Assembly (NCBI GenBank): GCA_009760885.1
Contig: CM019701.1
Coordinates: forward strand, 39,735,515 to 39,799,514
From: Achatina immaculata
Taxonomy: Eukaryota; Mollusca; Gastropoda; Stylommatophora; Achatinidae
Reading direction: 5' to 3'
Length of the DNA: 64,000 nucleotides
The stretch's first letter is position 1. Every line of letters starts with the position of its first letter. A program made the translations under genes and the position numbers. Below, piece by piece: positions 1-64,000 of this stretch. The notes under the pieces are model-generated. The model searched no databases. It was given only the letters and a program-made list of their open reading frames with translations, and had not been told where the DNA came from.

Positions 1-118
1 TACCCGAGAGGACCACAAGAGGTTCAGAGCATAGCGGGGCTTGGGCGTATATTCTCGGTGGGTCACAGAAGTGGGATAGCTTGACACTGTGGTTTTCGTT
101 GCACCAGTATAACCTAGA
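1..118 (-). repeat. NR1 retroelement copy 1, 3' part
   Basis: On the minus strand this matches the 3' part of the element also present at 20428-21912 and 57205-58743, with the same ordered landmarks (the stretch around 'ggtggtttt..gcacc' and the block rich in gaggaccacaag). It is separated from the rest of the copy at 2726-3856 by an inserted LINE. The element's own 3' end lies outside the window. Noncoding as far as I can see. Confidence 0.8.
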
Positions 119-2725
119 TAAGAGCACGATACAACCTACGACACGGAAGAATGACAATAATACAGTGTTATGCACCCACGAACAATGCAGATGATGATGT
201 GAAAGACGACTTCTATCACCAACTACAACAAATCATCAACAAAGTCCCTAAACACGACATCCTAATTGCTATGGGGGACTTCAACGCTAAGGTAGGGAAG
301 GATAATACCGACGTTGAAAAAGTGATGGGGAAAGAAGGAATTGACATGGTTAATCAGAATGGAGAAAGATTAATTGAAGTATGTCTAACAGAGGGCATGG
401 TCATTGGAAGCACAATATTCCCACACAAAGAGATACATAAAACAACGTGGATATCTCCAGATGATAGAAATAGAAACCAGATAGACCATTTTTGTATTAG
501 AAAGCAATATAGAACATCTCTCATGGATGTAAGGGCTTATAGAAGTGCAGATGTCAACAGTGATCACAACCTGTGCATAGGGAAAATAAAACTAAAATTG
601 AAAAGTCAACACAAGAAATCAGTACACAGAAAGATAAACAGCCACAGCCTACAAGAAGAAAATACTAACATTAATTTCAATCAGGAACTTGCCAATCACT
701 CCAAAACACCCAGTGAAGTTGAGGAGATAGGTATAGATGAGTTATGGAATTCTTACAGCACAGCCATAATCACAGCAGCAAAAGTAAGCGCTGGATTGGA
801 AAAAACCAAATAGAAAAGCATGAATATCAGATAAAACATGGAGGTATATACATGAAAGACGAGCAGTCAAATTAAACATGTTGAATGCAAAAACAGATCA
901 TGAAAGAGATTTGGCAAAAGCAAAATAGAAAGAAATAGACAAGAAAGTAAAAAGTTCAGCTAGAAGAGATAAAAGAGAATACATAGACAATATGGCGAAA
1001 GAGGCAGAAAAAGCAGCAAAAACAGGAGACAGCAAAACTTTATATAACATACAAAAGAGGCTAACATGTACTATTACATCAAAAGAAAGACCAATCCTTA
1101 GCAAAACTGGAACACTATTAACATGAAATAAAGACCAAAAGCAAAGATGGGCTGAACACTTTCAAGAAATACTCAGTCGACCACACCAAAAGAATTGTTA
1201 AACCTTGAAACTGACTTACCAGCCCCACAACTAAATGTCAACCTAGATGAAATTGAATTGCATGAAATTGAAACAGCAGTGAATTTAATGGCTAGCAACA
1301 AAGCCGCAGGTGAAGATGAAGTAACAGCCGAAATGCTAAAAGCTGTCAATAGTGACAACATGAGACAACTACAGAGAATGTTTAACAAGATTTGGAAAGA
1401 AGAAAAGGTCCCTTCTAATGGGAAGAAAGGAATCATTGTTAAAATACCAAAAAAGGGCAACCTTAGTGACTGTAACAACTGGAGAGAAGTAACCTTAATA
1501 TCAGCTGTGTCAAAAGTATTTTGCAAGGTCATTTTGAATAGACTCAAAGATATAGTGGATACTGCAATGAGAGAAGAACAAGCAGGATTTCGAAAAGGGA
1601 GAAGCTGTCTCGACCAGATCTTTACTCTCAGAATAATACTTTAAGAACATATTGAAAAACAGAAACCATTAATACTGAATTTCATAGATTTTAAAAAGGC
1701 ATTTGATAGCATACGCAGAGATTCATTATGGAGAATTTTAAGTCTATATGGAAAACCATCTAAAATTGTCAACATCATTAAGGACTTCTACAATGGATAT
1801 GTTTGTGCAGTCAAGACAGAAGAAGGGATGAATGAATGGTTCCAGATTGAAACATGTGTGAAACAAGGATGTATACTGTCTCCTTTACTTTTTGGGATTA
1901 CAATAGACTTCATACTGAAAAAATGCTGCACAGGTAACACAGGTATTGACTGGGTACATGGGACCCAACTAGAAGATCTTGATTTTGCTGATGACATAAC
2001 TCTTGTCAGTAATAATGTGAATTTCATGCAAGAAAAAACAAATAGCCTGTCTTCAATGGCTAGCAAAATAGGACTTGAAATTAAGAAGGACAAAACAAAA
2101 ATAATGAAAATTCCTCTAAATCAAATTGGAAAAATACACATAGAAGGGACAGATATTGAAGAAGTCAATCAATTTGCATACCTTGGCAGCTACATAGACC
2201 AGGATGGTGACACTAGAAAGGAAGTTAGGATCAGAATTGCAAAAGCAGCATCAATCTTCAAGAATCTTGAGAACATATGGAATTCAAAAGTTATAAGCAC
2301 AAAAACCAAGTTAAGACTATTCAATTCAAATGTAATATGCACCCTCATTTATGCATGCGAAAGCAGGAAAACAACTAAAAAAATAGAAAAGAAATTAGAA
2401 CAATGCAGAGATAAGACAGATGACTGAACAACAACCAGTCTCATGGGTCATCAGGAAAAAAAGATGGACATATATTGGTCAATTGATGAGAAGAAATGAT
2501 CAGAGAATCCCAAAACAAGCTATCAAGTGGAACACAACAGGCGGAAGAAAAAGAGGCAGACAGCATGAAACTCTGAAGAGGACATTATTAAGAGAGGCCA
2601 AATTAACAGGCATAAAATCCTTTGATGAGGTTGAAAGACTCGCCAAAGACAGGAAAAATTGGCGAACTAATTTACGAGCACTATGTGACGTTTAACGGCA
2701 CAGGAAGGATATATGATATAAGATA
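119..2725 (+). mobile_element. APE-type LINE (family 1), 5'-truncated, inserted in NR1
   Basis: A non-LTR retrotransposon of about 2.6 kb. It carries an apurinic-like endonuclease, a reverse transcriptase and a C-terminal 'RKRGRQ..LKRTL' region in the order expected for the RTE/jockey-like APE clades. It is flanked by a direct repeat agtataacctaga at 106-118 and 2726-2738, a target-site duplication that joins cleanly in the host NR1 copy. The 3' end is a short GATATA-rich tail. The 5' end is truncated just before the endonuclease motifs. Clade assignment (RTE-like versus other APE LINEs) is uncertain without a phylogeny. Confidence 0.9.
151..2695 (+). pseudogene. LINE family 1 endonuclease-reverse transcriptase, broken
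   Basis: The first open segment (151-813) holds the endonuclease core with GDFNAKVG, an IDHF motif and the terminal SDHN motif. The second (1195-1644) is the RT N-terminal region ending in AGFRKGRSCLDQ. After a stop at about 1642 the reading resumes with FIDFKKAFDS (RT motif with Asp), then VKQGCILSPLLF and the catalytic-box region DLDFADDI in 1828-2427. A frame change near 2420 leads to the C-terminal domain ending RALCDV at 2695. At least three breaks (after 813, near 1644, near 2420) make it non-functional. It would encode nuclease plus polymerase for target-primed reverse transcription. A second, minus-strand copy is at 42781-45570. Confidence 0.88.
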
Positions 2726-3856
2726 AGTATAACCTAGAGTTGGACTTCCTCTCCAGAAAACCTCGACGTGTTTTGGATATCAGTATATCCCCACCGGGTG
2801 AGAGGTGGTTATTCATCCAGTCCAGCGTTGGACTTTCTCACAGGAAAACCTCAGGGTTATTAGGATACGCATATATCCCGGTCGGGTCAGAGGTGATTGC
2901 CTATCTAGACTGCCCTGGTCAAGTGTCTCCGACTTCACCATTTTGTGGTCGTGGCCGCTACCTTCCTAGTTGTGACTAGGACAGAGCTTTTGTCCAGGAG
3001 GACCAATCTTCGCCACTAGTAAGTTTCACACCTAGGTTAAGCCGATTTAGGCGTATTATCCCAGTATGGGCGTATTTAGGACGTGGCCGACCTCCAAAGC
3101 GAAGGTACTGTGACATGAGCAGTCATCAAGTTTCACCTTTGGGTTAAGCCGGTTTAGGCATATTTCACCAGTATGGGTGTATATCGGACGTGACCGGCCT
3201 CTAGAGTGCCGTGGTATGAGTAGCTCTCGCCCCGAGACTACTGGATATACAAATTAAACTTCATTTTATCCTTTCCATCACCTTTTTCACGGCGGTGCCG
3301 TACAGCAACCCCCTAATCGCATTTTCTTCAATGGCAGGGAGGAGTTTCATCCCACACGTGCCAGCCGAAGAATCTCTCCAGTAGTGTCTTATTTTAACCC
3401 CTGGGTTAAGCCATTTTAGGCAATCTGCGCCAGTATGGGTGTATATATTACGCGATTTGAGTAGCCCTGACCTCGAGACTACTGATTACCTCGCTTAATC
3501 CTTTACTTCACCTTTTCCATGGCGGTGCCGCGCGGCAACCTTAATCGCATTTTTTTGCATTGGCCGGGAGGAGTTTCATTCCACCCACTGCAGCTGAAGA
3601 ATCTCGCCAGCAGCGGGTTTCAAATCAGAGTTTTCCTTCTCCTAGATGAGCTAGCAAGCAAGACTCAAATCTACCCAAAGCATCTGGCTTTCAGGCGCCA
3701 GATATTCGCCTTTCGCCCCTTCTCCTGTCAGTTTAAACAGTTCCGCCACGAGAAGGCCAAGAGCTGGACTTGGGCTGTCAGAGGCTTGGAGACATTTAAT
3801 TGGAGTGGAGAGCGTATCCTTCACCCCCACCTCCGGCTATAACAATCCTTAGAACC
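2726..3856 (-). repeat. NR1 retroelement copy 1, body and 5' end
   Basis: Reverse complement of the NR1 body. It shows the tandem sub-repeat of about 85-90 bp (gagaaagtccaactc.. / ..cctctcaccc) at 2726-2930 and the larger sub-repeat of about 100 bp with 'taaaccgg..accagggg' around 3000-3460. It ends with the 5' landmark ggttctaaggattg on the minus strand at 3841-3856. The short ORFs here (2740-2979, 3519-3842) have no recognisable domain and are not conserved in frame with the other copies. Confidence 0.8.
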
Positions 3857-4051
3857 ACGTTTTCTAGCTGTTTTCTTGGATTATTTACTTCAGTATCTAT
3901 TGTAGAAATAAAATCTTTACTAGTTCATGACTTTCACATGTATACAATTCAAAGTGTTGTGAAAGTTTGTTTAATTAATCTTTAAAAAACTTAAAATCTT
4001 TAAATACTTAATCCTTCACATTGTAGTTTTTATGAAGTAAAATGAATTGGG

Positions 4052-4140
4052 GATGAAGCAGAACTTTGCATCCCTAACAGCACTACTGTAGGCCTCTCGG
4101 TTGTGAGCAAGATGGTCTGCTGCTGATGCGTAAATGTGGA
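4052..4140 (-). mobile_element. LINE family 3, 3'-end fragment
   Basis: On the minus strand this matches the terminal coding region seen at 29520-29890 and 51615-52598 (the stretch AHNREAYRRA..KF), diverged and truncated. It is one of at least eight copies of this 3' end in the window. The rest of 3857-4434 shows nothing I recognise; the 136-aa minus ORF there is a chance frame overlapping this fragment. Confidence 0.6.
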
Positions 4141-4434
4141 GAATTAACAAAATGATAGCAAAGAAATTGTAAGTAACAAAAGGATGTGATTCTAGAGATA
4201 TCCTGGACAGACTGAAAAAAAGAAACGAAAAAGTGCTCAGTGAAATGTGAGAACAATGAAATCTATTTACAATGATTAAAAAAAAGACAACACTTCGTGG
4301 ACATGTCGTGGGGAGACAGAAATTACAGAACATGATAATGACGGGAAAATTCAAGTAGAAATCAGGAGAGAGAGAGGCCAACAAGAGATAACAATCAAAG
4401 TAATGACTATCATAACTCCTCCACACAATGCGGC

Positions 4435-4554
4435 AGTAACTAACCTGTTATCTCTTTCATGACATCGGAATCATTTTCAATTGGCCAGCTTTATTTCGCG
4501 ACCGCGAGAGCGAGGGGAAACTGATATAACTGGTCTAAAACTTCAGCTCTTTCG
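4435..4554 (+). promoter_or_regulatory. Candidate core promoter of GPCR A (TATA-like)
   Basis: This region is conserved with 16757-16880 (shared blocks ctttatttcg, gaccgcgagag, gaggggaaac). A TATA-like box gatataac lies at about 4523-4530; the paralogous copy reads gatataaat at 16847. The conserved sequence aaaactt follows about 12 bp downstream, so initiation about 25-30 bp below the box is plausible. The call rests on duplication, the TATA-like motif and the splice donor downstream. An alternative is that both copies are an unrecognised repeat. Confidence 0.45.
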
Positions 4555-4818
4555 GTGATATTTTAATTTCCCAGATTCCTCTGGACAGCCATCCGCTCTT
4601 AAGACCACTAATCTCTAAAACCTTTCACCGCAATCGTTCGTAATGTTGTATAACCAGCAACGGCAACACATCGTGATGAAAATGGCGAGGAGAAGAGGCT
4701 AACCCGCAGCGCATATTTTCACATGAAAATAAGTGTTCTATAGAAGATTTCAACGAAATAAGGTAGAGCTGAATGCCGATCAATGATGGATCAATCATAA
4801 ATGAAGCTCTTTAAAGAG
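4555..4818 (+). other. Candidate 5'UTR first exon of GPCR A
   Basis: The segment ends in aaagag followed by gtaagtatg (4819-4827), a near-consensus splice donor. The paralogous segment ends at 17172 with gag followed by gttagt, so the donor position is conserved. The last 120 bp (around ttttcacatgaaaat and gatggatcaa) are the best conserved part. If spliced to the acceptor at 6363-6364 the intron would be 1546 bp and would hold the GATA microsatellite, a minisatellite and an NR2 copy. There is no long ORF, so the exon would be untranslated. Confidence 0.5.
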
Positions 4819-4828
4819 GTAAGTATGC

Positions 4829-4934
<106 letters not shown>

Positions 4935-4935
4935 T

Positions 4936-5300
4936 GCTAGGATATATAGTTACATGCTAGGACCCATAGCTGACGTGCTAGAATCCGTAGTTGACATGGC
5001 AGGATCAATAGCTAATATTATACTCATAGTTGACATGCTAGGGCTCATATTTGACATGCTAGGACTCATATTTGACATGCTAGGACCCATAGCTGACAAT
5101 GCTAGTACCCATTGTTGACATGCTAGGACCCATACTTGACCTGTTAGGCCCCTTAGTTGACATGCTAGGATCCATAGTTGACATGCTAGGACCCATAGCT
5201 GAAGCTGACAGTGCTGAGACACATAGCTGACATGCTAGAACCCATAGTTGTCATGCCATGACCCAAAGCTGGCATGCTTGATTCATAACTGGTAAACCAT
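4936..5300 (+). repeat. Degenerate minisatellite, 'gacatgctagga' type
   Basis: Units of roughly 23-48 bp built on ttgacatgctaggacccata alternate with diverged forms. The array runs directly into an NR2 copy, as the 34-bp 'gctgacgtgctag' arrays do at 8782 and 13143, so it appears to be a diverged version of the same NR2-associated array. ORFs across it are repeat artefacts. Confidence 0.8.
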
Positions 5301-5727
5301 AGCTGACCAAGACCCTGTCCCACCTCTCTTCTGGTACCCCAAGTAACAGGCCTTGCCTGGATAAAGGGGGTAAGGATCACCCTAGTCCCCACGGTGGTGG
5401 AGTCTCCTAAAGAATTACTGCACAAGCCCTTGCCTGTTAGCTGCACTCAAGGACTGAAAAAATAGCCACCGTATCCCACTCCCACGCCGACACGACGCTG
5501 TGTCTCAACACCTTCACTGCATCAGCTGCAAAGAACACAAGCTCGCCGTTCCAAGGAGATAGAGGACAAGAGAAAACATATATTTTCATTTCCCGCCCTC
5601 TGTTTTCATTAGCTATGTTTCCCTGCAAGGCTAAGGCGACTGTCGATACTTTACACTTCATTAATGAGTAAATCTGCTCCTACCTCCGGGTACAACATCC
5701 TGTCTATCAATGATTTCCTTCCATTAG
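5290..5727 (+). repeat. NR2 repeat, fullest copy
   Basis: A dispersed repeat with ordered landmarks: accaagaccctg, ggtacccc.agtaac, ggtggtggagtct, ctgcactc..ggactgaaaaa, cacgccgacacga, atcagctgcaaagaaca and a 3' end ctatcaatgatttccttccat. Other copies are at 9020-9262, 13483-13731, 18190-18613, 27690-28205, 38218-38296, 50385-50650 and 63245-63850 (minus). No protein domain is recognised in either strand. From 5728 to 6145 I see nothing beyond a short unrecognised ORF (5785-5973). Confidence 0.8.
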
Positions 5728-6352
5728 TTTCACATATTTAAAAATTAAATACCGTATATTTTATCATTCTTTAACGACATCGTCATGGCCATAGAAATAA
5801 CTTTGGGTCAGATGATTCTGATTTGTTTCCTGGAACTTTGGACAGCACATCGTAGAAAGAAGAGAAAGAAAAAAAAACACACTTCAAGGGTATCTTTAAA
5901 AATAAAACGAAGTTGCAGAGACACGTCACGGGCAGTTAGCTCTGAGGAAGTGAGAGGAGCTAGGCGGGATTGAGAAAGATGGCCGAGCTTAGATTCTCAG
6001 AAAAAAAAGGCCCACCCTTGATGTCAAATTCCTAATTTCGGCACAAGTGAAAAGAACGTTCTGAGAAATGTTAGTTAAAATGGCATTTCTGTGTAATATT
6101 ACTTTTATATAAGTGTTTTTTATATGCTTTAATATTCTATTATATATATTTTTATATTGACTTTCAGAAACGTTTTTCGCAGCAGTCCAAAATCCCACAG
6201 TCAATAGGTTTACACTCTTTAATTTCTTTGTGTGTAATTTTAGACTAAAATTCAAGAAATAATATTAACATAACATAGAAGGAACATGGCTACTGAGAAG
6301 AACTCAGTGTTAGTATTACGTGATAATATATAATTTTTCATTTATAAACTTT

Positions 6353-6620
6353 TCTCTTTTGCAGGAGCACATGGTCAGAGAGGGAAAGATTTATGCGTTA
6401 AAGTACACCAGAGAATTAAGGAAACATACTCTATATCATAAAATCAGAAAAGAAGAACACTTACCTTCTAAAAACCATAGAGCTGCACATACAGGAAAGA
6501 AAAAAACCACATAAGGAAAACAGGAGTCCATCTTAAGCAACTGACTGTACGACTGGAGAATATACACTGAAGCAGTATCAGAATATACGCAGCAACATTT
6601 CGTTATTAATTTGAATAAAT
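6353..6620 (+). other. Splice acceptor and 5'UTR exon of GPCR A, with uORF
   Basis: The pyrimidine-rich tract tttctcttttgcag ends at 6364 and is a strong 3' splice site. The exon would start at 6365, 256 nt before the ATG. The same spacing recurs in B (257), C (254) and E (256). An upstream ATG at 6371 opens a 47-codon uORF ending at 6514 (starts MVREGKIYALKY). In B an A-run indel extends the uORF to 66 codons. Confidence 0.75.
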
Positions 6621-8171
6621 ATGGCGAACGTAACTCTCTGTTCATATTTTAATTCCCCGTTTTTCGCATTTCCCAGGGTCACGGGAAATGTTTATCTTCT
6701 CGTTGGCATCTCTGTCGTTTTAACTGTACTCTCAGCCTTTGTCGTTTTTACAAACGCCACCGTGGTCATAGCCATCATTCGTTCCATGTACTTGGGCAGG
6801 CATGTTAACAACAAGAGCAAGATATCCATGATCCTGATAGTCTCCATGGCTGTATCAGACTTTGTCGTTGGCATCATTCCAATGCCACTTTCAGTTTATC
6901 AAATAGTGAACAACGGGAAATGGTACCTCGGACAGACCACGTGCTGTTTCAGAATTACAGCAGATGATTTTCTATGCACTGTCTCAGTTTTTCACGTTAT
7001 GTGTATGGCAGTAGACAGATACTTGGCAGTATGTCGTCCGCTGACATACCGTAGACTGACTGTAATAACCGCTTATATCATGGCCAGTGTAAGCTGGTTG
7101 CTGCCTGCATTATTTTTCTACTGGTTTTTGCATTATCTAGGCGACCACTACGATAGTTCCTGTTTTGAACATTTCAAAACTTGTGATTTGAATTTCGATA
7201 TTAGGTACAGGATTACGTCTAATATTATCACTTTCTACGTTCCTTTTCTGTCACTCTTAGTTCTTTACTTCTTTGTATTACGAGCAGTTCAACATTTCAA
7301 CAAAAGGAAGCTCAACTTCAGGTTGAAAAATCTGTCATCCACGCAGCAGAATTCAAGAAACACAAAGTGTCATGGATTTAAATATTTGCCCAGTTGTATG
7401 AATAGTTGTATGTCCGTACTGAGGTTAAACGGATGTAAATATGATATGTCACCAACGTTAGAGTTGTGTTATATTTTCAAAACAACTCCAAACATTTTCT
7501 ATATGTCTTCAAGAACAGACTTTGCATTCTCTCCAGTCATGAGGTCAAGATCAACAGATACATTCCTGTCGTCAGAAACCACAGAGACAGCTAAAACACC
7601 GGACACATCAGTAATATTGTCTGCTGAAAAACTATCAACTTCAGACCTGCACAATGTGAAGAGCCGTGCATGTTATACTACGGATTTGAAAGACGATCAA
7701 CAATTTTCAGAACATGATGAGGAATCTTCTCAATATTCCAAAGACGGTGTTAATGAAACTGTTGATGATAATTCAAGCAGTTCTTCTAAGAAGCATATGA
7801 GTTCTTCTGAAATAATTCAAGACTTCGGACGATTTGACTACATTCATCACAAAAAAGTGACCAACAATTCTAAACTTTCACCAAGTACAAAGAACAGTTC
7901 TGAGGTTGCTATGAAAACCGCACATCGTTTAAACAATACGAAGGCTCTACGTACTATTGGTTTAATAGTTCTGGCGTTCTCTATTTGTTGGTTCCCTTTC
8001 AATGTGGTTCCAATTCTACCAGGTTTCTTAAATCACACTTTCCCTTACACATCCTATCTTGTCACTGCCTGGCTAGGTTATCTAAACTCTGCCTTAAATC
8101 CTTGCTTGTACTGCTGTCATAAATCTATAAGGCGAGCAATAATGAACCTGATTTGTCCTTCAATGAAATAG
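6621..8171 (+). CDS. GPCR A: class A (rhodopsin-like) receptor, aminergic-like
   Basis: A 516-residue seven-transmembrane receptor expected at the plasma membrane and signalling through G proteins; ligand unknown. N-glycosylation sequon at N3. TM1 about 24-52 (N45 = 1.50), TM2 68-93 (D80 = 2.50), C108 for the TM3-ECL2 disulfide. D115 is at position 3.32, the amine-binding Asp of aminergic receptors. DRY is at 132-134, W159 in TM4, P208 in TM5. A long third intracellular loop (about 223-438) is rich in Ser and acidic residues. CWFP 456-459; WLGYLNSALNPCLY 484-497 matches the aminergic TM7 signature; Cys498/499 in helix 8 are likely palmitoylation sites. The ATG is supported by conservation of MANVTLCSY in all four paralogs and by the constant distance to the splice acceptor. 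It could serve biogenic-amine signalling or chemosensation; the sequence does not decide. Confidence 0.93.
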   Translation: MANVTLCSYFNSPFFAFPRVTGNVYLLVGISVVLTVLSAFVVFTNATVVIAIIRSMYLGRHVNNKSKISMILIVSMAVSDFVVGIIPMPLSVYQIVNNGKWYLGQTTCCFRITADDFLCTVSVFHVMCMAVDRYLAVCRPLTYRRLTVITAYIMASVSWLLPALFFYWFLHYLGDHYDSSCFEHFKTCDLNFDIRYRITSNIITFYVPFLSLLVLYFFVLRAVQHFNKRKLNFRLKNLSSTQQNSRNTKCHGFKYLPSCMNSCMSVLRLNGCKYDMSPTLELCYIFKTTPNIFYMSSRTDFAFSPVMRSRSTDTFLSSETTETAKTPDTSVILSAEKLSTSDLHNVKSRACYTTDLKDDQQFSEHDEESSQYSKDGVNETVDDNSSSSSKKHMSSSEIIQDFGRFDYIHHKKVTNNSKLSPSTKNSSEVAMKTAHRLNNTKALRTIGLIVLAFSICWFPFNVVPILPGFLNHTFPYTSYLVTAWLGYLNSALNPCLYCCHKSIRRAIMNLICPSMK

Positions 8172-8244
8172 CAATCTTTTGTGTTCTCAGAAGGACATGA
8201 TAGTATTGTCAGATAAATATTATATTACTTTTAGGGGACTTATG

Positions 8245-8430
8245 TTCACTCATTCATTCATTCATTCACGTGGATGTCCATTGCCGAACTTTGTCGATCT
8301 AACAGCTCTCCTGTAGGCCTCTCGGTTGTAAGAAAGATGCCCTGCTGCTGATGCATCCATTTCCGGATTATCAACGATGTCTTGCAGGCATCTTAGGGCT
8401 AATGGCTACGGTTTGATATTCTGCAGTCCA
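8245..8430 (-). mobile_element. LINE family 3, 3'-end fragment in GPCR A 3'UTR
   Basis: On the minus strand it encodes the family 3 terminus (DIVD.L..DASAAGHL..NREAYR.AV) followed by a (TGAA)n-type tail, seen here as tcattcattcattca at 8250-8268. The same insertion is in block B (12606-12791). It is absent from the aligned 3'UTRs of C and E, where the flanking sequences (acttgtgtt / gattctgcagtcc) are adjacent. Confidence 0.85.
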
Positions 8431-8680
8431 GCATAAACTGCCCTGTTGACTGTTAAGGACTATCACATGGCTGTTCTTCATGAACAATGTGACATCTACA
8501 CTGGCATCTCTTACCATTTTTCTTTTAAACTCAGCCTCGCTCGTTTCTTTTTTTTTCTTTTTTAGAATAGTCCCATCCGTTTTTCTCTATGTCTTAACGT
8601 TCTGTTTTCTGAATGTAGTATTAAGTTTTCTTCTACCTACACTGAAAGAAAATTTATATGTTTTTATCTCTTATCAAGTT

Positions 8681-8686
8681 AATAAA
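8681..8686 (+). promoter_or_regulatory. Poly(A) signal of GPCR A
   Basis: A canonical AATAAA about 510 nt after the stop, in the conserved context ttatcaagttaataaa. B keeps it (13042-13047). In C the aligned site reads aacaaa, and in E the aligned region reads ttaattta. Confidence 0.6.
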
Positions 8687-8781
8687 TTTACAATATTATG
8701 AAACATCTCTAGCACCATGTTTATTTTTTCATGCGTTTTGGCAATCGGTGTCCAAGATCCTGACATGGTTGGTTAACTTTA

Positions 8782-9019
8782 GCTGACGTGCTAGCTTCAG
8801 GGTTGGTGAACCACTGCTGACGTGCTAGCTTCAGGGTTGGTGAACCACTGCTGACGTGCTAGCTTCAGGGTTGGTGAACCACTGCTGACGTGCTAGCCTC
8901 AGGGTTGGTGAACCACTGCTGACGTGCTAGCTTCAGGGTTGGTGAACCACTGCTGACGTGCTAGCTTCAGGGTTGGTGAACCACTGCTGACGTGCTAGCC
9001 TCAGGGTTGGTGAACCATA
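8782..9019 (+). repeat. 34-bp VNTR, 7 copies
   Basis: Seven units of exactly 34 bp (gctgacgtgctagc..cagggttggtgaaccact). The array differs from its block B counterpart (10 units at 13143-13482), so it has changed copy number since duplication. It abuts NR2. Confidence 0.97.
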
Positions 9020-9262
9020 GCCGACCAAGATCCAGTTCCACCTCTAGTTTGGTACCCCGAGTAACAAGCCTAGCATGGCAGACGGGGCAGGAACAGCCAA
9101 AGTCTCCCAGGTGGTGAAGCTTCTTAAAGAAACACTGCACACCCACTGCTTTTTTAGTTCTATCGAGGGACAGCACAAAATAGCCAGCATAACCTGCTTC
9201 ATTCAGCTGTACCTGGACATCTTCGCCATATCGGGTGCAAAGATTATCAATCTTGCAGTTTA
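9020..9262 (+). repeat. NR2 repeat downstream of GPCR A
   Basis: It carries the NR2 landmarks accaagatccag, ggtaccccgagtaac, ggtggtgaagctt and gcacacccactgc. It is followed by a (GAA)n tract at 9266-9298. ORFs here (9075-9263 and the opposite strand) are shadows within the repeat. Confidence 0.75.
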
Positions 9263-9331
9263 AGGAATTAGAAGAAGAAGAAGAAGAAGAAGAAGAAATA
9301 ATAATCAGTTATCGAAACGTCTCCCCCGTCT

Positions 9332-10506
9332 GCATAGACCATATATTTGTACTTAGACAAATATTAGAACAGGCAAATGAATGGCATAGCACAACATATG
9401 CATTATTCATAGATTTTGAGAAAGCCTTTGACAGTGTCAACAGAGATGCACTGTGGAAAATCCTAAGATGGCATGGCCTCCCCCATAAAATAGTTAATGT
9501 AATCAAAGCCCTATACGAGGGTTTTCAGTGCAAAGTTATCTGTGGAGAACATACCTCCAGCAGCTTTAGGGTACAAACAGGAGTGAAACAGGGATGTGTA
9601 CTATCACCAACATTATTTATCTTGGCAGTAGACTGGTTAATGAAGGAGGCAACATCAGACAAACGCAGAGGATTACAATGGACCCTTAACACAGTGCTGG
9701 AGGACCTTGACTTTGCGGACGACATTTGTCTATTATCAAGCAGTCACAAAGATATGCAAGATAAAATAAACAAGTTAACCCAGAATGCAAACAACATAGG
9801 ACTAAAGATCAACGTAGGAAAGACAAAGTTAATGAAGCAAAATGTGAACAACAGAAATGTACTCAGAGTAGATAACAAGTTAGTGGAGGAGGTCAACGAA
9901 TTTGTATACCTTGGCAGCAGAGTAGTAGAAAATGGAGACAGCACAGAGGACATCAACAGCAGACTTACTAAGCAAACCAGGCTTTTGCAATGCTACAGAA
10001 TATATGGAAATCAAATAAACTAAGCATAAATATGAAAATCAGGATATTTAAGAGTAATGTTCTAAGTGTACTACTCTATGGAAGTGAATGCTGGAAAATC
10101 ACCAAAACCATAGAAAACAAGTTGAATTCTTTCCAGACTAAATGTTTACGTAGAATTAAAAAAATATTTTGGCCAAACACCATAAGAAATAACATCTTAT
10201 TAGCAGAAATGCAGATGAAACCACTGACAACAATTATTGAGGAAAGACGCTGGCGATGGTTGGGACATGTGCTCCGAATGACTGACAACTCACTACCAAA
10301 AATAGCACTAAGATGGACACCACAGGGGAGCAGAAGTAAGGGTAGACCAAAAGAGACATGGAGAAGAACAACAGAAAGGATGTTGAGCAATAGAGGGCTC
10401 ACCTGGGCAAGAGCAGAAAAAAAGGCGAAAGACAGGCATTTGTGGAAAACCCTTGCGGAAGCCCCATGTGCCCTGGGCACTTAAGGTTCAGAGAGAGAGA
10501 GAGAGA
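9332..10506 (+). mobile_element. LINE family 2, 5'-truncated, at the A/B duplication junction
   Basis: An 1175-bp APE-type LINE fragment beginning in the RT domain and ending with the family's 3' terminus gggcacttaaggttcag plus an (AG)n tail. The left flank is the last base of duplication block A and the right flank is the first base of block B. No target-site duplication is visible. Other copies of this 3' end: 35868-35918, 61155-61186, 63305-63659. Confidence 0.93.
9334..10484 (+). pseudogene. LINE family 2 reverse transcriptase, one frameshift
   Basis: It opens with the conserved CIDHIFVLRQ, then FIDFEKAFDS, VKQGCVLSPTLF and the catalytic-box region DLDFADDI. A frame change near 9985-10023 is followed by the C-terminal half (RWRWLGHVLRM, GRPKETWRRT) ending ALGT at 10484. 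The endonuclease and RT N-terminus are missing because of truncation. Only the single frameshift interrupts it, which suggests a young insertion. Confidence 0.9.
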
Positions 10507-10712
10507 TATTTTTATATTGACTTTCAGAAACGTTTTTCGCAGCAGTCCAAAATCCCACAGTCAATAGGTTTACACTCTTTAATTTCTTTGTGTGTAATTT
10601 TAGACTAAAATTCAAGAAATAATATTAACATAACATAGAAGGAACATGGCTACTGAGAAGAACTCAGTGTTAGTATTACGTGATAATATATAATTTTTCA
10701 TTTATAAACTTT

Positions 10713-10981
10713 TCTCTTTTGCAGGAGCACATGGTCAGAGAGGGAAAGATTTATGCGTTAAAGTACACCAGAGAATTAAGGAAACATACTCTATATCATA
10801 AAATCAGAAAAGAAGAACACTTACCTTCTAAAAACCATAGAGCTGCACATACAGGAAAGAAAAAAAAACACATAAGGAAAACAGGAGTCCATCTTAAGCA
10901 ACTGACTGTACGACTGGAGAATATACACTGAAGCAGTATCAGAATATACGCAGCAACATTTCGTTATTAATTTGAATAAAT
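10713..10981 (+). other. Splice acceptor and 5'UTR exon of GPCR B, with longer uORF
   Basis: tttctcttttgcag ends at 10724; the exon starts at 10725, 257 nt before the ATG. The uORF starts at 10731 and, because of an extended A-run, reads through to 10931 (66 codons) rather than stopping after 47 codons as in A. Confidence 0.72.
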
Positions 10982-12532
10982 ATGGCGAACGTAACTCTCT
11001 GTTCATATTTTAATTCCCCGTTTTTCGCATTTCCCAGGGTCACGGGAAATGTTTATCTTCTCGTTGGCATCTCTGTCGTTTTAACTGTACTCTCAGCGTT
11101 TGTTGTTTTTACAAACGCCACCGTGATCATAGCCATCATTCGTTCCATGTACTTGGGCAGGCATGTTAACAACAAGAGCAAGATATCCATGATCCTGATA
11201 GTCTCTATGGCTGTATCAGACTTTGTCGTTGGCATCATTCCAATGCCGCTTTCGGTTTACCAAATAGTGAACAACGGGAAATGGTACCTCGGACAGACCA
11301 CGTGCTCTTTCAGAATTACAGCAGATGATTTTCTATGCACTGTCTCAGTTTTTCACGTTATGTGTATGGCAGTAGACAGATACTTGGCAGTATGTCGTCC
11401 CCTGACATACCGTAGACTGACTGTAATAACCGCTTATATCATGGCCAGCGTAAGCTGGTTGCTGCCTGCATTATTTTTCTACTGGTTTTTGCATTATCTA
11501 GGCGACCACTACGATAGTTCATGTTTTGAACATTTCAAAACTTGTGATTTGAATTTCGATATCAGGTACAGGATTACGTCTAATATTATCACTTTCTACG
11601 TTCCTTTTCTGTCACTCTTAGTTCTTTACTTCTTTGTATTACGAGCAGTTCAACATTTCAACAAAAGGAAGCTCAACTTCAGGTTGAAAAAGCTGTCATC
11701 CACGCAGCAGAATTCAAGAAACACAAAGTGTCATGGATTTAAATATTTGCCCAGTTGTATGAATAGTTGCATGTCCGTACTGAGGTTAAATGGGTGTAAA
11801 TATGATATGTCACCAACGTTAGAGTTGTGTTATATTTTCAAAGCAACTCCAAACATTTTCTATATGTCTTCAAGAACAGACTTTGCATTCTCTCCAGTCA
11901 TGAAGTCAAGATCAACAGATACATTCCTGTCGTCAGAAACCACAGAGACAGCTAAAACACCGGACACATCAGTAATATTGTCTGCTGAAAAACTATCAAC
12001 TTCAGACCTGCACAATGTGAAGAGCTGTGCATGTTATACTACGGATTTGAAAGACGATCAACAATTTTCAGAACATGATGAGGAATCTTCTCAATATTCC
12101 AAAGACGGTGTTAATGAAACTGTTGATGATAATTCAAGCAGTTCTTCTAAGAAGCATATGAGTTCTTCTGAAATAATTCAAGACTTGGGACGATTTGACT
12201 ACATTCATCACAAAAAAGTGACCAACATTTCTAAACTTTCACCAAGTACAAAGAACAGTTCTGAGGTTGCTATGAAAACCGCACGTCGTTTAAACAATAC
12301 GAAGGCTCTACGTACTATTGGTTTAATAGTTCTGGCGTTCTCTATTTGTTGGTTCCCTTTCAATGTGGTTCCAATTGTACCAGGTTTCTTAAATCACACT
12401 TTCCCTTACACATCCTATCTTGTCACTGCCTGGCTAGGTTATCTAAACTCCGCCTTAAATCCTTGCTTGTACTGCTGTCATAAATCTATAAGGCGAGCAA
12501 TAATGAACCTGATTTGTCCTTCAATGAAATAG
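10982..12532 (+). CDS. GPCR B: recent tandem duplicate of GPCR A
   Basis: 516 residues, differing from A at 10 positions: V/I in TM1, C109S next to the TM3 disulfide Cys, seven in the long third loop, and L/V at the top of TM6. All class A landmarks are kept: D80, C108, D115, DRY 132-134, W159, CWFP 456-459, NPCLY 493-497. The reading frame is intact and the 3'UTR keeps AATAAA. Most changes fall in the intracellular loop and many nucleotide differences are silent, consistent with purifying selection or simply youth. It has no adjacent first exon; expression would need a new promoter or splicing from the upstream exon at 4555-4818 past gene A. Confidence 0.93.
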   Translation: MANVTLCSYFNSPFFAFPRVTGNVYLLVGISVVLTVLSAFVVFTNATVIIAIIRSMYLGRHVNNKSKISMILIVSMAVSDFVVGIIPMPLSVYQIVNNGKWYLGQTTCSFRITADDFLCTVSVFHVMCMAVDRYLAVCRPLTYRRLTVITAYIMASVSWLLPALFFYWFLHYLGDHYDSSCFEHFKTCDLNFDIRYRITSNIITFYVPFLSLLVLYFFVLRAVQHFNKRKLNFRLKKLSSTQQNSRNTKCHGFKYLPSCMNSCMSVLRLNGCKYDMSPTLELCYIFKATPNIFYMSSRTDFAFSPVMKSRSTDTFLSSETTETAKTPDTSVILSAEKLSTSDLHNVKSCACYTTDLKDDQQFSEHDEESSQYSKDGVNETVDDNSSSSSKKHMSSSEIIQDLGRFDYIHHKKVTNISKLSPSTKNSSEVAMKTARRLNNTKALRTIGLIVLAFSICWFPFNVVPIVPGFLNHTFPYTSYLVTAWLGYLNSALNPCLYCCHKSIRRAIMNLICPSMK

Positions 12533-12605
12533 CAATCTTTTGTGTTCTCAGAAGGACACGGTGGTATTGTCAGATAAATATTATATTACTTTTAGGGGAC
12601 TTATG

Positions 12606-12791
12606 TTCACTCATTCATTCATTCATTCACGTGGATGTCCATTGCCGAACTTTGTCGATCTAACAGCTCTCCTTTAGGCCTCTCGGTTGTAAGAAAGATG
12701 CCCTGCTGCTGATGCATCCATTTCCGGATTATCAACGATGTCTTGCAGGCATCTTAGGGCTAATGGCTACGGATTGATATTCTGCAGTCCA
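12606..12791 (-). mobile_element. LINE family 3 fragment in GPCR B 3'UTR
   Basis: Same insertion, breakpoints and tail as 8245-8430, copied with the duplication. Confidence 0.85.
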
Positions 12792-13041
12792 GCATAAACT
12801 GCCCTGTTGACTGTTAAGGACTATCACATGGCTGTTCTTCATGAACAATGTGACATCTACACTGGCATCTCTTACCATTTTTCTTTTAAACTCAGCCTCG
12901 CTCGTTTCTTTTTTTTTCTTTTTTAGAATAGTCCCATCCGTTTTTCTCTATATCTTAACGTTCTGTTTTCTGAATGTAGTATTAAGTTTTCTTCTACCTA
13001 CACTGAAAGAAAATTTATATGTTTTTGTCTCTTATCAAGTT

Positions 13042-13047
13042 AATAAA
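13042..13047 (+). promoter_or_regulatory. Poly(A) signal of GPCR B
   Basis: AATAAA in the same context as in gene A, about 510 nt after the stop. Confidence 0.6.
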
Positions 13048-13142
13048 TGTACAATATTATGAAACATCTCTAGCACCATGTTTATTTTTTCATTCGTTTT
13101 GGCAATCGGTGTCCAAGATCCTGACATGGTTGGTTAACTTTA

Positions 13143-13482
13143 GCTGACGTGCTAGCTTCAGGGTTGGTGAACCACTGCTGACGTGCTAGCTTCAGGGTTG
13201 GTGAACCACTGCTGACGTGCTAGCCTCAGGGTTGGCGAACCACTGCTGACGTGCTAGCTTCAGGGTTGGTGAACCACTGCTGACGTGCTAGCTTCAGGGT
13301 TGGTGAACCACTGCTGACGTGCTAGCTTCAGGGTTGGTGAACCATTGCTGACATGCTAGCCTCAGGGTTGGTGAACCACTGCTGACGTGCTAGCTTCAGG
13401 GTTGGTGAACCACTGCTGACGTGCTAGCCTCAGGGTTGGTGAACCACTGCTGACGTGCTAGCCTCAGGGTTGGTGAACCATA
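13143..13482 (+). repeat. 34-bp VNTR, 10 copies
   Basis: Ten exact-length units of the array seen at 8782-9019, with the same alternating cttcag/cctcag variants plus variants unique to this copy. Confidence 0.97.
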
Positions 13483-13731
13483 GCCGACCAAGATCCAGTT
13501 CCACCTCTAGTTTGGTACCCCGAGTAACAAGCCTAGCATGGCAGACGGGGCAGGAACAGCCAAAGTCTCCCCGGCGGTGAAGCTTCTTAAAGAAACACTG
13601 CACACCCACTGCTTTTTTAGTTCTATCGAGGGACAGCACAAAATAGCCGGCATAACCTGCTTCATTCAGCTGTACCTGGACATCTTCGCCATATCGGGTG
13701 CAAAGATTATCAACCTTGCAGTTTAAGGAAT
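13483..13731 (+). repeat. NR2 repeat downstream of GPCR B
   Basis: Duplicate of 9020-9262, followed by a shorter (GAA)n tract. From 13780 to 14697 I see no gene or recognisable repeat; a (TA)n run is at 14525-14537 and a short (CA)n run at 14663-14676. Confidence 0.75.
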
Positions 13732-14697
13732 TAGAAGAAGAAGAAGAAATAATCAGTTATCGAAACGTCTCCCCCGTCTATATCAGAAATTAATTTCGAG
13801 ATACTGACTTATGAGCTCCGACATTTACTACAACTGTTTCACTGTCGTATCTGCTGTCTTGTCACGAGTCATTAAGATTTGTAACTTTTCTTCTGCACAC
13901 CTCACTCTCCATTAACTCTTTCACCATCAAGCACAAAAATCCCATGACCATACAAAAAAATCATAATGCACACAGCTGCTACGTTTCTGATATACATTTA
14001 CTGAAGGCATATATATAGGTAAACCTTTTGTATTTAGGTTGTACACTAATATAAAATTTGAATCTCCAAAGGAAATAACAAAATTATAGAAACGGAGCTA
14101 TACGTTTTAAAAAAGAGACATTTAAATTGTTCGAGTTAGGAATAGAATAAGCATTCAATGTAATCGATAAACTACAGAGAAAGTTTATATTTGCCACTTG
14201 GGAAATCCTTTTATTCCAGAGCCCACAGGTTTAAATACATTTCCCTGAGGTTCACAACTCTTGCCGGTAGACTGGTGGGCAAACAAGTACTTTCATTATT
14301 TTACAGAAGCGCTCTCTGCTTGCTGCCCGTTCCTGTTAAGAATTCTTGCACTCTTCATAAAATAAAATCCTTCTTTTAATATTTTAGATGTACTACTGCC
14401 TTGTGACACTTTGAAGCTTACATTACAGAGAGTTTCACGGTTTCAAAAACAAATTGTGAAAATAAACTTTTGTTCTGCTGCCCACTTTTGTTTTTATGGT
14501 TATTTTTTATTTATTTAAATAATTATATATATATATTCATCAGAATATGAGACGTGAGATGTGCGATAAATATAATTCACAAAAGTGATAAAATAATTTG
14601 GAGAACACATAATAGTAGAGATAAAAGAAGGGAAAACAATGAGAAAATGAAGATTTCAATCAACACACACACACACATGCACGCAAACACAAACACA

Positions 14698-14955
14698 TAG
14701 CAGCATGTTCCGTCTCGAAAGAGCTACTCAGACGCATCATAGATTCTCCAAACACAAGGAACACAGCGCTAATGTCAACATCTTTCATGAATTGGCTGGC
14801 ACACTACAGTTACAGTTTGATGTGGTCAGAACCACACCTGATCATCTTGTCTTCTCCAGTTGCAGAAGGTGTCAGGTGTACATTTCTAGAGCTAGTTAAG
14901 GGAAGCGCGTCTGTGCCATGTGTGCCTTTATGTGCAAGCGATGAGATAGGAAGTG
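14698..14955 (+). promoter_or_regulatory. Promoter-like duplicated segment, upstream half
   Basis: It aligns with the reverse complement of 56930-57185 (shared blocks agcatgt.gt.t..aaag, gattc.ccaaacacaag, agaaccacacctgatcatc). Continuous homology resumes after the mariner at 16254, where both copies carry TATATAAG. The 64- and 66-aa ORFs here are not conserved as protein. I infer a duplicated promoter region; an unknown repeat is the alternative. Confidence 0.4.
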
Positions 14956-16253
14956 CGAGGGGAAGTCACTAAGTAACTCGCAAATGCCTGTTACAAAAAA
15001 AAAAAAAAGAAAAAAAAAACTAAATGCGACAGTAATTTGAAAACTTTTAATTTTTGAACCTACATTATTCCCCTATTTCTCAACGTAATCGCTACCAACA
15101 TTGATACATTTGTCCCATCGCGTAATCATTGATGCAATACTCATGGCGTAAAAATCGGGAGTCCGATTTCCGAACCATTTTTTTACTTCTGTTTCCACCT
15201 CTTCGTCACTCGAGAATCTTCTCCCGCCAAGGTGGTTTTTATGGACCAAACAGGTGAAAATCACTTAGAGCTAGGTCAGGACTGGGTTAACCGAGCCATA
15301 TGTGGTCTGGCATTGTCATGAAGGAAAAGCACACCTCTCTCAGCAGACCATGACGTTTTCTTCGAACTGCATCCCGTAGCATAGACAGAACTTCACAGTA
15401 CGATACAGAATCCACACTGCCACCATACTTCTGGAACTTGGTTAACAACACTCCTTGATAACCCCAGAACACTGTCAGCATAACCTTCCCCGCAGAAGGC
15501 GTAATCTTGATTTTTTTGCGCATGGCGATGACGGGTGTTTCCATTGCTTTGAGGCATGTTTTGATTCGGGTTGGTAGTGGTGCACCAAAGATTCGTCTTC
15601 AGTAATAATCCTTTGGAGCATGTCTTCACCTTCATATGCGTAATGACAGAGATGCTGCAATGACAAACGAAATCGGTTCATTTTGTGATCATCATTCAGA
15701 TCTCTGGGTACCCAACGTGAGCAAACTTTCCGAAAATTCAATTGCTCATGCAATATTCTGTAGGCTAAGCCATGTGAACATCCGATTGCACTTGCTACAC
15801 TGTCTATCGTTACTCGTCTATCAGCTCTGATAATCTCATTCACATGTTGCACGGTCGCTTCTGTTGCAATCTGAACAGGACGGCCAAGTCGGACTTTGTC
15901 AACAATTTCGGTGCGTCCCTGAAAAAATTCTTTTACCCAGTTATAGACCGCTTTACGTGATAAACACTTTTCAGCATAAACTGTAATAATTTCCTTATGA
16001 ATATCCTCAACTGAATGTCCTTTAGCCCACAAAAATCACACTACACTTCTCTTTTCCTCTTTGGTATACACTAACAGTTGGGTAGCCATTTTGTTATTGG
16101 TTTCCGCATGCGCACGTAACTCCCAGCGCCCCATACATACAACTATTATAAAGTTGGATGATGGTACTATCTAAGGATATATTTAAAATACTACCTGATA
16201 ACTGCCACTGATAAAATATTTCAATTTGCCAGTTACTTAGTGACTTCCCCTCG
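14956..16253 (-). mobile_element. Mariner-like DNA transposon, complete but decayed
   Basis: 1298 bp bounded by near-perfect terminal inverted repeats of 23 bp: cgaggggaagtcactaag at the left end and its complement at 16231-16253. The right flank is TA, the mariner target; the left flank reads TG, explained by one substitution. An A-rich tract at 14994-15019 lies inside the left end. Length and ends are typical of mariner. Confidence 0.95.
15073..16089 (-). pseudogene. Mariner transposase, multiple frameshifts
   Basis: Reading from an ATG at 16089 (MATQLLVYTKEEKRSVV, then a stop), the helix-turn-helix region follows (WAKGHSVEDIHKEI.., SRKAVYNWVKEFFQG, LGRP linker). The first catalytic Asp lies in ITEDES. 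HDNARPHMAR and SPDLALSDFHLF, holding the other two Asp of the DD34D triad, are visible but in a different frame. The C-terminus ends at 15073 with NVGSDYVEK. The total span of 1017 bp equals a normal mariner transposase. Stops and frameshifts make it inactive. Confidence 0.93.
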
Positions 16254-16470
16254 TATATAAGAGAGAGAAGCTTACAATCTTATGTGATCAGTTTCGGCAA
16301 CATCTGAACGACATATCCAAGAAGGCACTGACTTCTGTCGCTTAAGCACTTCTGTCACCAAGCAGAACGGGACATTTCCATCACAGCAATTCATTGTTCT
16401 TCTTTCGATGAGCCATCTCTGACGGCCCTGAAAGAGCGCCTTATTTTGTAATCGGCTGCTCCATCCAACA
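16254..16470 (+). promoter_or_regulatory. Promoter-like duplicated segment, TATA half
   Basis: It starts tatataagagagag, a TATA box, immediately at the mariner's right end. It continues with blocks shared with the reverse complement of 56780-56929: gtttcggcaacatctgaacg, aaggcactgac, gcacttctg, gggacattt. Expected initiation would be near the conserved cagtttcggcaacatc. No ORF is conserved between the copies. Confidence 0.45.
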
Positions 16471-16756
16471 GAAATAAACCCAAATAATTCAGCTTTCTGT
16501 GAAATTCTTTACATATCTACCTATTTGCTATATCTTACTAATTCGTGTTCAACGCATTCATAATCAACATAAAGAAAATCAGCACAAAAAAAAACCCATT
16601 CGCCCCTCCCACATTTGCATGGAAAGGGAAAATCATTGGATATCGATCGGAGGCACTAGAGATTGCACACGACCTAGAAGATTGGTCGTTAACGCTTTCT
16701 GTTACGGTAAATAATAATAACAATAATAATGATTCTTTTAAAAAACCGCGGGTTTT

Positions 16757-17172
16757 GGAGGTGACACCTAATCTGTCATCTGGTTATTCACATGAGTATC
16801 ACTTTCACCAGCTTTATTTCGTCGACCGCGAGAGAGAGGGGAAACAGATATAAATGGTCCAAAACTTCGACTCTCTCGGTGAAACTTAAATTTCTCAAAT
16901 TACCCTTGACAATTACATCTAAACAATTTCATCTAAACAATTTCTTAGCACTTTGCGCTTAATGTCCAGTCAGTATTTGCGAAATAGTACGACCACAGAT
17001 TAGACAGAAACAGAAGAGAGATCAGACAGAAGATGTGAACATGAAATGCAGATTTTCACATGAAAATCAGAGTTCTTAGAAGACTGCCGTGAAATGTGGA
17101 TGGAGTGCCGGATACCTTCAACGATGGATCAAACCTAACTGAAGCTCTTTTAAGCACCATGAAGTATGTGAG
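16757..17172 (+). promoter_or_regulatory. Second TATA plus first-exon-like segment, paralogous to 4435-4818
   Basis: It shares with the gene A upstream segment the order ccagctttatttcg, gaccgcgagag, gaggggaaac, gatata.., aaaactt, then ttttcacatgaaaat, gatggatcaa and a donor (gag then gttagt at 17173). The TATA box is better here (tataaat, 16849-16855). The next GPCR acceptor downstream on the same strand is that of gene C at 25464, which would imply an intron of about 8.3 kb. Confidence 0.4.
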
Positions 17173-17183
17173 GTTAGTACGGG

Positions 17184-17185
<2 letters not shown>

Positions 17186-17235
<50 letters not shown>
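17186..17235 (+). repeat. (TA)n microsatellite
   Basis: About 25 TA units just downstream of the candidate donor at 17173, at the position where gene A's intron has its GATA array. From 17236 to 17585 I see nothing I can name. Confidence 0.95.
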
Positions 17236-17238
<3 letters not shown>

Positions 17239-17585
17239 GGTGTTTAAAAAGTTCTTTCACACTTTTCGGATTACACTATGGAAAGAGAAATGCAGTCACA
17301 CGGAGAAAGTGTGCGCTATTGTGCAGAGTAATTCTGAAAGTGCTAACTATAACTTACAGAACTCAATGTAAACATCACGGCGATAATCTAGCACCTCCCA
17401 TGGGTGGAGTAAGAGATGCGATGACGTCCGTGATTCGCTGCTTCGGAATGTTCAAATTCTAGGAATGTATGGGTACGTAAACATTGTCTTTAATGTGCCA
17501 GCACAAGACAAAGTTACAAGGTCAGGATGTCTACGGTGCCTCCGTAAAGTGTAGGTTACTGTCGTGTAACTTTTATTTTGCCGTG

Positions 17586-17975
17586 CCTAAAGAAATAGAC
17601 AACAAATTAGACTCTTTTGAAAACAAATGCCTAAGAAAAATACTCGGTATAAAGTGGAACAACTCAAAGACAAGGTAGATGAGCTAACAGCAACCTATCT
17701 TACTGATGATCAGAAAAAGGAGATGGACATATATCGGTCACGTAATGAGAAGAAACAATCAGAGAATACCAAAACAAGCTATCAAGTGGAACACAACAGA
17801 TCAAAGAAAAAGAGGTCGACCACGTGAAACTCTTAAGAGAGGTCAAATTAGTAGGAATAACATCTTTTGATGAGGTTGAAAAGCTCGCCGAAAACAGGAA
17901 AACGTGATGAACTACCAAGCGAGCCCTATGTGACGTTTTTGCACGGGAAGGATGTAAGATGTAAGGTAAGTGTAC
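17586..17975 (+). mobile_element. LINE family 1, C-terminal fragment
   Basis: Encodes, with frame changes, the family 1 terminus (LDSFENKCLRKILG, then RKRG.., GITSFDEVEKLAE) and ends with gtgacgttt..gcacgggaaggatg. Compare the intact terminus at 2420-2695. Confidence 0.85.
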
Positions 17976-18189
17976 ATGTGGAGTTCGATTTACTCTTCTC
18001 TTTTCTATTTTGCTACAAAAATATTTAATATGTAAAAAAATACTTTAACATAAACACTCGTTACATGGTACATTTCATAAACTAAGTAGCCCTGTCTTTC
18101 TTCTTTTCTTAGTTATTCTAAATCATGTCAGAATATAGATTTTCTTTGGAAGTATAAAGATATTGTTCACTTTGGCAGTCAGGGACACA

Positions 18190-18613
18190 GTCAAGTTTAC
18201 GGAACTACATCTGACCCACTACTCCCTTTCCCCTCAGGTGAGTAGTCTGGGTAACGGGACGTGGATCGTCTTATTCCTCATGGTGGTGGAGTTTACTACA
18301 GAAGTTTTGCACACTCCGCCTTTTCCACTGCGCTCAGAGACCGAAAAAATACCCGAAAAAACCGTCGCTAAAGCCTAAACGATGTTGTGTCCCAATATCT
18401 TCAGCTCTGGCTGCAAGGAACACGAGCTCGCAGTTCTAGTTAGACAGAAGACGGGACAGGACATAGCTTTTCTATTACTGCCCTCTATTTTCGCTCGGTA
18501 TGTTTTCTGCTTGATAGAGGGAGGCAACTGCGGAAACCTTGTACTTCGTTAACTAATAAATCTGTTCCTACCTATGGTTACAATATCATATCTATCAATT
18601 ATTTTCTTCCATG
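18190..18613 (+). repeat. NR2 repeat copy
   Basis: Carries gggtaacggga, atggtggtggagttt, gcgctcagagaccgaaaaaa, the late stretch ggctgcaaggaacacgagct and the 3' end atcaattattttcttccat, matching 5290-5727. Confidence 0.75.
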
Positions 18614-18650
18614 TATGTATGTATGTATGTATGTATGTATGTATGTATGT
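18612..18650 (+). repeat. (ATGT)n microsatellite
   Basis: Nine to ten units following the NR2 3' end. Confidence 0.95.
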
Positions 18651-18659
18651 CACAAAGTC

Positions 18660-20414
18660 CAGCCCCGCGTCATTGTCGTGTGAGAGGGTAACAGCCAAGT
18701 AGTGGATTGCTGGGTGTGTGGGGGAAGTCTGCTGTGAGTTTATCCAAAGAGGCCGCTTCAGTAGCCAAGAAGGCAAACCTCGATCACGCTGAGAACGGCT
18801 GGCTAAAAGAGCAAAGTGACGCTGCGACAGACCTAGCAAGCCGACAGTGGATTTTCACTTGCTTCAAATTCAAGAAAGGAGATAAAAAGGGACTGACGTA
18901 AAAGAAAACCGGAGAGACGATCGCAAAACAAAACGAACTAGAACAACATTAAAAATCGGAACTTGAAATATCATCCGACCGCCCAGTAAAGAACCATAAA
19001 ATGTGGAATTTGTGAACAATAAAACTATACAGATTACAGATTATAGATTATAGATTTAACAGATGTAAAGAAAAGCGGCCAAAACTGTAAAGAAATATAC
19101 ATGAGATATACGTGTATGTATGAGATATACGTATATGTATGAGATATACGTGTATGCATGAGATATACATGTATGTATGAGATATACATGTATGCATGAG
19201 ATATACGTGTATGTATGAGATATACATGTATGTATGAGGTAAACGTGTATGTATGAGGTAAACGTGTATGTATGAGATATACGTGTATGTGGAACGGAGT
19301 CAATAGTGAAACAAAACAAGATATAGTGTGGGCTTCATCATCCACCGCGATAAAGCAAAACTGTTGCAAAATTAAAATACATATCTTTTTGAGCACCAGA
19401 CTCGTGGAGGAGAGGAAAACATCAAAGTACATCCAGATCTATGCGCCATGCTACGACATCTATTCAGACAAAGAAAGGACAGATTTATCTGACAAACTGG
19501 GCGAAATGCATCACCGGAATACACCGAAAAGGAAGTCTTAACTGTAATCGGTGATTTCAATGAAAGAGTCGGTAACAGAAGACCACCATGGAAGGAATAC
19601 TTAGGACCACATGGCGGCCACGACACTGAATTTAATAACAACGGGAACATGTTGTTCAGTCTCTGCTCCGAGCAAGGTCTCACTGTGACAAACATCATTT
19701 TTTGAACATCGAAGCAGGGATCTTAAAACATGGTATAAATGGAACAGCATTCAACAAGTTTCGCAGATAAATATTGTACTGATATGGCAACACCGAAGAG
19801 GAACTTTCAAGAACTCTAGGGCCTTCCCTAATATCACCACAGACACAGACCACCAGGCAGCAGTTATGAACCTAGTCACACCACACAGAGAAAACCATAC
19901 CACAAAAAGCTGATAAACATCATTAATGTAGAAAAAAAAAGAAATTGAAGGACACTTCAGTACAAGAAACAGTGCACGTAGATATGGAGGAAATACAAAA
20001 ATTACTGCCATCAGAGATCAGTAGCATAAATGAAGAATGGAAAAAAAACTTTAAATTAAGACTAACAATATTGGTCGAAAACAGATGTTGTATGAAGAAA
20101 GTTGAGAAAGAGGGGAAAAGGGGAACCTTCTGGTTGAACGACACAGTAAAAGAAGCTATTAAACACAAGAAGGAGTCGTCTTAGAAGTGACTGAATTCAA
20201 AGTCAGAAGAAGACTACACTGTGTATCACAAAACAAGAAGCGAAAAGTAAGAGATTAGTCAAGACAGCTAAAGATGAATCTTGGAAGAACTATGCTGAAA
20301 ATCTTACACATTTATACACAAAAGAAGGTTCTATTAAAACTATGAAGAACATAAAGTCTCCAAGATGAGCATCACAACCAAACCAGCACTATCAAATATA
20401 AAAGCTGGAAGCTC
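18660..20414 (+). pseudogene. LINE family 5, 5' region and endonuclease, decayed
   Basis: It begins with a conserved-looking 5' segment (18690-18940) followed by KIGTWNI (about 18950), the typical start of an APE endonuclease. The domain continues with IQIYAP (19435) and VIGDFNERVGNR (about 19540), then a linker region with WKKNFK.R (about 20040) and FWLNDTVKEAIKHKK (20130-20180). Many stops and shifts. A 19-bp satellite (19110-19300) interrupts the endonuclease and NR1 copy 2 splits it at 20415. The RT continues at 21926. This is the oldest and longest LINE in the window. Confidence 0.8.
19110..19300 (+). repeat. 19-bp minisatellite, about 10 copies
   Basis: Unit atgagatatacgtgtatgt with variants. 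The core (atacgtgtat, atacatgtat) is nearly palindromic. ORFs on the minus strand rich in SYIHVYLIHT are artefacts of the array. It lies between the WNI start and the rest of the LINE endonuclease. Confidence 0.95.
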
Positions 20415-20427
20415 ATCTTCAGCTATG

Positions 20428-21912
20428 GTTCTAAGGACTGCAAACGCGCCACAAACAGCCTCTGGCAGTCAAGTCCAGCTCCTGGCCTTCCCGTGGCAGA
20501 ACTGTTTAAACTGACAGGAGAAGGGGCGAGGGCGAATATCTGGCGCCTGAAAACCAGATACTTAGGGTAGATAAGTGGCACGTTTGGTAGCTCATCTGCC
20601 GCTGTTGGCGAGATCTTCAGCTGCCGTGCGTGGAGCGGTGCTCCTCCCGGCCAATGAAGAAATTTGCAAATGAGGTTGCCGCGCAGCATCACTGCTGAAA
20701 AAGTGGTAGAAAGGATAAAGCGAAGCAAACAGTCAAATCACGGCAAATCTGGTCTGGAGGTCGGCCACGTCCTGAGTGCAGTCATATCGGGTGAAATGCA
20801 TGAACCGGCTTGTCCCAGAGGTTAAGACACTGCTGGCGAGACCCTTCAAATGCCGCGCGTGGAGTGAAGCTCCTCCCGGTTAAGAAAGTAAATGCGGAAA
20901 AGAAATAAGGGTTGCTGTGCGGAGCCGATGGGAAAAGGTGGTGGAAAGTGAAGTTTAACCGGTATGTCCAGTAGTATCGCTACGAGAGCTATACCACGGC
21001 ACCTCTGCTCTAGAGGCCGCCCACGTCCGAAATACACCTACACTGGTGAAATATGCCTAAACCGGCACACACCAGGGGTGGAACTTGATGGCTAGACATG
21101 TCATGCCACCTCCGCTCTAGAGGTCGGTAACGCCTGATAAACACCCATACTGGTGAATTTTGCCTAAACCGGCTCATACCAGGGGTGAATCTTGAAGGCT
21201 ATGCATGTCACAGTACCTCTGCCCTAGAGGTAGGTCCCGTCCCAAACACGCCCATACTGGGATGATGCCTAAACCGGCTCAACCCAGGGGTAGAAGTCAC
21301 TAGTGGCGAGGATTCGTCCTCCTGGACAAAAGCTCCATCCTGGTCACAACTAGGAAGGGTAGCGGCCACGACCGCAAAATGCTGAAGTCGGAGACACTGG
21401 ACCAGGGAAGTCTAGATAGGCAACCACCTCTCACCCGGCGGGGATGTTTGCGTATCCTAATCACGCTGAGGTTTTCCGGTGAGAAAGTCCAACTCTGGAC
21501 TGGATGGGCAACCACCTCTCACCCGGCGGTGATACACGGGTATCTCAAAACACGTCGAGGTTTTCCGGTGAGAAAGTCCAACTCTGGCCTGAGTGGGCTA
21601 CCGCCTCTCACCCAGCGGGGATGCACTGATATCCTAAACACGTCGAGGTCTTCCGGTGAGAAAGTCCAACCCTAGACTAAACTGGTGCAATGAAAACCAC
21701 GGTGTCACGCAATCTCGCTTCCGAGACCCACCAAGAATACAGGCTAAAGCCCTGTGATACTCTGAACCCCTTGTGGTCCTCTCGTGGATCTCGTGTGGTC
21801 TCTTCGGGGACCACACAGGGGACCACGGGACCTAACGAGGACCACAGGTGTGAATTCAGTAGGATCACAGTGCGGTTTTTGGTGGTAGAAGCGAACGAAG
21901 AAGAAGAAGAAG
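20428..21912 (+). mobile_element. NR1 retroelement copy 2, complete insertion with TSD
   Basis: 1485 bp flanked by a 13-bp direct repeat atcttcagctatg at 20415-20427 and 21913-21925. The 5' end is gttctaaggactg. Internal structure: a 5' block of about 450 bp (cagtcaagtccagctcctgg ..), a series of sub-repeats of about 100 bp with taaaccgg..ccaggggt at 20740-21300, three sub-repeats of about 87 bp (gagaaagtccaactc) at 21400-21675, a unique block with repeated ggaccaca, and a (GAA)n 3' tail. No protein domain in any frame. The TSD and simple-repeat tail indicate retrotransposition by LINE machinery. Confidence 0.9.
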
Positions 21913-21925
21913 ATCTTCAGCTATG

Positions 21926-22715
21926 AAAGAAAGGTAGGAAGAGTATTTCAAGGAGCTTCTCAACCCAGCTGGAGAAACAGAAGAAGAAATACCTATCAAC
22001 CAAAATCTAGCAAGGAGCTCCTTAACCCAGCTGGAGAAATAGAAGAAGAAATATCTATCAACCAAAATCTAGCAAGGAGCTTGAGTCATCAGCACTAAAT
22101 TGTGAAGTCGAAAAAGTCCACGAAACAAAGCATCACGAGTCGATGGTCTAACAGCAGAAACCATATAAACATATGGAGAAACTGGTATAAAATGGCTGGA
22201 AAGAATTTTGTTCTAAAACATGGTCTGAAAGGAAGGTCCTAGACGATTGGCTAAGAGCTTTAGTGGTACCCATCTGGAAAAATAAAGGAGACAAAAGAGA
22301 CTTGTGGAGTATAAAGAGGTATTTCCTTGCTCAATCACGTGGGGGAAAATGTATGCAAAGATCTTAGAAAGCAGAACGAGACAGGTTATAGAAGCTGAAC
22401 TAAGCGAAGCACAGTTTGGACCCAGGAAAGGAAGAAGTTGCACTGACTCAGTATTTGAGCTCCTTCAAGCCTGCGAAAAAGCAGCTGAACTTGACCAAGA
22501 AGTGAACATCATCTTTGTAGACTAAGAAAAAACTTTTGACAAGGTTAAGAGAAACAAGCTCTGGGCAATATAAGAATATGGTGTACTGGTACATCTACTA
22601 GAACACATAATGTTACTATACACAAATAGTCAAAGTACAGTAAGAACAATAGCAGGCAATACGGGCTGGTTCAGTGTAATAGTGGGAGTCAGACAGGGAT
22701 GCGTGTTGTTACCTA
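21926..22715 (+). pseudogene. LINE family 5 reverse transcriptase, first part
   Basis: Recognisable pieces are VVPIWKNKGD (about 22265), EAQFGPRKGRSCTDSVFELLQ, IIFVD followed by a stop and EKTFDKVKR (RT catalytic region), and GVRQGCVLLP at about 22685-22710, where a minus-strand LINE fragment interrupts. A 61-bp segment around 21950-22080 (caaggagc.cttaacccagctggagaaa) is tandemly duplicated. Confidence 0.82.
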
Positions 22716-23215
22716 TGCAGGAAACTCTCTACTATAGAGAGCGGAACAACAACAACACAACTCCTTCAGATCATCAGAGGAAGTACCCCCCCCCCCCAGA
22801 CAAGTGTTTCGGCCCTATTAAACTCCTGACACTCTAAGAGGGTGGGCCCCTCTGGGTCATGACTCCCAGAGGTCTTGTGAGTTGTTGCTTTTTTTGTCCC
22901 GGGATTGAGTTGGCACTGCACTTTTGAAGTGCGTTTTTAGCGATTTTAGTCACGAAGGACTGATATTGGTTGTGACAAACGAAATTATTCATGTTCTCAA
23001 TGCGTGTTTCGCATACTCCACAGCCAGCATGAGGCCTTTTCTGCTGTTTCTGAAAGGTTTTTCAATGCCCTTGCTCTGGCTTGTCCCTTTATGCCCAGTT
23101 TCTTACATAGGTCGTATGCTGATGTTGCTACGAATCCTCTCGCTCCCACTTCTACAGCTATCACTTTTGCCCTGACTCCTGCCCCCTACCTCAGTGGGCA
23201 GGAGGCACTTCGTTA
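22716..23215 (-). mobile_element. WLW-LINE 3' end: C-terminal coding plus SINE-like 3' UTR
   Basis: On the minus strand, 23215-22950 encodes with shifts EVGARGF-like sequence then NSRKGLMLAVEY/ASCWLWSMRN, the C-terminus of another LINE clade whose proteins end in W-L-W/R-R. It is followed by a 3' region ending gagagtttcctgcat, with a C/G homopolymer tract and a run of A. The same coding-to-3'-region junction occurs at 38297-38682. It is inserted in family 5 RT. Confidence 0.7.
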
Positions 23216-23830
23216 CTATTTATAATCTACATGGACAGAATAACGAGAAAAGCATATCCAAACCCACTAGAACTGAACGAACTAGTGTTCGCAGACGACC
23301 AGTGTTTAGTACACAAGGACCCAAACTGCTTACAAGATCATAAGAATAATCTCCATCAGCGTTGTCAACATTATGATATAAAAATCAAAATTGTCAAAAC
23401 AGACCATGAAAGTTAGCAGAATGCCAAGCCCATTGAATGTACATGTTGAAGACAGCAAAACACCAAATAAAAAAATTCAGGTATCTTGGACCCACGTTCG
23501 CAGAAGATTAGAAGCTTGATATAGAAGCTGATGTTAGAACCCAACGAGCCAGTGCTGTTGCACATCAGGTATCCCCGCGGCTTACGCAACTTCCCGCTTG
23601 AAACTAAGAGAAAACTAATTAACAGCTTATCCATACCAACGCTGTGATACCAGTGCCAGACATGGGCACGTACTTAAAATAAGCACATGTGAAATGAGAT
23701 GTCTTAGGACAGCAGCAAACATAACCGGGTTTGACAGGCTAAGAAATGAAAGGCAGATGTTAGGAGCTACGTCGTGTCTATGGCACACAGAGAAGCAAAT
23801 AATCAAGTGGTTCCATCCTTATGCGGAGAT
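23216..23830 (+). pseudogene. LINE family 5 reverse transcriptase, second part
   Basis: Continues with FADDQCLVHKD (23288-23320, the catalytic FADD box), a connection region, and the late CLRTAANITGFDRLRNERQ stretch at 23695-23755. Degenerate. It ends near a (GAT)n tract. Confidence 0.8.
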
Positions 23831-23870
23831 GATGATGATGACGATGATGATGATGATGATGATGATACTT
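23826..23870 (+). repeat. (GAT)n microsatellite
   Basis: About 14 units, possibly the family 5 LINE tail. The stretch 23871-24600 shows nothing I can name except a C run of 17-18 bases at 24126-24143. Confidence 0.9.
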
Positions 23871-24599
23871 TATTGAGAAACGTTCTGCTGTAATGCACGT
23901 GGTTGTCGTTGTCTCGGTGCTAATGAGTGGCCTTGCTTGTAGGCTTTGTAGACAGGACTGATAGAAGGACGAAGACTGACGACTTGTGACTTTACTCTAG
24001 AAACTGATCGTTCTGACCCAGTGTCCCTCTCTTCCACTAACCCTACCCGGGGGGATCTCAGGTGTGCAGCCTCTTGTTCGTACCCAAGTCACAGTCCAGA
24101 GCAGATTCATTCTCCCATGTCCTCCGCCCCCCCCCCCCCCCCCATAAAAAAAAACAACACAAAAAACTTACATGAAAGGATCACTGCTCTGGGCAACAAA
24201 GTTTATTATGATTCTACACAGACCAGCCCGTGCTTTAGACAGAAACTCTCCAAGAGGCACAGGAGAGTAATTGTTTATAATTCTGTGCCATACCCGAGTT
24301 ATATTTCCCAACAGTTCCAAAAGCATCTGATTAATAATGTCCTCATTAACATTGTTATCTCCCTAAAAAAACGTGGGTTATTTCCCTTCTTATAACAGAA
24401 TGATTCCCCTCGCAAAACACCCATGACAGGCAATGCAAGTAATTTCTGCAAACTATGTCCAGAAAGTGGAAAACAAATAAACAACTACCTCATATTGAAC
24501 TATATAAATCGTTCAGCGTAATACGCCAATGTTCTCCAAAGCTAAAAAGCATTTATGAAACAATTTTTTTTAATATAAATAGGAAACTACGAGGCTTTG

Positions 24600-24785
24600 G
24601 TACGGTAAAGTAAGAGAACACAGTTTTGTAGGATTAGACCTCGAAAAAATCGTAGACAAAGCACTTTAGTGAGACGTGAGAGAAAGAAAAGTCACAAGAG
24701 AATTACCTGGGATTCGAACACGGACTTCAGTAGGACGAGCAGCCGTCTAGCCACGAGAGACAGCGTACTATCTAGAAAGCATTTA
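24600..24785 (-). mobile_element. tRNA-derived SINE-like sequence
   Basis: On the minus strand, tggctagacggctgctc resembles an A box and gtgttcgaatcccagg a B box of a tRNA-type pol III promoter, spaced about 35 bp. The downstream tail (cacgtctcac..ctttgtctacga) is shared with 34830-34990. It is not a functional tRNA because no acceptor stem can be paired by eye. Confidence 0.6.
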
Positions 24786-25450
24786 CATCTCATAAATGTA
24801 TTTATAGAAGCAAATACATGAAGCACAACAGAAAATCACTTAATCTCGACAGTAGGCAGTCCCTATTCTCAATGCAGAAGAACCTACTTTGTATATTTGA
24901 TAAATGAGATTATCAGAATACTGGGTTTTACAGCCTCCTTTAAATCACTGGATATTATCTAAGATAGAAACAAATATGAAATATAGTACTGAAAGTTCAT
25001 AGACAGGCTAGATAGATCAGGCCAAGTGGCGTATCTTGACTCAACAGACAAACACTGGAAAACTACATCTGTAAGAGATCTTTATCTTACACTAAAATAT
25101 CACACAAGAACTAGCATAATCACAATAAAATCTCTCACATCTGATCTCTCGATCGGCCGAGGGAGAACTTAAATCTTCTCCCGTATCAGAAGAAATGATA
25201 CCTGAGACAGATGTGTGATCACGCATGGGCGGAACCAATGGAAGTCGATCACGTCTTATCACATGTAATCTACTTCAGCCTCTCCGTACTTACTTTACTA
25301 TTTCATTTTCTTCCACACTCTAATTTCTACGTGACTAAGTTTCAACTAAAATCGAAAAAGTAACATGGAAATAAAGGAGAAAGAAGCAAATGACTAAAAC
25401 AGCATAAAAGCAGAATATTTTTTAAATTTTTCCATTGCATATTATTATAT

Positions 25451-25718
25451 TCTTTCTTTTGCAGGCGTGTATAGAGAGATGGGAAGGATTTACACAGAAA
25501 AGTACAACAGAGAATAAGGAAGCATCACAGATTTTATAAAATCAGCAAGCGAGAATACTCAGATTGTGAAAATCTCTGAGCTGTATATAGAGCAAGAATG
25601 AATGAATAAATACGAAAGATAAATGTCCATCTCATGTAACCCACTGTACGACAGGAGACTACATACTGGATATACGCAGAATACACACAGCAATATTCTG
25701 TGCTTCAGATGAGTAAAT
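25451..25718 (+). other. Splice acceptor and 5'UTR exon of GPCR C
   Basis: ttctttcttttgcag ends at 25464; the exon starts at 25465, 254 nt before the ATG. An upstream ATG opens a 12-codon uORF (MGRIYTEKYNRE), similar to the start of the A/B uORF but stopped early. The stretch 24786-25450 shows nothing recognisable. Confidence 0.7.
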
Positions 25719-27248
25719 ATGGCGAACGTCACTCTCTGTTCATACGATTATTTTACTTCCCTGTTTGACGCATATCCCATGGTCACGCGAAATCTTTATC
25801 TTCTCGTTGGCATCTCTGTCGTTTTGACTATGATATCAGTCTTCGTCGTTTTTGCAAACGCCACCCTGGTCATAGCCATCATTCGTTCCATGTACTTGGC
25901 CAGCCATGTGTGCAACAAGAGCAAGATATCCATGATCCTGATAGTCTCCATGGCTGTATCAGACTGTATCGTCGGCATCATTCCAATGCCACTTTCAGTT
26001 TACCAAATAGTCAACAACGGGAAATGGTACCTTGGACAGACCACCTGCTCTTTCAGAATCATATCTGACGAGTTTCTAAGTACTGTCTCAGTTTTTCATG
26101 ATATGTGTACGACATTAGACAGATATTTGGCAGTATGTCATCCCTCGGTATACCGTAGACTGACTGTAATAACCGCTTCTATCATGGTCAGCGTATCATG
26201 GATCCTGCCTGCAATATTTTTCTACGGGTTTTCACATTATTTTCAATACGACAGTTCCGGCTCTGAATATTTTAAAATGTGCGAGGTGAACTACGATCCC
26301 GTATACAGTATTACTTCTAACACTATCGTATCCTGCGTTCCTATATTACTCACCTTCATTCTTTATTTATTTGTATTACGAGGAGTTCGACATTTTCACA
26401 AAAGGAAGTCCAACTTCAGGTTGAAAAATCTGTCATCTACGCAACAGAATTCAGCGAACATAAAGTGCCAGAGTTATAAATCTTTGCCCAGTTGTCTGTC
26501 TTTAGGAACAGACTTTACAAAGTCTCCTGTTGTGGAATCACGGTCAACAGACACATTCATGTCCTCGGAAACTACGGAGACAACTGAAACAGGAGACAGG
26601 TCAATAACATTGTCTGCTGAAAGACTACTGTCTTCAAAACTGGACACTGTGAAGAGCCGTGGAAGTTACACTACTTTTCTGAAAGCCGATCAGGATTTTT
26701 CAGAACATCTTCAGGAGCCGTCTCAATGTTCAAGAAATGGTATTAATGAAACAGTGGATTATAACTCGAGCAGTTCTTCTGCTAAGCAAATGAGTTCTGA
26801 GGTAAATGAAATTGTAGATGATAACTCAAGCAGTCCGCCCGACAAAGATATGAGTTATTCTGAAGTAAATGAAGTTGTAGATGATAAATCAAAGAGCTCC
26901 TCTGGTAAGCTTGACTGCATCCATAGCAAAAAAGTAACGGCCTTTTCTAAATATTCCACAAGCATAAAGATCAGTTCCGAGGTGGCTATGAAAACGGCAC
27001 CTCATCTAAACAATATGAAAGCTGTGCGTACTGTTGGTATAATAGTTCTGACGTTCAATGTTTGCTGTTTTCTGTTTAGTGGTGTTTCATTTCTCCTAGG
27101 TCTCTTAAATTATTCTTTCCCTTACATATACTATCTTGTCTCTGATTGGCTAGGTTATCTGAACCCCGCTTTAAACCCTTTCCTGTACTGTTGCCATCCT
27201 TCTATAAGGCGTGCAATAAAGGACCTGATTTGTCCTTCAAAGAAATAG
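25719..27248 (+). CDS. GPCR C: diverged paralog lacking CWxP
   Basis: 509 residues with an intact frame and the family N-terminus MANVTLCSY. D82 (2.50), D117 (3.32), LDRY 134-137, a TM7 WLGYLNPALNPFLY and helix-8 CysCys are kept. The TM6 signature is CCFLF at 449-453: the toggle Trp6.48 is Cys and Pro6.50 is Leu, which is unusual for a signalling class A receptor. Ser in the TM7 NS pair is Pro. The third loop has a three-fold acidic-Ser repeat (NE.VDDNSSS, residues 341-397) where A has one. It may be a receptor with altered activation or one under relaxed constraint; the frame being open over 1.5 kb argues against a long-dead pseudogene. It may use the first-exon-like segment at 16757-17172. 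Confidence 0.88.
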   Translation: MANVTLCSYDYFTSLFDAYPMVTRNLYLLVGISVVLTMISVFVVFANATLVIAIIRSMYLASHVCNKSKISMILIVSMAVSDCIVGIIPMPLSVYQIVNNGKWYLGQTTCSFRIISDEFLSTVSVFHDMCTTLDRYLAVCHPSVYRRLTVITASIMVSVSWILPAIFFYGFSHYFQYDSSGSEYFKMCEVNYDPVYSITSNTIVSCVPILLTFILYLFVLRGVRHFHKRKSNFRLKNLSSTQQNSANIKCQSYKSLPSCLSLGTDFTKSPVVESRSTDTFMSSETTETTETGDRSITLSAERLLSSKLDTVKSRGSYTTFLKADQDFSEHLQEPSQCSRNGINETVDYNSSSSSAKQMSSEVNEIVDDNSSSPPDKDMSYSEVNEVVDDKSKSSSGKLDCIHSKKVTAFSKYSTSIKISSEVAMKTAPHLNNMKAVRTVGIIVLTFNVCCFLFSGVSFLLGLLNYSFPYIYYLVSDWLGYLNPALNPFLYCCHPSIRRAIKDLICPSKK

Positions 27249-27689
27249 CAACCGTTTTGTTCTCAGAAAGAATCTGTGGTATTGTTAAATAATCATTACA
27301 TTACTGGTTATGCGACTTGTGTTATATTTTGAGATTCTGCAGTCCACCATAAGCTGTCATACGCTGTTATGCCACCTGCTAAATACTAACACATTATTGA
27401 CATGATGACACTATGTTCTCTGTCGTACCAATTTTTTTTTATTTTTCAAAGTCTGTTGCTCAGTACTTTTTTTTTTGTTGTTGTTTTGTTTCCTCCGTTT
27501 CTCTCTTCGTCTTCCCAGTTTTTTTCCCCCGATATGTAATTTTAAGTTTTCGAAAGTACCCACGCTCAAAGTAAATTTATGTTTTTGTTTTTGTTTCTTT
27601 ATGTTTTTGTTTCTTATCATGTTAACAAATTGACGATGTTATCCAACATGTCCAGCGCTTTATTTCTGCACACGTTTTTCCACCCAGCC

Positions 27690-28205
27690 AGCAACAGCTG
27701 ATGTGTTGTCGCCAGGGTTGGCGAACTATAGCTGTCCCAGCTCTCAGCTGTTATCCCTGTAACACATTTAGCCTAGCTAACCGAGAAGAGGCTGTGATAC
27801 TCCTCATGGTGGTGGAGTCTGCTACAGAAGTATTTTTACCCCCTTGCTTTTTAGCTGCACTCAGTCAGTCAGTCATTTGCATGTCCCTTACAGAACTTTG
27901 CCTCCCTAACAGCTCTCCCGTGGGCCTCTCGGTTGTAAGCAAGATGCCTTCGCTGCTGATGCATCCATTTGCAGATCGTCAACGATGTCTTGCAGCCATC
28001 TTCGCCTTGGTCTTCCTCTCTTTCTTGTTTCTATTATGTACCCTTCCAAGACGGCCTTCTCCAGATTCTCGTGACGTTTAATGTGTCCAAAATATTTACG
28101 TTTTAATGCACTCAGGGACTGATAAAATAGTTTTCATACTAACTTCCACTCTGGCGTGATTCTGTGTCTGATCATGTTCACCACGTCAGCGGCAAAGAAC
28201 GAACG
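27690..28205 (+). repeat. NR2 repeat downstream of GPCR C, interrupted
   Basis: Starts with gccagggttggcgaac, a single remnant of the 34-bp unit, then cctcatggtggtggagtctg and ccccttgctttttagctgca. It is interrupted at 27865-28106 by a LINE fragment and resumes as tgcactcagggactgataaa, ending at gcaaagaacg. It occupies the same position relative to the receptor gene as in A and B. Confidence 0.75.
27865..28106 (-). mobile_element. LINE family 3, 3' fragment with 9-bp TSD in NR2
   Basis: Flanked by tgcactcag at 27856-27864 and 28107-28115. On the minus strand it encodes KRHENLEKAVLEGYI.., then the NREAHGRAVREAK terminus, with a (TGAC)n tail (gtcagtcagtca region). 126-aa plus-strand ORF is a shadow. 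Confidence 0.88.
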
Positions 28206-28760
28206 AACGAACGAATGAACGAACAGACTTTATTTTCAAAGGGTTAAGAAGTGGGCACGCAGGCCCGTTCTGCCATTCTGCCCTTCATCATACAGCTTTC
28301 ACTCAGTCACAGTCAGTCAGCATTTGTTAATGAGCGTAATAATCATGAAGGCACAATCAAATGATTACATAAATAAATAATAAACATATATCATGTCCAT
28401 ACACTCCACACTCTGATTTATGCAACAGTATGAAATAAACATGCATTTTTACATTCATTCAAAACTAACAAATTTATACAAAAGCAGTATTTTTAAAAAA
28501 TTAGAAAACTCAAGCATTTTAAACTAATTTAAACTATGCTTAGGGAGGCATATAGTCCATATCAAACAGATGTTGACAAAGTTTAAAGTTATAAGAACGA
28601 ATATAGACTAGCAAGTTCTATGGGAACTGGCGTAGAAAAACTACCTATCGTTAGCTTGGAATTGTTTTGATTTGTCTTCCATTCGGAAAGACGGTTAATG
28701 GTACAACACATGCATAAATAAACACATTGACCATTAACCTTAATATCTCATTCTGATATC
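28203..28760 (-). mobile_element. CR1/L2-like LINE, 3'-end fragment
   Basis: Starts with (GAAC)n-like tail units on the plus strand, then actttattttcaaagggtta and gggcacgcaggcccgt, the reverse complement of the 3' end of the element at 43181-44793. The remaining part is noncoding and diverged; its 5' limit is approximate. From 28760 to 29240 nothing is recognised; the 107-aa minus ORF there has no known domain. Confidence 0.7.
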
Positions 28761-29359
28761 ACGATATTACATGGGAATGGCCATTTATTATCAATAGTTC
28801 AGCTTGTACAGCAATAATTCGTTCTGCTTGATCTGTATGTTCATTAACTCTTTCACTTCTGAATTCGTTTTCATGTTCTGTCAGAGTAAATGTTGATGAG
28901 AATTTTGATTTTAAAAAAGTTACTATATAATGTAAGTTGATTAGAAATGTGCTACGTTTCATTTTATTTAGACTGTCTAAATGCCACTCTGAGCATTGCC
29001 AAGATCTACCAACACTACCACCACTGCCAGTGTGGTTCTGCAGTAAAAGAGTTAAAACGCTGCGCTTCCATCTTCTGTGCATCCTGAGAACCAGAAACTA
29101 ACCGCCGTACAACTTTAATGATAGCTTGTTGTGGTCACTTCTTTGAACACAAATATAATCCATCCCCGAGTGGTATTCACTAAGCTGTGGTAACCTTGGA
29201 GAGATGAAGAACTAAAACGTGTCTGTCAATTAGTCTTTCTCATCATCATCAGCATCATTCTCCTGTGTCCTCTCCCCATGGAAGGTGGTTTGCAACGGTC
29301 CTTCACGTTGCTCTGTCCTTTGTTTTCACTGGGCCTTCGGCCAAACTAAATCCTTGCCA

Positions 29360-29515
29360 ATCTTTTTTATGTTTTCAATTAATCTTTATCATTGCCGACT
29401 TCTTGCTATTTTTTTTTTCCTTGCTCTTTTCCTTCTATTATGTCTTTCATTACTGTTTCATGCCGTTTGATATGACCGAAATATTTTAACTTTCTGGTTC
29501 TTAACACATACATGC
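29360..29515 (-). mobile_element. Degenerate LINE family 3-like fragment (minus)
   Basis: On the minus strand the phrase for KYFGHIKRH..M appears (tttcatgccgtttgatatga..gaaatattttaac), the same motif encoded on the plus strand at 29650-29690. Limits are uncertain. Confidence 0.5.
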
Positions 29516-29519
29516 CTTT

Positions 29520-29895
29520 GAATGGAAATGCTACAGAAGAGTTCTTCAAATACCACTGGCACAAAAAAAGAACAAATACTACAAGGACTTAATATTGAAA
29601 AAGGCTGGATAGCAAAGAGGTTTAAAATAAAGAGGATTAAAGAGAGAAAGCTTAAATATTTTGGACACATTAAACGTCATGATAATCTAGAGAAAACCGT
29701 CTTGGAAGGGTACATAATGGGAAAAAGAAAGAGAGGAAGACCAAGGCGAAGATGGCTGCAAGACATCGTTGATGATCTGCAAATGGATGCATTACCAGCA
29801 GGACATCTTGCTCACAACCGAGAGGCCTACAGGAGAGCTGTTAGGGGGGGGGGGCAAAGTTCCGCAAGGGACATTCAAATAACTGAATGACCTTC
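29520..29895 (+). mobile_element. LINE family 3, C-terminal fragment (open 122 aa)
   Basis: ORF 29522-29890 encodes KYFGHIKRHDNLEKTVLEGY, GKRKRGRPRRRWLQDIVDDL and the HLAHNREAYRRAV terminus, ending in a G-run (29845-29855) and a short tail. It is an intact reading frame of the C-terminal domain only, without RT, so it is not a gene. The stretch 29896-30514 holds nothing I can name. Confidence 0.85.
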
Positions 29896-30514
29896 AGCTG
29901 ATTCTGTATATTCACGTTTTCTTATTTAATGAGCACGCTTCTTTATAACAGACACCACTTGATGACTCTCAGAAGAAATCTTCAGAAGCTGTTTTTCTAA
30001 GACGGCTTCACATTAACGACAAGTACGTGACAACCTGACGTTCGGAAAGAAAAGGAGAAGCGGCAGTTAATCTCATTTTTAAAAAATCACAGTAATGACA
30101 GGTTAACTGATCACTCCTCTGCGGCACAACAGAACTGATGATGTCTGGTCTGGTGATGTTTCCCCCGATCCTTAGCTTTTACTGCAGAGTTATCTGCGCT
30201 TTGTGAGTCAATGTCGATCTGTCATTCACGTTTAGATCCGAATCAATGAACATTTCATAAATAAACCAGTAAAAGTAATAAAACACGAACAGGAAATGAC
30301 ACGTGAAGAGAAACATAAATAATGCATAACCATAAACATAGAATGTAGCAACATTCACCATTGTCTTTTGTTTAATATTCATATTCACTGTTATAGTTAA
30401 AACAGGTTACATATCGGTTTATTTACATTTTGGCTTCCATCTGCGTGTTCCCACTAGAGAAGGATTGCACTTTGAAGTACATGCTCTTTTTTATATTACC
30501 ATCGTTTCTGGTAG

Positions 30515-30860
30515 AATACTCGGTATAAAGTGGAACGAGTTCAAGAACAGATAAGATGCATGAGCGAACAACGACCTGTCTCGTGGATGATCAGAAAATG
30601 TAGATGGACACATATCGGTCACGTAATAAGAAGAAACAATCAGAGAATTCCAAAACAAACTATCATGTGGAACATAAACAGGCCGAAGAAAAAGAGGTTG
30701 ACCAAGTGAAACTCTAAAGAGGACATTGTTAAGAGAGGCCAAATTAGTGGGCATAACATCCCTTGTTGAGGTTGAAAAGCTCGCTGAAAATAGGAAAACT
30801 TGGCGAACTACCATGCGAGCCCTATGTCACGATTCACGACAGGGGGAGTATATAAGATGA
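30515..30860 (+). mobile_element. LINE family 1, C-terminal fragment
   Basis: Matches 17586-17975 and 2420-2695: atactcggtataaagtggaa, then the RRWTHIGHVI-like, KRG and GITSL.EVEKLAE regions in shifting frames, ending tatgtcacga.</thinking>. Confidence 0.82.
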
Positions 30861-31379
30861 TGCAAGAAGAATGTTTCTGTCTTGCTGCTCTGTAGCTCTT
30901 TGCCTCTTGCATTGTTCTATTTAATAATCTTCTTCATATGTTCACTTCTTTCACTTTCTTCTATTAGAACGGGGGCATCCACATATCTCAGTTTACTGAT
31001 AGTATGGCCAGAAAACATTAGGAGAATAATAGACAATAATGAAAGATGAAAAAATGATATCGATACGCAGAAAGTGACCATTTTTTGTTTGTGTTTTTTT
31101 TTTGGCTAGAAATAATTTTATAAAAACAAAACAAAACACATCAAAACAAAAGAAAACGAAAGCAGAGGTCATAGCTTTAGAAAGACGAGAAGAAATAGAT
31201 ATCCAAATTATCACAATCAGAGCAAACATCCAGGATGACCGCACCACAAAATCGTCAGACGTACTTTCGCGAGATAATAACGGAGAAGTGTTTATCGAGC
31301 TCAAAACAGAGGTCATAACGTGAAGAATTAAAGAGCTCATGAGAAGCTCAGAGAGAGACAGACAGAGAAAAATGAGAGA

Positions 31380-31412
31380 ACGAGAGAGAGAGAGAGGAAG
31401 GAAGGGAGTGTG
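31380..31412 (+). repeat. (GA)n-rich tract in an unannotated stretch
   Basis: Imperfect GAGA repeat. The surrounding 30861-31970 has two ORFs of 73 and 83 codons (31102-31323, 31588-31839) without recognisable domain; I see no supported gene. Confidence 0.6.
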
Positions 31413-31976
31413 AGAGAGAAAAGATGTAAAAGTGCCGTCCGTACTTCGAAAATAACATCGAGTTGATAACAAACATTGCCGTGTCTGATAAGGACGGAGA
31501 CGTTCCTGATAATTCAGTCTGACCGAGTATCTTATCTTTGTATTGCAAACGTTTTGTAGAGCGTCATCCAGGAAGAAAATATGACTGTTGTTATACCAGT
31601 TTCATTGCATCCGGAACCGAGAGAAGCAGAGACAGCGAGGATCCTGTCTAAGGTGTTGCATGACAAAGAGTGTTCACCGCTCCAGCTGCATAATTAATAG
31701 GGAACGGTTCGCCGTTATACCCGTAGTTCTGGAACCTACTGAGAAGTTCATATCTGCCCAAAGCAGATCCTCATCTGACACAATCAACTCCGCCTCTAAC
31801 AAGATTCCTCCGATTCTACAAGACTGCGACGTGGGTTAACAAGAACAACTGCAGGGAGTTTTGGTGAGACAAAAACAAGACCAAGAACATAGTATATCAA
31901 TAAGAGCAGAGTCATAGAAACCCTATTACATATCAAGAACAGTATAACATTGTTTCTCAAAAGATGTGCCGGTAGG

Positions 31977-32203
31977 TTGGCCAGGTGTGCCACTAGATTT
32001 GTTCAGGTGTGCCGCTAGATTGGCCAGGTGTACCGCTAGATTGGCCAGGTGTACTGCTAAATTGGCCAGGTGTGCCACTAGATTGGCCAGTTGTACCGCT
32101 AAATTGGCCAGGTATGCAGCTAGATTGGCCAGGTGTGCCTCTAGATTGGCCAGGTGTACCGCTAGATTGGCCAGGTGTGCCACTAGATTGGCCTGGTGCG
32201 CCG
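31977..32203 (+). repeat. 21-bp minisatellite, 11 copies
   Basis: Unit ttggccaggtgtgccgctaga with third-position-like variants. Because 21 is a multiple of 3 and the unit lacks stops, several frames on both strands are open (GTPGQSS, LANLAVH, WPGVPLD repeats), which are artefacts. Every unit contains caggtg. From 32204 to 32937 nothing is recognised. Confidence 0.96.
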
Positions 32204-32937
32204 GGAAACTTTCGAGACGTTTTGATATTGCTGATAAAAAAAAACAAAATTAAAATAATTTCATTCCGTATTAATACCGAAAACGAAAGAAGATCAACAT
32301 TCTCCGTAACTGAAATTTATTTATTTTCCAGAGGTTTACAGTAAAAGATTCAAGTTAACAGTGAGACACATGGGCTTGTCGTCTATTACACGGGAGTTCA
32401 ATTCATGGTGGAACTGCAGACACGAATTTAATGTTCAACTGAGACCAGTCTCTGGCTTTTCTTGTTTTTCATGCCCGTTAGTGGTGAAAGTGCAGCTCAT
32501 ACAAGCAGGTGTTCGAGAAGTGTAACAGATTAACCGCTTCCACTGCTGTTTCTGGACACTTTCTTCGCCAACATCCAAAACTTAAGAAGAGGCATTTCAA
32601 CATAACTGTTCGGTCAGGCTGAAGTTGTGGTAGATGCTCTTCTGTCATCAGAGGGAGGTCGGTTATGGATTGTGGGGATATGGTAGTATAAAGAATGCAG
32701 ACATACTTGGCGACAGTGATGGAGGGAAAATATTGTGCTATATTTTCGGAGCTAGGAGGTGATTTAAATCAGCTCGGATGTCTCCTCCCCTAGTGGGTCT
32801 ATCTGGAAAGTCAGAAGAAACATCTGCAGATTTCTCTTTTCCACTTGTTATTTCCATATTCTGAGTTTTCTTAACATCCCGGTGATTTTGTCACTTGAAA
32901 TCAGAGTATTTTCCTCTTTGTCTTACATACTCTCGTT

Positions 32938-33155
32938 TTCTAGAGAAGACCGTCTTTGAAAGGTACATAATAGGAAACAGACAGAGAGGAAGATCAAGGC
33001 GAAGATGGTTCCAAGACATCGTTGATGACCTACAAATGGATGCATCAGTAGGAGGCCATCTTACTTACAAACGAGAGGCCTACAGGAGAGCCGATTGGGG
33101 GGGGGGGGGGAAGTTCCGCAAGGGACATGCATTTGACTGACTGACTGACTGACTC
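32938..33155 (+). mobile_element. LINE family 3, 3' fragment with (TGAC)n tail
   Basis: Encodes EKTVFERYIIGNRQRGRSRRR and DIVDDLQMDASVGGHL, ends at the G-run and aagttccgcaagggacatgc, followed by (ctga)n at 33136-33155. Confidence 0.88.
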
Positions 33156-34069
33156 TCGTTTAGGTGATTTAAATGGCTGAAAATTTCAGCCAGGTAGGCT
33201 ACTTTTGCACACCACTCCGCGTCATTTAGCACAATAGTGCATGTAACATGCGTCAGTCACACTAACTATCAATCTCACTATGCACAAAATCTCGTTACGA
33301 TTCCAAGTCTACAGACTGGCAAATCGCATTAAGATCGAGAACCATGTAGTGTTGCCAACTCATTCGTTGATGTGCAGCAATGACTCGCTACAAAGGGTAG
33401 TGTGCCGTGAGTAAGAAAGTTTTGGGAACGTATGCTTTTAGGATGACCCTCTTACATATCAAGAAAACTAATGCCATACAGACTACGTTGTCTCCTGTCT
33501 TGCTTTCTGGTCTGGAAATAGAGGAAGACAGTAATATAAAATTCGACATTCTATAAAAGGGTGGCTATAAAGAGGAAGTAAAAAGAAGAAAAAATTAGCT
33601 ATCATACACGCATCTATGAAGGCAAAACAGATAATTCTCCACTGGGATTTGAAATCTCTATAAATAATATTTGATTGTCTGTGCTTGATTTGTGAAGAAG
33701 TTCAAGATCTTGAGGATAAAATAAAGAAAAAAAAAAGAAAGCGACAATAAAGGAAATAAGGTTCGAAGTCAAATAAAAGTCAAATACATTGCACATCTCA
33801 GCTGAGAATTATCTGTTTTGTCTCCATAGGTACATATAGGATAATTAATGTTACATTATGTTCCTCATCAGATGTAGTTACTATGAGACTGTTTCGGGTA
33901 TTCGATGGTCAGCATATAATAACATGAATGTACGATTCTTACCGAAGTTCAGTGGTAATAAAGGCCACTGCGTTTTATTTTAATGTAATAATATAGAAAA
34001 AGTCTTCGCAGTACTTAATCACTTCCATCTTGTTTGCAATTCCACTACATCTCTTCCAAGAGGTGAACT

Positions 34070-34100
34070 CCCCCCCCCCCCAAAAAAAAAAAAAAAAAAC
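34070..34100 (+). repeat. Poly-C / poly-A homopolymer tract
   Basis: A C run followed directly by an A run. The surrounding 33156-34830 has no gene or repeat I can support. Confidence 0.8.
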
Positions 34101-34829
34101 CAAAAAAACTCACTAACCAATTAATTGCTATTATTTCACATTATTTCACCGGGACTCATATCAGTAGATGACGATTAACCAGTGATTTTACGCAAACGGC
34201 CTTTGTTTAAACAATATTAACTACCAACCCAATATGCTGGATTGAGTCAGTCTTCCGATAACATACAGAAATAAGACCATACAAATAGCTTTGGACGTAA
34301 AACAACTGATTTGTTTTTTCTTGCACTAGGCTTTTCGATGACAAATAATGATATATAATAATTCTAAATTCCAAACATTTTCTTTTCAACGGAACTTACG
34401 TTTATTTTTTTCTCTTCTTCTTTGTTTTACTTGCATTTCTTATTTCCCCCCTCTTCTCTGCTTTATCTCCGTGTCTCTTGCACGCTGAACAACTCTGAAC
34501 TCAAATCTTCTGACAGATCAGAAATCTCAGACTCTGCTGAACCAAGCCAGACTCAGCTTCTCTCTGTTCTTCACAATCTCATCCAAGAAGTGTAAGTCCG
34601 GCACCTTTATCATGAGCCTCTCTACTACTCAGTAGAAAGTCACCAAGCACTAAAGCAAAGTCCTTCTCATTTTCTCTTTTCGTTTCTTTGGACACTAAGC
34701 CTTTCATACCTCCTATCTGGCTGTTTCGTGCAATGGTTCATCTTTCTCTTGTACGAATTATCAACACTTCCTCGTACTGTTATAAGTGAACTCGGCTGTT
34801 TTGTTCGTAAAAAGTACAGGGTTTTTTTT

Positions 34830-34993
34830 AGGAAAGTTAGAAGCGATGAAGGTTCCCAGTAGCAAAGCTTTATAGTTATTCAGCCTGGAAAGATTGTAGA
34901 CAAAATATTTTAGAAGTGAGAGAAAGAAACAGCGATTCGCACTAGGGAATAGATTGGGACTAAGTATACATTGAGCGATTGTCTCTATGACTT
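34830..34993 (-). mobile_element. SINE-like tail related to 24600-24785
   Basis: Shares gattgtagacaaa and gtgagagaaagaaa with 24650-24690. The tRNA-like part is poorly preserved. Confidence 0.45.
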
Positions 34994-35237
34994 GCATTGA
35001 ATGTAGCACAACCAATCCACTCAGTCGCCTCTACGACATGCCTGGAATGTAGCACAACCAATCCACTCAGTCGCCTCTACGACATGCCTGGAATGTAGCA
35101 AAACCAATCCACTCAGTCGCCTCTACGACATGCCTGGAATGTAGCAAAACCAATCCACTCAGTCGCCTCTACGACATGCCTGGAATGTAGGACAACCAAT
35201 CCACTCAGTCGCCTCTACGACATGCCTGAAATGTAGC
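34994..35237 (+). repeat. 46-bp minisatellite, 5 copies
   Basis: Unit gcctggaatgtagcacaacc..ccactcagtcgcctctacga; five near-identical copies starting within the SINE-like sequence. The stretch 35238-35820 is unannotated. Confidence 0.95.
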
Positions 35238-35820
35238 AGTAGCTATATTCTTTACCCCCAGGCCAACACCAAAGCACAGCAATCACCCGAGCGTATCCAT
35301 CTATAGTGTGGGCGAGCGTGGTGTAGTTGGAGTGACGCAGGCCCGTCACGACGATTACGATACATCGCTTGCTCACAAAGTCCCACATTATCATTAGGTA
35401 TGGTAATGGGGTGCTGGTCACGTGATCAGAAGGTAGACAAGGGACGCGTCAGAAATCTTGACACTCATTAGATTAGCGGTTCTCGTTCAGGCAAAACATG
35501 GCTTGGCTGCAGATTGTGTTGGCGGAAGCTTATTGTCCTTGCTGTACAGTGGAAAATGTGCATTTCAGTTATTAAGAGGTCGTGAGTTTGTTTGTCCGCC
35601 AGCTATGAGCTTAGGTGTGCCGCCCGATGCCGCCGTGGTCTTGAGTATAATTGTCATTTACTGTAAATGTCCAGTAATGTCACGTAACCTTTTTGTGTCT
35701 GCAGTCACAAGTGTAATAGGTTAGTTGATGTACAAGAAATATTCGTGGATAGGAATAGCAGTAGATATAAGAACGTATATTGCTGAGATTTGAACATTTA
35801 TAATGTTGAAGATATATATA

Positions 35821-35821
35821 T

Positions 35822-35867
<46 letters not shown>
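35821..35867 (+). repeat. (TA)n microsatellite adjoining a LINE 3' end
   Basis: About 20 TA units directly abutting the 3' end of the short LINE fragment at 35868, at the place where the other copies have (AG)n. ORFs rich in IYIYIY are artefacts. Confidence 0.93.
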
Positions 35868-35869
<2 letters not shown>

Positions 35870-35918
35870 GAACCTTAAGTGCCCAGGGCACATGGGGCTG
35901 CCGCAAGGGTTTTCCACA
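35868..35918 (-). mobile_element. Ultra-short LINE family 2 3' end, 51 bp
   Basis: ctgaaccttaagtgcccagg..gggttttccacaa is the reverse complement of the last 51 bases of the family 2 LINE (compare 10446-10496), i.e. an extremely 5'-truncated insertion. From 35919 to 37285 I find no gene or repeat. Confidence 0.85.
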
Positions 35919-37284
35919 ATATATATGCATATGTTTAATTCAGGCTTTGAGATAAGAAGAACTGATGTACTGTACTTTTAATGTGAGGCTCCTAGGTTTA
36001 TATAAATGCTTCCAGGGGGAGAACCATGTAGGATGTTAATGATACTATTGTGAATCTTAAGTTTTCATGTATCATGATATAACTGTGTTCTTATATATGA
36101 GACTGTTTAGATTTTCTTGTGGGTCGCCATGACAGGCAACACTTATGATGATTAATGAGCCACACAGTGCTATATATCACATAATGTCTAACATGCTTGT
36201 GCATGATCTGAGTGGGCACAGTTATTGAGTTGACCTATAATCCTATTTCGTACTAAATAGTTCGTGTTAGAATGTATATTCATGTTGTTGGTTTCATGAT
36301 TTGTCTGCTAGAGATGAATGACCTGATGATATTTAGATAAAGTCATTATCAGGACACTACACGATCACAGGGTAGTGGACCCACTCAAGAGGCGCTCCAA
36401 TGAAGGAAATGAACCTGGGTGAAGATATAGCTGGGGAGGGGGCATACTGTAAGAAGGTTGGGAGGGCCGCACGGAAGCTGTAACGTGGCCGCTTCATCAT
36501 ACTGTAGGCTAAAGATTAGCCGTGCTCCTAACTTAAGAGTAGTAAAGGGTTGAAGGATTGGGATGTGAATAAAAATGGAAAGATAGAGAATTTCGCCTGG
36601 GCCATAGAGTAGTTGTCACATACCCATATACATAATGAGATTGTAAGACCCCTGGGACAATGGTCCGTTTTAGCGAAGGTTAAAGTTGCGGGCACAGTAC
36701 AAAAATTTATACATACAGATATAACCCTGAGAAATTACAAAATAAATATCAACAAAATATAAAAGGATACATTAAGTTCTTTTATATTTTACACTAGGTG
36801 GCTCTAATTCATCTATAAAACATGTGTTTATATGCAATTAAAAAAACTGTCTTCGTCGTTGTATATTTTCTTATAAGCAAACAAGAAACTAATAAAATGG
36901 TGAACATCTTTCTATGTTAACTCATAATTCGAATATGGAGAAATCTATTGTAATTTATCTTTTAATCCCATAATGGGATCTAAGAAGTCAAATCATCTCA
37001 TTTTGATACACTATCCATACGAACTATTTGATTCCTCTAAACTGATGGAATTTTTCTTTTGCATCACTCTTTGCCAAGTATTTGACAATGAATAAGTTCG
37101 CCTGGCTCAAAAGCCAAAGGGACATCGTTGCTACACAAGTATTATATTTGAGCATGTTTTGTGTGATATTGTTTCTGCTTTCAGAATTATGTTGCTTTCT
37201 TTTCAGAGTAAGTAATAAAATTTACTTAAGATAAAAAAGATAAATCTACAATTCCCAGAGATTTGTTTTTTTCACATCTTTCAT

Positions 37285-37545
37285 CTTTCCTGTGCCGTTA
37301 AACGTCACATAGGGCTCTCATGGAAGTTCGTCAAGTTTATTGTATTTTATAAATACACACTTGGCTTCTCTTAAAACAATGTTCTCTTTAGAGTTTCACG
37401 TGGTCGATCTCTTTTTCTTCGGCCGGTTGTGTTCCACTTGATAACTTGTTTTGGGATTTTCTGACTGTTTCTTCTCATCACGTGACCGACATATGTCCAT
37501 CTCCTTTTTCTGATCGCAAAAGAGATAAGTTGTTGTTCGCTAGAG
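37285..37545 (-). mobile_element. LINE family 1, C-terminal fragment
   Basis: Minus strand: gtgccgttaaacgtcacata gives the 3' terminus, and cggccggttgtgttccactt the family 1 KWNT.R region. Frames are broken; the 69-aa plus ORF is a shadow. 37546-38217 is unannotated. Confidence 0.8.
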
Positions 37546-38217
37546 AATTTCTCAGACTACATTTAATTACTTGGAGAAATCTTCACATCGCATGGGAAGA
37601 CACGACGCTGCGAATTTGTCGTTCATTTCAGTGTAAAGAAGACAAGATCGTGTAACACTGTGAGGATGCCAGACTTCGCTAGTGAGATCAGGACTAATCT
37701 GTTGACTAGACCACAAGTTGTGTAGAGAAAGTAAACACTACAAGAGCATGTTGAAATGTGATGCATAACTTTATTTAACTTGGAAGTTGGTTCATGCATT
37801 TAAATAAAACATAAGCAAATATTCTCCCATAATCGTCAATCACATTCGCTATTTTCATTAAAAAAAAAACAACCTCTCTATCCTCCATCTTTTGACTATT
37901 TGTGAAGTCAGATTCACCTTGTTTGATTTTTAACATTTCCCCTACAAACTGCACAGCGTGTCCCCCATTCTAGTAAGAGATTAAAGGAGAGTGAAACCAA
38001 GATGTCTTTTTTTTATTTTATTTTGAGTGAAGATGTCCCCACAAACGGAGTTTCCCAACTGGTGTGAGGTTGTGTGTTTGTCATGTATATTCTTCTGCAC
38101 TCGAGGCCAAACTCCTCGATGTGCTGCTGGTAATCTCTTTAGTGTTTTATAACAACTTTCAAGCATTTTAATTGGGTATACAAAGTTTGCGTGATCCTGA
38201 GGCTGAGCTCCATGTAG

Positions 38218-38296
38218 TCGTCAGTGATCCATATCCAAACAAGACCCTCTTTGACCTTTCCGTTGGTACACCTAGTAACAGGCTCAACCTAGCTAC
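38218..38296 (+). repeat. NR2 fragment
   Basis: agaccctctttgacctttccgttggtacac.tagtaacagg aligns with the NR2 5' part at 5300-5360 and is cut by the LINE fragment that follows. Confidence 0.55.
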
Positions 38297-38682
38297 TGAA
38301 ACAGCAGAAAAGGCCTCATGCTGGCTGTGGAGTATGAGAAACAAGCCTTGGGAACATAAGTAATTTTATTTGCCACAATCAATACCAGTCCTCCGTAGCT
38401 AAATCGCTAAAGACGCACTTCAAAAAAAGCGCAGTGGCAACTGGAAGATCATGGGTTCAATCCCGGGACCGGGAAAAAAAAAAAAAAGCAACAACTCACA
38501 AGACCTCTGGGAGTCATGACCCAGAGGGGCCCACCCCCCCCCCCCCCCCACTTAGAGTGTCAGGAGTTTAATAGGGCCGAAACACTTGTATGAGGGGGGG
38601 GGGGTATTTCCTCTGATGATCTGAAGGAGTTGTGTTGTTGTTCCGCTCTCTGCCAGTAGAGAATTTCCTGCATATCTCATAA
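38297..38682 (+). mobile_element. WLW-LINE 3' end with tRNA-like 3' region
   Basis: Encodes ETAEKASCWLWSMRN..WEHK then a stop at 38361. The 3' region contains tagctaaatcgctaaag (A-box-like) and gggttcaatcccggg (B-box-like), an A run, a C run (38532-38551), a G run (38594-38604) and the terminal gagaatttcctgcat. The same coding-to-3' junction at 22716-23215 shows this is one element and not a chance SINE insertion. The stretch 38683-40070 is unannotated. Confidence 0.72.
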
Positions 38683-40082
38683 TGTGAGATGTTATCAAGT
38701 ATAAAGTTGTGCCGTCTTTTGATAAGGACTCCAGACATTATGACATTATGTGAGCAGAGATGGCTTTGTCTCTCTCTCTGAAAAGCGGCGGGTCAAAGTC
38801 AATGTCAACTCGTGGTTTTCTGTCGGGGCTACCTGTGCATGTTTTGGTCATGTGATATTGTATTGTGCAGGGAATTTCAGAGCTAGTTCAGTTACTTGTT
38901 CATAGGCAAACGGCCAGGGATCTGTATGCGTTGAATATATAGATGTGTAATGCTGAAGTTCCTGATACTGTGATGTGGAATAAATGTATCTGCCGTGAAC
39001 CCGACGTTACCAGAGCCGCTTCACGTCGTAGAGTTTTGTTTTATAATGTAAGTTGTTGTATATGTAATGTTGGTGTGTTATGTGGATATGAAGCATGTTC
39101 ACTGTTAACCGTGCTAATGGATATCTCGTAGTTTTGAGATTGTGTAAAATAATAGCATCATCATTGATTTTCATTACGATTCGATGATATATTGAACGCT
39201 TTCATGGAAAGCGCTAAATTATTTATCATATGTTGTTTGTGCGCACTTGGATTTTGCTAGTGTCAATTGATCATAACCGCATAATGATATAATTTGTTCA
39301 TTTCACATCAGTCATAATATATATAATGCGACATTGTTCATTTGAATTGAGTCATTTGTTGATGATGGTAAAAGCGCAGGCAATGGTACTGCTATTTTTG
39401 AGATATGATGTCTTGAGTTAGCAAGATAATAATATATGTGATAAGTATGTGCTGGCTAACTCACAATATGTTAATAGGCTTTGTGTTTAAAGAGAAAGCC
39501 AAGATGTTTGAAGCAGATGTCGAGAATTATTAACAGCGTCACGTGAAGTGACAGATGGATTTTTGTCATGTTTGACTTCATAAGTATTTTTTACCTTTGA
39601 TTTATGCTTGATGTTATTTAGTTTGTGAAAACAGTCAGCCTTTTGTTTCTTTATGTCAGTCTGGTAACGTGTGTTACGTGCATGTTCTGTGATTAAACAT
39701 TAATTTTTGCTTTGATCAGTATGTGTTTATGAGTGATCATTGATGCTGGTAGCGAATGAGCTAGATTATGGTGTTTGATTTTCTTGATGTTAGGAAAAAG
39801 TCAGTTGGGGTAACAAACTAGTCACATATCAAAGGGCTAGGACCTTTGGAGGGGGTGCAGTTTGGGATCCCATGTACGCCTGTACTTCATATGGGGACTA
39901 GAATTAGTTATAAACGGCTAGCAATTTAAGCCAAGCACCAGAGAACCTCCCACGATAAAAGAGACTCCAAGATGATAAAGACCAAATAAGGTACACAAGT
40001 AACAGTTTTACAATATCCAAGAACAGACTTTACAAGGTCTTCAGTACACGATCAACAGGTACCATCGGGTATGGCGTTCAGT

Positions 40083-40752
40083 CCACTCAGAGTTTGTATA
40101 CTCTGTAATCTACTCAGAGTTTGTATACTCTGTAATCTACTCAGAGATTGTACACTCTGTAATCTATTCATAGTTTGTATACTCTATAATCTATTCATAG
40201 TTTGTATACTCTGTAATCTACTCAGAGTATGTATACTCTATAATCTACTCAGAGTTTGTATACTCTGTAATCTACTCAGAGTTTGTATACTCTGTAATCT
40301 ACTCAGAGTTTGTATACTCTGTAAACTACTCAGAGTCTGTATACTCTGTAATCTACTCAGAGTTTGTATACTCTATAATCTACTCAGAGTTTGTATACTC
40401 TGTAATCTACTCAGAGTCTGTATACTCTGTAATCTACTCAGAGTTTGTATACTCTATAATCTACTCAGAGTTTGTAAACTCTGTAAACTACTCAGAGTCT
40501 GTATACTCTGTAATCTACTCAGAGTTTGTATACTCTGCAATCTACTCAGAGTTTGTATACTCTGTAATCTACTCAGAGTTTGTATACTCTGTAATCTACT
40601 CAGAGTTTGTAAACTCTGTAATCTACTCAGAGTTTGTGTACTCTGTAATCCACTCAGAGTTTGTGTACTCTGTAATCCATTCAGAGTTTGTATACTCTTT
40701 AATCCACTCAGAGTTTGTATACTCTGTAATCCACTCAGAGTTTGTATACTAT
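40083..40752 (+). repeat. 27-bp minisatellite, about 25 copies
   Basis: Unit ctactcagagtttgtatact..ctgtaat. Each unit contains cagagt-ttgtat-actctg, a 6-bp inverted repeat with a 6-nt loop. Since 27 is a multiple of 3, a 276-codon ORF (LLRVCILCN repeats) runs through it; this is an artefact. The array ends where a TATG array starts. Confidence 0.97.
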
Positions 40753-41200
40753 GTATATATGTATATATATATGTGTATGTATGTATGATTGTATGTATGT
40801 ATGTATGTATATATGATTGTATGTATGTATGTATGTATGATTGTACGTATGTATGTATGTATGTATGTATGTATGATTGTATGGTATGTATGTATGTATG
40901 ATTGTATGTATGTATGTATGATTGTATGTATATATGTATGTAGGTATGATTGTATGTATGTACGTATGTATGTATGTATGTATGTATGTATGATTGTATG
41001 GTATGTATGTATGTATGATTGTATGTATGTATGTATGATTGTATGTATATATGTATGTAGGTATGATTGTATGTATGTACGTACGTATGTATGTATGATT
41101 GTATGTATGTATGTATGATTGTATGTATGTATGTATTATGATTATGTATGTATGTATATGTATGTATGTATGTATGTATTTATGTATGTATGTATGTTTG

Positions 41201-41234
<34 letters not shown>

Positions 41235-41280
41235 CGTATGTATATATGCATGTATGTATGTATGTATGTATGTATGTATT
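40753..41280 (+). repeat. (GTAT)n array with ~117-bp higher-order repeat
   Basis: Mostly gtat units with interspersed gattg. A segment starting gattgtatggtatg at about 40875 recurs at about 40992, so a 117-bp higher-order unit has been duplicated. Long YVCMYVCM / HTYIHTYI ORFs are artefacts. From 41281 to 42600 there is nothing I can support apart from the tract at 42009-42066. Confidence 0.95.
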
Positions 41281-42008
41281 GTTACCGTTAATGCTGCAGT
41301 GTTGCTTGCTTCTTGTCTGTGCTTGATATTTTATGATATGCCCCGGTTTTATCTGTTTATATTCAGTGTGGGTTTTTTGTTTTTGCATCTACTAACTTTT
41401 CATTTATTTGTCCAATGAGCAATCTACAATCTCATTGCTAGCACACTTTTCCATAATCAGAACTTCAGATTACAGTCCTGGTCTTGTTTGTATGAAAGTG
41501 CAACATTTGTCTGCGAGTTATTTCTCAGAAATATATCGGTTTTTCTCACTGAGTTCATCAATACAAGTCCGATAAGCTTGATTAATACTGATTAGAGACT
41601 TTCCGCTCTATATTTCATTTTCATAAAAAAAAACAGATGTCTATTGTCTTATTTAACTCTTAGCCTGGCAAACAACACGAATAGCACATGAACATTTCTT
41701 GTTATCGAACATTACCGTCACAATTATTTGGCTGCAAAAAACACAGTATCTAATTTTGGCAATTTATGGCATTATAAATGTATTAAATGCCGGTTATATT
41801 TTGCGTTTAGTTTTTAAGATGGTTTAAACGGTCACAGCATTTAAAGAATTAGACAAAAATAGACCATGAGTGACATCTGAAGGTTAACATTTTCAACACG
41901 TTTGTTCCTGTCTATATTTTCATGTCAATGGTATTTATTAACTAGGTATGTCAATGTCTTTTTTCCCATAAATCAGAGAGTTTAGCTAAAAAATTTGTCA
42001 ATGTCAGA

Positions 42009-42066
42009 TATATATATATATATACATATGTATGTATGTACGTATGTATGTGTGTGTGTGCGTGCA
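42009..42066 (+). repeat. Compound TA / TATG / TG microsatellite
   Basis: tatatatata then tatgtatg then tgtgtgtg in succession. Confidence 0.9.
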
Positions 42067-42611
42067 TTTCAGACAAGTACACAAAACACAAAAACACCAC
42101 AAGCTAATTAACAAACCACAGCAATGCTATATAAAACAAGACACATTTTTATTGCGAAATGATTATCTTCCTATCCGTTAAGTAACAAACTGAGGAGAAA
42201 CGTGTTCTTGTGTATGAATAATTCATTATTTTTTTAGATTGTTGTTCTGGCTAACGTTTTGGATGTCATTCATGTTACATGCGATAGGTCGGTTGCCCTA
42301 ATCTAGCCAGAAAGGCCCTAGTCACCCAGTTGTAGAAATGTGTACCTGGCCCCTACTAGTGCTAGGGAAGAAAAGACTATGATCCTGATCATTCGCTCTC
42401 GGTTGCTAAAAACTCAAGGAGACTATAAGGACAAAAAACATACCCACTAGCTAGGTGCCTCTGTAGTGCGATATTGCTAGTATTTTTTGCAATAGATGAA
42501 ATAACATCCGATTTTGCATGTAGACTTGAATAAGAAGTACTGGGGCCTGAACTAGATAGATTTTATAACAAAAAGTATAAAGATAAGCACAATTTTTAAT
42601 ACCTTAAATCT

Positions 42612-42680
42612 AAAATATGCCGCGGTGGTTTAATGGTTAGTGCGCTGATGTAAAACTTGTTGGTGCAAGTTTACATTTAT
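42612..42680 (+). mobile_element. tRNA-like SINE head, weak
   Basis: gccgcggtggtttaatggtt followed by agtgcgct resembles a tRNA-type A box (tggtttaatgg). The B box is degenerate (gttggtgcaagtt). Confidence 0.35.
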
Positions 42681-42780
42681 TATTATTGGGAGGGATATTT
42701 TCTCAGCATGGTTACAGACCAACAATCCCCTGACAATGTACTACCTTACACGAGGCCAACCCAGGTTCTCTCCTCCTCGG

Positions 42781-43180
42781 TCTTCTTATATCTTATATCC
42801 TTCCCGTGCCGTTAAACGTCACATAGGGCTCGCAAAGTAGTTCGCCAATTTTTCCTGTCTTCGGCGAGTCTTTCAACCTCATCGAAGGATTTTATACCTG
42901 TTAATTTGGCCTCTCTTAACAATGTCCTCTTCAGAGTTTCACGCTGTCTGCCTCTTTTTCTTTGGCCTGTTGTGTTCCACTTGATAGCTTGTATTGGGAT
43001 TCTCTGATCATTTCTTCTCATCAAGTGACCAACATATGCCCATCTCCTTTTCCTGATGACCCATGAGACTGGTTGTTGTTCAGTCATCTGTCTTATCTCT
43101 GCATTGTTCTTGAATTCGTTCCACTTGATGCCGAGTATTTTCCTTATGCATTTGTTTTCAAAAGAGTCTAATTTCTTTTC
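42781..43180 (-). mobile_element. LINE family 1 second copy, C-terminal part
   Basis: ORF 42812-43087 (minus) encodes the complete C-terminal domain ending RALCDV, with KRGRQRETLKRTL and GIKSFDEVERLAE. The 3' tail is GATATA-rich. Upstream it is interrupted by the CR1/L2-like LINE at 43181. Confidence 0.92.
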
Positions 43181-44793
43181 TAGAAAACAATCTACTAATA
43201 GACAGTCAGTCAGGTTTTAGACCAAATTACTCCTGCCACACAGCATTAACTAAAATGGCAGAAAGCTGGCAAAATGATGACAAATAGTGTGGTGCTGTCT
43301 TTGTTGATTTTAAGAAAGCCTTCGATATGATTGATCATGAAATTCTTGCAAAAAAGCTGGAAGGCTATAGATTACACCCTGACCTAACAAAATGTATTAC
43401 AACTTTTCTCTCAGGTAGAAAACAAGTAGTTTGCTTTAGAAACAAAATATCTGGGTATTCCTCAAGGCTCCTTTCTTGGTCCTCTTCTCTTTGCTATCTA
43501 TATTAACGACCTACCACTACATTTAAAGCACTCTTCATGTGATCTTTTCGCTGACGACTGTACTGTTTACAATAGTCACTATGACATCAATAAACTACAG
43601 ACAACGCTCCAAAATGATATAAACAGGTTGATTAAATGGAGTAATAAAAATGGTATGTTGATAAACACCAACAAAACAAAATCCATGCTCATCACTACAA
43701 GACAGAAACTGCAAAATGGAACAAAAACTTCACTACAGCTTTGTGCTGGGACTAAGGCAATAGAAAATGTTCATAAAACCCTAGGACTCATCATTGATCA
43801 GCATTTAACTTGGAATTCTCACGTACATAACCTAATAAATTTGAATGCACAGGAAGTTTACCAATTAGCCAAAATTAAACACTTTATCGACAAAGACACA
43901 AGAAAAATATACTACATATCACACATACAAACACACTTAGATTACTGTTCCACAATCTGGGATGGATGCTCAGTCTCAAACACAAAAAGGCTCCACTCAC
44001 TTCACAAACGAGCATTAAATCTTATTTGTGACAAACACACAGTACAGACTGTAGATCAACACAAACAACTAAAAATTCTACTCCTCAAAAATAGAATCAT
44101 TTTTAACAAAGTTAAGTTTGTTCACAGAATTCTGTCGCACAATGCTCCGCCTTACTTGTGGTCACTGTTTACATATAACACTAAACATAGCCAGCGTTTA
44201 AAAAACTGTCTTCTTCCTAAACCCAGGATTGATCTGTACAAGAAAAGCCTTGCATACTCTGCAGTACAGCTCTGGAACACCCTTTCCGTACAATTTAAAA
44301 TCCATTGGTAATACTTCATCCTTTAACTCAAACCTGTTTCATTATTTACTTGCTTGTAATTATATGCCTCCATAAAATAACCAGCACTCTCTCAACACAT
44401 GGCTCGTAAACCATCAAGTACTTCAGTGACATAGTTAGAAAATCAACTTGTTAGATATTGTTAGAAATTATTTTAATGTTTGTTAAAAAAACATATGTTA
44501 GAAGATCTGTATTTACAATGTATTTTTATGTATGTATATGTCTGTGTGTGTATGTGTGCGTGAGTGCTATTTTATAAGGTTAATTACTTCTTCTCTTTTA
44601 CTTTGAATGTTGTAGTTAAATCTTACACTCTTTTGATATGTTTTTCCTAATTTAATTTGTATTTTTGTACTAAATCAAGTGTGTGGGAAGAATGAAAGAT
44701 GGAGTGATGAATGGCAGAATGTAAGACGGGCCTGCGTGCCCAATTCTTTACCCTTTAAAAATAAAGATTATTCATTAATTCATTCATTCTTTT
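43181..44793 (+). mobile_element. CR1/L2-like LINE, 5'-truncated, nested in LINE family 1
   Basis: RT-bearing element starting at SQSGFRPNYSCHTAL and ending in short tail repeats (attcattaattcattcattc), typical of the CR1/L2 group. It splits a minus-strand family 1 LINE between 43180 and 44794. A related 3' end is at 28203-28760. Confidence 0.88.
43205..44311 (+). pseudogene. CR1/L2-like reverse transcriptase, broken
   Basis: Motifs in order: SGFRPN; VFVDFKKAFDMIDHEIL; IPQGSFLGPLLFAIYINDLP (in a shifted frame at about 43455); FADDCTVY (43548-43572). An open 227-codon segment (43628-44311) then covers the thumb and C-terminal region with NTNKTKSM, LGLIIDQHLTWNSHV, and the late HKRALNLI and YSAVQLWNTL motifs. 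A stop near 43288 and a frame break near 43450 inactivate it. Confidence 0.88.
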
Positions 44794-45570
44794 TCTTTAG
44801 TCGTTTTGCACCTTTCACATGCATAAATGAGAGTGGATATTACATTTGAATTGAATAATCTTAACTTAGTTACTGTGCTTATAACTTTTGAATTTCATAA
44901 GTTCTCAAGATTCTTGAAGATTGATGCTGCTTTTGCAATTCTGATCCTAACTTCCTTTCTAGTGTCACCATCCTGGTCTATGTAGCTTCCAAGGTATGCA
45001 AATTGATTGACTTCTTCAATATCTATCCATTCTATGTGTATTTTTCCATTTTGATTGAGAGGAATTTTCATTGTTTTTGTTTTGTCCTTGTTAATTTCAA
45101 GTCCTATTTTGCTAGCCATTGAAGACAGGCTATCTGTTTTTTCTTGCATGGAATTCACATTACTACTGATAAGAGTTATGTCATCAGCAAAATCAAGATC
45201 TTCTAGTTGTGTCCCATGTACCCAGTCAATACCTGTGTTACCTGAGCAGCATTTTTTCATTATGAAGTCTATTGTAATCCCAAAAAGTAAAGGAGACAGT
45301 ATACATCCTTATTGCACACCTATTTCAATCTGGAACCATTCACTCATCCCTTCTTCTGTCTTGACTGCACAGATATATCCATTGTAGAAGTCCTTAATGA
45401 TGTTGACAATTTTAGATGGTATTCCATATAGACTTAAAATTCTCCATAATGAATCTCTGTGTATGCTATCAAATGCCTTTTTAAAATCTATGAAGTTCAG
45501 TATTAATGGTTTCTGCTTTTCAATATGTTCTTCAAATATTATTCTGAGAGTAAAGATACTCGGTCTATTG
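44794..45570 (-). pseudogene. LINE family 1 second copy, RT part
   Basis: Minus strand from 45570: LRIIFEEHIEKQKPL, FIDFKKAFDSIHRDSL, then a stop at the position of the VKQGC motif (V.*GCILSPLLF), and in 44895-45260 DLDFADDITLISSN and QFAYLGSYIDQDGDTRKE. It continues to 44794, where the nested LINE begins. Close to the copy at 119-2725. Confidence 0.9.
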
Positions 45571-46299
45571 AATGATAATTATGCATAAATCCTGAGCAGT
45601 TAATCAATACACAATACCTGACATGTAGTACAAATCACCAAGTCTGAAATGAAGGACACGGCATTTTAATCTCACTATACGCAACAACAACACATACAAC
45701 GTACACAGGCATCAACATGATATCAAGACAGGTGTCATTATAATGATAATTAAGCATGGTATCTTATGATAATGACTTCTCATGTTGCATTATTGAAAAC
45801 CTGATGGACCTGGGGTCCCGGGCTCTCTTGGCTCTACACGTAGCCTACACTACGAATCTAATGTGCAGTGGCGCTTATTCCACGCAGATCCCGTTGCCAT
45901 GAGACACCTCTATATAACTGCGTTGCTGCAGCACAAGATCAATCTACATGAAAGCATAATAACGAATTAAACATGTTGCCCATCCAAAATACCTATAAAT
46001 CACACTGAAAATCATGTCCATATTTAAATATGGAATCCTACATCACTGTTACTGCACAACTACATAATCTACACCACATGAGGTGGCCACGGGCAGAACA
46101 TATCCAATGATCATCATAATACACATGAATTTACAGCACACCCATAGGCACAATTAAACAAGACATCGCCCCACCATTGCCTCTATCTACACTGATCAAA
46201 GCCAATGTTTCAATATCTATATATATCTTTTCCGAAACCAACTACCAATCACCTGAACGATGACGCTTCGGTCATGGTCGTAACCCCTCGAAATAAGCG

Positions 46300-46480
46300 T
46301 ACATATTCCACACTGGCCTGGCAAATAGAAAGTTATTAGTTCGATTTAGTATGGGGGCTGAATTTAAAAAAAAATGTAAAAAGTGAGTACCTGGTTTTCC
46401 CTAGTAAAACGAAGACAGTGAGGACAGATGCTGGCATCCTACCACAAGTGCTACAGTGGTCTAGAAATGTGGAGACACTA
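46300..46480 (+). mobile_element. SINE-like sequence, weak
   Basis: ttagttcgatttagtatggg resembles a B box, followed by gtgagtacctgg, a motif also seen at 42340 and 57003. Family assignment is a guess. The stretch 45571-46299 has a TATA-like ctctatataactg at about 45908 but nothing else I can support. Confidence 0.35.
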
Positions 46481-46657
46481 ACACTTCACCTCCCTAAGAC
46501 ATGCAAAAGATACGAGACAGAAATTTTTTTAACCTAAAAGAAGACATCTATTCGTGCTTGTGAGTACTAATTTCTAAAATAACCACCTCCACTACTACTC
46601 TGTTGTGCGAAGACGTTACGTCATTCGTGAAGGACATTTCAAATATCTGATGGACTG

Positions 46658-47940
46658 TCACATGGATTTCTGACAGCGGTATATGGCAGGACTGAGAGCT
46701 GAGTTACTGTAACCCAACCAGTTGGTCAGAAAATGAATACAGCAGGGAAACGTCGTGATAACGCAGGCGGACAAATTTATGACGATAGTGTACGGCAGCC
46801 AGCAAACAGTGAAGGCCAGAAGTATCCCACATATAGTGCGAACAGCCTTTACCGAACCATGATGATGTGATACCCTGGAAAAAGCTTTAAATGTAACCTT
46901 TATTACTGAGGTTAACCTAATTCTCTTTACACTTCTGGAGTTAGGACGATCAGACGAGGTTAACCTAATATCAGACAGTGTGGAAATACACAAAAAAGAC
47001 CAAGAAGAAAGCCTCCTACAACGGCGTGGCTGTCTTCTGCGACAGTGAAGATTTGACTGACGGCTTTGTCACTGTCAGAGAAAAAGTCTTTATCACGTGA
47101 CTTGTTTATGGATTCAAGTTCTGTTTTTAAAGTTACGGGCACTGATATGTTTCTCTCACACCTGCTACAGGTGAACATTCATCCTCTCTGATGTTTTCTT
47201 CATGGAACGATAATTGTAGCTGGGCTGATTCAGTACACAATGATTCTCTATCTGACAAATCTGCCTCCAGAAAACATTCCGTGCCAGTTGATAAGAAACT
47301 AGATCCACCGTTTTGCTGGACAAAGACAGGGCATGAGAGAATTACTGTAGATGGCATTTCGGTTCCCGCATTTAGATGAGACATACTAATGGATGTCGTG
47401 GGATCTACACAAGTTACTAAATCTGTAAGCGCATGAAACATATTCTTTGCTGCTGAATTAACTTTCGGTTGTGTGAAATACTTCTCCTCGTTAGTAGTCG
47501 AATTTGTCGAAAAATGACGACATATAGACGACGAAAATGACAACAAATGGAAATAAATTAGTTATCCTATAAGATCAATGGAAGTTCATCCTGCAGGAAC
47601 TTCGATTAGAACTCCAGTCCTTGTTGTCATCATCAAGGACAAATATCATACTCAGGACAAAAAGTGCAGGGATAAACCAGCATGCGCTGACCATGGCGTA
47701 GGCTGCTTTCACAACCAGTTCCGGGACATGATTGGCTTGCACACGGCCACGCATCTGTCCACACCTACTAAAATCACGTGATATATAGACCTGGAATATA
47801 AAAACTCGTCGATGATAAACCCGACTGTCGACAGCTTCGTAGACAGAGAGGGAACTGCACCAATCAGAATGTCGGAAACAACCATAGAGAGCAGCAGTAT
47901 CGTGGTGATGTTCCATTTATTTACAGAATGAGCTCCCATG
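46658..47940 (-). pseudogene. GPCR pseudogene D
   Basis: Minus strand pieces of the same receptor type: TM2 with SMVVSDILIGAVP (about 47880), a TM3 end with VDRCVAVCKP, TM4 with VSACWFIPALFV, a TM5-like ITNLFPFVVIFVVY in another frame (about 47560), a long third loop split over two frames (47546-46960), and TM6/TM7 with AVRTICGILLAFTVCWLPY and NWLGYSNSALSPAIY. TM1 and the N-terminus are missing, replaced by a 24-bp satellite. The DRY Tyr is Cys, NPxxY is SPxxY, and there are several frameshifts. It is more distant from A, B, C and E than they are from each other. Confidence 0.85.
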
Positions 47941-47959
47941 TTTCATCAGGCATGTTCTT

Positions 47960-48146
47960 GTTTTCTATTCTAGTTCTATTCTAGTTTTCTATTCTACTTC
48001 TGTTCTAGTTTTCTATTCTACTTCTGTTCTAGTTTTTCTGTTCTACGTCTGTTCCAGTTTTCTATTCTACTTCTGTTCTAGTTTTCTATTCTAATTCTGT
48101 TCTAGTTTTCTATTCTACGTCTGTTCTAGTTTCCTATTCTACTACA
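47960..48146 (+). repeat. 24-bp minisatellite, array 1
   Basis: Unit ttctattctacttctgttct plus agtt. It abuts the truncated end of GPCR pseudogene D. The stretch 48147-48620 between the two arrays is unannotated. Confidence 0.9.
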
Positions 48147-48619
48147 AGACGCCAACCGCTATCGTTCTCCCTGTTTATCTCATGCAAATCGTATGGCTGT
48201 TAACGCTGACATTAACGGCACCGAAAACAAACATTTCACTGGCAACTTTATACAAGGCAAATGGGATTCCTCTAATAGCGACATAGTACCTCTGTGTGTT
48301 GTTAAGATATGCAGCTGATCTGATATCTTAGGCTTCTCTTTACTATGTAGTCAGTTATTTCTGTCCATCACATTTAGTCTGTGGCAAATCTTGATAGTAG
48401 CCGTGCTCGCTTTATTGCAGGGAAAACTGGTGTTCGCAGCTTTTCATATGCCGTAGTGAAGGACAAAATGACGTACAAAACATGATGCTCCACTTTTCCT
48501 TGTCCTTGTGTCTTGCACACTGTTTATAACTGTAGATGTATGGAAAGCTGATGTACAAATATGGTTATCAGTCCATATATCTGGCTACAAATGCTGTTCG
48601 TGTCTTTACACTATTGTTT

Positions 48620-48912
48620 CATACATTGTTCTAGCTTTGTATTCTACTTCTGTTCTGTTTTTCTACTCTAACTAATTCTGGTCTAATTTTCTGTTCTAGT
48701 TTTCTATACTAATTCTGTTATATTTTTCTTTTCTACTTCTGTTCTGGCTTTATTTTCTACTTCTGCTCTAGTTCTCTATTCTACTTCTGTTCTAGTTCTC
48801 TATTCTACTTCTGTTCTAGTTCTCTATTCTACTTCTGTTCTAGTTCTCTATTATACTTCTGTTCTAGTTCTCTATTATACTTCTGTTCTAGTTCTCCATT
48901 CTACGTCTGTTT
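48620..48912 (+). repeat. 24-bp minisatellite, array 2
   Basis: Same unit (tctattctacttctgttcta) as 47960-48146. From 48913 to 49640 there is an unrecognised 126-codon ORF (49200-49580) without domain; not called as a gene. Confidence 0.9.
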
Positions 48913-49659
48913 CGCCGTAGTGCTTTTCAGTCGGGAAAAAGAGAAAAAAATTATGCAGTTGTTTCCCTTTATTTGCATATTGACCCTGTTTTAGAAAAAA
49001 GGACGCACCATGTATTACTATTAATTAAGAGTAAAATATTATAATAACATGAAACATAGAGGGACACAAAGACAGTACACCATTATTAGAGTTGTAAAAT
49101 TACGGGACGGATATATGGCCTGTGAGTCGGAAGAACAACAACAACAAAAAGTGACAAAAGTGGTTATGTGTTGAAGAGAAGATTCTCAGGATTGCTTGGA
49201 TGATGATGTTGATGACGATGATTGTAATAAGTCGAAAGAGTCACAAAGTTACACATTATGTTTACGGGAGCTCGTATGGTGCCTGTGACTGTGTGTATGT
49301 GTATGCTTGTATGTGTTTTTGTACGAACGTGGTCCCTAGAGCAAACCTACAGAGGCTGTTTACTTCAAGAGAAACATGTTTTAGGATTTTTGACAAACTG
49401 CACATTGGAACCTTATTCCTCGTCTTCGTTGTGCCTCTTAGGAACAGCCAGATTTCGACTAAAGGGATAGAACTCGACGTGGTCTGCTTGATGGGGGCGC
49501 CTCCAGAGAAGGTAACTTTTTTTAGAATTTATTTTCCAGTCTTCAAAGTAGCTGGTCACCATAACCCAGCCCAGATTTGACACAGTGATTGTGTGTCTAC
49601 GTCTTCACTGCGTCGATTGTTAAGAGTTTAGTTGTCTTAGATTTGAATACATAGAAGTT

Positions 49660-50320
49660 TGCTCTGGGAGTCTAGATTCAGGATCTAAATACATGGATTT
49701 TGTTCAGAGACTAGTTGTCTCAGAATCTAAATACGTACTCATTTGTTCAGACAGTATAGTCTAAGAATCTAAATACGTAGTTGTTTTTCAAACAGCCTAG
49801 TCTCATGATCTAAATACGTACTCGTTTGTTCAGAAAGTCTAGTCTCAGGATCTAAATACATGTAATTTTATTCATACAATATAGTTCATTCGAATACATC
49901 GAAGCCTGTTTTGAGAGTATCAAGTTGTCTCGGAATCTAAATACATATACGTCTGTTCAGACAGTCTAGTCTCAGGATCTAAATACATAAAAATGTGTTC
50001 GGAGACTCTAAAGTCCTATTTTAAGTACATAAACGGTTTTTAAAGTGTATAGTTTCTCAGAATTTAAATACATACACGTGTGTTGGGAGAGTCTATTTGT
50101 TTAAATCTCTAAAATACATACAGGTGTGTTGGGAGAGTCTATTTGTTTAAAACTCTAAAATACATACACGTGTGTTGGGAGAGTCTATTTGTTTAAAACT
50201 CTAAAATACATATAGGTGTGTTGGGAGAGTCTATTTGTTTAAAACTAAAATACATACACGTGTGTTGGGAGAGTCTATTTGTTTAAAACTCTAAAATACA
50301 TACAGGTGTGTTCAGATTTT
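49660..50320 (+). repeat. Compound minisatellite, ~50-bp and 46-bp units
   Basis: The first part is diverged units around gtctagtctcaggatctaaa; the second (50075-50310) is five 46-bp units with gtgtgttgggagagtctatt. Related units recur at 50655-50775 on the other side of an NR2 copy. Confidence 0.85.
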
Positions 50321-50384
50321 ATATGTATCATGATATAAATAGACTGGGGCAGGGGTGGGGTGAAGACGTCCGATAAGTCAATCA

Positions 50385-50650
50385 GCGACCCATAGCTGAC
50401 CAAGACCCTGCCCCACCTCTCCGTGGTACCCCCAGTAACGGGCATAGCCTGGCTAACGGGGTAGGGATCGCCATAATCCCTATGGTGGTGGAGTCTGCCA
50501 AAGAAGAATTGCACACCCCCTGCTTTTTAGCTGTAATCCGGGACTGAAAAAGTAGTCGCCATAACCCGCTCCCACGCCGATACGATGCTGTTACTCGACA
50601 TCTCTACAGCATTGGCTGCAAAGAACAGCAGCTCGCAGTTACAGAGAGTT
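50385..50650 (+). repeat. NR2 repeat copy within the compound minisatellite
   Basis: NR2 landmarks gcgacccatagctgaccaag, ggtggtggagtctgccaaag, cccctgctttttagctg and cacgccgatacgatgctgtt in order. Minisatellite units flank it on both sides, so it appears inserted into the array. Confidence 0.75.
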
Positions 50651-50944
50651 CGTACAAGTACAAGATCTAAATAGATAGAAGATTGTTCAGAGTCTGATTG
50701 CATCAGGATCTAAATACTCAGAATTTTGTTAAGAGAGTCTAGTTGTCTCAGGACCTAAATATATAGAAGTTTGTTCATTCTCGCGTCCATTACGCAATTA
50801 TGATTCGACTGAAAACTTCTGAGGTTTTTATGAAACATAATATAAATTTTATTGCACACAGAGTATTTCAGTTTTGTATTACCTTCAACAACGTGGTTTG
50901 AGTATAGTAATCCGGATCCATATATATATATAGCTTTCGACCTC

Positions 50945-51060
50945 CTGTATGTATATGTTGTATATGTATGTATATATGTATATACATACATATATACATA
51001 CTTACATACATACATATATACATACATAATACTTACATACATACATACATATACATACAG
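50945..51060 (+). repeat. TATG/CATA inverted microsatellite
   Basis: A tatg-type run (50945-50985) is followed directly by a cata-type run (50985-51060), so the two halves are mutually complementary. 51061-51460 is unannotated. Confidence 0.85.
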
Positions 51061-51462
51061 TAGGTAGAAAGGAAGAATATATCCTTAGATTATATACAAT
51101 ACATAATGTATCCTTACAAAAGACGTTAAAACTGAAACAAACTCTTACACGTTTTCCAGCACTCCTATGTATTAGTAAAAAATCAAAAATAATATCTGAA
51201 ATTGGATTATTTTTATAACCGAATAACGACTTTTCGAAACTATGACCAGTTGATTGAATCCTCTTTTGTGGCGTTCAGTAATCAGTATTTCTTCCAGTCA
51301 CGCAAAGGTTTGTTCACAGAAGGTTCCATACTGTATCATGCTATTCCAATCTACAGCCGATTTCGTGATTTTTGCCCTTGATAACCGACGAATATTTAAA
51401 GCTATGTTCCGTGACATGAGAATCTCATTTAATCGGTGATTGCTAATTTTTTTTTAAATCAT

Positions 51463-51614
51463 GAAATGAAAGGCTTTGATAATTGCTTCACTTGTTTGGT
51501 GGGGATCATTTATTGCGTGTTTGATGGAAACCATTCTTTACCTGTTTGGTGGAGATCATTCACTGCGTGTTTAATGGAAACCATTCTTTACTTGTTTGGT
51601 GGAGATCATTTATT
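51463..51614 (+). repeat. 50-bp minisatellite, left part
   Basis: Units with cttgtttggtggagatcatt and accattcttta; about three copies before a LINE insertion, with more diverged units continuing at 52599-52790. Confidence 0.85.
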
Positions 51615-52598
51615 CTTATCCAGACCAACAAGCAGCAGTAAGAATAAATGATGAAACAACAACTTGGTTTGACATAAAACAAGGGGTCCGTCAGGGGTGC
51701 ATATTGTTGCCTTACTTATTAAAGTTGTATACTGAAAATATAATGAGGAATGTTAGAGAAGATGTAGACAAAGAATATTACGAATCCATAACAATTGGAG
51801 ATTATGAAATACCAGAGAATAGATATGCTGATGACACAGTATTACTGTCTACAACACAAAACGGAATGGAAAACTAATTAAGTCTGTCCGTAAGAACAGC
51901 GAAGGACAAAACCTCTATCTTAATGCGAGGAAAATTAAACTGATGACAACTGACAAAACAAATAAGGCAGCTGAAATATGTATCAATGAGGAAAAATTGG
52001 AAGAAATGGAGAGTTTTGAATATCGTGGATCACTGCTAACTAATAATGGAGATACAATGAGGGAAATTAAAAGGAGGACATCTATCACTCTTCAGAAAGT
52101 AAAACAACTAAAGAATCTGTGGAGAGTAACAGACAGAACTACCAAAAAATAAGACTTTTAAGGGCATGCATCTTTCCCATCGCAACATATGCCTGTGAGA
52201 CCTGGACACTTAACAAAACAGCTGAGAAACACATAAATGCCTTTGAATGTAAATGTTACAGATGAGTTCTTCAGATAACATAGACACAAAAAAAGAACAA
52301 ATATATCTATACTACAAGAACTTAATACTGAAGAAGACTGGCTAGTAAAGAGGATTAAAGAGAGAAAACTTAAATATTTTGGGCACATTAAACGTCATGA
52401 TAATCTAGAAAAGACAGTCTTGGAAGGGTACATTATGGGGAAAAGAAAGAGAGGAAGACCAAGGCGAGGATGGCTGCAAGACATCGTTGATGATCTGCAA
52501 ATGGATGTATCAGCAGCAAGCCATCTTGCTTACAACCGAGAGGCCTATAGGGAGGCAAATTTCTGCAAGTTGACATGCAAATGAATGAATGAATGGAT
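51615..52598 (+). mobile_element. LINE family 3, longest copy, with 17-bp TSD
   Basis: 984 bp flanked by ggtggagatcatttatt at 51598-51614 and 52599-52615 and ending in (gaat)n at 52582-52595. Encodes, with shifts, DIKQGVRQGCILLPYL and RYADDTVLLS (RT catalytic YADD), EEMESFEYRGSLLTNNGDTM, then the C-terminal KRHDNLEKTVLEGY, GKRKRGRPRR and NREAYR. It is 5'-truncated within the RT. The target is a minisatellite, so the flank could partly reflect repeat identity, but the fit is exact. Confidence 0.88.
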
Positions 52599-52904
52599 GG
52601 TGGAGATCATTTATTTCGTGTTTGCTAGAGACCATTCTTTACTTGTTTGGTGAAGGTCATTCGTTACTTTTTGAGTGAGGGTCATTCTTTAACTGTTGGG
52701 TGGAGGTTATTCATTGTTTGATGAATGGGGACCGTTTCTTGCTTGTTGAGGGGAGACCATTCATTGTTTGTTGAGTGGAGACAATTCATTGCTATCAGAG
52801 ATCAATAAACTACAGACATGTTCACCAGAACTCGTGTATTCACTGTGAATTACTTCAGAAACAATTTATTCTACCCATTCTATTAATCACTATAGCGCTA
52901 ATCA

Positions 52905-53131
52905 TAGATACTGGAAGATCATGGGTTCGATCCCGGGACCGAAAAAAAAAAAAAGCAACAACTCACAAGACCTCTGGGAGTCATGACCCAGAGGGGCCCA
53001 CCCCCCTTAGAGTGTCAGGAGTTTAAAGGGCCGAAACACTTGTCTGAGGGGGGGGGGGTACTTCCTCTGATGATCTGAAGGAGTTGTGTTGTTGTTCCGC
53101 TCTCTACGGTAGAGAGTTTCCTGCATATAGA
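52905..53131 (+). mobile_element. WLW-LINE 3' region / SINE-like copy
   Basis: gggttcgatcccgggaccg (B-box-like), A run, gcaacaactcacaagacctc, gggcccacc, a G run at 53048-53057, and the terminal gagagtttcctgcat. Same as the 3' region of 38297-38682 without the coding part. 53132-53730 holds only a short (CA)n at 53353-53367 and a possible tRNA-like head near 53240. Confidence 0.7.
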
Positions 53132-53730
53132 TAGTGATTAATTTTATGATAAATACAACAATTAAACAAAGGCAAATGCAAAACAAAGAATGAAAAGTAG
53201 GTGTAAAAAAGACAGATTATAATAAGCTTTGAACACTTGAGCAGCACAGCCGATAGTGCATTCACCTCTCATTGTCAAGGGGGTATGTTTAATCACGTTT
53301 GGGAACGGGTAGAAATAAGAGAAATGATGACTGCGGTAAAAATAATTTCACATACACACACACACACAAGATATATAGAGTGAGGATAGTGGACTGGAAA
53401 GAAAGTGACAGAAAAAAAAAACACGAGGACGTATAAACGTAGATCACGAAATAATCCAGTATTTCGAAAAAAAAATATCTTTTTCAAGGACCTCATGAAA
53501 AGAAGAAAAAAAAACTCACAATAAATAAAAACACGAACAATAGAAGAGAGTTTAAACACTTGGCTCTTGTCCTGTCCTCTTCGTAAGAAAACCGGGCACC
53601 AAATGTGCCAGATAGATCTTGATAAGTTCGAAGTAGAACATATTGCCTCAGCATGATCTTTTTGGATAACTATGGCCCTTCAAACCCTGATCCCAGAAAA
53701 AAGTCACCAGATGTGCGCAGATGAGAGAAC

Positions 53731-54040
53731 AAAAACTGTGAGGACTGGGTAGACGAAGATCCAGAACGAAAAGAGATCACTGAAAGGACAGGGTGGATGA
53801 AGGTCTAGAATGAAGAGAGTTCACTGAAAGGACAGGGTGGATGAAGGTCTAGAATGAAAACAGATCACTGAAAGGATAGGGGGGATGAAGGTCTAGAATG
53901 AAGAGAGTTCAATGAAAGGACAGGGTGGACTAAGGTCTAGAATGAAAAGAGTTCACTGAAAGGACAGGGTGGACGAAGGTCTAGAATGAAAAGCGATCGC
54001 TGAAAGGACGGGGTGAATGAAAGTCTAAAATGAAAAGAGT
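53731..54040 (+). repeat. 44-bp minisatellite, 6-7 copies
   Basis: Unit tcactgaaaggacagggtgg followed by atgaaggtctagaatgaaaa..ga. It is related to the 45-bp array at 55362-55650. Confidence 0.92.
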
Positions 54041-55361
54041 GAAGACAAACCGTCCTGTGACAAGTACTGATGTGCCAGCACGGCACCAGCTATTATTTTT
54101 ATTTAGGATCTCCGTACTACTAGCTAGCTTATCTAGGATTCAACTAGACAAGCAAAGGCAAAGTGGAATGTCTTCCTAGTTAGAGTTTCTCACAAAGAAG
54201 TAGTGGAGAGCTAGTGTGCTTTTTATGTTATTTTTTGTTGTTGTCTGCCTGACTGATGGTACTTTTCTACTGCTTGTTAATCAACAGGCGGATCTGGTCA
54301 CTGCTGCATTCCCATAGCAACACAACAATAGTTCCCAGGTTCCCCGCTAGTACAACAATAACACCAGTGTCACGACTATCAAGAACTGGACCTGCATTCG
54401 TTCGGCCAGACTGACAAAAGAAGTTCCAACAGCTCAAGATCTCCAACTAGATTTAAACGCTGACAAGATTTACTGATGAGGAAAATGATCGTTGAACTGA
54501 TGAGTGATGTGATGAAGCCAGCTGGCTTGACACGTAGACAAATACATTATCCCTGCCGTGATTAGGTCATTGGGAAGAAATAACAATCCTAACAGACTAA
54601 TCCAAAAATACACATACTCACAAGCTTTCCAAAGGAACCACACAAAGCAATGAATTTAAAAAAAACACAGTAGAACTCTACATCTTGAATGTAGCACAAG
54701 TAACTATTTGTCGTCCTAACACGGACAAAAGTAACAACTGACAGAACTGCTACATTTTTACTCTGAGTATCACTCTAACTTGACAAAAACTACCCTCATC
54801 GAACTTCAAAATGTTCAACTAACTCTGACTGTCTACATCTTCTAACTCAGTCTAATCATCCAAATGTAAGTCAGTCCTAATCCTATCATTCTGAAGCTCC
54901 TCTGATCTGTTCTTCTTAAAATCTTTATACATACTCCTTGAACAGTCCCCGAGCTTCTCGAACTTTCCGTCACGTGAAGCTCAAAATCGCGGAAAAGCAC
55001 AAAATCACGTGGAGCCAAAAATTTATGACTTGACCTTTAGTTCACACAAAACCCATAATCTCCGTGCGAGTTCGCATGTCTCCGATAACACCCTCTGTCA
55101 CCCAAAGTTTGACACCTGTGTTCTCATAATTCAACTTTTCACTAACCTAAAGTCATAAACCCCGTACAATTTACACCCAATATTTAACTTCTTAACACTT
55201 GAGTTTACTATTTTTAGACTTCTCGGTGAGAAAAATCCAGGAACATAAGGTGAACGGTTACTAGCAGGGGAAACAAATCTGCATCTTTGAAGAATTCTGT
55301 CCCTTAGACTAACAATAGTTCAAGTCTACTGTCCCTTTACTACAGAATTCTGCCACAAGAG
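54041..55361. other. Unique 1.3-kb segment between related minisatellites
   Basis: No ORF above 60 codons, no recognisable repeat, no obvious terminal repeats. Flanked on both sides by the same 44/45-bp satellite family. Confidence 0.6.
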
Positions 55362-55650
55362 ATCACTGAAAGGACAGGGTGGATGAAGGTCCAGAATGAA
55401 AAAGAGATCAATGAAAGGACAGGGCGGATGAAGGTCCAGAATGAAAAAGAGATCAATGAAAGGACAGGGCGGATGAAGGTCCAGAATGAAAAAGAGATCA
55501 ATGAAAGGACAGGGCGGATGAAGGTCCAGAATGAAAAAGAGATCAATGAAAGGACAGGGCGGATGAAGGTCCAGAATGAAAAAGAGATCAATGAAAGGAC
55601 AGGGTGGATGAAGGTCCAGAATGAAAAAGAGATCAATGAAAGGATAATAC
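55362..55650 (+). repeat. 45-bp minisatellite, 6 copies
   Basis: Unit gatcaatgaaaggacagggc followed by ggatgaaggtccagaatgaa..aaaga. With 45-bp periodicity both strands show open frames (MKVQNEKEINERTGR; LSLISFSFWTFIRPV), which are artefacts. 55651-56779 is unannotated apart from a TATA-like site near 56270 (minus). Confidence 0.95.
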
Positions 55651-56779
55651 TGCTCACTTAGGATGCCTAGACGAGGAAATTATTTAAGCCTCTGCCTGGA
55701 AAATGAACCATATCTCGCCAGCAGCGAGAGTGACAAAATAAAATCGAAGTAATCTGGCGCCAAGACAATAAACCTGGGCACCAAGAACAGAAATAGAAAC
55801 GAGTAGAAAATATGTTTATATACAAAGTAGCTCAAAGAAAGCTGAACTTATCAAACTTCCGGCTGAATGGATATAGCCGGCTGTTCCAGAGCTTTCCATG
55901 ATTGTTCACCGAAAGAACACGAGTGGATTGCAGTTGTAAAAGTATTTCCTTCCCGGATAACATATTACTAATTGTGTCAACACGGCATCAACTATAGGCG
56001 CAAGCTTCTGTGGCAGTACACAGAGAGTCAGAGATGTTGACTTTTTGCGGACTTTAATTGTATTTGAAAGACTTACAAGTTGTTGTAAGAGTTGATGACA
56101 ATACCAAAAAGGCAAACTCGTCATATGGTACACTCCGAGTGACACAAAAACAATGGCAGGTTCGCAACTGCCACAACAAAAACAACAGTGTCACGTAATG
56201 AAAACTTGCACATGATTCTCATTTCCGTCTCATAATGATAATTATTGGCCAGCTCTGCCTCTTTTATATAACTGGAATGTTCCCAGGCCCAATCTAGAAA
56301 CTTCTGTCTGGACAAGTCTCGCCTTCACGTAACGTCTATCTACTGACCTCGGGTAATAAAGTGTCAAAGTTAACCTGGAGAGGAAAAAAAATTCCAAAGT
56401 TGAAATATTTTGTTACTAAATATAACTATTCTAGACAGGTCACAATGTCTGATGAAGCTAACATGTCATAACCGACCTTGAGTTAAAAAAAAATAAAACA
56501 TTCCAAGGCCTAAATTTCCTGTCTAGACACAATTTTAAAAAAGTATTAATAATTCTCATTTCGTCCGGTTATGTCGACCCAGACATTACACTTTTTTGAC
56601 ACTTCATGACTTTCCTAACCATCACGTGAGATCTACCAGTCGTCAAGGCCAAGTGGACTGAGTACTATCTATTTTTTTTATTTCACATTACGTAAAGAGG
56701 TGAATTAAAGCGGGACCTAACTCTGCCAACCCTACTATCAATTCGATTTACTTCCCTTTAATTGTAACCAAGCCAATGT

Positions 56780-57185
56780 ACCATTACACAGTGACAGAAA
56801 TGTCCCGTGTCCCTTGGTGGTCTCCTTGGCAGAAGTGCTCGGCGACTGATGTCAGTGCCTTTTTTGACGTCTCGTTCAGATGTTGCTGAAACCGATCTCG
56901 TAAGATCGCACACCAGTCTCTCTTATATACTTCATATCACACAGTTTGTTACATGAAACACAAATGATGCTGGTTGGACGCGCTCCACTGACCCACCTGT
57001 AGAAGTGAGTACCTGTCTCCCACTGGAGCTGGAGAAGAAAGGATGGTCAGATGTGGTTCTGGCAACATCACCCTGCAGTGCGCCGATAGGTCATGGAAAA
57101 TATTGATATGAGCGCTCTATTTCTTGTGTTCGGCGAATCCATAATGCACTAGTGTAGCCTTTTCTAGACACGACATGCTACTATA
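56780..57185 (-). promoter_or_regulatory. Promoter-like segment, uninterrupted copy
   Basis: The reverse complement aligns with 14698-14955 joined to 16254-16470. The TATA box (tatataagaga) is at 56921-56929, followed downstream by ggtttcagcaacatctgaac and aggcactgacatcagtcg. This copy shows the arrangement before the mariner insertion in the other copy. No adjacent gene on the minus strand can be assigned. Confidence 0.42.
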
Positions 57186-57204
57186 TAAAGTTGATATTAA
57201 ATCT

Positions 57205-58743
57205 CTGGTTCTAAGGACTGTTATTGCTGGAGGTGGGGTGGAGAATTCGCTCTCCACTCCAACGGCGTGCGACTCAAACAGACTCTGGCAGTCAAGTCCA
57301 GCTCCTGGCCTTCCCGTGGCAGAACTGCTTAAACTGACAGGAGAAGGGGCGAAGGCGAATACCTGGCGCCTTAAAACCAGATACTTAGGGTGGATGAGTG
57401 GCACGTTTGGTAGCTTATCTACCGCTGCTGGCGAGATTCATCAGCTGCCGTGCGTGGAGCGGTGCTCCTCCCGGCCAATGAAGAAAGGTGCAAATGGGGT
57501 TGCTGCGCAGCATCACTGCGGAAAAGGTGGTAGAAAGGATAAAGCGAAGCAAACAGTCAAATCACGGCACCTCTGGTCTGGAGGTCGGCCACGTCCTTAG
57601 TGCAGTCATATCGGGTGAAATGCATGAACCGGCTTGTCCCAGAGGTTAAGACACTGCTGGCGAGACTTTCGGATGCCGCGCGTGGAGTGAAGCTCCTCCC
57701 AGTCAAGGAAGAAAATGCGGAAAAGAAATAAGGATTGCTGTGCTGTGCCGATGTGATCAGGTGGTGGAAAGGATAATGTGAAATTTAATCGTTATGTCCA
57801 GTAGTATCGCTGCGAGAGCTACACATACCACGGCACCTCTGCTCTAGAGGCCCGCCACGTCCGAAATACGCATACACTGGTGAAATATGCCTAAACCGGC
57901 ACACACCAGGGGTGGAACTTGATGGCTAGACATGCCATGCCACCTCCGCTCTAGAGGTCGGTCACGCCTGATATACACCCATACTGGTGAATTTTGCCTA
58001 AACCGGCTCACATCAGGGGTGAATCTTGAAGGCTATGCATGTCACAGTACCTCTACTCTAGAGGTCAGTCACGTCCCAAACACGCCCATACGGGGATAAT
58101 ATGCCTAAACTGGCTCAACCCAGGGGTGGAAGTCACTAGTGGCGAGGATTCGTCCTCCTGGACAAAAGCTCCATCCTGGTCACAACTAGGAAGGGTAGCG
58201 GTCACGACGGCAAAATGCTGAAGTCGGAGACACTGGACCAGGGCAGTCTAGATAGGCAACCACCTCTCACCCGGCGGGGATGTTTGCGTATCCTAATCAC
58301 GCTGAGGTTTTCCGGTGAGAAAGTCCAACTCTGGACTGGATGGGCAACCACCTCTCACCCGACGGTGATACACGGGTATCTCAAAACACGTCGAGGTTTT
58401 CCGGTGAGAAAGTCCAACTCTGGCCTGGGTGGGCTACCGCCTCTCACCCAGCGGGGATGCACTGATATCCTAAACACGTCGAGGTCTTCCGGTGAGAAGG
58501 TTCAACTCTAGACTAAACTGGTGCAACGAAAACCACGGTGTCACGCAATCCGCTTCAGAGACCCACCAAGAATACAGGCTAAAGCTCTGTGATACTCTGA
58601 ACCCCTTGTGGTCCTCTCGTGGATCTCGTGTGGTCCTTTCGGGGACCACAGGAGACCACGGGACCAAACGAGGACCACAGGCGTAAATTCAGTAGGATCA
58701 CACTGCGGTTTTGATGGTAGAAGCGAACGAAGAAGAAGAAGAA
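57205..58743 (+). mobile_element. NR1 retroelement copy 3, complete insertion with TSD
   Basis: About 1.54 kb flanked by gatattaaatct at 57193-57204 and 58744-58755. Same architecture as copy 2, starting ggttctaaggactg, with a fuller 5' region (gttattgctggaggtggggt), the sub-repeats of about 100 bp and about 87 bp, the ggaccaca block and the (GAA)n tail. ORFs 57175-57600 and 58215-58511 recur in copy 2 only because of sequence identity and have no known domain. Confidence 0.9.
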
Positions 58744-59239
58744 GATATTAAATCTTAATAAAACAACGAGGCTCCGGTGTCGACCCAGCCTATAAAAATG
58801 GGTACCAGAGAAACCTGGGAAGGTAAATATGGTCAGGCGTGATACTGACAATGTCACACTTTCATAAGACGAGATCGTGAAAATATGGGCCTAAAATCAT
58901 ATCCCCAATATGTCTTAATATCATGGAAACGGGAATTTTAGATTTTACTTACACACACACACACAATAAATACGACGATGCAACTTAAACTGAAGTTTGC
59001 TGATCAGACAAGGGCAAATTGTCTAAAACGTTCATTTGGACATCAACATCACGTGCTGACCTGAATTGTACTCAGCAGATGATTCATGAGCTGAGAAAAG
59101 AGACATTAGTCAAAATAGCACTTTTCACAATAACTCGTGACAGGTTCACGAGAATCCCGTGAAACTTACTGAGCACAAAACTCATGGACCATGTTATTGA
59201 ATGCCTATAAAAGATTGACGCTCCTCGAATCAATTCATT

Positions 59240-60330
59240 TGAAAATTCAATGCGCAAGTATGGCTCATCTCACTACAAAACAACGACTCATCATCATTGG
59301 ACATTCACAGACTGGTCAGTCAAAAAGTGTAGTGGCCAGAAAATTTAATGTGGTTAGAAGCGCCGTTAGTCGCCTTTGGGGACGATTTGACGAAACTGGC
59401 TCAGTTGCAGACCGGCGGCGCAGTGGAAGACCCATAGTCACAACTCCTACCGAAGACCGCTTCATACGGCTGCGTCACCTCACTAATCGATTTGCATCTG
59501 CGTCCTCAATAGTCCAGTCAGTGACGGCAGCTCGTCGAATTTCAGATCACTAGAAGACCCTACGGAGATCCTGTTCTTACGGAATGGCATCGCCAGAATC
59601 GACTGCAGTGGGCGAACCAGCATCGTCAATGGACCGTTGCAAATGATTGGAGAAGGGTTTGGTTTGGTGATGAATCATTCTTTCTGCTCCAGCGACACGA
59701 TAAATTGATAAGAGTTTACCACAGAGTCCATGAGCGCTACGCCCAGAACTGTGTGGATTAGGCTCCTCCACATGGTGGTGGAAGTGTACAGCTGTGGGGG
59801 ACGATCAACTGCATAGGAAGAAGTGACCTGGTGCAAATTGAAGGACGCCTGAATGCCCAACTATACGTCGCCGAAATTCTTCGTCCTCGCGTCTTTCCAC
59901 TTCTGGCTGCACCAGGGTCTATTTTACAGTATCATAAAGCTCGACCTCAAGTGGCACAACTCATCACCCAGTTCCTCGCTGATCATTCCGTGACCATCCA
60001 TGTTATCAGACATGAACCCAACAGAACACTTATGGGATGAACTCAACAGACAAGTCCGCCAGCGAGACGTGGCGCCAACCAATCTCCGGCAGTTGTCTCT
60101 TGCACTGCGGGAAGAATGGGCAACCATCCCATAACAACAGATCCAACGGCTAATCGGATCAATGTCAAGGAGATGTCGTTCTCTGATACAGGCCAGAGGA
60201 GGCCATACAACTTACTGAAACGGAGGCATCCATCGCAAAGAATAAAAGTCCAAACCAAATTTAATGAACATCATTTCATTGTTGACGTATTAAAGTTCCT
60301 TCATGCCAAGATTGAAACATTAATTCCGTA
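59240..60330 (+). mobile_element. Tc1-like DNA transposon, decayed
   Basis: Contains the transposase remnant 59260-60213. I could not find convincing terminal inverted repeats by eye, so the limits are approximate. 58756-59239 shows only a short (CA)n and a possible SINE-like stretch near 58790. Confidence 0.75.
59260..60213 (+). pseudogene. Tc1-like transposase, broken
   Basis: Starts MAHLTTKQRLIIIGHSQTGQ, a paired-type HTH, with RRSGRPIVTTPTEDR as the GRPR-like hook. A frame break and apparent deletion near 59550 follow. WFGDESFFL keeps the first catalytic Asp (about 59660). The second catalytic region reads LQYHKARPQ where Tc1 enzymes have DNARPH, so the Asp is lost. NPTEHLWDEL (about 60015-60045) retains the third acidic residue in another frame. 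The end is at ARGGHTTY. Inactive. Confidence 0.88.
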
Positions 60331-60429
60331 AAATAAAATTTTGATACAAGTTTGAAATTTGGTGTCCTTTGCGACTACAGTAGTGTTGCGTTTCTATTTT
60401 TTAGGAACAATATAGTTATACGACGGAAC

Positions 60430-60893
60430 TACTTGAAGAGACAAGTTACAAGTTGGTCGCTGATTAGCACAAAAAAAAGCGAAGAAATGAACATAATGAA
60501 AAGCGCTTGAAATGTTGGATAAATTAACATGATAAGAAGCGAAAACATAAACATTTTCTTCGAGAAATACTTTGAGCACTTTATAAACCCTAAAATTACA
60601 CCGGTTACCGAACAAACAAAAAAATAAACAGGAAAACGAATAGAGAAGCAAATGAGAAAGAGGGAAAAAACAGCAGAAAAAGCTAGAGAGCAAGAGATTG
60701 AGAAAATTGTAAGAGATCTCAAAGGACATATGAAATGCTTCATTAACTTGGCCTATGTCATAGTCCTAAGCCGGCAGGACAGTTTATGCTGAACTGAAAA
60801 ATATTAAAACATAATGCGAATCAGCATAAATGGTAATGTAGGAACTTAATAATATCACAGACTCTTTATCTCTTTCTGAGAACGAAACATTTT
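60430..60893 (-). other. 3'UTR of GPCR E (homologous to A/B/C 3'UTRs)
   Basis: On the minus strand it shares with A the blocks cagcataaactg (about 60785) and cttatca.gttaa (about 60535) in the same order. It lacks the LINE insertion of A/B and has no AATAAA at the homologous place. The ORFs of 104 and 111 codons on this strand are chance. Confidence 0.6.
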
Positions 60894-62471
60894 CTATATC
60901 ATTAAAGGACAAATCAAGCTCAGTACTGCTCGCCTTACAGATGCATGGCAACAGTACAAGCAAGGGTTTAAGGCGGAGTTTAGATAACCTAGCCAGGCAG
61001 TGACAAGATAGACCGAATAAGGGAAAGTGTGATTTAAGAAACCTGGAAGAACTGTCACTAAACTGAACGGAAACCAGCAAACAGTGAACGCCAGAACTAT
61101 CACACCAATAGTACGCACAGCTTTTACGTTGTTTATGCGACGTGCAGTTTTCATCTCTCTCTCTCTGAACCTTAAGTGCCCAGGGCTTTTCATAGCGACC
61201 TTAGAACTGTTCTTTCTACTTGGGGAAAGTTTAGAAACAGTTACCACTTTTTGGTGATTGGTGTAGCCAAGTCGCTCCCTCCTCTCTGGAGTTGCTAGAG
61301 AAAAACTCGTATGTTTGTCAGGAGAACTGACTGGGTTATCATCTACAATTTTATTGATACTATCTTTGTCATACTGAGACGTTTCCTTAACATGTTCGGA
61401 AAAATCTTGGTCCCCTTTTAAACACGTAGCATAACATCCACGACTTTTCACCGTGCTCAGTTTTGAAGATGAAAGTTTTTCAGCAGACAGTATCATTGAA
61501 TTGTCCCATGTTTCAGCTGTCTCCTTCGTTTCTGACCACAGAAGATTTGTTGATCTTAATGACAGGACTGGACACCTGGTAAAGTCTCTTACTGAAGACA
61601 GACAGATAATGTCTGGAGCACTTTCGAAAACATAAGACAACTTTAACGATGGTGACACCTCATATTTACATACTTTTAACCTGGGATTGGACATACAAGA
61701 TTTCAGACAACTGGGCAAATATGTTTCTCTGTTCGCTGAATTCTGCTTCGTGGATGACAGATTTTTCAACCTGAAGTTGAGCTTCCTTTTGTGAAAATGT
61801 CGAACTGCTCGTAATACAAAGAAATAAAGAATGAAGATGAGAAGAAAAGGAAGGTAGAATGTGATAATGGCAGACGTAATTCTGAATGTGGGATCGTGAT
61901 TAAATTCACAAATTTGGAAATGTTCAGAGCAGGAATTATTGTGGTGGTCACATCGATGTCGTGAAAACCAGTAGAAAACTAGAACAGGCAGGACCCAGCT
62001 TACGCCCACCATGATATAAGCGGTTATTACAGTCAGTCTACGGTATATCAGGGGACGACATACTGCCAAGTATCTGTCTACTGCCATACACATAACGTGA
62101 AAAACTGAGACGGTACATAGAAAATCATCTGATGTGATTCTGAAAGAGCACGTGATCTGTCCGAGGTACCATTTCCCGTTGTTGACTATTTGGTAAACTG
62201 AAAGCGGCATTGGAATGATGCCAACGATACAGTCTGATACAGCCATAGAGACTATCAGGATCATGGATATCTTGCTCTTGTTGTTAACATGCTTGCTAAA
62301 GTACATGGAACGAATGATGGCTATGACCACGGTGGCGTTTGTAAAAACGACGAAAGCCGAGAGTACAGTAAAAACGACAGAGATGCCAACGAGAAGATGA
62401 AGATTTGGCGTGACCCTCGGAAATGCGAAAAACGGGGAAGGAAAATACGAACAGAGAGTGACGTTCGCCAT
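60894..62471 (-). CDS. GPCR E: paralog with a LINE-derived 13-residue insertion
   Basis: 525 residues, a class A aminergic-like receptor inverted relative to A-C. The N-terminus MANVTLCSYF is family-wide. D80, C108, D115 (3.32), DRY 132-134, W159 and a long third loop follow; CWFPF is at 465-469 and WLGYLNSALNPCLY ends in NPxxY at 502-506. Compared with A (VAMK-TA), the loop/TM6 boundary reads VAMK, 13 extra residues (429-441), then TA. The extra DNA is a 32-bp LINE family 2 3' end plus a 7-bp target duplication, kept in frame. Frame and all key motifs are intact, so it is probably functional. The start is chosen by conservation and by the acceptor 256 nt upstream. Confidence 0.93.
   Translation of the reverse strand: MANVTLCSYFPSPFFAFPRVTPNLHLLVGISVVFTVLSAFVVFTNATVVIAIIRSMYFSKHVNNKSKISMILIVSMAVSDCIVGIIPMPLSVYQIVNNGKWYLGQITCSFRITSDDFLCTVSVFHVMCMAVDRYLAVCRPLIYRRLTVITAYIMVGVSWVLPVLVFYWFSRHRCDHHNNSCSEHFQICEFNHDPTFRITSAIITFYLPFLLIFILYFFVLRAVRHFHKRKLNFRLKNLSSTKQNSANRETYLPSCLKSCMSNPRLKVCKYEVSPSLKLSYVFESAPDIICLSSVRDFTRCPVLSLRSTNLLWSETKETAETWDNSMILSAEKLSSSKLSTVKSRGCYATCLKGDQDFSEHVKETSQYDKDSINKIVDDNPVSSPDKHTSFSLATPERRERLGYTNHQKVVTVSKLSPSRKNSSKVAMKSPGHLRFREREMKTARRINNVKAVRTIGVIVLAFTVCWFPFSLVTVLPGFLNHTFPYSVYLVTAWLGYLNSALNPCLYCCHASVRRAVLSLICPLMI
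61155..61186 (-). mobile_element. LINE family 2 3' end inserted in GPCR E coding sequence
   Basis: On the minus strand gccctgggcacttaaggttc followed by (AG)n is identical to the 3' end of the family 2 LINE at 10475-10506. It is flanked by atgaaaa at 61148-61154 and 61187-61193 (minus strand), a 7-bp target-site duplication. Total added length is 39 bp. Confidence 0.95.
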
Positions 62472-62742
62472 ATTTACTCAGCTGAATCATGAAATGTTGC
62501 TGCTTGGAATCTGCTACTGCTTCAGTGTATAGTCTCCAGTCTAACAGTAAGCTGGTTTAGATGAACATCTGTTTTCCTTGTTTAGTTTTCGTTGAGACAG
62601 TATCTACAGCTCTACGGTTTTCACAATCTGAGTATTCTCGTCTGCTGCGTTTTATAATATGGAGGATGCCTCATTCAATCTCTGGTATACTTTTATGTAG
62701 AAATCCTCTATGTCCGTCTATACGCTCCTGCAAAATAAAGAA
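62472..62742 (-). other. Splice acceptor and 5'UTR exon of GPCR E
   Basis: Minus strand: ttctttattttgcag ends at 62728, with the exon starting at 62727, 256 nt before the ATG. No candidate first exon is visible between here and the window end; it may lie beyond 64000. Confidence 0.7.
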
Positions 62743-62865
62743 TATAACAGGTTTTAGTGCAACAATTATAGATTATTATATTTAAGCTGACATTGTTCTA
62801 TTTTCAGTAGTTTTCTTCTTTCTTATTATTTCCATATTATATCTTAATTTTATATGCTGGAAACT

Positions 62866-63128
62866 CTTTACTGTAGATAGAGAGCAGAACAACAACATTG
62901 TTCCTTCAGATCGCCAGAGGAAGTTACCCCCCCCCCCCCCCAACCCTTTTCAGACATGTGTTTCGGCCCTATTAAATTCCTGACACTCTAAGGGAGGTGG
63001 GCCCCTCTGGGTTATGACTTCCTGAGGTCCTGTGAGTTGTTCCTTTTTCTTCTTTTCGACCACAAATTTAACCCGCGATTTTCCACGGCCCTGCACTTCC
63101 AAGTGCACCTTAGCGATTTAGCAAAGAT
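62866..63128 (-). mobile_element. WLW-LINE 3' region / SINE-like copy
   Basis: Reverse complement of the 38400-38682 type: ggaaactcttt..agagagc at its 3' end, C run at 62928-62941, gtttcggcccta, gggcccctctggg, and the gcgatttagc end. The B-box region is poorly preserved. Confidence 0.7.
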
Positions 63129-63244
63129 ATTATTATAAAATTAGTCACAAAGAAGTTGGAGAGTGGGAGAATGAAAACTAAGTTTTATATATATATATAT
63201 AATGTAGAAAAACATACTGGACGAAAATAAAGGTCATGAAATGA

Positions 63245-63300
63245 AAGGCTGTCTTGTTCTATCCTCTATCTCCCTGGCTATTCGAGTTCGTATTCTTTGC

Positions 63301-63337
<37 letters not shown>

Positions 63338-63850
63338 CCTTAAGTGCCCAGGGCACATGGGGCTTCCGCAAGGGTTTTCCACAAATGCCTGTCCTTTGCC
63401 TTTTTTTCTGCTCTTGCCCAGGTGAGCCCTCTATTGCTCAACATCCTTTCTGTTGTTCTTCTCCATGTCTCTTTTGGTCTACCCTTACTTCTGCTCCCCT
63501 GTGGTGTCCATCTTAGTGCTATTTTTGGTAGTGAGTTGTCAGTCATTCGGAGCACATGTCCCAGTCATCGCCAGCGTCTTTCCTCAATAATTGTTGTCAG
63601 TGGTTTCATCTGCATTTCTGCCAACCAGATGTTATTTCTTATGGTGTTTGGCCAAAATATTTGCAGCTGATGCGGTGAAAACGTTGAGGCACAGCATCAT
63701 GTCCACTTGGATGCGGGTTATGTTGGTCATTTTTTTCAGTCCCCAGGTGCAACAAAAATGCAGAGGGCTTGCAATACTCCTTTAGCAGACACCACCGCAG
63801 ACTACGGGAATCCTTGCCCCGTTATCAAGGCAAGGCCTAATAACTGAGCG
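63245..63850 (-). repeat. NR2 repeat, split by a LINE
   Basis: Minus strand landmarks: gataacggggcaaggat, gcggtggtgtctgctaaagg, ctggggactgaaaaaa, caccgcatcagctgcaaa, then after the LINE, ttctttgcagct..gaatacgaactcg and ggagatagagg. The LINE lies at 63305-63659 with the duplication tttgcagct. Confidence 0.75.
63305..63659 (-). mobile_element. LINE family 2, C-terminal fragment with TSD
   Basis: Flanked by tttgcagct at 63296-63304 and 63660-63668. It begins in the minus strand at FGQTP/NNIWLAEMQMKPL, covers RWRWLGHVLRMTDNSLPK and GRPKETWRRT, ends ALGT at 63340, and carries an (AG)n tail seen as (CT)n at 63303-63334. The 71-codon minus ORF is open, close in sequence to 10270-10484. Confidence 0.92.
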
Positions 63851-63884
63851 TACCAGCGGAGAGATGTGATAGTCATCACAAAGA

Positions 63885-64000
63885 TGGCTGCAAGACGTCG
63901 TTAATAATCTGCAAATGGATGCATCAGCAGCAGGTCATCTTGCTCACAACCGAGAAGCCTACAGGAGAGTTGTTAGGGAGGCAAAGTTCCGCAAGGGACA
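63885..64000 (+). mobile_element. LINE family 3, 3' end running off the window
   Basis: Encodes RWLQDVV.NLQMDASAAGHLAH-like sequence and NREAYR.VVREAKFRKG up to the window edge. Confidence 0.8.

Follow-up and report, generated by a model that had tools for sequence, protein, structure and literature searches.

Why does one member of a cluster of closely related receptor genes carry 13 amino acid residues that its neighbours lack? The window, the 64-kb stretch of DNA analysed here, holds four intronless class A GPCR genes with full open reading frames (ORFs), referred to as A, B, C and E (Table 1), and the additional residues are found in receptor E. All four receptors matched PF00001 in a profile search. 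In addition to this 7tm_1 domain, receptor E keeps the three motifs of a class A GPCR that were tested, DRY, CWxP and NPxxY, as DRY132, CWFP465-468 and NPCLY502. The closest solved relatives of the receptors, among the best 60 of 625 by sequence, include trace-amine, serotonin, histamine and adrenergic receptors. A protein search with receptor E, in which only the 7,996 candidates with the most shared words were scored, gave 31 matches. The top six were named from gastropods (Biomphalaria, Lymnaea, Physella and Batillaria) and were 29-41% identical over part or most of E; no close relative of E was found among the 31. The window is thus probably gastropod DNA.

The other copies are in different states. 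Receptor C keeps its ORF, but CWxP in TM6 is gone (CCFL) and a stretch of the third loop is missing, so that C may be decaying or specialised. Receptor D is too eroded at the site of the additional residues to give information about it. The homology of the upstream flank of E to that of A ends exactly at the start of a dispersed repeat (62852-63056), which is also present at 22714-23050, 38298-38675 and 52910-53128.

Table 1. Receptor genes, LINE copies and tandem units in the window. TSD, target-site duplication; RT, reverse transcriptase.
Feature	Position	Strand	Remark
Tandem unit A	6146-9331	+	3186 bp; carries receptor A
Receptor A	6621-8171	+	ORF list; inside tandem unit A
LINE copy, 5′-truncated, RT domain from its middle on, frameshift near 10020	9332-10505	+	1,174 bp; fills A/B junction
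Tandem unit B	10506-13779	+	3274 bp; carries receptor B
Receptor B	10982-12532	+	ORF list; inside tandem unit B
Receptor C, paralog without insert	25719-27248	+	Empty-site evidence
LINE copy, 53-58-bp end	35862-35919	-	Inserted in (AT)n tract
Receptor D, eroded fifth GPCR copy in several pieces	46628-47939 (~46.6-47.9 kb)	-	
Receptor E, intronless 525-aa class A (amine-type) GPCR ORF	60894-62471	-	PF00001 E=1.4e-45
Downstream copy of 7-bp TSD ATGAAAA	61148-61154	-	Alignment with A, B, C; TSD scan
32-bp LINE 3′ end: last RT ORF bases, stop, 7-bp 3′ UTR, start of (AG)n tail	61155-61186	-	
Upstream copy of 7-bp TSD ATGAAAA	61187-61193	-	Alignment with empty site of A, B, C; TSD scan
LINE copy upstream of E	63318-63662	-	345 bp, 98.0% identical; TSD CTGCAAA (7-9 bp)

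The insert, its source family, its TSD, the empty site and the open frame can all be read base by base from the assembled sequence. On the minus strand, E has GCT-ATGAAAA, then GCCCTGGGCACTTAAGGTTCAGAGAGAGAGAG, then ATGAAAAC again. At the same site A, B and C have GCT-ATGAAAAC, with a single ATGAAAA and no insert. The base preceding ATGAAAA is T at the upstream copy, as in the empty site, and the G of the tail at the downstream copy; the base following it is G, from the insert, after the upstream copy and C, from the target, after the downstream copy. Because the empty site is known from A, B and C, both boundaries of the duplication are unambiguous. A segment that was ancestral and was then lost from A, B and C is ruled out, as ATGAAAA is doubled only in E.

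The inserted bases are the last 32 bases of a LINE, including part of its tail, so that the 3′ end is intact and the 5′ side truncated. They were identical at 32 of 32 positions to 10470-10501 in the LINE copy between A and B (33 of 33 when the A common to the TSD is included; E=5e-11 in a self-comparison of the window), and were also 100% identical to the same end of the copy upstream of E. A 28-bp probe from the insert, allowing up to 3 mismatches, was found at four places in the window, all of them at ends of this LINE family. In 100 shuffles the same probe gave a mean of 0.00 matches and a largest count of 0, which ruled out chance similarity. The preliminary description of this locus had resolved the 39-bp addition into a 7-bp ATGAAAA duplication and a 32-bp LINE 3′ end, and had placed the 13 residues in E only; both points agree exactly with our alignments, in sequence and in coordinates. 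It had also named the correct source copy (9332-10506), of which only the end is amended, to 10505/6, the last A being common to the following sequence.

The residues gained are SPGHLRFREREMK, at 429-441. They were added with the frame intact because 32 and 7 make 39, a multiple of three, and because there is no stop in the frame used. The insert is open in the sense frame of E (PGHLRFRERE), and the stop lies in the LINE's own frame; its TAA (10482-10484) is read in E within CAC TTA AGG, as had been pointed out. The term "exonised", which had been applied to this insert, has to be dropped, because splicing was not involved: the insert lies inside an uninterrupted ORF that is colinear with the intronless A, B and C, and no new exon was made. 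Exonisation via splicing is thus ruled out.

Target-primed reverse transcription is usually recognised by a truncated 5′ side, a retained 3′ end with its tail, and a TSD whose empty site is known. In E, the short TSD (two copies of ATGAAAA, against one in A, B and C) accompanies the other marks, and we found no counter-evidence to the insertion itself. We are therefore confident that the 39 bp represent a recent target-primed insertion, in which a severely 5′-truncated, RTE-like LINE entered the coding exon of E. In such an event the LINE endonuclease would have nicked E at GCT/ATGAAAA, reverse transcription would have started from the (AG)n tail and broken off some 32 bases later, and ATGAAAA would have been doubled when the 7-bp stagger was repaired. 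The TSD is of the same size class as CTGCAAA at the 345-bp copy and falls in the range given for RTE elements, 6-12 bp (PMC2887409).

The LINE family has four copies in the window, of 1,174, 345, 53-58 and 32 bp, and the 5′ part, in which an RTE element would carry its APE-type endonuclease, is missing from all four; a related element at 151-2427 has PF14529. The longest copy has an open RT frame between 9334 (IDHIFVLRQ...) and 10020, with a match to PF00078 from profile position 55 on (E=2.7e-27). The C-terminal ORF after the frameshift matches DUF6451 (9990-10484) and ends in ...LAEAPCALGT; its TAA is followed by 7 bp and then by (AG)n. This ORF had 506 relatives, and the named ones among the 120 listed were from oysters, Elysia and other animals. 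A protein encoded by a public contig of 682 bases (P0033) matches 91% of the C-terminal ORF at 97% identity; a close copy of this LINE therefore exists in another dataset.

By its structure (3′ UTR, tail and TSD sizes) the family appears to be RTE-like. It has the reverse transcriptase domain and a very short 3′ UTR ending in simple repeats, and a TSD in the range of about 6-12 bp was seen at two of the four copies (7 bp at E and 7-9 bp at 63318-63662). The copy at 35862-35919 has hardly any AG tail and an ambiguous TSD, which is undefinable because this copy sits in (AT)n.

So short an insert, preserved in coding sequence, had been called unusual. Neither half of that statement is supported here. 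Two of the family's four copies in the window do not reach 60 bp (about 58 bp or less), so that, small as this sample is, short inserts are nothing out of the ordinary for the family in this window. According to PMC2887409, RTE 3′ ends that are truncated, carry 6-12-bp TSDs and end in di- or trinucleotide repeats are common. As for preservation, we simulated the insertion of LINE ends, 20-120 bp long and each with a 7-bp TSD, into the interior of B on both strands. The product was in frame and open in 15.8% of these insertions, and in 49% when the 32-bp end itself was used. An open frame is thus likely by chance, and with so high a rate the survival of the ORF needs no special cause. In brief, the earlier reading as a LINE 3′ end with its TSD, inserted in frame, stands without "exonised" and "unusual". 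The insert has a clear LINE origin and is a further example of a known insertion type.

Two other features of the window were recorded. Long tandem-repeat ORFs on both strands at 40071-41388 are translated simple repeats and probably not genes. An ORF at 59191-59553 matches helix-turn-helix/PAX-like and CENP-B-like DNA-binding domains; we presume that it is a remnant of a Tc1/mariner-type transposase.

The age of the insertion bears on what can be said about selection. No substitutions were found in the 32 insert bases and the 14 TSD bases (46 bp), compared with about 0.11 substitutions per site on the E branch. The probability of finding none over the insert and TSDs is 0.01 at 0.10 substitutions per site and 0.10 at 0.05. 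The insertion therefore appears young, and it probably falls in the younger part of the E branch. Since it is probably young, its intactness says little about later selection.

For receptor E as a whole, dN/dS between A and E was 0.57 over the gene and 0.40 outside the loop. Changes were polarised with C as the outgroup, under a weakly supported root among C, E and A/B (0.647), and 50 unresolved cases were excluded. On the E branch, 72 of 101 polarised changes were nonsynonymous, against an expected fraction of 0.775 (p = 0.087; omega-like ratio 0.72); on the A/B branch the count was 49 of 80 (p = 0.0008). These ratios suggest that purifying selection on the E branch was weak.

One explanation of the weak constraint is that E is decaying and that the insert was a neutral step toward a pseudogene, as may hold for C with its lost CWxP and for the remnant D. 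The E-branch ratio is indistinguishable from the neutral one, and changes or erosion are also seen in the sister copies C and D. We nevertheless consider decay rather unlikely, because E keeps its full ORF and the class A motifs. No stops appeared on its branch over at least 101 substitutions (P = 0.02 by drift), and each of the four gaps between A and E at the DNA level (12, 3, 3 and 39 bp) is divisible by three. For most of its history E has probably been a coding gene, and one less constrained than A/B. The insert was most likely tolerated rather than selected, though E could be drifting, in which case "tolerated" would perhaps mean "not yet lost".

The opposite explanation is that the 13 residues were kept for a changed G-protein coupling or desensitisation of E. 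The insert lies at the end of the long, poorly conserved third intracellular loop of E, just before TM6. The Arg and Glu residues attributed to it are present: it adds R434, R436, E437, R438 and E439, and also K441, with a net charge of +2, and these charged residues adjoin TM6. Numbered from P6.50 (468), residues 429-441 are about 6.11-6.23 and precede TM6 proper. The usual G-protein contact positions, which we take to be ~6.29-6.37, would begin more than one and a half helical turns after the insert and would keep their place in TM6.

AlphaFold2 models of E and B, made with the same 24 sequences, give a hint of an effect at this position. The TM6 helix starts at residue 431 in E (~6.13) and at 427 in B (~6.18), and mean pLDDT was higher in E (73 for both 431-440 and 441-450) than in the nearest matching blocks of B (45 for 421-430 and 56 for 431-440). 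This suggests, as a hint only, a modest extension of the helix by a few residues in E. The comparison is weak, because overall confidence is lower for B than for E (64 vs 68) and because neither model is reliable in the loop, where pLDDT falls below 50 at 248-425 (E) and 247-430 (B).

The insert may alter G-protein coupling, as had been proposed. The charged residues and the earlier, more confident helix start would speak for adaptive retention; against it, TM6 is uninterrupted, the open frame is likely by chance, the insertion is too young for a signal of selection, constraint on the E branch is weak, and the helix comparison is limited by the lower confidence of the B model. We regard adaptive retention as distinctly improbable. 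The insertion may have been tolerated mainly since the loop accepts extra residues, and any effect on signalling would be small or modest, with a cytoplasmic start of TM6 slightly longer and more basic.

Two explanations concern the origin of the 39 bp instead. A double-strand break in E could have been patched with LINE cDNA or with genomic DNA taken from a LINE close by. In favour of such a patch are the shortness of the piece and the 345-bp copy, which has the same end and lies on the same strand at a distance of only about 2.1 kb. Repair would not be expected, however, to end at the 3′ terminus of an element with its tail and to leave a clean duplication of 7 bp, the size also found at another copy, which makes this origin very improbable. 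An assembly artefact at 61148-61193 is hardly credible: (AG)n tails are error-prone and the assembly sequence alone was examined, but a misjoin is an unlikely source of a clean TSD together with an intact frame and the exact 3′ end of the family.

As an example of how a retrotransposon can lengthen a receptor loop, the insertion into E is of textbook clarity, and three paralogs keep its empty site. The more valuable lead is the junction between A and B, which is filled by the longest copy of the same LINE family. The two tandem units are 98.7% identical (3130 of 3171 aligned sites), with differences at 1 of 475 upstream, 24 of 1551 coding and 16 of 1145 downstream sites. Both contain a 34-bp minisatellite, of 6.9 copies in A (8782-9017) and 9.9 in B (13143-13480), and the difference in copy number makes up most of the difference in unit size. 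The LINE alone fills the junction: its RT frame begins no more than 2 bases from the left edge and its tail reaches the right edge. In the 600 bp beyond each outer edge, left of unit A and right of unit B, no convincing match to the LINE was found. The best matches were of 13-18 bp (18 bp at 89%, E=0.024; E = 1.0 on the other side). A TSD scan found no short TSD adjacent to the junction LINE; a 7-bp pair, GAAACGT, lies tens of bases from both ends. A LINE alone at the junction, outer edges without one and no adjacent short TSD are the marks of a LINE-mediated tandem duplication.

Two ordinary histories are ruled out by this arrangement. Plain tandem duplication through an older LINE would leave a LINE 3′ end before A, which is absent. 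A later ordinary insertion at an existing A/B joint would have an adjacent short TSD, which is also absent, and would need to land exactly on the joint.

Most simply, the units would be the TSD of a single aberrant insertion, or the ends of two sister chromatids would have been bridged by LINE cDNA. We give roughly an even chance to B having been made by a single aberrant target-primed insertion, with cuts ~3.2 kb apart or with cDNA bridging sister chromatids. The order of unit A, LINE and unit B, with a LINE of the family found in E, would then be that of a gene-sized TSD, a description that seems to us about as likely to be right as wrong. Its plain-TSD form is weakened, because 3.2 kb is far beyond ordinary TSD sizes; for human insertions, a median of 21 bp is reported (PMC12350158).

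Unequal crossing-over is a real rival to the single event. If two homologs had each carried a heterozygous LINE, one at 6146 and the other at 13779, crossing-over between the two insertions would give the same junctions. Alternatively, the assembly path may be chimeric and run through two LINE copies. The units differ by 41 substitutions and in their minisatellites (6.9 vs 9.9 copies), which speaks against a single locus of one haplotype entered twice but is compatible with two haplotypes.

If the single aberrant insertion is the true origin of B, one retrotransposon family both duplicated and diversified members of a receptor cluster. It would provide a route of gene duplication at the DNA level without pre-existing repeats and without an mRNA intermediate of the gene. 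A single event would also leave a searchable signature for the growth of receptor clusters, namely gene, LINE 3′ fragment and gene, with no outer LINE.

We compared these findings with known systems from the literature on large TSDs, on tandem duplications linked to LINEs and on insertions of RTE elements into coding sequence. Among the open-access papers listed for these subjects, the titles and beginnings of abstracts showed the tumour duplication described below (PMC7058536) and no germline gene-sized TSD made by an RTE element, which is not proof of absence. A study of repair-mediated duplications in vertebrates sets tandem duplications aside (PMC2671141).

The short 3′ UTR, dinucleotide tail and TSDs of the window's LINE fit the RTE clade as described in PMC2887409. 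Its (AG)n tail is unlike the A-rich tetra- or pentamers that are given as RTE ends in PMC1291365. The copies resemble the 5′-truncated RTE-clade copies with microsatellite tails in both papers (PMC2887409; PMC1291365), also in having no strict target. In contrast to the truncated copies of PMC2887409, the copy in E is only 32 bp long and lies in frame inside a coding exon.

The amphioxus opsins, a GPCR family, also gained copies at TE-populated loci (PMC5802833). There the copies are ascribed to unequal crossing-over between TE copies, whereas for A and B no LINE was found within 600 bp beyond their outer edges. The closest likeness to the A/B junction is in human cancers, where an L1-mediated tandem duplication has a single LINE fragment at the tandem junction; the model for that 22.6-Mb duplication is a LINE cDNA bridging two sister-chromatid ends (PMC7058536). 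That case is somatic and of megabase scale, whereas A and B are from an animal assembly and involve 3.2 kb, one intact receptor gene and an RTE-like element. If A and B arose in one event, they would be a germline, gene-sized counterpart of this tumour LINE-mediated tandem duplication.
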